From Antedon mediterranea (lineage: Eukaryota; Echinodermata; Crinoidea; Comatulida; Antedonidae), in contig NC_092671.1 in NCBI RefSeq assembly GCF_964355755.1, forward strand, positions 16,339,501-16,403,500: DNA of 64,000 nucleotides. The letters are read 5' to 3'. Both the position numbers and the translations under genes were made by a program. Of the stretch, positions 1 through 64,000 are shown one piece after another (position 1 is the stretch's first letter; every line of letters begins with the position of its first letter). Below the pieces are notes generated by a model. The model was not told the DNA's origin. It was given only the letters and a program-made list of their open reading frames with translations, and made no database searches.

Positions 1-1620
1 GTAACCAGGCCAACGAGTAATCACAAAATATAACGGCGTAACCATTCTATTATATAAACAGAAAACATAATCATTGCTTTACCATCAAAACAACTCCTCA
101 TTTTTACATACTTAAACAAACTATTGAACGTTTACTTACCCTATCTCTGTAGATGCAAAATGAATAGCAGTGAAGTTTTTAGCTAAATAATTAAAATGTA
201 TTCCTATTATTAGAATAAATGTGGTTATAATAGTCACTACTGTAATTACATCCTTAAGGAGATATTCAAGTATAATTAATTACCGTCAACTCGCCTTTTG
301 TTCTTTTTGTATTACTATATATTATTTCTTCTAACGCAGTAAAGAAATGTATATTCCACATTATTATAAAATGTGGAAGATTTCTACATCCATTTAAAAA
401 AAAACAATAATCTACCATAACAAAATGTATAGTCTGATAATTTGACAGATGTATTATTGCAATTTGGAAGTAACTAATTCAAGCCGTACTAAAATAACAA
501 TTCAACAAACATAAGGAAAAAATCAATACATTTCTTAAAAGCAGCAACACAAAAGAAACCCCCTTGTACATGTAAATAAGATGGAAAGCTACCGGGAAAT
601 TACATAATTTATAGTTTTAACTCTATGTTGAGTCAGTTTAATACAAAAGCATGTAGATTTATGTACGTTAGAAACCGCTGATTGCTGACAGTAGTGAAAT
701 ACTACCGGTGTAGTTTATACTATCGATTACTATTGTAGTAAGTTCACTAATATGTATAAATTAAGTGATTAGATTTCTAAATGACGTAGTTTCTACGTCA
801 TCATTTAATGTCTATTACTACTTCTGTGGCGCGACTGATACTATTCATGTTATTATACTATTGTGCTACTATAGTGTGCTACTATATTAATACTGTGCTG
901 TGCTATACTATTAATATTGTAGTACAATTAATAGTGTGCTACTATTACGTTTTATTCTACTATGTCTATACTATTAATGATGTTACTAATACTGTTTTCG
1001 TCAAGTGACATTTGTATGCCATTATTATGTCATCTAAAATCATCGAATACTTCTGTTGCTGTAACTTAATTATTGAATTGCGACTATTATGCTACCGTCA
1101 AACCGGTGATGCTACTTAGTACAACAATTCGATAAATGGTAACATCTTTTACATTGATTTTCATTTTCTTCAAATTCTTGAAAATGATTAATATAGATCA
1201 GAACGTCGAATTCTCATCATTGATTGCATTTTTTTATTTGGAGTTACCCTTGTTTTACCCTTGTTTTACATTATTCAGTTGATTTTGTGGTAGTCTATGA
1301 TTATAATTATTGATTGGACAATCACGTGTACTTTATAATTGTGATTCGAATGAATATAAAGTGTTTCATGTTATAGATCACTTTAAACAACCCGAAATGA
1401 CAGTTGTTGACCTTAAGCAATGCTTCTCAGCTTCAACCTGATTAGATAAGTACATGATGATCCTGGGTAAGAGCGTGTCAAGTGAATTAGTATGTTCTAC
1501 TTCAAAACGTTTAACCTATCGTAAAATTGCTATCACTAATAATAATAATACTTATGTACACGCATCCATAGACACTTACTTATGACGTAAGATCAGGCCC
1601 TTCAAAGGCACACAGCAGCC
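1..1620. other. Gene-less AT-rich stretch
   Basis: No exon, RNA gene or element recognised. 830-985 is low-complexity text built from CTACTAT and ATTAATA phrases, which keeps a 66-codon frame open by chance. Confidence 0.6.
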
Positions 1621-1626
1621 TAAACC

Positions 1627-2007
1627 ATGACCAACACATCGAACGATAACCCCATCCCGCCCCTTCTTTTCAGAGTATCTGAGTTAACCTATGCTTTAAA
1701 GGAATACCTATTCACCACCAAGAACGAAGCAGTTATGAAGAAATGTTTGTCCATCGTTAGGGATAAAAACTGTTTTCTTTTAATAAAGATGTTTGCTTCC
1801 TCGAACAGTATTGCGGTAGACACCTCTGGGACATACTCGTATTTAGGGGACATGCCAATGGGAACACTTTCTCGTAAAACGAACGAAAAGCAATATCGGT
1901 GTCACACACCAATCGCATTTTGCACGGCTGGCAGCTCAAACATTTCACCCTTTTCTAAATCATCGCCCGCCGCAACGCACACTTGTGCTCAGGTTCTTAA
2001 AGTTTAA
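1627..2007. pseudogene. Unrecognised, locally GC-richer coding-like patch
   Basis: The + strand is open for 126 codons. However, the - strand in another frame reads like an old protein with two stops (segments VPEVSTAILFEEANIFIK and LTMDKHFFITASFLVVNRY). I cannot name a family. A decayed coding fragment, perhaps of a mobile element, on the - strand seems likelier than a + strand gene. Confidence 0.3.
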
Positions 2008-2009
2008 TT

Positions 2010-3710
2010 CTTTTACTTTTCACTTTTCAAGTTATACCCGACAATATTTTTACTTTTTTTTTAAATTTTACTTCAACACTTACTGTTCGCCGAGGGTATA
2101 GTAGGGTATTAAAGTATCTTATAAATTGATTTACAGAAATATATATTTATACATTATATTCTGACTGAGCAAGCCTGACTGCAAAATATGAGATTCATAA
2201 AACACCTATATCAAAGGGAGACTTGGTTATACATGACATGAGTTGAATTGAATTTCATTCAATAAATACGTTTCGTCTCTTGATCGAGTTCCAATGAGGC
2301 CATATCGTGAGTATTAATTATGGAGTTCGATTTATGTATACGAATATCACAAATTAGAAGACTAATTATTGTAACCATGGATTCATTGTAAAGCAAATAC
2401 AAATCAATTTCCCTTCATTATCTCTTTTTAAGCTAATGGAAGTTTTTCTTTTTAAATAATTAATAACACTCGGAAAATTAAATGTGAGCTAATCAGGAAT
2501 ATCAGACTACCAACTTGACTCCTCGGCAGATCATAGATTCACTGCAAATTACATAATTATTTATGATACTGGATAAATAAAGAAAATCTGAATTATGTAG
2601 AAGTATTTCATATGTTAATTGCTTTAAACAGATAACAACAATTTTGAACAACTTTCTGGTAAATAATCCGACACAAAGTCTTTAAAAAAGAATACATCAC
2701 AGATTAATTTGATTTGTTGAAAATTACTGAAATAATCCATTTTACGATTTCACATAGCCTTAAATTAATTTTAATGTTAGACCAAAACAAACTGATTAAT
2801 GTGCACGGACGCTGTTTGAATGATCGGTGTCAAAAGGGAAAACAAGTGAAAATGTTCAATGAAAAAGCTTTCAGGTTATTGTACAATCATAACACAGGTA
2901 AGCAATGCTATAATAACAAAGCTATTGAGACGGAAAGTAGTCTTATAAATTACCTAGCTATCAACACAATACCAAGTACATTAACTAATCTAAATGATTT
3001 ACTGTAAACACACCATTTTGTGTTCCGGAAGCCAATATACGGTAATGATTTAAACAAGAGAAAACAGCTACAGAAGCAAGTGTAATAAACACATTTTATT
3101 AAAGCTAATGTTTAACCCACGTGTGGATATTTATTGAGACGGGCGTGCGCATTAAGCTTAAAGTATTAGAGCCGCTTAGACGCGTACAGGCCTACGCCTT
3201 TTTGTACGAACAAGGTTCTTTGGTCAATGTTATATGGTAGTTGTTTATTGTTGGAGCAATGCAACTATTGTTATAATCGTCCATTAATTATTACTAAAAT
3301 GTATTTTTCTGTTAATTCCGTTATAAACGAGATAGTTTCTTGACATATTTTTTTTTCACTGACACTACAGTAGCATATATTGAACATTTAATTTTAAATC
3401 TATAAGTAGCACAATTTGACGTTGACAACCAGACACAAGGATCTGTCCATTGACATTAAATAACATTCAATTGCTCTTAGGCCTAAATCCAGGAAGATAT
3501 TCATCTTTTTGCATAATGTTTGTCTGCTTATTTATAAATGAGTGCAAATACTGTTTCTGCTAAAACTGCCGGGAAATGTTATGGCAAAGATTATAGCTCA
3601 TTGTGGCTTAATTGTGAAGCTTTAATATGAAAAATAATAATAATAATAATCTAGTATATTTTTATAATCTCCTTATTTCGTATGTATTTCATATGTAATT
3701 AAGATTGTTT
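2010..3710. other. Gene-less AT-rich stretch
   Basis: A 97-codon frame at 2714-3007 has AT-driven composition and no family signs. Nothing else seen. Confidence 0.55.
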
Positions 3711-3714
3711 ACTT

Positions 3715-3835
3715 GCTTTGTATTGTGTTCTTCTTCGTTTTATGTTTGTAAATCACAGGTTTGCCCGCTGGGATTGTTGTGATTTGTTTTTATACCGAAT
3801 AAATAAAAAAAAATAAAAAAATAAAAATTAACACT
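3715..3835 (+). mobile_element. Retroposon 3' end with AAATAAA-rich tail
   Basis: The stretch ends in TTTTTATACCGAATAAATAAA followed by an A-rich simple tail. This resembles a LINE 3' terminus. The upstream part has no recognisable reverse transcriptase frame. Confidence 0.45.
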
Positions 3836-3844
3836 TTATCTATA

Positions 3845-3925
3845 CGATATGGATTAATGGTAGGGAATCTAGATTTGAGAGACATGGGTTCGAGACCTGT
3901 ATCTGTATGTGCAGTTGTACATATA
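3845..3925 (+). mobile_element. tRNA-like SINE remnant
   Basis: GGGTTCGAGACCTG at about 3887 matches the pol III B box. Upstream GGATTAATGGTAGGGAATCT is a degenerate A-box region. It directly follows a retroposon tail. Too decayed to assign a parent tRNA. Confidence 0.4.
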
Positions 3926-4187
3926 CATACAGGGGTTTTTGGCGTGTGTGTCCATAATAATTATAAGCCTATCTCAATTTGTTTATGTATATTAATTCTA
4001 CGATACATTAGTTACGATTCTGTATAGACCTATAACTTTCATATTATATTATGGTGCGTATATATATAACAATGGTGAATGCTAATTTTTAATACTATAT
4101 ATTCAACAGGGGCAGCCTTCACGTAATGTAAGGTATTAGATGTAATATCAATACCATACCCCCTTTATTATTATTATTACATTAGTT

Positions 4188-4492
4188 TTACATTATATAT
4201 TTAGTTGTTTCATTTCCATCCATTTCGGTGTTTTGTTTCCTTTGTTTTGTCCTGGACTCTGTTGACACAAAATGGACATTTGCATGACAAAGGAATTGGA
4301 AAATATTCGGAAAGAGTGTGTGGAGTGTCTCTCGGTTTGCTGATCTTGATAGGCGCTTCGCTGGTCTGCCATGAGGGTCTAATTCGAATGTTCTCAACTA
4401 TGAGACAATTGGATGAATATCTAACCCACCAATACAGATTATATTCCCATATTATGCCATACAAGTCAAAACTAATTTCTCATATGTGCTGA
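4188..4492. other. Patch open in three overlapping frames, unrecognised
   Basis: Open for 95 codons on + and for 69 and 84 codons in two - frames. None shows a known motif or signal peptide. AATAAATAAA follows on + at 4641, so a small transcript's last exon is conceivable, but nothing else supports it. Confidence 0.2.
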
Positions 4493-4649
4493 AATGTGGG
4501 TTTCACACAAATACTTTGATCTAATTTTTCTGACCATTCTTACACTGTACATAGTTGAGCAATTCTCTGTACAGGTACACTCTTAAATAGACCGGTATGT
4601 CCTATATAATTTCGTATTTTAATATTGTTCACTTTTGCCAAATAAATAA

Positions 4650-5845
4650 ATAAGAAACTGTGTGTCTTTCTTTCTTCTTCACTCTGGTTTTATTTGAATA
4701 CAAAACAAATAAAGTTTCTAGTAATCAATATCAATGTATGATGGTCAATTATTCAAGCCAACACCTGGTAAATCGTTTAAGCGTTAACTTTACACATCAC
4801 TAGCAAATGACTTCGACTGGAGTTAATGAACTGTACATGACCCGTTCGATTGTGTAAATGTTTTATTATATTTCTGATTTTATAACCCGCACACGATTTA
4901 AATTTAGTGTTGACGGACAGAATTATCGAGCCGAAATTTCTCATTATGGTGTATTACAAATATAAACGCATTTAGCTCTACAATGTGTTACTCGCCAAAT
5001 GTAAATAAATAACAGATTTCTGATAGACACAATTGATTTTTACTTGCCGTAATATTAAATACATTGTTTTCTTTCGTTAAACATTCACTGGATTATATAT
5101 TTTGTATTGGTTTATGGCCATCTCAAGCTGAATCAACCACTCGGTTCCCTTAGGGAGTTGATAGTAAAGGTTAATTAAGGAGTTAAGAAGCATTGTATTC
5201 TTGTTCCTAATCAAGAAAATGAAACTACCTCCAATACAATCACGATAATCAACAAGACAAAAGACACAGACTTCCAAAGAGCTGTCTTCCTTTCTGAGGA
5301 AAATTTCAGACGAAACATCAAAATTTATAGGACATGCCTGAACGTCCGTGAGCCCGGGGGCTATCCATGGCTGGAATTGCTACACCAAGTGAATTATCAA
5401 GCATCATATTATTATAAAAAACTATAATAAAAGGCTTTTTGGTCAGAAATTAGAATTAGGCCTAAATAGTATAATAAAAATTCGTAGGTTCTGTCCGGTA
5501 TTCTCAGTATATATTTATTTTTAAAACATGGTCAATAAAATTTATATTTTGTAAAAAACACTCTAAGACATTGTTCTGTAACCCACCCATTGCTTAACAC
5601 GTAATGACATGCAGTTATATTGAGTCACCTGATATATTAAAATAATTGTCATAAAAATGCTAATATTTATGACTACCGCTTTGTCGTTATTATATCGATA
5701 TACCATAGTTGAAATAAGACCATTACGGCATTGGACACTCTTATTTATAGTGCTTAATGGTGTAGGCCTACTGACACATTGTTGGTCAGAGGAAAATGTA
5801 TAACAAAAAGTTGAGGTTGATTTAAATAATCTTAAACTAATTCAA
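4650..5845. other. Gene-less AT-rich stretch
   Basis: Nothing recognised apart from scattered TAGGCCTA palindromes. Confidence 0.55.
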
Positions 5846-5849
5846 CAAT

Positions 5850-5945
5850 ACAGTAGAACTCCCATTAAGAGACCTTTGCGATCCAACAAAATGTTCCTTT
5901 ATTAAAGATGTAATCGCCGAATGTGTAGGTCGTACTGCTAAAACA
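5850..5945. mobile_element. Possible pogo/Tigger-like terminus, truncated
   Basis: ACAGTAGAACTCCCATTAAG resembles a pogo-type terminal repeat. No matching right end was found nearby. Confidence 0.35.
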
Positions 5946-6009
5946 TAAGCCTATCGTATATTTCCTCTTGTTCCTTTTATTGTACTTACTGTATGCAAAA
6001 TTGGAATAA

Positions 6010-6268
6010 TTTAACATGTTTTTTTTTGTTTGTTTTTAAACCATATTTAATGAGGCTTATCTATCCAGCTATTGCTGATCATTAGGGACCCTCAGAGGTT
6101 CACAAGACAAACATATACACAAGATGCTCTGAACAAACAAAGTCTTATTACAAGTCTTTGGGAGTGGAGAATTTGGTCCTTAGAACAAATCCTGACATGT
6201 GACGGGACTTGAACCCAGGACCCTTGGAGTGGTAGCCAAGCATCATAACCACCAAGCCACAACTCCAC
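6010..6268 (-). mobile_element. tRNA-derived SINE
   Basis: Read on the - strand, it begins with a tRNA-like head: TGGCTTGGTGGTTATGATGC (A-box region) and GGGTTCAAGTCCCGTCA (B box), correctly spaced. An unrelated body of about 190 nt follows and ends in an A-rich tail, seen as poly-T on the + strand at 6019-6040. This order is that of a full-length SINE. Confidence 0.75.
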
Positions 6269-6269
6269 T

Positions 6270-8118
6270 TTGTATTTGTGTCCACAATTACTCCATCAGT
6301 AGCCCTTCATGTACGCCAATGCAATACAAAAAAACTATAGAAAGACGATAATATTTAACATTTTAATTTAAAATCTGCCGTTTTTTTTTCTGGATATTAC
6401 AAATCAAAATTCCAATAATGTCACTTTTGCAATCGATAAGACAATCAACCAAAAGCATTTTACTTGAATAGATATTTTAGCAATTGGTATGATGATGATG
6501 ATGATATCCAATACTGTATTTATAATTCTTGATTTGAATAACCTAATTTTAAAAACACGTGACAGAAAAAGACAATTCTAAGAAAGTCATGACTATAAAT
6601 ACACAATTAAATATCATTGGAAATATTTACTCAACAATTATCCGTCTTTGTAACTAGGTACCATATAGTATATAGACGGCTTCTATATTCATTTAATGTG
6701 GCCTAGTGGATAGTCGGCTCTCAAGATAGTTGATGTATTTTTTGAGTGTTTTTTCTGGCAATTAATACCAAACGATTGTTTGCTTTTATAGGAAAATCAC
6801 TGGATTAAATACGTGTTGTACTGTAGAAATACAGAGGCGTAGGCTGATATTGTTGGAAATGGCCCTCATAATTTTAAATATGAAGACAAATATAAAGAGA
6901 CTCCAGGACCTCAGCCCACCATGATTGGGGTTATATAAAAGTATAAAACCTTTATGCACGGACTGTACCATTTTTCGGAACAGTTCTTAACACACAATCT
7001 TTAACTTTAAAATTAATATTAGAGTTGGCTGGGCGATTCTGCGAGCCTTGTTAATCTATTTCGAATATAGTGTATAGTGTTTATTCATAAACAAGCAGGT
7101 ATTTTTATGAACTAATCAAGTTCTATAACTCGCTAAAAAACAATGGCGCCAACCACATGATCGTAAATGTACCATTGGTTATACTGTATGCATTGCAATG
7201 TAGACTTTTCGAGTAAATTAAATAGCAAAAATATTGTGAAAAATAATTTGTTTTCAATTTCTATCATAACAATTAGCTATTTAATAAAATTTCGAGACAT
7301 ATCAAATAAACAGTAATATGTCGTAGATATGTAGATATTCTGCTTATTAATAATTTATTGTTTTTTCACTTTTTCCTCAGTCAAAAGAAATAGTTTTGTT
7401 TAATGGTTCTGACGTATACGGACGAAAATACGTTTACTCTAGAGATCGCATAGACTAATCTACGATACTCTTAATTAATGTTCAAATGTTGTGTTTATTA
7501 TAAACGGATTAGTATTACTCTTATTATAATACCGATGAGATTAGACCATACAAGTCCGTATATGTTAATATTATACTTATACGCAGTTGATACTTGGTAA
7601 TTCTCATTTTGAGACCATACGTGGTATTAATCTTACAACACAGTATACCATTAATACGTACAACCACTACCGTATCCAGAAAACAGACGATCACTAGCTC
7701 CTCCACAATTCGTTAGGTATAGCCCAACAAAAATCGCCATCCAATCCATTATTATATAGGCCTAATTGGACCCTCATTATCACACATTATCATGTTGTTA
7801 TAGAGTGTTCCAAGCAACAATGATTAAACCCTTGGCGCGTACCAAATATTATAGAACCAGCAACAGCAACAAGGAATAATGTATTTCTTTTAATACAGTT
7901 TGATTTTTAGAATCAAAATGTGATTTGTATACATATAAAGAAAACGGAAACAAGTATACATGTTATTTTATATGTCAATTAAGAATTATAAGGATAAACC
8001 ATTATGTGTGTATGTAAAATATAAGGAATTATATGAATCAAGGTTAAAATATACTGTGTTGTTAAATGTGTATTTTAAGAAAAAAAAAGAAATATCTATC
8101 TATTCAAAAATTATTCTT
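6270..8118. other. Gene-less AT-rich stretch
   Basis: Short (ATG)n run at about 6488. No exon or element recognised. Confidence 0.55.
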
Positions 8119-8119
8119 A

Positions 8120-8490
8120 TAGTCTGATTTGCAATTTGTATTACAATTTGTGCGCATTCAATCTACGTTAATCTTTCGCCGAATCTGATAAACCATCTCG
8201 TACTATTATAGGCTAGATTATATTAACTTTATTAACAAATAATTAATAAATAAACAAATAAATTATACTGCTAGAAAATAAAAGAAAACATTTTAACCAG
8301 AGGTTGCAATTTTTATTACAATTTATGCGCATTCAATCTGCATTTTGTACAAAATCTTTCACCAATCCGATGAACCATCTCGTAATTTTAAGTTATAACA
8401 TTAGGCCTACTTCCAATAACTAATAATTTATAAATAAACAAATAAATTACAATGATATAATGAAACATTTTAAGCAGAGGTTAAAAACAT
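8120..8490. repeat. Two-copy tandem duplication of about 180 bp
   Basis: TTTGTGCGCATTCAATCTAC ... AACCATCTCGTA ... AATAAATAAACAAATAAATTA, then a second, diverged round (8307 onwards) with the same landmarks in the same order. Non-coding. Confidence 0.7.
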
Positions 8491-8794
8491 ATTGTAGTTT
8501 GTTCTATGGACATAATATTATTCTTCTACTTTCAGCGCTTCCAATTAAGCTTACATTTTCTGGAAAACTGTAAATTAACAACCTCGTTTAGAATATCAAC
8601 ACACTTTTATCTATTACATCAGCAACGTATCAGCAAATCTATTTGTAGAATTTAAATTATAATAGCAAATTTGAGATACTTAAACCGATGTGGGTTAAGG
8701 AAAACTTCACTTATATAAGTATTTCATCATGGCCGAGATTTAAAGAAAATTAAATCCGGAAAAAGAGGACAGAACATAACCAAAGAGCCAAAAA

Positions 8795-8990
8795 TATCAG
8801 TAAGGGTTCGAGGCCGACTCGCTCCTAGTTCTGGTGACAAGAACTTCTTAGATAAGGACTATAATACACCATAGGTCAAGTAGTTTAAAAGTGTGTGCAC
8901 TTTAAAGAACCAAGTTCATCATTCGAGGCAAGTAGGGGTTACCCCGGTGAGCTGTGGGAGGGGGATTACCTCATCTAATAAATTTAAAAT
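8795..8990 (+). mobile_element. 5'-truncated SINE with conserved core domain
   Basis: Starts near a B box (GGGTTCGAGGCCGACTCG). It continues through a body with GTGTGCACTTTAAAGAACC, of the kind found in the shared core of several deuterostome SINEs, and ends in AATAAATTTAAAATAAATA. The A-box half is absent or decayed. Confidence 0.55.
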
Positions 8991-8991
8991 A

Positions 8992-10848
8992 AATAAAACA
9001 TGTCCCTTTATCATTATGCATTTTTACTTTCAATTTTGTACAATCTAATTTGGTAACAACTGTTATAAACGATCGTTTGTTGTCTACAATAAGCTTTTTA
9101 AATATGAATTGTATATCAAGTAGACTGTACGATTTATTTTAGGGGGCGGAGTTTAAAAATCGACTCAAAACCCATTGTGAATTCGTTATAGAGGGCTCCC
9201 TATGAGAATATTAATTCACTATCAAGGTTTACTTTGTAAATCAGGCGTTTAATAATATTATACGTAGGCCTATTTGTGAGTTACTCTTTGTCATTTTGGT
9301 ACTGAATAACGTAAAATGTTGTCTTATAATTTCGCTTATTTGACAACGTGGTGGTGGAAAACTTACTGAATGTATTGTAGTATTGTTTTGGAAGAGGCTC
9401 TATTGAACATTTGCTATACCCCCTCTAAATATTACTTCTACCATTATATAGAGGGCAGTATTTTTCTTACAAGTATACAATTTTAAACTAAACGCATACA
9501 TTCTAGAGGGTGTGCTCGCTTGGAGACTTTATCATAATGCTTCGGTTAAACTTTTAGACATATAAAATGATAGCGCTGAATAAATCAGAATAAATAATTA
9601 AGTTGAGTCTATCATCAGCCAAAAACATTGAACTATGCCTGTTCATAGTAAAATATGTACGTATTCTTTATACATTCATATTGATACATTCGGCGCTGGT
9701 ATTGAAATACATTTTCGTAAATACAGCAATAGCAAAACGGAAACGATCAGCAATTTTAAAACAAAATCCTTGTTGATGATCAGGTCAAAATAATTCTAAT
9801 TAACCACTTTTTTATGCAATAAGGTAGTTTTTAGAATTTAGAAGTTGACGGACCAATCACTTCCATAAACAGTGTATATTATCTAAAACAGTTTTCTAAA
9901 TAATCACTTAAACAGGTTAAAAGAAAACAAAATGTAGTTGCTGCAGTTTGGTCCCTACATCGTTTTATAACATTCAAAGCTTTTTGTAGATAGCTCATTT
10001 GGCATCGGCTTACCTCAAAGCCCAAACCAAATACGTAAATGTAAACCTAGCCGGATATCGAACGGAGGCTTGTTCCGTTTGGAAACTAATCCTAGGCCCG
10101 CTAGCTTTGTCCAGCTAAAAATGACTCACAAAAGTAAACACGCTTAATGCAATTTCTCGAAAAGAAATAGTGTATAAATTTGAACATTATTATAAACGTA
10201 TTATGCATTTGTTTGTCTATCACGACAGATGTATAATTTTCTATAATTGTGCGTATGTAATATTTTAGTCGAATTCTATACTTAGCTTATTGTTGTCAAT
10301 TGCAATTCCCCAAAGATGTTTACTTTCAACATCTATCATAATTCTTGTTGTACCTTCGGAAGCGAGGCTTTTAGTATTACTTACATATCTATTGTGCTTT
10401 ACACATGCCAGAAAACGTATTAAATCACCGATTGATTAAACGGTAAACAGGGTTAATAAACGCAAGCATTCTCATATTTAACAATCCATGCCGCCCGCCC
10501 TCATTCAGTTGGTGAAAATATAGTTTTATAATTATGCATTTGTTGGCAACAAACAATCGCATGCGCGTATGTATACTTTATAATTGAATTGAAGAAAAGA
10601 CACAAACCGAACCGAAGTAGGATGAGTGAAAAACCAATTTACTACCGTCATTCTGTAGGCAATGGCGGTATTATACCTCCAGGTGTAGGCATAACATCAA
10701 CATATTAATTGTAATTTTGCATGACCTACTATCTTCGCGAAACGAAACTGTTCTATATTTGTCTATTTACAACACACGAACGACAAAATAAAACGTTTTC
10801 GGTCAGAATCTTTCAAATTTGTAACGCACACAACGAGTTACTTGGTAG
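8992..10848. other. Gene-less AT-rich stretch
   Basis: Nothing firm. 9991-10070 has weak tRNA-like phrases (TAGCTCATTTGGCATCGG ... GGATATCGAACGGAGG) that may be an old SINE. Confidence 0.5.
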
Positions 10849-10850
10849 AG

Positions 10851-10924
10851 TCACTTCCGGTTTCGTCGAGTCACTTCCGGTTTTGTTGTTGTTGTTCCGG
10901 ATTCGCGCCCTCTTGTGGCAGCCA
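10851..10924 (+). promoter_or_regulatory. Cluster of ETS-like sites and a CTCF-like site
   Basis: ACTTCCGGT at 10853-10861 and again at 10873-10881, GTTCCGGA at 10894, then GCGCCCTCTTGTGGCAGC at 10905-10922, which resembles the bilaterian CTCF consensus. This GC-rich island stands out in AT-rich DNA. A 69-codon open frame over it is not credited. No exon is recognised downstream. Confidence 0.4.
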
Positions 10925-10929
10925 AAATA

Positions 10930-11924
10930 ATAACATGACATCATCCAATAATTACTGTACGTACGACGTCGTCCGTAACTTTGTAAAAAATTTCTTTTGA
11001 ATAATAACCACAGTACAATAAATATGTATCAGTATACGATTTTAACCTTTTAAAGATTTGTAATGTTACTGTTTTATATTTTTACACTTTTGTCATTTTC
11101 TAGTCCGTTTAAGTATAGGGCCTATGTATCTTTTAATCGGATCAATTTGCTGACAACCGACATTTCTTTGTTTTTGACGAAGACAAATACAGTTTTGTAT
11201 CTTGTATCTTAAATCAGTTTTAACTGATTTAAAAACTGGACTTAATATGTCGATGTTGCTTCCCGTTCTTCTTCCAACAAAAACGTGTCATAATCATATA
11301 GTAATTATATTATTAATAAAGATTTGTAATTGGTACTTCTACACCAAAGGTGCTCAATAAAAGGGTCATATGCCTTTCTATATAAAAGCTGTGTTAATAT
11401 CTACTTGTACATTTGTTACGTCATAGGAATAATATTTTGTGCGATACCTGCGAATCATTCAGTCAAAATAAGGCAAAATCAAACTCATGTGGTCTTAATA
11501 ATTATTCCAATGAGATATTAACGAGAGTAATACTGTGATCGTTCTCGTTATAAACTGTCTGTTTAACGCAGTTTTATTTTCTGTTTGAAAATGAAGGAAC
11601 GATATTATGACAACTAACGTCATAAACTGCAGGACGAAAAGCATGAAGGAAAGTTATATTGCCAAATTGTATATTTTTATTATCTTGACCAGTTATTTAC
11701 AGACAAATCGGTAATATTCACAGCATGTCACTAGAGATTTGACCACACAATACTGAGTAAGTATCAATTTAAATGAAGAAGAATACGACTAAAAGACCAC
11801 TTATAAGAGTTGTTTATTCAAACCTACAAAATGCTTAAAAAACATTATTATTATTAGTATCATCATTATCAATACTGTGTTTAAATAAAGGTGCCACAGA
11901 AGAGAATAATAACATACGAAATCG
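10930..11924. other. Gene-less AT-rich stretch
   Basis: No exon, RNA gene or element recognised. Confidence 0.55.
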
Positions 11925-11925
11925 C

Positions 11926-12052
11926 AGCTTACCTGTCTACACTATCAATCTTATTTGACAAAAAAAGTGTGATGTGCCCACATATGGTAGTGATATGGTA
12001 AAATATGGTAGTGATGTGACATCATGTCCATATATGGGCACATCACATATGT
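11926..12052. mobile_element. MITE family 1, copy 1 (right end lost)
   Basis: Left end resembles the family terminus (CTGTCTACACTATCAA). The internal inverted repeat GTGATGTGCCC ... GGGCACATCAC is intact. The right terminal repeat is missing. Confidence 0.7.
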
Positions 12053-12054
12053 GA

Positions 12055-15000
12055 AAATTACCACGTGCTTATTTAACTTCCCATTAACGATTGTGACACA
12101 TAGGTAATCTAATTACTTTGACACTGATAATAAGCAATTAATGTGTTTAAAATGTATTTCAAAGTGATAGATATGACTTCTTAAAAGACCAGCATTGGAA
12201 TATCAGGCAATCTAACCACATTTGAGAGAAGACACAATTGGTATGTTAATTTTAGTTAAGACAGAGAGTCAATGTATGCACATTTCTATGGGACAATCGG
12301 TTTCTGATCTGAAAAAAACTTATTCACTATCATTTTATTGTAGTCATGGAAACAGTTTGTAGTATACGTTTTATTCCATTTTGTCGATCGTGACTACGAT
12401 TTTCTGAGAATTATATGAGTTTTTAAATTTGGTACTTCCGGTTCATTTAATCAAATCATTTCGAATACTTGACGCTTACTAATACTGCGTCACATTCTTT
12501 GTGTTCCCACCCACCCAATTTCAATGTTTCCGGTACACATCAAAAAATCGATCGTAACACCAGCAACTAATTGGGCTGCATAGATAATCCCCTGAGGCAA
12601 ACGTCTCCAGAGTGTACCTACAAATATCTTCCATTAAAAATGACCTAAGCTGATCGATTTGCTTTCGATTCGAAGTAATTACCAGTGATTGATTGACGAA
12701 AACGACTATTATGGTATCAAAGTAAAAAAAAAGGAAGAATATTTCTGAAGCTTATAATGAACACTGACTAGGAATCTCTATTAACTGTAGCTTCAAAATA
12801 GCTTCAAGGCTCTTAGAGTTTCGATTACTTACTTGCTTTCTTAATAGAATTACATTTTTCTATAAAACGGGATGCATTGAACTGTTTCAATTACTTGTAT
12901 CTTTTGTGTACGGAAGAAGCCATGATAAGATACGAAATTCTATACCTCAAATACTAAAGAGAAATTGTTACCAATTATAGAATAGTATCTAGAAGTCATA
13001 GTGCTTATTATACTTCAAAAATGAAATACGTGCCATAGAATGGTATCAATCACAGGAACACTTTTCCACTGTGACTTTTATAAATCAGCTTGGGGAAGAT
13101 ACACGAAAGCTATATTCAGTGTATGAATCAATCTATCTTTCCCACATACAGTTACCAGGTTGTAAATAAATACACAAGTAAAATCAATTTATACTATTAT
13201 ACGGTCGGACACAGTCAAATCAATTTTGTATGTCCATAGGCTACTAAGAAGACTAGTTTTTGTCTGTATGTCAATGCTGAATAACTCATTTGAATACTTT
13301 CTATTCTCAATATATTATTTGCCAAATTATAGTAAAATTAGATTAAATTAAAAATAAAATGCATACCAGTTATAGTTTTCATCACATTAGTTAGAACAAG
13401 GTGACAGAATTTAAATTAAAACCATTAAATTTGTTGAAAGAGTATTGAGAATATATAATAAGAGCATTTTGACCAACTAGAAACAAATGGAAGATCTGAA
13501 GTAAAGAAAGCATACTACTATTTGGAAAAAACTACACAACAACGAAGTTAAAATTTTAACATTCGTGTTTTTAATCGAAATACAATACATATGACGATAA
13601 CATAATGATTGTTTATGAGTGGAATGGTACAAATAATGGCATGAGATGGATGACGAAAGGTTATTATTTAAACGAGGGGAAGCCAAGTAGAAATAAAACC
13701 TTTCATCATTCACCAAATGCCATTTTGTTTTATATAACATCTAAATAGATTCTTGTCATTTGAATCAGATTTAATAAAATGTAGGCCTAGTTCTACATTT
13801 GATTTGGATCTTTTTTTATAGTAGTATTGAACGACCGTTCAATAGTGCGTACTATTGTATTAACTACCGTATTAAATGACAGGAATTAATTTAGGTGTTA
13901 TATAATAGGTTTTATTTGTACCATTCCACTCATAAACATTCATTATTTATGTAATAGTAAACAACAAAAAAAGAAACTGGATAAAAATCCTCCAGCGTTG
14001 CAATAATACTCATGAAACTAAGTGGAAGTGTATGTAAACATTTCGCAAAAAATTCATACTCAGTTTGTTTCCTTATTAAAATGTAGAAAACTATATCGGT
14101 AAAACACTTAGTTGGTTCCAGCTTGGTTTGATGTCAATTCTTTTCACCAGTGCAATACAAATTAATATCTTGTCTTAAAGACGTGTGTTACATCTTAAGT
14201 GACAAATGTTTCCTGAAATTAGCAACTTATTTCCATCTCTGTATACAATTGCATGACACCCATACATTACAATCGTCATTAAAAACGTCCAATTCTGACG
14301 CTTCTAGATAGTTTACAGTTAAAACCCACTTTATAATTAGGCCTAGCGGAGGATACTTTATGTTATGTCAAAAACAAACTTTATAATAAACTAAATAGAC
14401 TATTCTGAATCAATGGATTCTTTGAAGATAATAGTTTTATGAGACTACGAAGCATATACAACGTATCACTCTTTCTATTTTTACATACTTTAGGAAGAAA
14501 GAAGACATGAATGCTGATTTCATTTGAGTAATGTAAGTTTACCTAATTTAAATCAATCCATTTATCTTCAACTTTTGATCTATGCCTATAACAGCGTCTG
14601 AATGAAGACCTATTGATACACTAAGGGTTTTAACCGAAATATAGTTTAATTTATTTTGTTTTGATATTCTGATTACATCACGTGAAATTGACGCATTTGA
14701 TCAACTTTTGATATATATCACAACATTGATCCTTTCCTAATGCGTCTAATATGCACTTAATATCTATTGCAGGCCACATTTTATAAGTGTGATGACATGG
14801 AAGTGTTCGGGTTCGGGTAAAAATAGGGTTCTAACGCACCGCATGCGTCTTTTCGAGGTAATCACCTAAAACAATGCTTTTTAATAGACTGGTCTAGTTA
14901 TAGCGTGAATCTATATTTAAAGCCAGCCCGCAGTACTCCCTAGGCTGACATACTGATACATTTTAGATTAGTTTAATAAAACATCAATTTGGACAGATGT

Positions 15001-18000
15001 GAATAAAATATTTAGAAATAACGTTGATTAATATTGAATGGACTGTTTATTTCTTGTCGTAATTGATAAAGTCCTTACTATAAAATCAATCATTTGTAAT
15101 GGGGAATTGCATTATGTCTTTCTTGAGTTAAACGCCTCTAAAGACAATCTACATTTTTTGGGTAAATTAAAAGCCAATATCCTACACAGTCTGTTGTAAT
15201 ACTACTCTTCTTTAAAATATGACTTTTTATGTTCAAGTATTCAATTTTTAAAACATGAAATTTAATATTATTGTTTTCCTTCCTAATAATACATGGTTAA
15301 AGCAAGTAATGTATCTTAAATTCCATAAGTTAATAATATGAGTTAGTACAATATTGACGAGATTTTGCCTAATATCAATAAGAATTCATGGTAACACGCA
15401 ATCAAATATATTTGATGTTATCTAATGTTCATTTCAAAACATATAACATATAAGAATCTTTGTATTTTGACTTAAGTAGATTCACTAATTCACTTACCTC
15501 TACTGTCTGCCTTTAGATATAATATATTATTGTTTATGGTTCCCATCTTGTGAATTTAAGCTGAAGATAAAGGCGTACAGATTTTATTTCTGCTGCGATA
15601 GGCCTACATTCAAGAACCGTTAACATTGGTGAGTTAAGCTGTTTTCAGTTCTACAAAGCAGAAGACAAACATTTGAGTATAGTTTAAACGATCTCTTCTC
15701 AACATTTTTCTAGAATTCAACACATATTTTTACTGAAAGTTTCCATCTGCGGCTTTTTTAATGTATTAGATTACCGAGATTTTATATTATGTGTTTGAAA
15801 AACCTAATTACTATTGTCTTTTTAGTCAGTCTCTTTATTTTCCCCATGAAAATTATCATATGCATATTATTTGATTCTTTAATTCACTTATGTTCTCCTT
15901 GTAATATATTCTTACTGCAAAGGCCTTGATAGTTAGCCTGTGGCATATACGTATTCTTACTGGCGCAAAAGGTTAGGAATAATTAATCAACAACGTTCTC
16001 GCAGTATAAGTAACAATTATTTTGTCCTAAATTAAGTCTTGGGGATAGATAAAATAATAGGACGCTTTCGATTTTCGAATATAGGACTTATATAAATTAT
16101 GCATCCAAGTCGTCGTTAAAATCGATTTCACCCAAAAGGTTGAAATGCGCATGTTTGTTAGACAGAATCGTCCCCTGGACCTAAAATCTGCGAAATTGGG
16201 TCCGGCGACTTTACGAAAATTGCCAAACCAAGTGGTCAACATTAACATGATGTCATACTGTACGTCATATAGGTTGCATGCCGTCGCAAATCGAAAGCTT
16301 CCTAATATTGTCATGTGATGTTTAACATTTGGAATGCAAGAAATCAGTGAAATAAATATGTTTGATCGTCAGAACAGGGATCAGAGTGAGCGATATTTTC
16401 AAGAATAACGTTTAATGATCACCATAGGCGGCGCTTTAGGGTCAACACTCCAAGAGTAGTCAAAACCCCCACTATGAATATAGTAGCCATCAAATTGCGT
16501 CATCAAATTGATTGAGTTTGTAAGTTTATAACGATGATCACTAAACATAACATTGAGTACATAATAAATTAAAGGAAAACGAGTAGAGAGGTTTATGGCA
16601 CGGGGTAGAAACGAGTGTCAAAACACTTTGGGTGAATGGTATTACACTTTTAAAAAACCATCATATACTTAACGATCACATACGTTATGATTAGTTATGG
16701 GTTAGACGGTGTTAATTAACCCTCCAGGGAACATACAGATGTTTACATGTACTTCAGTTTTCCTCCGTGAATGACATTAAACCCACAATACCAGAGCACA
16801 TTTCTGAGGATGAATTGATTTGATATCTTCCCATTCGTTTGGGAATGGCGTCTCTCAATTTACATGTACTTCGAGTCGATATAGCAAACACACTAAAAGC
16901 GTGCTTAAATTACAACTCTATAAAATTGTTCAGAATGCATGAGCGATTACGCTGAGATTATCTCCAAGATATACTCTATGTAGTTTACACTTTATGTGTA
17001 AGTCTTGAAAAATATTGAGATTCACCCATGGCACATCGTTATAAAAAATCAGAAAATGTAGAACACATTGTGGGAACAATACAAAAGGACGTTCTTAATG
17101 ATCTATATTATGCTGTGATATAAAAAGTAACTTTTTTTTTAAATCTTTTATGGGTCTCTCCCATCTTTATTCATTCTTTAATGTATATACAAAAATTCAT
17201 TATCATATAATATAATAAAATAATATTATAGAACAAGTTGTTAATATAAGACACCACACAAACAATCTTTTTATAGTACTGTATACAAATATTTCACTTA
17301 CATTAAAATAAAATTTATAATATTACATCTTATCGATAGTGTTTAAAAAAACATACATTTTTTTTTATTTATACAGTTTATCAGGTAAGTAATACGTTTC
17401 ATTATTGTTCTACATAATTGTTGTTTATAGCATTGATAATATGTATTTTCTTATATTTTTTTCATTTATAAAGAGATGATGAAGTGAGGCATAAAAAGTA
17501 ACTTTACAACATAAACATGACTAAAAATTGTGATAATATATTTTACGTTTGTTGCTAAATAGCAACTTTAAGAATATCATGTGGCCATTTTAAAACAGAA
17601 CCAAGAGAAGTCGCTTTGAAATGCTGATATATTATATATGAAATTTTGTGCGTGGCCAATTAATTTTGTAGTTCATTTTTTCAAACTATTTATCTTAAGG
17701 GTATAACGGGGGTTTTACCTACTGTCCTTCACGGCGTGATTCAGGTTTTACCTTTAATTATAATATCGACTTAAGCTATCAATGCACTTGCCCGTTGAAA
17801 TCAAATACCACGCCGGTACATATTATAACATTTTGCCAGTATGGAATGAACCTTAAATTTAAGTTAAAAAGATTATTATTATAAATATTATTACTATACT
17901 ATACATGCTATACTTTTTCTAATATTATAGATTACACTGGAGGAGTGAACTTAAACTCTTCCATTTTCAATATTACGGAGATTTTGAATTGCGACGATCT

Positions 18001-19660
18001 AAACCTACGCATTTTATTGATGGTGATGCCTAAATCTACAATCTACAAAAGCCGTGTCGAGGAATCGTGGAAGAAAGCAAGTCATAATGTGCCGCATGCG
18101 CTCAATGAATTACCATGACGTATCTTCATGTTGCGAAAGATAATGAATATTAAATTAACAGATTGAGTAACGCGAAAATATACAAAATAACAAAACAAGA
18201 AAGGAGTAAAAGAATCAAACGAAGAAGATTAAAATGGACACATAATTAGACTACCAGATGATACACCAATTAAACAAACAATGAATGAAACTAAAAAGAA
18301 AGCAAAAAGACCATCAGGAAGCCCAAAAGAAAACTAGACAATCAAATAAAAAAGATTGTAAGGAAAGAATGTAGACAATAATAAACCATCCTGCCAAAAA
18401 CAGAAAAATGGAAAAAAAAAACCCGTGGAAAGCGTATGAATGACGGGAAAAGAGAAAGAAGTAATAGTTACATAGGTCATCGCATCGCTTTTTTACAATT
18501 GCTATCCATATTATTGTTACGATAACAATAATATGAATAACTGATAATAATGATAAAAACCAATAACCAGAGAACAACATGTTATGATGTATCCAGTACA
18601 AATTACGTCAGAGTTTGGAAAAACATCTTTCAAAATGAATTATACTCTATGGTACAGTATAGAAAATTACTGAGAAAATGACATGATATAGATCAATGGC
18701 TGGATCTCAAAACGGTAAAATGAAACAGCCAAGAAGAGGAAATAATATAGTGCTGATATAATAGTTAATATAATTGAACGTAAAAAACATTAACTTATTT
18801 AGATATGAACTATTTCAGTGATACAGACACTTACAAATACAAACTATTAATAAAATAATTAATAATAAAATGTGATTTATATTAGAAAGTAATAATGGTT
18901 TTAAGAAACTGAATTAATCATTGAATAAGAGTGCAGTCTGTTCATATTAGCATAGCCGGCCTACAGCTTTCTATAAACATTCTCGTTTAAAGGTCTGGTT
19001 TTATTCAAATGATATTGGTTTGAAAGGTTATCTTTATCCTGGTAAACATTAACAGTGATTGAAATCGATCCTACATTAGTAGTTAATTTAATATGAAACA
19101 TACTTAAACACTTATGTTCAACCTTTGGTAATATAATAACAGATAAACTACTGTGCAATATTTGTATATTGTCATAATGAAATCAAAAGCGTACAAAGAT
19201 GTATTAGAAAACTTCTATTCAAATACGAGAATTGTGGAAATGAAATATCTGTCTAAATGAAATAATTATCTAAGTATCAGGTATCATATAGAAAGTGGCA
19301 TTAAACAATTCCGAACAAGAATTCAAGGCCTGTAATTAGCAATCATATACAAATACATCTATTCAGAAAGCATGGCTTAACAACTATATCAGATATATTT
19401 TATTATACCAACGTCTAACCATTTCCACGGTTTCCATGGTATAAAAAACAATTATTGACTACAAAATAATTTGAATTTAATTTTAAATTATTTAATTTCC
19501 ATGATTGTTGGATGCTTGTATACGAGAGAAAAACATAAATAATTATCTATACTTAATTTACAATTATGATTAAATATTTATACTATAGTATTCAGATTCT
19601 TAAATGTTGTGCAACAAACATGTGTTTTTAAGAATGTTGATTTTTGTTCCATGTTTATTA
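12055..19660. other. Long gene-less AT-rich stretch
   Basis: 7.6 kb without a credible exon. Frames at 13477-13740, 16027-16314 and 18314-18601 (-) are AT-driven and lack family signs. CATTCCACTCATAAACA occurs on opposite strands near 13610 and 13922, a small inverted repeat. Confidence 0.5.
18694..18745 (-). repeat. Fragment of the same dispersed repeat
   Basis: ATGGCTGGATCTCAAAACGG then AAAATGAAACAGCCAAGAAG matches parts of the 19.7 kb and 47.2 kb copies. The hammerhead-like end is missing. Confidence 0.45.
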
Positions 19661-19665
19661 TTGAA

Positions 19666-19990
19666 CGGCTGGATCTTAATAGAGATACAAAATAAAATAA
19701 GCACTGGAAATGACTATGCTGTGGGTATCAGTGGCTGGATCTTAATAGAGATAGAAAATAAAATAAGCACTGAAAAATTGACAATGCTGTGGGTATCAGT
19801 GGCTGGATCTTAATAGAGATAGAAAACAAAATAAGCACTGAAAATGACAATGCTGTGGGTATCAGTGGCTGGATCTCAATAGAGATACAAAATAAAAAAA
19901 GCAAAAAAGCTAAATCAAAATGATAAAGTAAAACAGCCAGAAAAATTAACAGGGCAACACTAGTATAGCCCTTCATCAGTGCAAGTCATA
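19666..19990 (-). repeat. Tandem repeat ending in a hammerhead-like motif, copy 1
   Basis: About 3.4 copies of a 66-bp unit (GGCTGGATCTTAATAGAGAT ... GCTGTGGGTATCAGT). A segment follows that reads, on the - strand, CTGATGA (19979-19973), AGGGC, a loop, GCCCT: the conserved core and stem II of a hammerhead fold. The following GAAA is changed to GTTAA here. The final segment recurs near 47.2 kb. Open frames over the array only reflect its repetition. Confidence 0.65.
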
Positions 19991-20140
19991 TACTTGATAA
20001 TTTTTTTTTTCTGGTGGTGTTAAAGCTCTTTGAGCTTATTTAGTCTCCATACACAATGGCGAATATATTTACTGCATTATGTGTACCATACTTATGAATA
20101 TTGCTTTTTAGGAATAAAAGGAACTTGAACTTGAACATAA
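19990..20140 (+). mobile_element. LINE 3' tail
   Basis: Non-coding stretch with AAGCTCTTTGAGCTTA, then GGAATAAAAGGAACTTGAACTTGAAC. A short simple-repeat tail after an AATAAA-like signal is typical of CR1/L2-like LINE 3' ends. No reverse transcriptase reading frame precedes it. Confidence 0.5.
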
Positions 20141-20144
20141 AGAA

Positions 20145-21460
20145 AATAAATAAAAGATTCGGATCATAACAGTGTTAAATAAACAAACTATATTGAATAA
20201 TAGGTCTATTTGAATTACAGAATTCAAGATAAGTCAAGTCATACAAGATAAAATAAACAGTAACAACTATAATTAAATTGACATTGTATAGGCCTACTTG
20301 GAAAACAGTAATATTATTTGAAAAATTGTTTACTTCAATTATATTGAGCTTTATTTATCCACGGACACTTAAATCAACTCAACTCGTATTAATACAATAC
20401 TAAGTTCATACAATAATACAAAATCAACTTTACTATACCAAAGATTAAACTTACAAACCGATTGCACACACTTTGTATTAATACGCTTTTGAAACTGAAA
20501 GATAAGTCATTGCACTATGTATTATTTATTTATCTATAAATGAAAATGTATATCTTGTAAAACTAGGCGCCAGCCAAGCAAGCTGCTCGCGTTAATATCT
20601 AATCTCATTAGATTTATGGATTAGATTTGGTGTGTCAGAAGATTTGAACCTATACCTTGGGATTGGAAGGTGAATTTTACTTAGAATTAAGGCTGTTCAA
20701 CTCTACTTGGCACACTTAATTCATATAATATTCTGTGAATGCTTTGAGTTTAGTTTTATGAATACTTCTATAATTGAAAATGAGGCCTAAGGTGATCTAT
20801 AATTACCATTGAAATATGCAAGTCTGTCGATCTGTTGGTTTAACATATTATTATTATATTACTAAATACAAATATACATATTTATTAATACATTATTAGG
20901 GAACTTTCGCTTTGCGACAACCGACAACCAAACTACGTCATGTTATTTCATTGTGCGCATTATGGGGAGATATTGGGACGTCCTCGTTTCCCACCTCGAC
21001 ACTGGTGTGATGGTGTCTATGTCCAGGCGACAATTGACGACACATCAATTGACCTGACCTACGTTGGTCGTCGATCATTGTAAATCAAAAGCTTCCATAT
21101 TTATTCTATAACTTTTAACAGTTTATTGGACTTCGTTCTGATTGAAGACTGTATGGGTCTTCATAGACACTGTATTGCTAGTCAGATGTTTGTAACAAGT
21201 AATGTTCCATTTCTATGTATATTATAGAAAAACCTGTTATAAATAGAGTTACAAATAGTAACAACTCTCTCGTAATAATGGTTGTTGCACAATCCAATGT
21301 TTGGATCAAAGGTTTATGCCACTTTAACAACTAGTGTTTCAGTTGGCTTTTTCGAACTGCCTATTATTTTATATGATATTTATATATATATAGTTTTAAT
21401 GTTTTGCTTGCTTTTTATATTTGTATGTCCTGTAGAAATCTGAAATAATAGAAATAGAAT
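20145..21460. other. Gene-less stretch
   Basis: Nothing recognised. A less AT-rich patch at 20925-21075 has no gene-like frame. Confidence 0.5.
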
Positions 21461-21463
21461 ATA

Positions 21464-21511
21464 CCAGGGAAGAGTTAAATTTAATTTTTATGTAATTTAA
21501 CTTTTCCCTGG
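21464..21511. mobile_element. MITE family 2, short palindromic copy
   Basis: CCAGGGAAGAGTTAAAT ... ATTTAACTTTTCCCTGG, 48 bp in all, flanked by AATATA on both sides. It shows what the empty form of the 36013-36234 element looks like. Confidence 0.7.
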
Positions 21512-21913
21512 AATATACCAACATTACGTTTTTATCACAATGTTCCGAACCATGTACGATTCCTACCAATTCGATTAAATTACTTTATATGGCGAAACTT
21601 CTCAATTTGCCGTTTGTCACATATATAACAAAAATAATAAATACATACAAATGTATAAAAATCATAAAATGGGTAAACATACAGTATACTGGTAATACTG
21701 AATCATAAAAGAATATACAAATACAACACATTAACATAAAATCAATTCAATATTATAAGACTGAGACGGTAAACCTTCAATAACAAAGTTATCATTCGGT
21801 TATTTCTCAAAATTCATCGAAAGTATCGATCGTGTTTTCAATATTTAATAATTTAGATTTGTATTGTACATGTTACCATAGTCTTCCGTGAGATCAATTC
21901 GTATCTTACTTTA

Positions 21914-22069
21914 AGCTCCGCCTACACTAACAAACTAGTTTGACAAAAAAAAGTGTGATGTGCCGAAATATGTTAGTGATGACAAATTATAGTGATATGA
22001 CATCATCATATCCATAAATGGGCACATCACATTTTGATGTCAAAAAAAGTTTGATAGTGTAGACAGAGC
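21914..22069. mobile_element. MITE family 1, copy 2, TTA target duplication
   Basis: Terminal inverted repeats AGCTCCGCCTACACTA ... TAGTGTAGACAGAGCT, with subterminal GTGATGTGCC/GGGCACATCAC. Flanked on both sides by TTA. A 3-bp TWA duplication is the mark of PIF/Harbinger-type transposition. No coding capacity. Confidence 0.8.
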
Positions 22070-22187
22070 TTTACAGATATCCCGTGGATGTCCATATTAT
22101 TGGTCGACATAATTATATTTCGGTGTTATTTTATTCAGTTTATAGGACAAACTTGCCACGAAGTGTTTTTTGTGTAAGGGGGTATAA

Positions 22188-22320
22188 AGCTCTGTCAACA
22201 CTATCAAACTTCATGTGACAAGAAATGTGCATATATATGGACACGATGACGTCATATCACAACCACATTTTGGTACATCACACTTTTTTGTCAAACTAGT
22301 TTGATAGTGTAGACAGAGCT
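22188..22320. mobile_element. MITE family 1, copy 3, TAA target duplication
   Basis: AGCTCTGTCAACACTATCAA ... TTTGATAGTGTAGACAGAGCT with TAA on both sides. It carries the palindrome TGACGTCA (a perfect cAMP-response-element core) in its centre. Only about 115 bp from copy 2. Confidence 0.8.
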
Positions 22321-22635
22321 TAAGACCTACTCTTGCATGCAGTTGCGTAGGCTTATCTTTGTTCTCAAAACAAATAATAATTACTCAAACACTGACTAAC
22401 GTTACGTTATTGTTTGTTATTGGTATTTGACAATTTCAACACAATACTTAGAACAAACATTTGCAAGATCAATGTATACTTTTATTTACTTTTTATTTAA
22501 TTAAAATAATAACTAGTGTAAATTAAATGTGACGTATTTCTCAACCATCTCAAGACGTTAATTAAAGAATCTTATGGTCCAAAGTAACCCAATATAATTC
22601 ACTTGCAAAACTAATAACTATGCTTATATTAGTTA

Positions 22636-22802
22636 AGCTCTGTCTACACTATCAACATTTTTTTATGGGACACAAAATTGTGATGTGCCCATGGACATGA
22701 TAATGTTATATCACTACCATATTTGGGCCTATCACTACCATATTCGGACATATCACTACCATATATGGGCACATCACCCCTTTTTGTCAAAATAGTTTGA
22801 TT
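22636..22802. mobile_element. MITE family 1, copy 4 (right end lost)
   Basis: Left terminus AGCTCTGTCTACACTATCAA is intact. The central TATCACTACCATAT segment is repeated in tandem. The copy stops after TCAAAATAGTTTGAT, so the outer right terminal repeat is missing. Confidence 0.75.
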
Positions 22803-22804
22803 TC

Positions 22805-25040
22805 AAAAGCCCATTTTGTAATAAATGAAAAAAGAAATTCCAATTTCAAATAAAGATTTTCTGATTTAAAAATTACGATGAAACATACTGGTTGGGTTGT
22901 TTCCTATTACTTATTCAATTAGGCCTACAAACAAATTTAAGAGTTGTTTTGATATTATTCATCATATTATTATTATATTACTGTTAGGCATATAATTGAA
23001 TATTTTGAAGAAGTAGTATGTTAACTAACGTTAATTGAGTTTATGAATTATGCACACTATCAGCCTCAAATTTGAATAGTAAAATAGATGAATAGAAAAC
23101 AATATGTTAATATAATAATAAGTTGATCAAGTTTGATTGAGAATCATGTTTATGCTAAGCCTCTTATAATATTGCGCGTGATAATCTGTAGGCCTGTGTT
23201 ATAACTGAATTCTAAAAATGAGAAATGTTTTTGATTATTACTGGTCGTTAAGACATTCAAGAATATTAGAACACTGCGCTATAATGTCTTTTCACATGGT
23301 ACAGATTTAACCGGAACTATCACTCAGCACTTATTGCGCCACATTAAAATTAACATCTTAAAATTATAAATTACATTTTAATTGAAATATAGCTTTATAT
23401 TGATTTATTATATATTAATAATATTATTTTTTAGGAACACGATGAGATATATATTTCTTCTTTATTTTCTCAATGCAGTTAAATTGCAACCCTGTTTTTT
23501 AAATATTACATGTTACCTGTTTAAGCAATCTAATTTATGCACTTTATAATGATTCCTTTTGTTGTATTGTGGAACGGAAAGCGATAATGGTTTTCATTAT
23601 AGCGCCGAATATGCCTATAATTGCAGAAATAACCATCACCTTTATAGCTGACCCATTATTTCAATATTAAATCCAAATTATTCTTTTACATCGGTGTCTA
23701 ATCAATGATCGACATACTTCATACCACGTGTATCATAATGACGACATAATAGCAATATGTTCGGGTTCTATTTTAACGTTTGCGGAGTGATAGCAACATT
23801 GCTCTTGACAACTGCATTTCGCAATTTCTTTCTCTCTCTTCTTTTCCTACGCGTTGCTATGGGCTATAAGGTATATAGTTCTGTTACTGCGTTCAAAATC
23901 ATCAGAGTAGAGAATACATTGAGAAGCATCGGAGTGGAGCAGGCGACTTGGACCAACCTCTATATTTATAGTATATAAAGGTAAAATATACGTTCAAATA
24001 ATATTATCCGTAACTTAAGTTGAGTGTGAATAGTGATTATACGTGTATCGGTAAAAGATACATTAGTATCGAAAGGCAATGTACATCTTTTAAGTTTCTT
24101 TCATCAATATTTATCTCAAATGTCAATACTTAATATGTCTAAGTACCGTAATAATATAAGTAATACACTGCATGTCTATAAACTTAGTTATTCTTTGGTT
24201 GCGTAAACCATATATCGAATGTTTAGCCTTTGTATTATTCTGGTATGTTATATTATTTACGGCATTTGTATTTACCTTGTTTATATCAACTCAATAGTGT
24301 AACGTCTGGGCATCATTACATGTCCAACAAAATATTGTCTGTATTTCGAAACGATATTTGAAAGTTTCTAGAATAATGTGTTTACTTAAGCCATGAACAG
24401 GCACACATCATGCGCGCGTCCGATATGTATCAGTATTTAATTAAAAGCGCATGTCAATGATGTCTCCATTTGTGATTCGTTATAAAATCGAAAAAAATAT
24501 ATTTGGAGAATAGAAGGTGAATGTTTTAAACGTTAAAACAAATAATTTTCAATCAATTTCATGCGCTTACTGTTTATAATGAAGTTTCTTTTTACGGAAT
24601 TTATTTTTTTATGCGTTTACTCATCGTTATCGACAGCAGCGTATACGCACAAGTTAACGCACGTGCAATGCGTTCTATCTTTTGTGTGTCGACCGTACAG
24701 TACCTGAAGGTTATTCCACCCTAATTCAAATTCTCTAGCACATATTAATCTTCCTAGCTCGTTGTAATCTCTCCTACTTTGCCACTTATTAAAATCATCA
24801 TCCTCTACAATGGTTCTTATTCCGACACTTATCAATGTTTATAATCATTCACTTTTCACTATTTTTATGATAACATTTCACAATGTCGGCTTATGTTGTG
24901 TACAATATTGTACGTTACATAAATCAATATAGATTGAAAGTACTTGGAGAGGCAACGCCACTAGAAATGTTTTTACTATTTTCAATTATTTTTACTAGGC
25001 TTATTTATTATTTTGAAGGGAAAAAATACTTTAGTAATGG
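22805..25040. other. Gene-less AT-rich stretch
   Basis: Apart from the open frame at 24617-24835, listed separately, nothing is supported. The 73-codon frame at 23757 has no family signs. Confidence 0.5.
24617..24835 (-). other. Unrecognised open frame, possible exon
   Basis: A 72-codon frame with mixed, protein-like composition (e.g. VEDDDFNKWQSRRDYNELGR) and few simple repeats. CAG|GTACTG after codon 44 or so could be a splice donor. No acceptor, partner exon or family is recognised. Confidence 0.25.
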
Positions 25041-25044
25041 AAAT

Positions 25045-25495
25045 TTGTGGAATTATAAACGCGTTTTGATATGTTAAAAACGTTTATTAAAAACGCATTG
25101 CAAACGCATTTAGAACTGTTGATAATATCCATTTTATTTCAATTTATGCAAGGTATAAAAATAGAGTAGTCTAATATTGTAAAAATCTGAGGTTGAATCA
25201 ACATATAAAATCCATAAAAAGTAATTATTAATGCATTATTCATAAACTCACTTTAACTGGAAACTTAATAGATTTTGATTAGTGATGAAAATAATATGTG
25301 CAATTTATAAACGCGTTTTAGTATGTTCAAAACGTTATTTACGTTTAACGTTATGTTATTTTAAACGAATTTTAAACGCATTTAAAATTGTTGATTTTAT
25401 TTTATTCCAATTAAAATCCATAAATGTAGCCTAAATTAATAATACATCATTATTCATAGACTCACTTTAACTGGAATGGAAAGATTAATAAATTT
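25045..25495. repeat. Diverged two-copy tandem duplication of about 240 bp
   Basis: Landmarks TTATAAACGCGTTTT, AAACGCATTTA, TTGTTGAT and CATAGACTCACTTTAACTGG (or CATAAACTCAC...) recur in the same order in both halves. Confidence 0.6.
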
Positions 25496-25499
25496 GATA

Positions 25500-26960
25500 A
25501 CTTTGATTAGTTTGGCTGTTCCTAAGCTGTAATAATAATGACACAGATGATAATTGCTCTCATGCACTTAACACTGTTTTGAATCTTTTTAAACAACCGA
25601 ATAATCACATTAACGGCTCAACGTTTTGCGGTACGTCATACCTTACCTAGCCAATCGACTATTATGAATAATTGAATCAATCAAGACATTAAATCTAATT
25701 CCGTTCTCTATAAACTAATAGACAATTTGATTTCACTTATACATTCCGTCACACACTCATACATTCCGTCACACACTCATTAAATCAAAACGATCGGTAA
25801 GACCATTTTCCTTAATAAAAATGTTTTATAAATACATTTTGCGATTTATGACAACCAAATTGTAAACAATTAAAAGTGAATTGTAAAATTTAATTTGGGC
25901 CGTTTAAACATAAACTTAACACTTTTTAAATATATATATATATATATATATTGACCGTATATAACACATAATAATTGTAAAACAATTGGTTGTATCCTTA
26001 TGTGTGCGCAGCCCAAAGAAAGAAAACTAGTTGAATTAGGTCTCTGTGGTACGGTAAATTTGAATTGTTGAATAAGTTGCATGCTGAATAACTGTAAGCT
26101 TGAAGAAGAAAAAAAGAAAGATGGATCTAAGAACAATAACTTGTCTTTCATATATTTAGTGAAGGCAACTTGTTTGTAGTGAATGTCCATTATTTAGATT
26201 ACAAGTATTTACATATAGGCATCAAGTATTCTAATTTCAACAAATTTGAACTAGAATCAAAGCGATTACAATAAGATTATAATGAGTATTAATAACCGTA
26301 ATTTTCTACATATTGATGTTGATAAGTTGTTTTTAGAAACACGCAAGTCACTAGATGGGATTTGATTTATGATTTTTTCATTTTGTAAAGTTATTTATTA
26401 GTTATTTATGAGCTAGTCATTATTCTTAAATCATATTTCCGATTAGGCAACTAAGTATTATAAATTTCTTTTCAATTACGAATGCTGAAATATAGGTAAA
26501 CTCCACATTCAGCGGACGCTTTCTAATAATATGGCCAGAGTGAGATTACACTCCCAATAATATGAATAACGTTTATAAAAGGAATGGTTTATATCTAATA
26601 TTTCTTCAGAATTGGTGAGTTTGAACCTGATTAAAAGAGCAATAGCTGAATAAAAAATGATTATTATGCGCTCAATAAAACATGAGTAATAATGATTATT
26701 ATATTTTATTATTGCGCATATGCACCCAGAGCCCAAGGCACTCAAAGTATTGGCAATAAAACAAATCAAAGATACGAATGTCACAATTCTCAAGTTAATA
26801 GGTATATTCAATTATTTACCAAGAACAAGTTGTTCAATGGAATCAAATCAATTATGTATACTATATACAAAAAAATCTTCTGGCAAACTTTGACATGACA
26901 GCAGGAGATGAACACGTAACAAACCCGATATTATTTTGTTTGGTACAAGCGCTGTAATAC
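25500..26960. other. Gene-less AT-rich stretch
   Basis: (TA)n at about 25929-25951. Frames at 25870-26190 and 26509-26811 (-) are AT-driven; no exon credited. Confidence 0.5.
25741..25782. repeat. Perfect 20-bp tandem duplication
   Basis: ACATTCCGTCACACACTCAT occurs twice, back to back. Short and non-coding. Confidence 0.85.
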
Positions 26961-26964
26961 AAAT

Positions 26965-27195
26965 ATTCATGGTACGCCTTTTTGTACTATGTGTAGTATA
27001 CTACCTATTCAATTCTATGCGTATTTTTTACGAGCGCGTTCACTTCCAATTTTCTAGGTACGCCTTTTGTACTAGCGTGTAATACTACCAATATTGTACG
27101 ATTGTGTAGTACATCGATATTAAATCAATGTACGCCTTTATGGAACTAGCACGTGCACTACCGATACGCAAGGTACACGTACCTATTCGATACGA
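26965..27195. repeat. Imperfect repeat around GTACGCCTTTTTGTACT
   Basis: GGTACGCCTTTTTGTACTAT, GGTACGCCTTTTGTACTAGC and TGTACGCCTTTATGGAACTA recur at about 80-bp spacing, each followed by GTGTAGTA/GTGTAATACTAC-type text. A lone relative, CTACGCCTTTTTGTACGAAC, lies at about 3192. Confidence 0.55.
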
Positions 27196-27649
27196 GAGCG
27201 TATCGCACCAATATTCAAGTATCTGTTTTTTTGTATAAGAGTGCGTCAAATATTTGAATCTAATGATTTAATACCAGTAATAATGTCCATCTTGGTGATT
27301 AATTGAATACTATACAACTCAAGAATCTGACAAGCGCATTACGTATTTGATGTAATACCGTATGTATTTAGTATACCTATCAGAAGCGCTATAAATAAAG
27401 ATCAAATGTTTTATGCGTGCGTTACGTATGTGTTATTTCATTTATAATCAGCGAATTTGATTATTCAAACTTGGCATGAAACCAGAACAAAAAATTGAAT
27501 TTCATAGTAAGCTGACAAGGCGGTCGAATGAATGGATAGAGGCGACATTATCAAAATAGTATTACTTACTGAAAAAAAATGATTGTTGTAGGAAATGAAA
27601 ACTTGTTTTGATAGAAGCAGATTTCAACATAACATCAAGTTCCTAAAGT

Positions 27650-27728
27650 GATGTGCCCATGGACACGATGACGTCATATTACTAACCATATTTGGGCACA
27701 TCACACCTTTTTTTGGTCAAACGAGTAA
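27650..27728. mobile_element. MITE family 1, copy 5 (core only)
   Basis: Core GTGATGTGCCCATGGACACG, TGACGTCA and TTTGGGCACATCACA are present. Both outer termini are missing. Confidence 0.65.
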
Positions 27729-27892
27729 CTAAAAACCACTAAAAAAACATATCTTAAAATTGTCCGGTTTTATACGTCACATGTAGACCTACTTTTATTT
27801 GTTTTTTTTTTTAAATAATTTAATTGATTTGTTTCTTTTGGGTTATTCCCACGTTCACATGATTTAGCTTTTTTTTATTATTTATGTTTTAG

Positions 27893-28043
27893 TTTTTAGG
27901 CTAGTTAGGGACGTAGGGGGACACAATTCATCAAGCTCTTTTGAGTTTTTATGTGTTTCCTTTTCATCTTTATTTTATGTTCTCATATATTGTTGTATAT
28001 TTTCATGATTGATGATGAATAAAGAATTTTTGAATTGAATTGA
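27893..28043 (+). mobile_element. LINE 3' tail with ATTGA repeats
   Basis: Shares the AAGCTCTTTTGAG motif with the stretch at 19990-20140, then GATGAATAAAGAATTTTTGAATTGAATTGA-like tail (written here only in outline). This is consistent with a 5'-truncated CR1/L2-type insertion. No coding remains seen. Confidence 0.5.
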
Positions 28044-28510
28044 CTACAGTACATTGTTCTAGCAAATGGCCTTTCGTTCGGCTTAGTATATTCACATGAG
28101 TTCAATGTACCCCTAAAAAGAAACAACCAAAAAATACCAGAATGTAAACGATTTATGTTTACATTCATGTACATTTCATTGTACGCGTAAAACGATTTTG
28201 AAACAAATAATTAAACTAAAGAGTGAATCATTCACAAGAAGGAGGTATCGTTCACAGCGATAAATTAATGTCCATTGATTGCAATTCAAACAATTAACAA
28301 TACTTGATATCCATTTGAACTCAACTTGTTGAGTATTAAATATTTCCTTTGTAAATTTCTCGCTATTGTTACATCGTATTTTATAATACACAAGAAATAT
28401 TTCTTACAAAAATCGCCGCTCATACCGTCTACATGCATCTCAATAATTTATCAGCAAATGCGTTCATAGACTCTCTTTTCCCAGACGTGCTTTGGGGTGT
28501 GCGCATGCCC

Positions 28511-28592
28511 AGTCTGAGTTTTCAAATACCTATTTTTTCAGCCGTAGTAAGTAAACTATAAGCTACCGCATGGTAACTGTTTCCTAGTGCTT
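28511..28592. repeat. Dispersed repeat, partner of 37188-37252 (inverted)
   Basis: AGTCTGA, AAATACCTATTTTTTCAGCCG, TATAAGCT, CCGC and CTGTTTCC occur here in the same order as on the - strand of 37252-37188. Family unknown. Confidence 0.55.
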
Positions 28593-28599
28593 CCGTTCT

Positions 28600-31285
28600 C
28601 TTGACCTTAAATTAGATCTAAACAACGTAGTCATCAAAATGACTTATGACCCAGAATCTCAACGGAGGTTTGATCCTTCGAGTAGTTCAAACTTTTAATT
28701 TGAACCTGGAATCCAACCATTGCAAAATAAATGTATACCTATTATACCAAACTCATTCAATAGTTGGTAATGGTAGTGCAATTATTTTAAAATCACCAAC
28801 AAAGTATTAAAACACACACAAAAAAACATTTTTCGAAGAAAGCTATTTTATGTACGAAAATTACTGTTTAGGTGGAGGTATGAATTTCGCTAAAAGTTAA
28901 CCCAATAAAAATGTTATATCCTTAAACAATTAAATTAGAAGTATAAATATTATTTAGATTAAATGTTCACGTTTAAGTGTGAACTGCATATTTAAGGTTA
29001 TATGTACATTATTTCTATTCGTTCTCCGTAAACGGGAAAATGGCAACTTTATCGTCCTCAAAAAGTTAAGACGACGGAATTTCACGCTAATCTCCGCCCA
29101 CTTTGTTAAAGCTCATGCATATAATTATATGAGCACCGTCCTGTGGCTTCCCGTCGTGTTTCGTAAAGTCCCTAGTGACTGAATAATAAACCCCGATGTT
29201 GTGTATCCAGTGACGACAGGTAGATGGAAACTTTTTAGACATTTCTGCTACGTACAATTCATTATATATATTAGGCCTACCTGTGAACATTAACGCAGAA
29301 ATTATCTACGCTTAAAACTGTTTCATTATTTCTATTTGTTAACCGATAAACCATTGCTTATGCATGACTATAAATATAGTGAAATTCGTTATGACGGTGA
29401 AATTCGTGTGATGGTAAATCTCATAACTTACGAGAGTTAACCGCACTGAGTACTGTAATGCTTCCTTCATCATTAGTCTGATGACGGCAGATAAATTATA
29501 AACTTACATGTTCAATTTTTGTTCCATTTGTAACAAAATTCTGAAACGACTATTAACGTTTAAATTGATTTTGTACTTATGCCTACACCTCATTTGTTTC
29601 TATTTAGCGTTTGTATGACAGAAGTCAACGTTTGTGTGCCAGAAGTCACCAGATGCCAGAAGTCATTAAACATTTTTAGCCCTAGAGCACAAGCCCTATA
29701 ACTAAAACGTAGAAATGTTATGTACTAGTTGCTTTTACCGTCGCTGTATACAATTCCCAGCCCGACATCGACTTTTGTACGCGCACCACAGCCTGTAATG
29801 TTACGTTGCAACGCGTGGTGCGTCACTGACAAGTCACCGTGCTTTCACTATCAAAGTGGAGTCAACATGTACCGTACTTCTTTATTCTATTTATTCTATA
29901 CTTATGAACAAACATTAAACAAACTTCATATCACTTTATGATGCAGACAACACTCTTTACGAGCGTTTACGTAATTGTATTTTCACGCTTACCATCCTAT
30001 TATGAAAATTGTATTCATTTTACGCGCGTATCAATATATTAATAGTAACCAATTTGGTTAAGTTAAGTCAGTTTTACACAGGCCCTTAAAACAATATATG
30101 ACATGCATGATGGGAAATGTATATATGCATTACGTTAACTCGTCAAATCTACTTAAAGAACGTCAAAATTAAATCAAAATATCTTTGACGAGAACATCAC
30201 TGTTACCTACTTACTGTATGTTGTACAGCCTTTTGAAGAATCAGGTTACGGGTTTAGTTACGTTTTCTCGTATGAACGTTACAGTTTATGATATCGCGCT
30301 AACATATGGCGCACATAAATCATTTGTTCACTTAAATAGATACCGACTACTTTATTGCTCATTTCAAAAGTCTACTTAACAGAAATCGTTCCATAATTTA
30401 CTCCCAATGTTTGTTAATGATATTTATCATAATCATAATTGTTATTTTCGATAATCCGTACACTATTTTTCAAAACCATTATATCCGTTATTTAGACTAC
30501 AAAATTATTAGCTACTAATAATGTTATTGTTGTTATAGTAGGTTTATTAAACATAACTATGGATTTTAACTGTAATCGTGTTTTAAATGTATTATGACTA
30601 TAAAACAATTTGCAAAATGGAAACACATTGCATGAAAAGTGGTAAACGTTTAAACTGTCGGCAGCATCGGGCATTCACATTCATTTTGCCAATTTTAATG
30701 TCCACCTCTCATAAGACAATATTACAAGTAAAAGATTAGAAATGTTACTCCCGGAGCCCACCTTTAATATTAGAATTATTACTACATATAATAATAATAA
30801 TTATTATTATTATTATGGAAATTTTGCGTTTTTTGTTTGATGTACCGTATTTTATGTATATTTTTTCTCTTTTCCATCATGATAAATATTTTATAACATT
30901 GAATTATTATCAGTAGGCCTACATGTTTCCTATAGGCCTAACTGTAATTTGTAGGCCTAAATGTACTGTTAAATAAAAAGCTTATTTTGATACAGAATAT
31001 TACTATTAGTAATATTATTATTCCTGTAGTGTTTCTAGGGTTATTTATATTTCAATATGCCAAGCTAAATTATTCCTGGACTGTCTGAAAATCAGACGAT
31101 TCTTAATGATAAATATTTCTAATTTATTATTCAAATCAACAACTACTGAACAGTAACAAATTGTTTACTGTATTTCATATTGAAACAATTATTTGAAAGT
31201 TATGAATAAATATAAGTAGGCCTATAATTGCTTTATTGATAAATTTCATGGTAAATAAGTTTTCCGACATATTCAATTTAAATGA
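28600..31285. other. Gene-less AT-rich stretch
   Basis: ATAATAATAATAATTATTATTATTATTA-type palindromic microsatellite at about 30788-30815. GC-richer patch at 29745-29840, unexplained. No exon recognised. Confidence 0.5.
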
Positions 31286-31289
31286 GACC

Positions 31290-31755
31290 TCAGATGGTTC
31301 CATAATGAGGCCGGCTATATTCAAGGATTTTAATTATATAGACCAACATTTCATATTAAATGGTAGGCCTACCCGTTGCTACTATTGATATTCCAATGGT
31401 TTCATAATGGTTAATTTAAGGGATTCTAATTGTAGACAACAATTTCATATCAGATGATAGGCCTACCAGTCTATACTAGTAAGTGATATTACAATGGTTT
31501 TGATAATGGTTAATAAGGGATTCAAATTTTAGACCAAAACTTCATATCAAATGATAGACCTACCCTTCTATACTAGTAAGTGATATTCTCATGATTTTGA
31601 TAATGGTTAATAAGGGATTCAAATTTTAGACCAAGACTTCATATCAAATGATAGACCTACCCTTCTATACTAGTAAGTGATATTCTCATGATTTTGATAA
31701 TGGTTAATAAGGGATTCAAATTTTAGACCAAAACTTCTATCAAATGATATACGAA
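31290..31755. repeat. Tandem array of a 97-bp unit, about 4.5 copies
   Basis: The unit carries ATAATGGTTAATAAGGGATT, TTCATATCAAATGATAG and CTATACTAGTAAGTGATATT. The last copies are almost identical and the first is diverged, so the array grew toward the right. It ends at the LINE remnant upstream of luqin-like gene A. Confidence 0.8.
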
Positions 31756-31762
31756 TATAATA

Positions 31763-32040
31763 ATTTAGTTATCCTTCTTGCTTGTCTTCGTTCGGTTGAT
31801 CAAAACTTACTGGTTGTTCCTAGAATAAACACCAAATCCTATGGACAAAGGTCTTTCATGTTCTCTGCTGCTTCTCTTTGGAATTCTCTCCCTTGACATA
31901 TTACTGAATCAACATCTATTGCTACTTTTCAAAAAAGAACTGAAAACGCATCTTTTTAACATTCAATACAAGCTTTGATTTTTACTTTTAGTTGATACTG
32001 GCGCTATACAAATACCTAAATTATTATTAAAAATTATATA
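31763..32040 (+). mobile_element. 3' end of a CR1/L2-type LINE, decayed
   Basis: Reading from 31768, the translation contains LRSVDQNLLVVPRIN followed by YGQRSFMFSAASLWNSLP, the typical C-terminal signature of non-LTR reverse transcriptase ORF2. It then has an in-frame stop and, after a one-base shift, KKELKTHLF. The stretch ends in the usual LINE 3' sequence (GGCGCTATACAAATA, then ATT-rich). It is a dead fragment with a stop and a frameshift. It ends about 50 nt before the splice acceptor of luqin-like gene A. Confidence 0.85.
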
Positions 32041-32092
32041 CCCATACCTACAAGTGATAATTTTAATAATTCTATTTTGTTTTTCAGTTAAA

Positions 32093-35000
32093 ATGGGCAT
32101 CAGTAAGATATACATTGGTTTGTTAGTTGTGTTAATATTACAAAGTATATTAACATCTAAAGTATCGTCGAATCCTGTTCGCAAACTGAACGAACCACCT
32201 TCACTAAGCAGATGGGGTAAACGTGCAATGAAAAGTAAGCCACCATAAGTCATCTTGTTACCTTTATTAATGTAATTACATCCGTATCAGACACTTTAAG
32301 GGGCCTATCATGTTAAGTATACCTAGTCGGAAACTGCATGGTATCCATTGGTTCAAAGAACCCACGTACCACAGGCAGTAAGAATGGTAATATAGACCTA
32401 GATCATAATAAAATTCTAAATAAAATCATCAAATGACCTCTGACCAGTATAAGATATTTGCCGAATCGTGGAGATATTTGTCTTTAGGTATGATACGTAC
32501 GTATTAGCGTATTGTATTAAGCGTGGTTCCCACTAGCGACGCAACACAACGCAAGTGAATTAACCAATCACAAGCAATGGCTTATTCGCTTGTGATTGCT
32601 AACTGTCTATAACTTCGCTTGTCATTGGTTAAAACGCTTGCGTTGCGTTTACGTCCTTGCGTTACGTTCTAGTGGGAACCAAGCTTTAGCGTAGTGTTAC
32701 GTACGCAGTAGGCATTAGCTATTCTAATATTGACTTGATATCTTAATATTGATTGACCTATTTTAGTACATTATGTATTTAGAATCAATTGTAAACTCGT
32801 CCAAGGTTATTATGATTTTGAATTTTAAAAGGTCCTCAAGCAAACAAGTTTGAGTTTACATAACTCTCCGAATAATTTTATCTATTTTTGTACTTGTTTG
32901 AATTGGCTACTGTAAACTATGATTGGGCCTTTAGTGTTGTATTGCTAATTGTATCATTTGTAATTTGAAACAATTAGGCCTAAAGTAGAAGAGGAAAAAC
33001 TGATCAATTAAAGAATACGGTAGTTCTATTCGATGACAATATAGCTTTTTCTTTAGTTTTTTCCAATTTGTATTTATTTGTTTATTTTCTTACTTAGTTT
33101 CAGAAGAAGAACCACAAGAATTAACCATAAAAATGTTCGGAGATGAAAACGCATTTTGTGTACACATAGCAGCTGGTGGAATATATAGATGTGTTACGAC
33201 GTAAGTTTCATTTAAAAAAAGAATAATTCGTGGGCTTGGGACTGATATGTCGAACGTCACATCATGGAAAAATAAAGGAGCTCATGGTTAAATCCGCTAA
33301 ATACAGTTCTGATATTTAAGGAACAGGGTGTAGTATTATACAGTATTGGGTTTACGCATGCGCAGATTAATCTTTTGTCGTTCCTCAATTTTATGTAAAT
33401 TAAAAGTCGGAATGTCGCTTCATCTCAATCTGGAATTGAAATCGACTAATTATTCAATGTAAAAACTTTTTGTGTGTATGCAAATGTGAAGTTGAAAATA
33501 TATTGGAAAGCTGATATACATTAATGTAATGTCGGTAACATTATGAAAACATTTGTCTTCTTTTGTCAGTGTACTTAACCTGCCATGATTCTACAAATAA
33601 TGCGTTTGGAGCTTCATAAGAATAAATTGATCATTGATTGTTATGTTGAATTGTTAGAATAATAGATCTGTAAGTAGTAACTGGGGCATTCGTATTATTT
33701 GCAATAAACCTGTCATTCAAAGTACTTTAATCTTGCCGAGATTATTCATAAATTTATATTTCAACAAAAAAGAAGTGACCCACAATTATAGTGATAAAAA
33801 TATCCATTAATCATTATTTTGGATATTTTTAATGACAATAATAACGGTTTTAACATTCAATCAAAGGGTAATGGTATTTCACTGATGAGTACTGGTACTA
33901 CAGTATAATAACAGTGATTATTGCGTGGGAATAATAATTTAGCCGTGAGCGTGACCTTTTGTCTTTTGAACAAAAATATTAATTTCTTTTACAAATCGGA
34001 AAGGAAAACGCACTTAGTTTATTTTAGCAGTACAACTACAAAAAAACACGAGTTATGTACAAATGCTTAGCAAGTACGTGACTAAGAATACAGTAGCCTT
34101 TGAATATTATTTAACTAAAAATATATCAATTTCCTGAGAGCGTTAGTTTACGTGTTCATAAAAAAATCAATTGAAATTCACTTGCAACCACTGCAACCAG
34201 TTGTGATCAAATTACAAAAGCAATGTATTGCTATTTAACCAGCTGAACATGGGGATCGTTAAATGAAATCGAACAGCTAATTACGACTAATGATGAGTCT
34301 GTGTGACATTTAGTGGTGTGATTATGTGAAAATTATGCAAAGTGGACATACAACTTTCTACGAAGCCTTTGGGCAACTTTGCATGTAATTTGTCTCGGGC
34401 ACCATTGGCTCGTCGACTGTTGCATGGAAATTGTCCTATATGGACCTGTTCAGACCAATAAATTCTATATATAGTAACAGATAATATAGTACTGTTCAAT
34501 AATAATTTGTGACGTGTACAAACTATTCATGATTGACAATTCATTTTATTCTCGACAGTTTATGTAATTGATATATTGGGCTGATCTATGCTGTCAGTAT
34601 TACTAACACTAATGTTTCATTTAAGCACTAACGTCATTCAGAATAAATAACTGACAATAACAATTATAGCAGTTATGTGATAACTTGGTATTGGCAGCAA
34701 TATCAGTGACAGTCACTGCATTTCCAGTACTTAGACCTATCACGCGATTACAATCGATCAACATTTGGGATTTTTTATGCCTAGATAAATAGGCCCGGAT
34801 AGAAAGTATAAAAAATACTAAATTAAATGCCAATGACACTGAATGTACAACTTCGGGATAGTTTGTAAAATGTATAAAAGCTAATACTTTTACCATTGTA
34901 ATTATGTACCGATAACCAAATCATTTTTGAATAGGCCTACATGAATTCATTAACGGCCCACTACGGTATTCATTTGTGGTGTGGTACACATACAGTAGGC

Positions 35001-35358
35001 CTACCGATCTGTAAACATACAAAAAAGTTAAAATAACACAACTTACCACCGTCAGCATGGCTACAGTAGGCCTACATTCTATCGGTACAAAACGGGGTGT
35101 CAAGTCGTTAAATACCTCCTTTTTAGTGTACGGAACATCTCCAAAATTGGCCTGTTTTTTTTCAAAAGTCTATATCTGACTTCCCATCGTTATTTTTTTT
35201 TCAAACGTAAATACGTCATTTTCTGATGCGCCCTCAAATTAACTAATTTGCATGCGTAACAATCGTTTTCACGTCTTGAGATAATTGCCACATTAATCAA
35301 ATTTTTTTCTTTTGTTTTTCACAGTAAAGACGAGCGATACAACAACTACAGAAAATAA
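32093..35358 (+). CDS. Luqin-like RWamide neuropeptide precursor, gene A (3 coding exons)
   Basis: Secreted precursor of an amidated neuropeptide. Coding exons by eye: 32093-32234, 33104-33200 (or from 33098; two AG acceptors 6 nt apart, both in frame) and 35325-35358, giving 90 or 92 aa. Residues 1-26 form a hydrophobic signal peptide. Dibasic R30-K31 then precedes LNEPPSLSRW (32-41), followed by Gly42 (amide donor) and Lys43-Arg44 (cleavage). Exon 2 carries Cys66 and Cys77 with 10 residues between; exon 3 adds a short basic tail and stop. Intron phases are 1 and 2. One RWamide peptide directly after the signal, followed by a C-terminal C-x10-C pair, is the known layout of luqin/RYamide precursors; assignment is by that layout, not a search. 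The start is the ATG 5 nt after a strong acceptor (ending 32087), so a 5' non-coding exon is expected upstream. The in-frame ATG at 32054 would lie in the intron. An ATTAAA sits just after the stop; the first AATAAA is at 36590. Confidence 0.85.
32520..32685. mobile_element. MITE family 4, TTA duplication, in intron of luqin-like gene A
   Basis: AGCGTGGTTCCCACTAG ... CTAGTGGGAACCAAGCT terminal repeats, with TTA at 32517-32519 and 32686-32688. Internally CGCTTGTGATTGG-like arms repeat in inverted order. Non-coding. Confidence 0.8.
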
Positions 35359-36012
35359 CGTAAATTAAAGTCAAGTAAGAAGAAGACGTCAACGAGGGGT
35401 TATAAAATTATACAACATAATATGTTCCAACTTCCAATACCAATTCTTATGAAGAAAGTTTGACGGTGTCGATCATTGATAAGATATAGCATAGTTATTT
35501 TAAGTTGTAGCAGATGTAGCATCCTGCTAATAGAATACACCACTTTTATTATGATTTTGTATATTTTAAAATTTGAAATAATGAAAATGAATTTCTTCGA
35601 ACCGAATATACAAATTGTATTACTAAAGGGTAAAATATGGAACAGGGAATTATTTTATTACACTGTTTCCATAGCTTCCGATAATTTCAGGAACTTGGTT
35701 GGTGACTGGATTTTATTCCCGATTATCATATTTGCTTTACTAGAAATTTAATCAGATTTATTTTTAATCATTTTATATGTTGACATACTTACGCTATGAT
35801 ATCCAAGTTGTAATCATTTGTAAAAATATGATATTACATCGTTGTACATAAATTATATGGAAACCTATTATATTGTTACTAATAGACTATTTTATTTCGT
35901 TTTCCTCGTAAGTTCCAGAATCTAAAGTTCTGCAACGTCAGATGAGTGGCAAAATGGAAATAGGCAGTATTATAGATATGCGCACTAACTGTACTATACA
36001 GTAGCCGTGGAA

Positions 36013-36234
36013 CCAGGGAAGAGTTAAGGGTCTTTCACACCTGTTCCGGCACGGTTCCAGTCCGGCGCGGGAAAATCCAATCGAACGTCAATGTTTCGAT
36101 TTTACGCTGCTACGCGCATATCGATTGGCGCATAGCCGCGTGAAAACGAAACATTGATGTTCGATTCGCCGGACCGGAACCGTGCCGGAACAGGTGTGAA
36201 AGACCCTTTAAATTGTAATTTAACTCTTCCCTGG
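36013..36234. mobile_element. MITE family 2 (outer element), interrupted
   Basis: Terminal repeats CCAGGGAAGAGTTAA ... TTTAACTCTTCCCTGG. An uninterrupted relative of only 48 bp is at 21464-21511. The extra length here is one family 3 MITE inserted at the TTA of the left arm. Confidence 0.75.
36027..36207. mobile_element. MITE family 3, copy 1, nested, TTA duplication
   Basis: A 181-bp element with long, GC-rich terminal inverted repeats: AGGGTCTTTCACACCTGTTC ... GAACAGGTGTGAAAGACCCT. TTA at 36024-36026 and at 36208-36210 is the target duplication (PIF/Harbinger type). Internal arms around ATCGATTGG are themselves partly palindromic. No reading frame of note. Confidence 0.85.
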
Positions 36235-36729
36235 TGGAACTAAGAATGTCAACTGTTATGTATTGTTTCTAATGCATCCTATCATTATTAGACTATGTTT
36301 GCGAGTTCATGTTACTTTACAGAGGTACAAGCGTTGTAATCATTATTTTTAAAAGCCGGAAGCTTATCTTTTTTCTTGTTCGATTACATGTATATATTAA
36401 TTTGTTTAATATTGTTTGCAGATAATTAGGACTACGTATAGGCCTATAAAACAATTATAGCTAATAAATGAATGATATGTGGATATACTGCATTGGTATT
36501 TCATTAGTTAATCTAACGAAAGTGGTCTAAGGAACACAATTTTCAAGCAGGTCTTGTTGTATCAACACAATAATTGTATTTTTTATCAAAATAAAATATA
36601 GCAATTTTAAGTTGGTCGTGTATATTTGTCAATAATTTACTTCGTTTCACTTTACCAGCAAACAATAGTCACTCCTACTGAATGTTATATTGATAATAAA
36701 ACTGTACCTTTATTAAATAATATCAACTT

Positions 36730-36848
36730 CTTTGCCGTCGTCATCTTGGTAGTCGTCATCTTGGTCGTCGACAACTCTGCCGTCGTCATCTTTGCCGTCG
36801 TCATCTTGACCGTCGTCATATTTGTCGTCGTTATCTTTTTCGTAACGT
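36730..36848. repeat. 15-bp minisatellite (GCCGTCGTCATCTTG)
   Basis: About seven variants of a GTCGTCATCTT unit. It reads as VVI/VVF repeats on + and MTT repeats on -, so the open frames on both strands come from the repeat and not from a gene. Confidence 0.7.
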
Positions 36849-36942
36849 CATGTGCTTTTTTAGGCATAATTGATACCAAATGATGATTGACCTCAAAGGT
36901 AAAGACTTCACTCAATGTAGGCTGTGAACACTAGAATATTTA

Positions 36943-37080
36943 AAGCTTTGTCTACTATCAAACGTTGTGTTACAAAAAATGTGATTTGCCCATATATGAA
37001 CACGATGATGTCATATCACCACCAAATTTGGACACATCACATTTCTTTTTGTCAAAATATTTTGATAGTGTAGACAGAGC
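36943..37080. mobile_element. MITE family 1, copy 6
   Basis: Left AAGCTTTGTCTACTATCAAA, right TTTTGATAGTGTAGACAGAG, with the usual subterminal GTGAT/ATCAC arms. Flanks are AT-rich and compatible with a TWA duplication but have drifted. Confidence 0.75.
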
Positions 37081-37187
37081 TTTATGTACGATAGAACATG
37101 ATTACATTACTGCCGGATGAGATTTCTCAATTAGTGATTTTCACGCCGCGTATTTGGCAGTTATATTCAGGAGGACGAAGGCGCGGC

Positions 37188-37252
37188 ATAAGGAAACTGT
37201 ATCACGCGCGGAAGCTTATAACTAACGGCTGAAAAAATAGGTATTTCAGACT
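37188..37252 (-). repeat. Dispersed repeat, partner of 28511-28592
   Basis: Inverted and slightly shorter copy, sharing the 19-nt core ATACCTATTTTTTCAGCCG. Unrecognised family. Confidence 0.55.
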
Positions 37253-37939
37253 ATATTTACGTCACATAAAATGTTTACTACTGATTTTTAAACAAAAATA
37301 ATTTATAATATATTATTATTTCTTAAATTATTAAATAGAATATCGATGATAAAAAAAAAGCATCATTTAATGAAGAAAGAACGATAATTAAAACTGTTGC
37401 GTCTAAAAGGGGAGAGGCGTTTTTTGTAAGAATATTTCTTGTTTAGGCCAAATGTAGACATATTATTCAAAAATATTCTTATAATAATTGTTTACTAAAT
37501 AGGCATACTATTCAGAGACGTATACCTATTTGTTGGTGTCTGGAGAGCAGATTGGCAACAACAACGTTCGTACGACAGCAGACCTGTGAAATGTGTGTTT
37601 CGAAAGTTCTCCAAAGACCCTATCATTCAAAGTGAAATAATTAAGATAGTCGTCAAACAATTAAAAACGATGCCTTGTCAGTAGCCTACGCCTAGATCAT
37701 GTAGTCCTGTTTCACGTTTTACGGCATTTACATTCAATTCCATAAAATAATGCATGAATAAGGACTTACATTATTTTGGCTTAGATCATTATTGTGCATA
37801 TAAAGTATTTGTAATGACATGTTTGTTCATTCATTTCTATACTTACTTTGTTTACCTCCCCAAGGAGGTATATGTAATCGGTAGCGTGTGTTTGTTTGTT
37901 ACTTTGCAAAAAGAATTTTGCCAAGTATAGTGTATTCAC

Positions 37940-38036
37940 TTTGTTTGTATGTATGTATGTATGTATGTATGTATGTATGTATGTATGTATGTATGTGTGT
38001 TTGTATGTATGTTTGTATGTATGTTTGTTTGTTAGC
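37940..38036. repeat. (ATGT)n microsatellite
   Basis: About 20 near-perfect TGTA/ATGT tetranucleotides, with TTTG interruptions at the right end. Confidence 0.95.
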
Positions 38037-38559
38037 ACGATAGCGCCTACAGTTTTCAAGTTATCGTTCTGAATTGTGTTATGTACTTTCAGACCATGCC
38101 TATTGAAAATCAACAAAATTGGTTTATTAATAACTTCACAAATAACAAAAATGATATTATTTTCAGACCGGCTAGTGTTAAAAGATAGGAGACAATTTTC
38201 AAAAGCCGGTGAGCAGTTTTAAAGTAACACGTAAACTGAAATTACATTTTCTCGAGAACTACTTGTCCAAAAAACCTCATTTTTGGACAAGAGGCAAGGG
38301 TTATAATTTGTGATTTGTAATTTTAAAACAAAAATTGATTCAATGTACCGGCTTTTTCATACGAGTAGTTTTAAAAAACCTATTTCTTTTCAAATCACCA
38401 GTTTGTTTTTGGCGTTGCTGTTCTATTGTTATTCAAATTAAACTATTGTTAGTTGATAATTAGGTTTGTTAGTACCAGTGTGTGTCCTTCCTTATTTCAT
38501 TCTGTACATAGGTATATACTTACAGAACATGCCTATTGATTTTCAGGTAAATTTTATTT

Positions 38560-38745
38560 TATTATTTTTTTTTATTTATTCAATTTCTGCCATATACATA
38601 ACAAAGAAGACAAAACAATTATAAAAGGAGGCACGGAAAGACCAAACAGGTACTAAACACCTATGCTAGTTGGTCAACCCAAAAAACAACGGGGCTCGTC
38701 CGGGAAATGAACCCGGGGCCTCTCGCACCCAAAGCGAGAATCATG
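38560..38745 (-). mobile_element. tRNA-Pro-derived SINE, 5' truncated
   Basis: On the - strand, 38745-38691 reads as a tRNA-Pro(UGG) missing about the first 20 nt: anticodon arm TCTCGCTTTGGGTGCGAGA, T arm CCGGGTTCATTTCCCGG and acceptor strand GACGAGCCC. A body of about 130 nt follows, ending in GAATAAATAAAAAAA. It interrupts the first unit of the 37.9-40.5 kb repeat array and is absent from the equivalent place in the second unit (about 39690). It is therefore not a working tRNA gene. Confidence 0.8.
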
Positions 38746-40684
38746 ATAATTGATATATTGTTTGTCAAAAAAGCTTATCTTCCGTACGATATATTAAACA
38801 GCACGCATTCTGTCTTCTTTTAACATGGACATATTCTTTGATATGGACCAAGACATTAGTCGACTGGTCAAGTGGTTAAACTTACTACATGGGTTAAGGC
38901 AGAGGCGCCGAAAATCGGCACAGCTTCAAGACACTCCTTGATCATTATTCTGGTCAATCTTGATTTTAGAAAGGTCATTATTGCAATGCCGGAATTGTTT
39001 GTATCCAAAAATTATTTAAACAAATTATTAACCCCAGCAATATTTTATCTATGTAAAGCTAATACCTAAGGCAAAAAAAATGTATCTTTCAACATGCTCC
39101 GAGTCAGTGGATATATTTTGCCAAGTACTTCACTCAGTTTCTGAGTGCTTTCATTTGTTTGTTAGCACAATAGCGCCTATAGTTTTCAAGTTATTCTTCT
39201 GAATTTGTGGGTGTAGATAGCTATATACTTTCAGACCATGCCTATTGAAAATCAACAAAGTTCGTTTATTAACTTCACAAATAACAAAAATGATATTATT
39301 TTCAGACCGGCTAGTGTTAAAAAGGAGACAATTTTTAAAAGCCGGCGAGCAATCTTAAAGTAACAAGTGTACTGAAATTGCATTTTCTCGAGAACTACTA
39401 GTCCAAAAAACATCATTTTTGTACAAGAGGCGAGAGTTATAAATTGTGATTTGTAATTTTTAAAACATAATTTGATTTAATGTACAGGTTTATTGATACG
39501 AGTAGTTTTAAAAAACCTATTTCTTTTCAAATTCACCCGTTTGTTTTTCGCGTTGCTGTTCTATTGTTATTCAAATTAAACTATTGTTAGTTGATAATTA
39601 GTCTTTTTAGTAGTGTACTAGCGTGTGTCCTTTCTTATTTCATTCTGTACATAGGTATATACTTACAGATCATGCCTATTGATTTTCAGGAAAACTGATA
39701 TATTGGTCATGTCTCAAAAGCTTATCTTCCGTAAGATATATTAAATAGCACGCATTCGGTCTTTTTTTAACATGGACATATTCTTTGATATGGATCAAAA
39801 TATTATTCGAATGGTCAAGCGGTTAAGCTTACTACATGGGTTAAGGCATAGGCGCCGCAAATCGACACAGCTTCAAGACACTCCTCGACCATTATTCTGG
39901 TCAATCTTGATTTTAGAAAGGTCATTGTTGCAATGCCGGAATTGTTTGTATTAAAAATTATTTAAACAAATTATTAACCTTAGCAGTATTTTAACCATGT
40001 AAAGCTAATACCTAAAGAAAAAATTGTATCTTTCAACATGCTCCCAGTCAGTGGATATATTTTGCCAAGTACTTCACTCAGTTTCTGAGTGCTTTCATTT
40101 GTTTGTTTTTTTGTTAGCAGGATTACTCAAAAAATAATTACAAGATCTTTACCAAAATGAATAGACAGATAGATATGTGGTCAAGGACCATGGGACCATT
40201 TGGGACCACAGTCCCAATTCTGGACCACTTTTTAGTATACTTTTTCAGACCTGCTAGTATTAAAGGATAGCACAGAATTTTTCAAAAGCCGGCGAGCAGT
40301 CTTAAAGTAACAAGTAAACTGAAATTGCATTTTCTCGAGAACTACTTCATTTTTTAACAAGAGGCAAGAGTTATAATTTGTGATTTGTAATTTTAAAACA
40401 TAATTTGATTTAATGTGCACGTTTTTTGATGCGAGTAGTTTCAGAAACCTATTTCACTCGTTTGATTTTCGCGTTGCTGTTCTATTGTTAGTCAACTGAA
40501 GCTATTGTTAATTGAAAGGCTTGTTACATAACCATTACACCAAACTCGCATACACATGCTTGTAATGAAATTAGCCACACACACAAATATATATATATAT
40601 TTTTTTTACCGGAGAAATCTTATGTAGGAGAATTTTACAGTAGGCGGAGGTATGCACTCTCGGAGTGGCTTTCTAGTTTCATAA

Positions 40685-42180
40685 TGTACCGATACACATT
40701 AAATTCACATACACATTATGCTTTGAAGACGTACATTTTCGAGGCTGTTTTGCTAAAGTGTCGTAACAGTGTCATATGCATCTTTACATGATCCACATGA
40801 CACTGTGTCATAAACTTTTGATTATGATACTGCATCAATTATCAAATTATAGTACTGAGAACATCTAATTCCATGACTTCTACTATTCATAATACTATTT
40901 CTACTGTACCAAGGCTACAATAACTAGGCCTACTAACTTCGTTAATTAACGGAAATGAAACATGGGTAGTCTTCATGAACATTATTCCATATACCTTGCA
41001 TCATCGTTAATTTCAAATTGATATTATTGAACCTCTTGTTAAATGAAGAAGAATACGGTAATAAGGTCAGTGGTAACCAATTACACAAGAAAATAATCTG
41101 CTTTGAACTAATTTGGTATGAAAATTCATTTTCATCAATGTGTATATTAGCTTGTGTATAGTATTACACACTAAGCAACATATCGAGGAAGTGGATAACC
41201 GTACGTCTATACTGCAAGGTTAGATGTAAATGGAAGATAATTATTGTAATTCAATAAGATATCTAATAATGTTTTCGATCAAATACTTCTATTAGTTGGG
41301 AGTTTGCGCGCGGTATATACACCTGATTTAATTAGTGTATATTATTTTAATAAAACAACAATATACATAGAAAGATTGTTCTACTCATTCACGACTATTA
41401 TACTGATTAAGACCAAGCACTGTACCAATGTATTACTGATGAAGAAGAAGCCTTTAAAGTAGATTTTAAAAGCTTTTAAAAAAATAATGTAATGATCTAC
41501 GTATCCACTATAACAATCCATTCAATTGAACATATCGTATTATAAAAACTTTTAATCAGCCAGCTAATTATTTACTGGTGTTTGTTCCCTGTTGACAGAC
41601 TACTTCGATTTAAATTGATCAATAGTATTCCAAGACTTAAGGAATATAGGCCCTATATATTATTATCTACAATATAATACATTACATACCGATAAATCCA
41701 ATTGCATACAGCTTACTAGATGTAACAGAAATGCCATGATAGAAAACAATATTTTGATATTAATAATACGAAAACAAAATAATATTTAGTTTCGAGCAAA
41801 AGTTTATTTTCTTTCTTTGTCCAAAAATAACAAATATCTCACGTTAATACATTTTCAAAATTATAAATATACATGGTACCGTATTCTCTATCATAACGTA
41901 ATAATTATGTTATTACTCCATGATTCTACCAAATTATAATAACAATTAAAAATCGTCAATTTTGTGTTGACGTGTTCGATTCACAATTTTAGATTGTATG
42001 ATCGGCGTTATATAAACAGAGACTATTTACCGCCAAAATTGCAATGACAAACATCCGACTGGCGTTCTGGTTTAACGTCAGTGCGTCGACGACGTGGTGT
42101 ACACGGAGTGGCATCTCGAATCTGCCCTCATCTTGGTACATTTGTTTGTAACTGGAGCATCAAGTTATTATTTTATTGTG
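40685..42180. other. Gene-less stretch
   Basis: AT-rich to about 42000. 42050-42150 is GC-richer, with a TATAAAC phrase at about 42011, but no exon or family is recognised; frames there run into the MITE. Confidence 0.5.
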
Positions 42181-42183
42181 TTA

Positions 42184-42363
42184 AAGGTCTTTCACACCTG
42201 TTCCGGTACGGCGCCGGAAAATCCAATCGAACGTCGATGTTTCGTTTTCACGCGGCTACGCGCATATCGATTGGCTCATAGCCGCGTGGAGCGTCATGAA
42301 AAAGAAACATTGATGTTCGATTCGCCGGACCGGAAGCGTGCCGGAACAGGTGTGAAAGACCCT
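42184..42363. mobile_element. MITE family 3, copy 2, TTA duplication
   Basis: A 180-bp close relative of the element at 36027-36207, flanked by TTA at 42181-42183 and 42364-42366. Short open frames across it are by-products of its GC-rich palindrome and are not genes. Confidence 0.85.
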
Positions 42364-42937
42364 TTACTTCTGAATTAATTTCCATATAGAAGCTAAAAAA
42401 ATAAACTTAGGCCTATTTCCAAAAAAGCAGTAAAGGGAAATATAAATGGGCGCGGCGCTGCAACAGTGGTAATAATAAGGGCCTACTTAAGAATACCAAA
42501 CATTTTAATGACATTATTGTTTGTCTAATTCTGTTATGAAACAATGAATTACGGAATGACGCCGATGATTTTTAAATATCTAGAACAGACCAGTATTCAA
42601 ACTTCTTGATTTGAGAGGTCAATAAAATGTGTCTGTGACGTAATATCGTGCGTGTGTCGTGATCTGAAATAAAACAAAAATTATTATGGTAATGTCGAAT
42701 CATTAATCAAACTGAACTTTTGATCCAAATTATCTGTAAAAGAACAAATTAATCATTCATCTGAGTCAATATATAAAAATGTCAAAATTAAATGAATGAG
42801 GGAAAAAAAATTAAAATTCATAGCTTGTCAATCATGATAAAAATGAAATAAAAATATTAATTACACAGCGTATTAAATTATTATTTAAAATTGAAAGTAG
42901 AATTATTAGAATACAACAATGGAGATTATTATTTTTG

Positions 42938-42998
42938 TGACGTACGTGAGCACCAAGCTAAAATGCATAAAAGGCAGTCGCTTGTTCAGCCCCCGTCA
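42938..42998 (+). promoter_or_regulatory. Promoter-like CRE + TATA arrangement
   Basis: TGACGTAC at 42938, GCATAAAAGGC at 42965 and an initiator-like TTCAGCC about 20 nt later, in a locally less AT-rich patch. No downstream exon is recognised, so this may be the promoter of an unseen transcript or chance. Confidence 0.25.
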
Positions 42999-42999
42999 G

Positions 43000-44075
43000 G
43001 AATGTTAGAGTAGGTCTTTGTTATTATTATTTATTTCTATTATAAATACTTAAAGATTATTTTCTGAAATGCCAAAGGGGGATAAACAATTAAGACCTTT
43101 TTGGCGTGTCATATTTTAATTTTGGTAAAATGTATAAATTAATATTAGGCCTATAACAACAGCGGCACAAACAAATCGCAAACATACATACATATCGAAA
43201 AAATACAAGAAAAAATTAAATCATTATAGCAAATACTTCATAATTCATGCCTTTTTTATATATCTTTTACTAAACTTATTAAATACATCATAAAGAGGAT
43301 TAGGCTAAACTTTGGGTCATTAATAAATTAGTCAGAGTTACCAAAAGTTAACATTAATTTTACACCAGAAATCAAAAGATATCAATGATTAAACTACTCG
43401 TGTTAGATCATGGCACTTTCAAGATTAAACAACGTTTTGACTCGCTGATAATACATTTAGGCATAGTAGGCCTATATAAAAAAGAAATGGATTATGAGAA
43501 TGAAAGGTGAAATAATTGGACTTTAGAGTATTTTACAAATGCGATTGATTGGAGTCAGTGTCCTACAATAAATACAATATTACTTTAATTAGTATTACAT
43601 AATTTCTAAATTTTATCAATTTCGTGAATAAAAAAATGCAATCTAAAATATATATACTTTATATACATATCAATCATATCCTGCTAGTTTGTTAACTTGA
43701 AATAATGGTAATGTTGACGTGGTATTAAAACAATTGCGACATAAAGCGTTTTTAATACGTACAATAAACCAGAATCACTGTGTCATAAAAGTGTCACATC
43801 CGATATAAACATCTATAAAAATGACTGTATTTAGCTCTCAGCAGTACTACATTCAAATTCAAACGAGTATATAATATGACGACCGAAAAAAGAAAGCTTC
43901 TTGAATCCAATCATTTTACATCGATTGTAATTGTTATAGGTTTTGTTCAGTTGTCTTGGATTGTTGTCAAATTATTATCCTATAATCACAACTAATATTA
44001 TAGACACCTTAATACTAGTAGAACAATTGCCGTCATCAAGTAAAATTACACCCATCACAATCATATTATTGGATC
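43000..44075. other. Gene-less AT-rich stretch
   Basis: Nothing recognised besides TAGGCCTA palindromes. Confidence 0.55.
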
Positions 44076-44077
44076 TA

Positions 44078-44303
44078 AGGCCGTGTTTCCGCAGCCAAAA
44101 AAACATTATCGGTTAATTTTTTAACCAATAAAGTGCGCATGGTTAGTCATTACCAAACAACCAGATGCCCAATCACAACGCAACAATTTGTCCTTCAGGT
44201 CAAAGGTTAAAAATTATCACATTTTATCCGATAATTATCCGGTTAAACCCCGTTTCCACAGGCAGTTTATCGGTTAATTATCGGTTAAGTTTTAGCTGCG
44301 GAC
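44078..44303. mobile_element. MITE-like inverted-repeat element
   Basis: AAGGCCGTGTTTCCGCAGC at the left is complementary, with gaps, to GCTGCGGACATACGGCCT at the right. The inner TTATCGGTTAAT motifs are also repeated on both arms. The target duplication is not clear. Confidence 0.55.
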
Positions 44304-44304
44304 A

Positions 44305-45478
44305 TACGGCCTATACATAAACCGTTATCGTACAACCATGACTATTGGACTAGGTTTTGTTGAGTCAAGAAAAGAGAAAGCCATTCTTATCTACCGACAG
44401 AATAGGCATTTCATTTCTAAAACTGCATACGGCTTACTCTACAATCCACACCGTCTGTTGTTCGGTGACGAATCATTCTTCATTACGCTACCAAATCTAC
44501 GCGAATCTACTTTTACTATGGTGTTAATATAATATAACATAAGTCGTTTCATTAATGTATTATTATATAGTATTCTAACAGTCAAAGGGAAGCTCTAAAT
44601 TACCAGGCGACAATACTGCACGGAAAGATAATACAAGTGCGCATTGTAAAAATTATGATCAGATCTAATTTGTTTGTGGAATAAGAAAACTGAAATATTC
44701 AACATTTATTCTAGTAATTAATTGTAAATCACAGATTCTTTACTAGGCAAACTTAATAATACCGTCTAATCACTGCAGCATCTTATTCCAGTTAAGAAGA
44801 TAAGTACGCATAATAAATTTAATAGTATATTTCAAATTTGCTTTCAACGTGACGACGATATAACAAAACGATGCAATAGCCAATGTCATCATGTAAAAAT
44901 TATAATATATTTTTTATTTTTTTAGAAAACAGGTCTGATAATTAGTGTTTCCTTAAGATGCTATTATGAATCTGGACCACGATGGTACCATTATCTACTT
45001 GCCTGATTGTTATTATTTTCAAACACTTAGTATCCTAGTTATCGTTAGCAATTTCTCTTTAAATCGAAATCCCGGTTCAAAAGCCTCTACTTAATGAAAG
45101 TTCTACAGACTAGTACGTCTTTGTTAAATACATCCACCTACCTCACTAAAGAGCAGTTTTGACTGGTTTAATTTTGATTCATAACGTGCGCTATCAGGGC
45201 TATAAACAGATTAATCATAATTCTGTGGATGGCTAATGTCTATTGATTCATAATCCTTCTTAATTCGTTCGCAACTTCCATAACTCATTGATAGAATAGG
45301 ACATTTGATCTACGAATCTAGGCGGTAAGCTTTCATGTTCTATAGAAATATAATCATGAAATACTCATCTGAAGCCTATGATGATGTAATAGCAATTATA
45401 TGCAGGCCTATATAAGGAGTGTTTTTAAATAGTAAAATACCAAGAAAACGACTAACATTAGTAATGTTTGAATGATGA
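44305..45478. other. Gene-less AT-rich stretch
   Basis: A 64-codon frame at 44338 starts next to the inverted-repeat element and has no family signs. Nothing else seen. Confidence 0.5.
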
Positions 45479-45479
45479 A

Positions 45480-45960
45480 TAAACGATGATGGTGATGATG
45501 ATGATAAAAAATGATGATATTGTTGTTGATGCTGATGAAGAAGAGGATGAAAAATGACGATGTTGTTGTTGATGATGATGATGAAGAAGAAAAATAGGAC
45601 AAAAAATGATGATGTTGTTGATGATGAAAGAAGAAGATGATGATGATGATGAAGAAGAAGATGAGGATAAAAATTGATGACGTTGATTATGATGATGTTA
45701 AAGATGATGATGAAAAATGTTGATAATGAAGAAGAGAATGAAAAATGATGATGATGAAGAGGAAGAAAAATGATGATGTTAATGATAAGGATGATGATGA
45801 AGAGGACGAAAAATGATGTTGTTGATGATGACGATGGCTATAGGTAAGGAGGATGATAATGAATAGGATAATTACGACAGGGATGATGAAAAAATTGTTT
45901 TTTTAAAATATGTTGATGATGATGATAATGATGGTGACAAGAGTTGATATCGATATACTT
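45480..45960. repeat. GAT/GAA-rich trinucleotide tract
   Basis: About 480 bp of GATGATGAT, GAAGAAGAA and GTTGTTGAT runs broken by AAAAATGATGATGTTG, a higher-order phrase that recurs at least six times. Open frames here are of Ser/His/Asp-rich simple sequence and are not credited. Confidence 0.85.
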
Positions 45961-46225
45961 AAATAAACATATGATGGCGATAACGGTCAATGATGACGTG
46001 TTAAACTGTTTTAAAATTATATTATTACACATACATTACGTTCAATTGCTTTTACTCTAAAGAAAATTAAAAAGCATTCAGAAATGTCACCTAAATTGAA
46101 TACTTGAAGTTGTTTACGTCTGCTTCAAAGGGATGATGATGTTTGATGTAAACACTTTTTAGTTTTTCTATTTAACTGATTTATATTAGATATATACTCG
46201 ACTTTTTTTTATGGACAATTGTTAT

Positions 46226-46744
46226 GTAAACCGCCACTTACCGGTGATATGTTGTGTGTAAACCGCCACTTACCGGTGATATGTTGTGTGTAAACCGCCA
46301 CTTACCGGTGATATGTTGTGTGTAAACCGCCACTTACCGGTGATATGTTGTGTGTAAACCGCCACTTACCGGTGATATGTTGTATGTAAACCGCCACTTA
46401 CCGGTGATATGTTGTGTGTAAACCGCCACTTACCGGTGATATGTTGTGTGTAAACCGCCACTTACCGGTGATATGTTGTGTGTAAACCGCCACTTACCGG
46501 TGATATGTTGTGTGTAAACCGCCACTTACCGGTGATATGTTGTGTGTAAACCGCCACTTACCGGTGATATGTTGTGTGTAAACCGCCACTTACCGGTGAT
46601 ATGTTGTGTGTAAACCGCCACTTACCGGTGATATGTTGTGTGTAAACCGCCACTTACCGGTGATATGTTGTGTGTAAACCGCCACTTACCGGTGATATGT
46701 TGTGTGTAAACCGCCACTTACCGGCGATATGTTGTGTGTAAACC
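46226..46744. repeat. 32-bp minisatellite, 16 full copies
   Basis: Unit GTAAACCGCCACTTACCGGT + GATATGTTGTGT. Sixteen full copies run at an exact 32-nt step and a partial GTAAACC closes the array. Only two single-base variants are visible (TGTGT to TGTAT near 46384; CCGGTG to CCGGCG in the last full copy). No frame stays open in a gene-like way. Confidence 0.97.
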
Positions 46745-47154
46745 TAATCTAAAATGTTCTTCTTTTGTTGTCTTTGTGCAACGACATAAATTTACAAAAC
46801 AGTTCGAAGTAAACAAGATTCATATGACATTATTATTTTTAGTATTTTTATTCATTAGCATTATCAAGAATTGCCAAAAGCGAAATTAATCCGTTGTCTA
46901 TGTCTGCAGCAATGATCATACTATTTTTCAAAAACCACAATACAGTGCGTTTTCCCTTTTATTTATTTTATACTTTGTAGATTCGGAGAACTGGCAAAAT
47001 GTAATTATTCATTCATATTTAATAACATTATATTGATTAGATTATGATAAAATGTCAACATTTTTAGTTAAAGGTATTTACAAATCCTGACCATTATGAA
47101 TAATATATAAACGTATTTATATATTAATCCAAAGGCAAATTACTGAAAATATGA

Positions 47155-47300
47155 CAATGCTGTGGGTATCAGTGGCTGGATCTCAATGGAGATACAAAAA
47201 AAAGCTAAAAGCTAAATCAAAACGATAAAGAAAAACAGCCAGAAAAGTTCGCAGAGCTTTCCAGCAACACTAGCCCTTCATCAGTGCAAGTGAAGGAATT
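47155..47300 (-). repeat. Dispersed repeat with hammerhead-like motif, copy 2
   Basis: Shares ATGCTGTGGGTATCAGTGGC and the following segment with 19845-19990. On the - strand it has CTGATGA (47284-47278), a short stem-loop AGGGC ... GCT, then GAAA (47261-47258), so both conserved core strands of a hammerhead are present. Penelope-like and related retroelements are known to carry such ribozymes. No element body or enzyme is seen here. Confidence 0.6.
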
Positions 47301-47304
47301 TGGA

Positions 47305-48815
47305 TAACGTCATAGTATAAGAACTGGCAAGTGCTGCCTGGGTGGACAGGAATAAAAGAAATACAACAAAGGGTGACAGGGTGGAGTCTGAATAAGAGTA
47401 GAAAACAAAGAAGGTAGCTTGGTAGAGATATAAACAATTTGGGAATTTAACTAAAAAACAGCTTAAATTTATGTATTATTATATATTTAATATTTTTGAA
47501 GAACAGAAATGTATTAATATAAATTATGTAAATCATTAGAGGTGTTGATCGATTCGTAGTGGGTTAACTATGCTTAAAAACTAACCTACTGATTGTCTCA
47601 ATCAATACTGTACACAGCTGCTGTATTCAAAATTAAAACTATAGATCTAAAAAAGAACCACGTGCAACTAAACTAAATATATTTATCTGTTCAAGAAAGT
47701 TTCATCAGCGTTTCCAAACAACTAACATTGTTAATTTGCATGGTGCATATATGAAGGCCGATCAATAAACTAAGATTGTTTATTTATTGTTGATAAATTA
47801 ATTTTAAAAACACCTTATTGAATTAAGGGTAATATTATTTGAAGAATATAGGCCATTTTATCATAATTACTGTATGTTACCGTATTGTTCGTAAATGGAA
47901 TTTGTTTCCTAATTATTTGGCATAACTGCTTTTTTGGGTATATACATTATCTGAACAATTCAGTACAGTATCCAAGTTCTATAGAAAACAATACCGTGGA
48001 TATACCATTTATCTACATAATAACTGATATTAAGAAGAGTGTGATACTTTGCAATGTACAATATAAGGAATTCTCCAGAAAACTATGCAATGTACAATAT
48101 AAGGAATTCTCCAGAAAACTATACATTAAATAAACAAATTATCAGTCCTAAAGCCTGTATTCAGATCTAGTAGATCAGATCAAATAGTTATAACTAAATA
48201 AGTCGCCAAGATTGCAGCAAACTGAAAATATATAATGGATAATAGGATGTCTCTGAGAAGGCCAGTCATTATAATGAACCATTACATAGTAATATAGGCG
48301 TTATTGAAAAATCTATAGACAATTCTGTACATCAGTAATCCAAGGTTTAGTAACAAAACAATCGAAAAATATCGTTTAAGAAAAATGAACCTCATGCGTA
48401 CAATATCTATCGGTATGAATGAAGAAAGAATAAATACACGCCTACTCTAAAAGAGAAAACAAAATGATTATACAATGTTCGTTGACTTCAAATCTTGTTA
48501 AAAAAAAACCTAAAGATACAAAGTATAAATATACACTATAAATAAATGCACGTCAAACAAATATCTGGTCAATTAATCCTTTTCTGACGATTGTTTGTTT
48601 GCATCAAAGCGATTATATCGAACTACTTTGACGACATATCACCTGGGTCGTATTGTAGCATAATTGTGTTTGTCCAATATGATAAATGTATGATATTGCC
48701 TAAGTTGCTGTTGATAAATCATTCATTTTTTTCTAACTTGCATCTGAGTAAATCATTCAGCAGCCTAAACAAGTTAAATGTACTACCATTTTCTACTATA
48801 TTATAGGCGCGGAAT
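47305..48815. other. Gene-less stretch downstream of luqin-like gene B
   Basis: Probably includes the 3' UTR of gene B (- strand). The 36-bp duplication at 48051 is the only structure noted. Confidence 0.5.
48051..48122. repeat. Perfect 36-bp tandem duplication
   Basis: TGCAATGTACAATATAAGGA followed by ATTCTCCAGAAAACTA occurs twice in direct succession without a change. Confidence 0.9.
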
Positions 48816-48818
48816 CCT

Positions 48819-51800
48819 TTAAAGCTGACTTTGACTTCCATGGTAGCGTCTTCTGAATAAAACGGTTAGCAGCGCACAACAACTATACAATTCTTTTTAC
48901 AACAAATACTTTTAAAGAGTTTCTACGACAGAATTGCTTCAAAGACGAAAACAAGTATTGGAATATTAATGTAAATGGTTAGCTGTATATTCATAATATA
49001 ATATCTTCGCCGTTTTTAGTAAGTCAGTCAACATTACTCTTTAAAACGTCATATTCACATTGAAACTAAAGAACTTAAAGATTATGTTTTCGGGTAGCAT
49101 TTTCCTTCACAGAACTATGAAACTCGAGAAAAGAGAAACATAGCCAACAGCAGTGAGCGATATCTATCAACAGGAAATGTATATGTCTATATAGGACGTC
49201 AAATGTCGTAGTACGACATTGTACGCGCGCTTCCTTCATGTTCAAATATTAGCCTCGTCACGTTTGCATTAATTTTTGGCAATAATCATTTAACATTAAA
49301 ATTGTGTTTAGGGAATCAACACTTAACACTAGGTAATAGCACTTATATAGTGCCTAGATAAGTGAGTGAATAAATACGACCAAAAAAGGTTGGGAATCAA
49401 CGTCTAAAATAGTTCTTATATTCATAATAATATAAAACCACTACAATGACAAACTCTTGTCCGTTATTAATATGACAGTATACCGATATCCAATCAAATA
49501 TAACGTTGCTGAACAACCAAACACGGTTAATAATCCCCCTCTAATCAAATTAGAGGGGGATTTTTTTAATTTTAATAATTAGCTCTTTGTCTACTCTATA
49601 CGTTTACTAGGCTGATTTCTGAATGTACGTAAGCTTCAAATTCAACAGTTTTACTAAAATAATAAAAAGATCGTTAGTAGTACCTTATAATACACTTTAG
49701 TCTCTTTAGAAATGGCCCATCACATACACCAGGTGTGTCTATAAAATCAGTGTTATCTTTATTGAAGAGAGTGCTAAGTGTCGTAGATATGTTTAATAAG
49801 TCTTCTTTAATATCAGCCATGTCTTTATTGGATTCTGTAAAGAGATGAGTATACATTGTAATAACAGTATATTGACATACGTCATCATGCACATTTTTAT
49901 ACTTTGATTTTCCAACTTTTATTTACGCGATTTCATTGATAAAAATTGTCTTCCCGTACTATGATTAACAATGCTACACACAAACTTACATTTATTGTCA
50001 ATACTATCCAATCTTTTACATGTTTTAATGTTTTAGCACATTCAACGTTTAAAGTATACGTTAAATGTGTTAAAACATGAAAAATGTAAAAGATTGTTTT
50101 TATTTCTGACTGGGTTTATATTCTATTGGACATTGTGTCTCAATTGTAATTGTGTATGTTCTCGGCTCCAGGGAAAAAACAATCATGAGTTTATCTGGAT
50201 TTTCGTGGATAAATTGAATTTTAAAAAATGAAGTACAGTGGCATCTTTAGCTCAAATGACAACTGAAGTAAATTGCCCTAGGTTCAATTCCCTATAGTTG
50301 CAACCATAGTAATGTAAAAACTGGAATCTATGACCTTTCGCGCGCATATCGTGAATGTTATAGAATTTGTAGCAGGTGTATAAAATTGCGTTATATATGA
50401 CGTCATTAAAAATCAGAACAAGACACAATTATAAGGCAATTAAGCCGAGTCGTACAGCCCATTGGGACTATTCAACCTGGTTCTTTATTGAGTCTTTGAT
50501 AGATAAAAAGATGTGATCACTACTCATCTTGACAAGGTATTTAGAGTACAACGTTCTGACGCCGTATTCACATAAATTGTCGGTGACAGAGAGAAAACGA
50601 TGATACATAAATCGACGCGCGCGTACAAATGATGATAATAATACATCACACACTAGCGTAAACGTTTGTGTCACTATTATTTATTTATTACTCAAGTATA
50701 TATCTTTGTAAAATTAAAGCCAGTAAATTCCACAAAGCTCAAGAAGAAAGTTTAACTGATTTGATTTGTAGAATAATGATTGTTTTTCTCGGATTTGAGT
50801 ATAAATTAAAACTAAATCATTCACAAACACAGCTTATGAAAATTTGTTTAAATCCTATTAAGTTATACACATCATAATTAACTAATTATCATTATTGGTA
50901 AAGTAGCTTGTTCTTCTCAAACACCCGCCTTTGTTGCGTATAACCTTTTACCGTGATTTTCATTTACAGCCCTGTACTAATACGTAAATACATTTGATTA
51001 TCGGTGGTTAAAATGTCAATAAACTACAGCAAAACGAGAAATAATAAATAGTTAGTAGGGGGATTATTTACGTTTGGTAAGGCCTGTATACGCAAGTTTA
51101 GTACCTTACGGTGATGTATGTAAAGCTCTGTCTACACTATCAAATTAGTTTGACAAATAAAGTGTGATGTGCCCAAATACCTCCCACACACAACCATCAG
51201 CTCCAGTTCACCCTCCCCAAAGTCAGGACACAACGCACAAAAAACTTCATTAATTTCCAAGGAGTTTTCAATGATTGGTGAATAATCAGGAACTGAGTTA
51301 TGATTAGCAAATTGTGAACCCATTTTGGTTTGTTGTACACTATGTTTTTTTTTCTTTGATAAATTTTTTTAAATATTTATGTCAACTTCATCACTGTTTA
51401 CTTGATGCAATAACAGGAAATAAATAAAATAAATAATAAAATAAATAATAAAATATATGGTAGTAATATGGCCAATTATGGTAGTGATATTACATCATCA
51501 TGTCCATATATGGGCACATCACATTTTTTTGTCACATATAGTTTGATAGTGTAGACTTAAGGCCAATTGTGGTGGAAACTCATCTTTATGTCCAGCTTGG
51601 TACATTTGGTCCGCCTTGTGGTTCAAGGAAAGCTCTTGAGTTTGGGATAAACACCGTAAGAAAAACCTACTGACAACACGTCCTGCCAACGCATCAGTAT
51701 ATGGAAAACAGCCTCAAGTATGGTAACGGATGCTTGAGGAGGAGGGCTAAATTCCGTTAAGCTCTGTCTACACTATCAAACTTTATGCGACAAAAAATGT

Positions 51801-52137
51801 GATGTGCCCATATATGGACATGGTGATGCCATATCACTACTATTTAAGCATATCACACTTTTTTTTCAAACTAGTTTGATAGTGAAGACAGAGCTTTAGT
51901 AAGTATTTACATTTGAAGTAAAACAAATTGTATACAAACAAGAAAATATGTTTATTAAAATAATTAGTATTTGATTTACATACCTGATAATGATGTGTAC
52001 GTTCGTTTTCCCCATCTACTGTGTTTTGGAGGGTGATTGAGGCGGCGTACTGCTTCGATCGGCGTTACAGTGGATAGAATTAAAACATACACAAGAGTCA
52101 TACATAATATCGACGTCACCGGACTGTTGTTAACCAT
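48819..52137 (-). CDS. Luqin-like RWamide neuropeptide precursor, gene B (3 coding exons)
   Basis: Paralogue of gene A on the opposite strand. Coding exons: 52137-51984, 49834-49684 and probably 48852-48819, giving about 112 aa. Residues 1-29 are a signal peptide (hydrophobic core 9-24). R31-R32 precedes LNHPPKHSRW (33-42), then Gly43 and Lys44-Arg45, so a decapeptide amide is expected, aligned without gaps to gene A. Exon 2 has a longer acidic linker than gene A, then Cys89 and Cys99 with 9 residues between (family norm 10). Phases are 1 and 2, as in gene A, and the second intron again falls 8 nt after the second Cys codon. The terminal exon is inferred from an acceptor with a good branch-site match (CTAAC); it gives 11 residues counting the split codon, the same as gene A, but other acceptors are possible. 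An acceptor lies 7 nt before the ATG, as in gene A; an upstream in-frame ATG at 52224 is therefore disfavoured. First canonical poly(A) signal I see is near 47784. Confidence 0.8.
49532..49562. repeat. Perfect 14-bp hairpin with T-run
   Basis: AATCCCCCTCTAAT, loop CAA, ATTAGAGGGGGATT, then six more T. It looks like a bacterial intrinsic terminator, but the setting is a eukaryotic intron (between exons 2 and 3 of luqin-like gene B, other strand). Most likely a chance or mini palindrome. Confidence 0.7.
50009..50096. repeat. Long near-perfect hairpin, miRNA-like in shape
   Basis: Arms of 39-40 nt starting CAATCTTTTACAT and ending ATGTAAAAGATTG, with a loop of about 9 nt, one bulge, one wobble and two mismatches. 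Lies in intron 1 of luqin-like gene B. It could be a small palindromic MITE or a miRNA precursor; nothing here decides. Confidence 0.6.
50235..50310 (+). mobile_element. Possible tRNA-like SINE remnant
   Basis: GGCATCTTTAGCTCAAATGA resembles an A-box region and AGGTTCAATTCCCTAT a B box, with suitable spacing. Strongly decayed. It lies in intron 1 of luqin-like gene B, on the other strand. Confidence 0.3.
51124..51558. mobile_element. MITE family 1, copy 7, long form with foreign insert
   Basis: Left end AAGCTCTGTCTACACTATCA and right end GTTTGATAGTGTAGACT belong to the family. Between the subterminal arms lies about 290 bp not seen in the other copies. Its left half (51180-51340) has a less AT-rich, coding-like composition. 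It sits in intron 1 of luqin-like gene B. Confidence 0.7.
51760..51895. mobile_element. MITE family 1, copy 8, TTA target duplication
   Basis: AGCTCTGTCTACACTATCAA ... GTTTGATAGTGAAGACAGAGCT flanked by TTA on both sides. Lies in intron 1 of luqin-like gene B, less than 100 nt from the donor of the peptide exon. Confidence 0.8.
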
Positions 52138-52149
52138 CTTAAAACTGTA

Positions 52150-53490
52150 ATCGAAACAGAGTGAACTTACTGAGAGATGTGTGTTTACTGAACAAGTTGA
52201 ACGTTTTGTGAAGCCTTCAAACAATAATTACGGATAACGTCACTAACATGTACAACTGAAACGCAACTCGATATTGGCATAGAAACAAAACATAGACATA
52301 AGCTATGATTATTATTTTCTAATTTTTACAATAAATTGTTATATTTATATGCAAATGAGAGCTACCAACAAAATAAGCGGATTAAAGTATTATATTTAGT
52401 TAATAATAATGTTTAAAGTATCGTAAGCCAAAACTGCCTTAGATGTTCGACCTATTTGTTGTTAAGTTATAACCAATCAAAAGAAAGAACGAACGCTATT
52501 TTTCATTTGTTAAAAATGAACCCAAAGACAAAATGTATACGGTATGCTGTTTGTATCTTTGGTGTAGTTTTCCAAATTTGAGTGTACTGTAAATGGTGAG
52601 TATTTAGTGTGGTCGCACTCTCCTACACCTCAATAGAAATGCTTAGCCTCAGTATCAACTTCTATGAAGTAAAACGTCATGCCAAGATATCGCAATATTA
52701 TTTTTAAAAATGGCAAAAGCAATTAGTATGTTCATTTTGAATGTTATAATATATCGAGCCTAAGTTATCAACGAAACATTCTCGGGGGATTCGAACCCGC
52801 AAAGGGCGAGTATCATAATAATCGTTACCACAATATCACCATACATATACAATATAATTTTTCTAATTACTGAAACGTTATAGCTTACTTTCTATACATT
52901 GCATCTATTCTATTATGACATTGATATTCAATTAGATATCAGTATGGCCCAGGTTCAAATTTTCTGAATTAATCAAACAATTTTTCTTGGAATTTAACCA
53001 AAATATACATTATAGGCCTATACACGATTCCAACGTGAAATAATAAAACAAGAAATAACATTATTTACTGTAATTTAGGTTGATACCTTTAGATTTAAAA
53101 CAAGAACAAAACGATGCTCATTATACGACTCTAATTTAATATGTCTCACAATGCATGGTAGGCCCTTTAAAATGACGAATTTAAAGTACTTCAAAAAGTA
53201 TTCAGGAATCTTCACACAGCTAGGTCTTGAGTAAATAGAAAAATAAATATATTCATAAACTCTAGCTAGATTTTCATAATACATTTTGATAGGTGAAAAC
53301 AATACAACGGTAAATAAATATGTGATTATCTTACATTCCTCATTGTGAAATATCAGAGGTTCTTCCTACACAACACAACATAGCCTATTGAACATCATTG
53401 TCCTTCAAACCTTATAATACTGTATAATCACACCTATAATTAGCAACCATCAATTTCATATTAATCATTAATTACGGACAATTTCAATTC
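52150..53490. other. Upstream flank of luqin-like gene B
   Basis: Should contain its promoter and any 5' non-coding exon. None can be fixed by eye. A SINE head lies at 52780-52845. Confidence 0.5.
52780..52845 (-). mobile_element. tRNA-like SINE head
   Basis: On the - strand, GTGGTAACGATTATTATGAT (A-box side) is followed by GCGGGTTCGAATCCCCC, a near-perfect B box. No body or tail is recognisable, and the 5' end does not pair with the 3' end as in a working tRNA. Confidence 0.5.
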
Positions 53491-53496
53491 GGCACT

Positions 53497-53960
53497 TTGT
53501 CAAAATACGTAAATGACACGGCAAACGAGATTAATGACGTCACAAGATTGTATAAACCGAAGTAAAGCGAGAAAACATTGCATATTCATACAGTAGTATA
53601 CTCGCGAGCATTCCACTCGCGTGTACTTTATTAAATGAACTTTAAAAACTACATTTTCGCAATTTTAAATTCGAAAATAGGTGTAGAGTTTCAGCATTTT
53701 GTCTGATACGTAAATGACGGTATAACCAGGAATGATGTCATCATAGATACGAAAGAAGGACGTTACGTTACATATTTTAACTACACCGGCGTAGTGCACT
53801 CGTACTCGCGATTATATATAATATCGCGAGTTTTGTTTATAAACATAGCTAATTACTCCTGATTTTTTAAATATAGATATTTATCATAATCATAGTACTA
53901 AGTACAAATAGTTGAACTGTAAAATCAACAATTCAAAAATCGTGAAAAATGGGTGTAGAG
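53497..53960. repeat. Diverged duplication with CRE and TATA-like motifs
   Basis: Two rounds of TACGTAAATGAC, ATGACGTCA or ATGATGTCA, TATAAACCG or TATAACC, ACTCGCG, and GGTGTAGAG, roughly 210 bp apart. The first round has a perfect TGACGTCA (53535-53542) 8 nt before TATAAAC. No exon is seen downstream, so any promoter role is open. Confidence 0.45.
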
Positions 53961-54432
53961 AGTTGAATTAAATCTGTCTAGATGAACACTGCTTTATTCC
54001 CAGTCTGGCAATACGTTAAATAGACCAGAGAAGTAATATCGCTTCCCTGAACACACTATATCACAATCCTAGACAATCGCAATAAGAGTTCGCACAGGAT
54101 TAATCACAAATCCACACAGAAAGGCTCGACACGCTACAGAGAGAAATTACTCTTTTAATCTAATTTTGATATGACAAGCATTTTACTTTCAGAACGGCAA
54201 AGAAAAACAACATATTATATCACAACATGTACATAACAAATATTCTTATGATTAACTTTCTTGGCAAGGTGAATCAGTAGTAAGATCGTATTGACAGTGA
54301 GCATTATGTAGTAGGATAGACGACGTTAATGCCGTTAGTATTAGATATTGACTATGACAAACTAATCATGTGATGAGACTGAGCTGTTAGTTATCTGGGT
54401 GAACTGGCATATTCATGAACGTAGTAATTTAC

Positions 54433-54558
54433 CAGTGGCATAACGGCTAAAGCGCACACTGGCTAAGCCCCTGAGGGATTAAAATATGTCGAAAACGGCT
54501 AAAAACGCCCGAAGGCGTTGGAGGGTCACGGGCCTCAGGCCTTTGCGTTACGCCACTG
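54433..54558. mobile_element. hAT-type MITE with perfect 8-bp target duplication
   Basis: CAGTGGCATAACGG ... GCGTTACGCCACTG, 126 bp. TAATTTAC occurs immediately on both sides (54425-54432 and 54559-54566). Both the CAGTGGC terminus and the 8-bp duplication are those of hAT transposons. Non-coding, so it was moved by an enzyme from elsewhere. Confidence 0.85.
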
Positions 54559-54569
54559 TAATTTACCCG

Positions 54570-57560
54570 CTTGTTACCTACCCACCAAAGTTAGTAAATT
54601 CGTCCAAGCATCTAACTTAGTGGGTAAATTAACTAAGCTCGAACGGGCCAAATAATTTGGGATCAATTCTGGGGTTTATTTCTACAAAATTTTAAAGAAA
54701 TGTAAATATGATATGGGCCTACACTTTTGATTTATAGAAAATCGAATATAGGCCTATAGATATCTTTAAATGGTAGGCCTATAACTTGATATGTTTATTT
54801 CAGCCAAAACGGTTAATAAAAGTAGGCCTACAGTAATATAAAAAACAGATTTATGTATGGCTGATAACAAAATGTAAAAAAAATTTAAATGAGCGATATA
54901 CATGTCACTAAAATTTGAATAAATCAATTTATCATAATCATTCAACAATGACCTTAATTTATACATATTTAAATACTATTCATTAAGTTTAGTAATAGTC
55001 ATCGGAACAATTTTGACATTTCATAATTATTTCTCTGATGTGAAATTAATTAAACAAAAAGTCAATCGTTCTCAATCCGTTCACGCAAAAATCTGATCGC
55101 ACAGTCGTAATAAAAACGAACGTAGTAACAACTCAGCATTCGATAAATAGGTAAATGTTGATGGAATACTTTTCATAAATTGAATTTAACAGAACACCCG
55201 ACAGTCATACACAGTCTACGACTTATTATACTTACTGACGATTATATATAAATTCGAGGTGTCCAATACACATTATACGAATCGTGTTACTTCACTGCGA
55301 TACCGACAGCATATTCGTTAGATGTGATGTGAATGCGAACAGCACTAAGTGATATATATTTTGAATAATGCAAACTTTCTAACTATCCAGATATAATTCG
55401 ATAATCAGTGTAACACAACCAGTCATAATGTTGACGCGCGCGTACAAATTAGTTAGTATCAGTATTAACAAGTGCGCGTGATGTTATTGACGATATGTTC
55501 AATGACACCAAGGACACGGATAATACAGGAAGAATTCAAAAAGTCATATACGCTTCTATCCATGTTTCATTTTTAACAATTTAAGTTGTTGATGCTTTCG
55601 AAATAATATTTGCAATTCATTAAGGGAACATTTATCACTTAGTCTCAATAAGATAAAACGGATTATGTTTCCCGATACGTGATTAAATTTGCTTGTTGTT
55701 AAGGGTATCTTTCTACCAATCAACGTTATACTGAATATATTCATCTATAAATATAATACTGCTTGAATTCTACATAGGGAGCGTACAAAGTGCGTTTTAG
55801 ACGCCTTACTATGATTGAAGATTAAAAGAGCGAAAGATGACAGTGGGATAGCTACTTCACTGTCAACATTTTGAATCACACAACTTCCATAAGTATATTA
55901 CGAGTTAAAAACCCTGTAACTTTAAATTGAAATCGACAATAATATTAATAATTCAGATAAGTTACAACGATATTAACAATAATGATGACGATATTGATAA
56001 TAATACTGATAAATATGATGGTATATTTATAGTCATAGGCCTAATCATTTAATTAAACAAGAATTTCACAGCACGACAATTGTTGAACGCGCGCGCACAG
56101 GACTTTCGATATTATCAACGTTGCATCATGCACAAGGTACGTTGACATATTATTTTTCTATTCGTGGTAATAATAATAATAGTAATAATAATAATATTTT
56201 AACACGAATCACGATAAACATGAGGATTATGAGAGCTAGCTAGGACAGTGGGTTGCAACTCACAGCTCTTTCAACTCCACTCCCTAAGCCTCAAATGAGA
56301 CTTATTTTATAAGCACGATGAATTATAAAATAGTTTATCCATCTTGTAATTGGCGAGTTGGATGCGTATAAAATAAACACAATTCGATAAAAAAAACTTC
56401 AAAATTAGGCGTTATTATAATAACACACAACACACAAGTGATATCTTTTTTAACGATAATCAAACAGATAAACCCTTTTTTATATACACATTTACAAAAA
56501 ACTAACAAAATTATATTTTAATTTTGTTTCTAAAAATAAACAATAACGTCACTACGTAGTTGTTTGATTGATGACCAATGAAACGGTTAATTCGTTTTAC
56601 TATTAATTTATAAAAAAGAACAACAAATTATACATCAGAGCTTTTATCTGAAAATGTGGAGCAATTTAACATGGTTATACGTGAGAACCCATTGTCAGTA
56701 TAGTAATGTTTAATTGAAGACTGACCCGGCCCAGATCATGTTTTAAATAATACACCGTTTACTCATTCGCATTGGATCTAATTAATTTACGTGAGAAAAT
56801 AAAATAAAAATAATTTACATTTCACATTCATTTGTTTAGCAGGCAAAAATAAAGTTATATGCATCTTAGTTTTTGAATAAAGACAAGTTGAAAATTAAAC
56901 AAAGGAGAGAGAAAACAGTTACTAGGGAAGAGTTTCCCACTAGCTAATTACAAAATCTATGTTAGAGCAATATCACCTTTTATTTAAATCAGGTTCTTAC
57001 CAGTAAGCATCCTTTGATATTATAACAGCAATGAAAATACAATTATGTTCAGTCTAGACTATACATACCGTTTGAGATCTCTAAGTAGATTATTGAATGC
57101 GTTTGGTTTCAAATAAAACACCGATGAATGAATTCGTTGCTCGCTATTCTTAATAAAACTACAATAAAAAGGCAATTGCACTTAAGACTATAGTGTTATT
57201 CTTGTTTAACGAGGTAACCCATCAGTCTCAGATTTAATAAAAGTGTAAACTTGTTTCAGCTCAGCTGGCGGATTTATAACGCAACTGAGCTAGACTTTCA
57301 ATCGTTTGGGGGCAGTATAGAAAAAAGGAATGCAATGGGAGTCCCCCGGCGATGAATAAAAAAAAACACGCCCACCAGTTAAGAATGACAACTTAAGATA
57401 CCACGAAATAGCCTACTTTTATAGTTGATACAAGCTTATTTGTTGTCAATCAGTCTACAACTTACAAAATATCGTAATATAATAACGCGTGTACAGTAAG
57501 GTACTAAATATATTTCAATTTCCGGTTAAGAAAGTCTGAATGAGGGGTCTGTGGGTACCC
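54570..57560. other. Gene-less AT-rich stretch
   Basis: (AAT)n-type runs at about 56170-56195. ACTAGGGAAGAGTTTCCC at about 56922 faintly recalls the family 2 MITE end. No exon recognised. Confidence 0.5.
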
Positions 57561-57564
57561 AGTA

Positions 57565-57597
57565 CAGCCAGACACACAACCGTTGTGTGTCTGGCTG
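57565..57597. repeat. Perfect 15-bp hairpin
   Basis: CAGCCAGACACACAA, loop CCG, TTGTGTGTCTGGCTG. The arms are much more GC-rich than the surroundings. Possibly a fused terminal-repeat pair of a lost element. Confidence 0.7.
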
Positions 57598-57599
57598 CA

Positions 57600-58460
57600 C
57601 TGTTACAGTGTGTGAAGGCACACGTTCAAAAAGAGTTGAAAATCAACTTGTGTCGTTAGATCACTAAATTTTAAAAAAAATGTGTTTATGTAGGCAGGGC
57701 TTAGTGTAGGCAAGAAAGAGTATTGGCATTTTAAATGATACAATACACAATTAGTAAGCCTCAAATCATCTCTATGCTCAAATTAAGTCTTTTTGTTAAA
57801 TGAAAACATACATTTTTTTTGCAATCATGCAAACAAAGAATACAATGCATTGCTGAACTCACCTGGTACGAGACGTGTAGTACAACACCGTCAATTAGAA
57901 CTTGTTGTTTGTAGCTGACGTTCAGCCATTAATGCATTAATTAAGCTATATCCATTAGATAATATACACATAGAACAGCCAAAATATTATGACACGGTGT
58001 CCTCCCACGTTAAAGTTATTATATTACTATTACTATCGGTCCCCTAACGGGGTTTTATTTATGTTTAGGCCTCTGGCCCTTATATCTTACATACAAATCA
58101 TACAATAATATTTTCTGGTATATAAAATGTATACTGTACATCTTTATGTGGATCTACAGTATTTCACAATAACAGTGTCCATGATGTAAACAAAGTTTGT
58201 GTTTGCACTTTTTATTATCAAATAATTAATCAGTATAAGTATACTCATTCAGCGCGCCAAAGTTGTAAAAAAAAATTACCAACGTTATTACACTTAATTG
58301 ATAGATTACAACATTTTAAAAGAATTTTAGTCTCCTCTCCTAAATATTGTAGAGGAATGATCTGGTCTGTAAAATGTCCACTTGCAATATCGATTGAGGG
58401 CGCTAAACTAAACTTCTGGTTTTATATTGTTTGTTTATTTTCTGTATTTTCGTGTGCCGT
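57600..58460 (+). other. Upstream flank of IGBP1
   Basis: Expected to hold the IGBP1 promoter. No TATA box is obvious near the start. GATTGAGGGCGCTA at about 58393 is the only GC-rich motif near the ATG. 58030-58085 resembles a LINE tail on the - strand (AATAAAACCCCGTTAGGGG) but is unproven. Confidence 0.4.
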
Positions 58461-58464
58461 CATT

Positions 58465-61400
58465 ATGTCAAATAAATCAACCTCAGAAAATGAACAACAG
58501 CAATATACACTTTCAGAAACATTTGATCATGCCTGGAAACATTTTGAGGACATTAAAGTATGTGAGGAAGCCACAAATTCTGTTAATTATCAGGTTCGTA
58601 TGGCTCTTCACTAGCTAGGCCTGGTTAGTTGGAGACTGTCCATTTATAGTTAGTTACCGCGCCCGCTTGAATAGCATGGAGTCTGTGGGGCATGTAGCGG
58701 GTTTACCTACTTAAAAAGCTAGGCCTACAATAGGCTTATTTATTTCGTTTGATATATATATCGTATGAATGGCTCATATCTGACGAATATCCATGGCCAC
58801 ACACAAGGATTTAATTAAATGTTTTTGATAGAAGAGTGCTTGCTTGCCACAACAAAAAGTTTACTGTACATACAGACAAGTATTTAATTTATATTAACTT
58901 TTATTTATAAACTATCTATTTTCTTTGCAGCAACAAGTATCCAAGGCAATTGCAATTTTAGAGAAAGCTACACATATGGTCAATGATTTGGCCTTATTCA
59001 GTAGTAATGAACAAGTAGATGAAATATCAACTCAAGACCTACGGTAATATTTTTTTTATTCTATTTTCTGTGCTAAAAAAAGAAACATTATAATTAATTA
59101 GTATTATTATGATGATTAAATAATATATTGTCTTACAATTTATAGGTACTTACTTTTACCAAGCCTTCTAGGTGAACTTACACTTAAAGTAACAAGTGGC
59201 GATAGACTAGAGATGCTTGATTTAGGTGAAGCCTACTTCATTGACTACCTTAAACGATGTAAAGACTACAGTATTACAGAAGAGGTACTAAAGAATTATT
59301 ATAAATGATAAGTGTTTGGATGTTGTTGGTGTATGATGGATAGAAATGGAGGGACATTAATTATCAAATAAGTGATGGTGATAGGCTAAAGAGTATACAA
59401 TATACTGATATCAATAAAGATGTTTATGAAATTTGTTAATACAGTATTATCAAAAAATATGTTTTAATTTTCAGAAAATTCCCACAACAGACAATTGTGT
59501 AGAGAGAAATGTGCAACCTACAGTTTCTGGACCAGGGAGGTTAAATATGAAATCAATGCAAATGGAAAGAGAAGCAAAATTAAAAAAATATAAAGAACAA
59601 AAAGAAAGAGAAAAAAAAATTAAAGAAATGGGCACATGGTTACAAATTCGACAAAAAGATGATGAAATTCAGGTACCAATTGATTACATAGTCAAGTTAT
59701 ATAGGTATTGACAGAGGGAGATGACACTAGGTGTAAACAGTTGCATGCAAACTTAGATGAGGCAACCTTTTTCAGATCCTAATATTAGTCAATGCTAAAT
59801 AATTTCTGATGTATATCTAGTCTTTTACATTAGTACAGTCAACTCTCTCAATACCGGACTCTCTGAAAAGCAGAAACTCTCCCAATGCCAGACTTTTCTT
59901 GGAGGACCAAATTCCTTTCTACCATTTATTAAAAACACATTCCAAATACCAGACTTTCCAGAAAACCAGACATATTAGGCTAGCTTACAGGTGGTATTGA
60001 GAAAATTGACTAGTACTAAAGACACGAGAACTGATGAAAAAAATAGTTAATAATTTAATTTTTTTTTTCATATATATTTCAGAGAGATTACTATAAATTA
60101 ATATTAGAAAGTTGTGTTAATGAAGCAATTGACCAAATAAAAAGCATTTCACAAGAAAAAGAAATATTACAACATATGGCAAAATCAAAATCAGCTGGTT
60201 CGATAGCAAAGACCGAGCCAAGTCTACCTGCTAAAGAAAGGAAGGTAAATGATCGGCTCTGTGTATAGTCTATGTCATATTTTTGTGACAATTGTTTATT
60301 TTGAGCTCTTGAAAAGTTTGAACCCTGTTTTCAAAATACCATCTAAAGATGTATTTTCCCCAAAAACATGAAAAATGAAGATTAAAAATCAGACTTTAAA
60401 TAGACCATTTTGTAGTTTTATTCACTTGATAAATTCCCATTGTCTGACAGACAATTTGGCTATTTCTTTCTTTTTTTTCAGGTCAATATTTCATTTTTTG
60501 ATCCAATTTTTGGTTAAACTTAAATAAAAAAATATTTTTTCAGGGGGACAATATACGTTGAATTTTAGGTATCGGACACGGACACCATTCCTATATCATT
60601 CTTTTTGTTATACTGTATATTCATTATTTTTCAGCCAATTAAGCCTTTTATAATTACAAGAGATTCAGTTCAAGCCAAAGTATTCGGAGCTGGTTATCCA
60701 AGCATACCAACTGTAACATTAGAAGAATTTTTCCAGAAAGAAGTTCGGGAAAGAAAGATACCACAAGAAGCATTGTAAGTATGAAAATCTATTAAATTTG
60801 TTCCTGTAAATAACAGGCAAACATTTACTGAAACCCTGTTCTGCAGAAAAAGTTACTATTTGAGACAATGTGGTCACAAATACAACTATATATCTTGGTT
60901 TTCTAAATGTAGAAATCTGAGAGATTTCTAGATCTAGAAAACCAAGATATCCGAGTTTCCTAGATCTAGAAAACCAAGATATCTGAGTTTCCTAGATCTA
61001 GAAAACCAAGATATCTGAGTTTCCTAGATCTAGAAAACCAAGATATCCGAGTTTCCTAGATCTAGAAAACCAAAATATCTGAGTTTCGTAGATCTAGAAA
61101 ACCAAGATGTCCGAGTTTCATAGATCTAGAAAACCAAGATGTCCAAGTTTTCTAGATCTAGAAAACCAAGATATCCAAGTTTCTTAGATCTAGAAAACCA
61201 AGATATCCAAGTTTCTTAGATCTAGAAAATCAAGATCCAAGTTTCCTAGATCTAGAAAACCAAGATATCCGAGACACCCTTATATTATTTAATCATAATT
61301 TAATTGTAAGTTACAGTAATTGTATTTATATAAGTTAATTGTATTCATTTTATCTTATTGAAGAAACCCATCAGCTGTTGTAGTTGAACACGGCCAACAA

Positions 61401-61637
61401 GATGATGAGCCAGAGGAGAAACCAGAAGTAGATGAGAATGACCCTGAGGAACTTAAAAGAGCAAGGGAGCTTGATGAATGGAAAGATGGTAATTTTTAAC
61501 TGTACAGTTCTTTTTAAAAAATGCATAGAATTTTTTTTTTAATTGTGTAAAAACATGCCATGTCACTTAATTATATCAACAATTCTTATCTTTCAGACCA
61601 TAAACGAGGCTGGGGAAATAGGTATAACCGTTCATAA
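58465..61637 (+). CDS. IGBP1: Immunoglobulin-binding protein 1 / alpha4 (TAP42 family), 8 exons
   Basis: Alpha4/Tap42 is a cytosolic, non-catalytic partner that binds and stabilises the catalytic subunits of PP2A, PP4 and PP6, and links them to TOR signalling. Exons: 58465-58593, 58931-59043, 59146-59284, 59475-59672, 60083-60244, 60635-60774, 61364-61488, 61597-61637. All have GT/AG borders with consistent phase and give 348 aa (human protein about 340). Residues 1-215 match the family's helical phosphatase-binding domain (exon 3 YLLPSLLGELTLKV; exon 4 a highly charged helix). Exon 6 holds the hallmark VQAKVFGAGYPSIPT (259-273). Exon 7 is acidic and ends RARELDEWKD. Exon 8 gives the conserved HKRGWGNRYNRS end. 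The start MSNKST fits the family N-terminus; an in-frame ATG at 58357 would add 36 hydrophobic residues foreign to it and is rejected. Intron 4 holds a pogo-like MITE and intron 6 a minisatellite. Poly(A) signal AATAAA at 61760. Confidence 0.96.
59836..60012. mobile_element. pogo/Tigger-like MITE in IGBP1 intron 4
   Basis: CAGTCAACTCTCTCAATACC at the left and GGTATTGAGAAAATTGACT at the right form terminal inverted repeats, next to TA dinucleotides. CAGTCAACTCTC resembles Tc1/mariner-pogo termini. The interior repeats the phrases CCAGACTTT and CAAATACCAGA. Non-coding. Confidence 0.65.
60928..61274. repeat. 32-bp minisatellite in IGBP1 intron 6, about 11 copies
   Basis: Unit CTAGATCTAGAAAACCAAGA + TATCCGAGTTTC. 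CTAGATCTAG is a perfect 10-bp palindrome. Copies vary at several sites, unlike the array at 46.2 kb. Fully intronic (intron 60775-61363), so no effect on the protein. Confidence 0.95.
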
Positions 61638-61759
61638 TACCTTTTCATACATTTGCATACCGATAGGCTTGTCACCTTTGATGCATCTTAGTCAATTACA
61701 GTATTCTAAGAGGGAACTTTGTGGTAGATCACAAAATATCATATAATGGTCTATTGTAA

Positions 61760-61765
61760 AATAAA
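61760..61765 (+). terminator. Poly(A) signal of IGBP1
   Basis: First AATAAA after the IGBP1 stop, about 120 nt into the 3' UTR. A second AATAAA lies near 62026 and could serve a longer transcript that would include the hAT-like fragment at 61919-61948. Confidence 0.55.
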
Positions 61766-61918
61766 GATGTTACAAAACAAAAATGTATATAGATAGGCCT
61801 AATGCATTATAAAGAAAATGTACATATAAATGAATTGAAAAACATCTGCGATTGTATTAAAGTGATACGATTTACATTAAAATGTGTCCGACAATTGTTA
61901 ATAATGGTTCCTAACCGA

Positions 61919-61948
61919 GGGGCCTCAGGCCCCTGCATTACGCCACTG
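61919..61948. mobile_element. Fragment of the same hAT-type MITE family
   Basis: GGCCTCAGGCCCCTGCATTA then CGCCACTG closely matches the right end of the 54433-54558 element. The left end is absent. Lies downstream of IGBP1, between two candidate poly(A) signals. Confidence 0.6.
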
Positions 61949-62069
61949 CAAAGGGGTTGGGCTCCTCTTATCTCAGGTGTTGCTTGCTTCAATCTCGCCA
62001 CTGCACCTCATTGCTGCAGCCGGACACAAATAAAGAACAAGAAAGAAGCAATACCTTGTTTAAAATAAC

Positions 62070-64000
62070 GTTTTATCATACTTGACCTCAGCAATACATC
62101 ACACAATGGGCATCTCTGGCAGAAGAATTAGAAATTGAATATAAGTAAACCGCAGTTGCATTAGATTTTTCAAAGAAATTAAACAGTTAATCATCATGGA
62201 AGCAAGGAAACGTATGAACACTTAAACAGTTAAAAAGAGAATATCTTTATGTAAGATTAAGCAAAAAAGTTACGGTTTTATGCAGATCAAAATCATACCC
62301 ATAGGATACCACACCAAACAGATTAGTTTTCCATTTCAAACACACCTTCGCAATTCACACAGACAATTAAACTTTGACCCAAAAAACTGCTTAATCTTAT
62401 ACAAAATTTATTAACACCTACTTATTGAATGAATGCATGAGCAATAAACAATTTAATTGAAATGATAAATTGTAATAAAAATAACATTTACACCTGAAGT
62501 TAATGTTTAGTTAATCATGTGGTGTTTAAATATAATTTACATTGAAATTAGTCGAATCATGTTAGTGTTTCATGCATGTAATATACTTTTTATATTTTTA
62601 ATAGTGTACCGACTGTATGGTTTTCCAGCGTGCACGAGGAACACTATAGTGGGTTCACCTTAGCTCAACATGGATCAATTTACATGAAATTGTTCCAAAT
62701 TTGGGCATACAATTATATCCTTATTACTGTAGTAAAAACAATTTAATTACATCACAAAAATTGCCAAAAGAATTGTTTTCACGACTGAAAATATAATACT
62801 TATTTAATGTTAGGAATATTTTAAATAAAAAAAAAATACTTTTAATTCAATTTTCTAAATGTATAAAATGCGCCATGTGTAACGGCGACAAGTTTCTTCA
62901 CTAAATGAATGTGCTTAAAATCTATCATATACAATTGTCTCACAAATAAACCACTATCTTACACTACAGTACATACATAATTGTTGTAATAATATGAATT
63001 TATGAAACACTTTCTCAATACCTAATAACGATTTTATATACAACAAACACTTGGGCAACATATAAACACTATATACAAGAGTGTTTGAACTGCGGTGCCA
63101 GTTCACAGAAATTACACACTAAACACTTTTAAACAGCAAATCTTTGGCTGTATATCCATCTCATCCACAAATTCCCCTTAGAATTTACAGCACATAAATT
63201 TATATATTTATAATATATACATAACGAAACAGTAAAAATTCTAAAATGTACACATTTAACTTACAGACGCTACAGTCAATGTTACAATGATTATTGGAAG
63301 ATCATTATAGCAGACAATATGGACAAACATGGTTTCAACCCAACTATATAGCACATAAACTAATAATTCAAAAAATACTACATTTTAAATGTTTTTGCCT
63401 TGCAACACATAATTGTATAGTTTATTTCAGCCTTTTATATTGTCATGTATATAATAATCAACTGGAATATGATGCTTTTTACTATTATCAAAATGTCCAT
63501 TGCAAATATTTATTTCCCTGTATTCATTGTTTAAAGTTGGCTTTGAAATGTTGGAAGTAATATATATTTTATTTTAAATTACTACTTAACTAGTGTTTAA
63601 ATGAGGTAATTTTACCATTATTTTGTATCGTAGGGTGTCCATTAAAAAAAAGAGAAAAAATTGAGCTCCATAGTACAAGTAATGTTATGTAATATTGAGA
63701 AATTTTGTAATGGCATCATCAAAATGAACATCATTTAATTTGAATACTATGCAGTACCAAAGACTATGCATGCATACCAATCTATATGCAGTGATATATT
63801 CCACAACAACCACAATTCTTAAATTTGGCATAGTCACAAAAGCTATCACAACAAAGGTTGATTTGTGATTGGATGTTTTATAAGCTAAATTTACACTGAG
63901 TCTGGGTTGCGGTCTTGTGGCACGATAACAATGTTAAATGGGTGTATGTTTAAGAATACAACCGTTCAACATTCTAGAAAAAATGTAACCTAGCCTGGAC
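62070..64000. other. Gene-less AT-rich stretch after IGBP1
   Basis: No exon, RNA gene or named element recognised. Frames such as 63294-63560 are AT-driven. Confidence 0.5.

Follow-up and report, generated by a model that had tools for sequence, protein, structure and literature searches.

A convergent pair of probable luqin-type precursor genes in the genome of the crinoid Antedon mediterranea

Exon structure of genes A and B

The window (the whole 64-kb stretch of DNA that was analysed) contains two genes, A on the forward strand and B on the reverse strand, in both of which the frames are intact, the N-termini are hydrophobic, and amidation signals, basic cleavage signals, and plausible splice sites were read directly. 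An earlier sequence-only reading had described two genes with frames, peptide-GKR motifs, splice-like sites, and two-Cys exons, and all of these, together with the start codons, were present in the sequence. Gene A starts at 32093 (+) and was modelled as three exons spanning 32093-35358; the start codon of gene B is at 52137 (-). The features are listed below, with slashes marking exon-intron boundaries.

32086-32087, + strand: candidate 3' splice site (AG), 5 nt upstream of the gene A start codon; weak, rank 200/5890
32093-32234, + strand: gene A coding exon 1, with a signal-like N-terminus and a putative luqin-type peptide; phase-1 donor GTAAGC
32186-32215, + strand: LNEPPSLSRW of gene A, with NPVRK directly before it and GKR directly after it
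33098-33200, + strand: gene A exon 2, with C-x10-C (CVHIAAGGIYRC); phase-2 donor GAC/GTAAGT
35325-35358, + strand: gene A exon 3, encoding the tail (T)KDERYNNYRK and a stop, for a precursor total of 92 residues
48819-48852, - strand: possible third exon of gene B, for a precursor of 112 residues; uncertain, 30 candidates being listed
49684-49834, - strand: gene B exon 2, with C-x9-C (CDGPFLKRLKC); possible phase-2 donor AAG/GTACTA
51984-52137, - strand: gene B coding exon 1, with a signal-like N-terminus, RR, a putative luqin-type peptide, and GKR; phase-1 donor CAG/GTATGT
52012-52041, - strand: LNHPPKHSRW of gene B, 10 residues, flanked by RR and GKR
52145-52146, - strand: candidate 3' splice site (AG), 7 nt upstream of the gene B start codon; rank 45/5890

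The first coding exons read as MGISKIYIGLLVVLILQSILTSKVSS-NPVRK-LNEPPSLSRW-GKR-AMK for gene A and MVNNSPVTSILCMTLVYVLILSTVTPIEA-VRR-LNHPPKHSRW-GKR-TYTSLS for gene B, each followed by a phase-1 intron; the hyphens mark signal, cleavage, and amidation sites that were judged by eye and are presumed. The best 10-residue Kyte-Doolittle means of the two N-termini were 3.16 and 2.67, respectively. A dibasic site followed by a decapeptide had been claimed for both genes, which holds for gene B (RR); the corresponding site of gene A is Arg-Lys, so its decapeptide is not certain. The stretch from the presumed signal cleavage through the Trp of gene A has 15 residues, and the mature product may be either LNEPPSLSRW or the 15-mer NPVRKLNEPPSLSRW. 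The published prediction for the Antedon peptide AmLQ2 is a 15-mer (PMC9793003).

Donors and acceptors were ranked among all 7328 GT and 5890 AG sites on both strands of the window, with approximate values as weights. The first and second donors of gene A ranked 126 and 113, respectively. Its second exon can begin at 33098 (acceptor rank 172) or, with the frame kept, at 33104 (rank 147), and the acceptor of its third exon ranked 4. This third exon was the sole option among 18 listed candidates to yield a precursor of 92 residues; 3 of the 119 strong acceptors in the window yielded exactly this length, so the agreement with the published precursor AmLQP2 is not decisive by length alone. For gene B the first donor ranked 31, the acceptor of exon 2 ranked 76, and the second donor ranked 727, meaning that 727 sites are as strong across approximately 128,000 positions. 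Unless this second donor is used, the frame runs to a stop ending at 49674 and the precursor has 104 residues. The possible third exon has an acceptor of rank 132, and none of the 30 listed third-exon candidates gave a model of 123 residues (the nearest gave 122, 122, 124, and 125). With regard to the AG sites preceding the start codons, a control showed that 26 of the 2596 window ATGs are preceded within 10 nt by a top-2% AG, a class that includes the gene B site and excludes that of gene A. Echinoderm SALMFamide genes are reported to have introns upstream of the start codon (PMC9793003).

Homology of the two genes and competing explanations

A degenerate DNA pattern coding PP-x-x-x-RW-GKR was searched on both strands of the 354-Mb genome sequence, which may contain gaps or lack some stretches, and matched twice, both times in the window; the reversed pattern, used as a control, had no match in the genome. 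When each exon 1 protein was searched against the genome it matched itself and the other gene (E 0.0046 and E 0.013). The alignment of the two first exons scored 78 compared with a shuffle mean of 22, and the score was reached in 0 of 500 shuffles. We conclude from these comparisons that the first exons are, as judged by their similarity, clearly homologous. Neither the motif search nor the exon 1 protein search of the genome yielded a third luqin gene. A third exon 1 match on C4 (E 0.42) was rejected; it has an internal stop, and its listed ORFs lack SRW-GKR. The eleutherozoan-type KFMRWGKR, searched as an exact pattern, had no match in the genome.

The second exons gave a different picture. 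Their alignment score was reached in 408 of 500 shuffles, which is no significant similarity, and when either one was searched against the genome, the query exon itself was the sole match. A loose scan of the 64 kb on both strands for two-Cys exons (pyrimidine-rich acceptor, phase 1, open frame, and C-x(8-11)-C near the stop) returned 14 rows, 3 of which belong to the genes (two alternative acceptors of A and one of B), and the other 11 include one duplicate listing. A two-Cys exon by itself is weak evidence; such exons are cheap by chance, so the weight rests on the first exons. The intron phases of the two genes agree (1, then 2), and in both the second donor lies 2 codons plus 2 nt past the last Cys. 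This shared phase and Cys-to-donor offset speaks for homology of the second exons despite the loss of sequence similarity.

A later pair of cysteines had also been claimed for both genes, and it is present in both, with different spacings: the 10 residues expected of a C-terminal luqin Cys pair are found in gene A, and gene B has 9. Accepted luqin members deviate as well, with a spacing of 8 in Caenorhabditis elegans and a pair at spacing 10 in two of four planarian precursors (PMC7041311). Gene B is thus considered luqin-type by its homology to gene A and, because of its spacing of 9 rather than 10, is graded more cautiously. The signalling molecule is not the two-Cys tail, which has been suggested to help process the precursor within the secretory pathway (PMC5940834). 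The comparison of genes A and B suggests that the Cys tail can diverge without loss of the peptide or of the intron phases.

The evidence could be read in other ways. From the frequency of loose two-Cys exons it might be argued that the motifs arose by chance in non-coding, AT-rich DNA, but this is scarcely credible given that the only two peptide-motif matches in 354 Mb lie less than 20 kb apart and that the first exons are homologous. The pair might instead form a so far unreported RWamide family that has no relation to luqin and reached the same ending by convergence. The LNxPPxxSRW sequence is unlike the FMRW-type luqins, and there was no convincing Pfam match (the 82-residue two-exon model of gene A had no family, and gene B had a chance-level match only, E 0.18). 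Published crinoid luqins nevertheless share with the pair the SRWamide ending, the adjacent prolines, the number of precursors, and the peptide lengths (PMC9793003), and the tail of gene A has the C-x10-C spacing that typifies the family, which makes such an origin very improbable.

Somewhat less remote, although still unlikely, is the explanation that gene A functions as a luqin gene and that gene B, of which the peptide exon alone is kept, is either degenerating or has acquired a second exon of unrelated origin. The dissimilarity of the two second exons, the C-x9-C spacing, and the mediocre second donor of gene B (727/7328) would all fit this explanation, but the frame of gene B is intact, its first donor (31/7328) and second acceptor (76/5890) are strong, its intron phases and Cys-to-donor offset agree with those of gene A, and an A. 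mediterranea precursor with a 10-residue luqin peptide exists (PMC9793003). The results are most consistent with genes A and B being paralogous crinoid genes for luqin-type precursors, duplicated long ago and facing each other on one chromosome, with A corresponding to LQP2 and B to LQP1; on the features compared we regard this identification as very probable. The proposal that the genes are luqin paralogues is supported by the way the precursors are laid out, by their RWamide ending, and by the combination of SRWamide with adjacent prolines seen in crinoids (PMC9793003).

Gene arrangement, surrounding sequence, and proposed working

Genes A and B are convergent. The distance from exon 3 of gene A is 13.5 kb to the possible exon 3 of gene B and 14.3 kb to exon 2 of gene B, so the earlier figure of 13.5 kb stands as 13.5-14.3 kb, depending on which exon of gene B is the last. 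No significant remnant of the duplication was detected at the DNA level in the surroundings of the genes (best blastn E 0.048), and the coding exons are not covered by any of the 10 inverted-repeat pairs of at least 40 nt listed between 31 and 53.2 kb. From these two observations the duplication would not be recent. In two other crinoids one luqin precursor each was found (PMC9793003), which would fit a lineage-specific duplication as well as a gene lost or overlooked elsewhere. We tentatively propose, at a confidence that falls a little short of probable, that an old inverted duplication was kept as a linked convergent pair, with the peptides diverging in charge and N-terminus, the precursors diverging in the Cys tail, and the products acting as distinct ligands. 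If this proposal is correct, the animal would have two distinct luqin ligands, a basic decapeptide and a 15-mer, compared with the single luqin precursor reported in other echinoderms.

Several repeats lie within or between the genes. Intron 1 of gene A contains a foldback element at 32519-32686, whose two pairs of inverted repeats are 94% and 85% complementary, and intron 1 of gene B contains nested foldback repeat elements with inverted arms at 51121-51898. A 78-base piece of the latter had at least 53 matches in the genome (40 of 1105 candidates scored), up to 99% identical outside the window, and a related copy is found at 36954-37089. Another foldback element is present in two copies at 36022-36223 and 42168-42368, with both direct and inverted matches. 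Complex direct repeats occupy 38024-40533, many of them spaced approximately 0.92-1.14 kb and up to 98% identical in parts, and a tandem array with a 32-base period and nearly identical central copies occupies 46097-46864. Pfam analysis of 16 of the 50 window ORFs of at least 75 residues gave only two notable results, both outside the luqin-type genes. The ORF at 59430-59711 (+) matched TAP42 just under the cut-off (E 5.6e-5, 22.9 bits vs 26), and in the ORF at 63291-63560 (+) the Suv3 helical N-terminal domain (Suv3_N) was matched below its threshold (E 0.0014). The ORF at 58126-58614 (+) had no Pfam match; we take it to resemble the first exon of a TAP42/IGBP1-like gene, and the region 58126-59711 (+) probably holds an exon of such a gene.

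According to the working that we propose, genes A and B would be transcribed in neurons, and convertases would cut the precursors at KR, at RR as well in gene B, and perhaps at RK in gene A. The glycine of GKR would be converted to an amide, and the secreted products, LNHPPKHSRW-amide from gene B and NPVRKLNEPPSLSRW-amide or LNEPPSLSRW-amide from gene A, would activate luqin-type G-protein-coupled receptors. The action of the starfish peptide ArLQ on a luqin-type receptor has been shown (PMC5940834, PMC7041311). To survey receptors, the genome was searched with PF00001, which gave at least 148 matches (147 of 977 candidates scored), and with a tachykinin-receptor query, which gave at least 120 (123 of 682 candidates scored). 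For a receptor exon at L013 (G000:C6:5443900-5446500), one of eight translated regions, the best solved-structure matches were tachykinin receptors; by this similarity among solved structures it falls in the tachykinin/luqin neighbourhood and may be of either type. The published crinoid peptide crinotocin, CFWRTCPVG (PMC9793003), is encoded in the genome once, followed by GKR, in the exon CFWRTCPVGGKR at L006 (G000:C4:25447225). On this one marker, therefore, the host is a crinoid, as expected for crinoid luqins.

Comparison with published luqin-type precursors

The pair had been suggested to be undescribed and lineage-specific, a suggestion that the literature does not support: two luqin-type precursors of Antedon mediterranea, with 10- and 15-residue peptides, were reported in 2022 (PMC9793003). 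The amidated peptide is 10 residues long in AmLQP1, a precursor of 123 residues, and 15 residues long in AmLQP2, a precursor of 92 (PMC9793003). Gene A resembles AmLQP2 in its 92 residues and in allowing a 15-residue peptide, and gene B resembles AmLQP1 in its 10-residue peptide but differs in length (104 or 112 residues as modelled, compared with 123). The genes and the published precursors were likened by number, lengths, and stated features. Crinoid luqin-type peptides are described as having SRWamide and adjacent prolines, compared with MRWamide in other echinoderms (PMC9793003); genes A and B both carry the SRW ending, followed by GKR, and the adjacent prolines. Both also have the ambulacrarian layout of one RW-Gly and dibasic site closely after a signal-like N-terminus.

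In the available portions of PMC9793003 we found no mention of luqin gene linkage or exon structure (the exon passages there concern SALMFamide genes), nor of the orientation of the genes or the C-x9-C of gene B. No further relevant report was found in titles and abstract openings, a coverage that lies largely outside subscription journals. Relative to these sources, the family and the precursor pair are already known, and what is new is the linkage, the orientation, the exon structure, and the Cys spacing of 9 in gene B. Both types of luqin precursor reported from an Antedon transcriptome are now placed adjacent to each other in a crinoid genome, together with their exon structure. A linked luqin pair opens no new kind of system. 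ArLQP of Asterias rubens and other eleutherozoan luqins likewise have one RWamide after the signal, a glycine and KR, and a two-Cys tail, with one precursor reported per species compared with the two genes here (PMC5940834, PMC7041311); they differ in ending with KFMRWamide and in having one proline where the crinoid peptides have two adjacent ones (PMC9793003). The luqins and RYamides of protostomes share the precursor plan with genes A and B and the C-x10-C tail, with exceptions in spacing, with gene A, but end in RFamide or RYamide (PMC5940834, PMC7041311).
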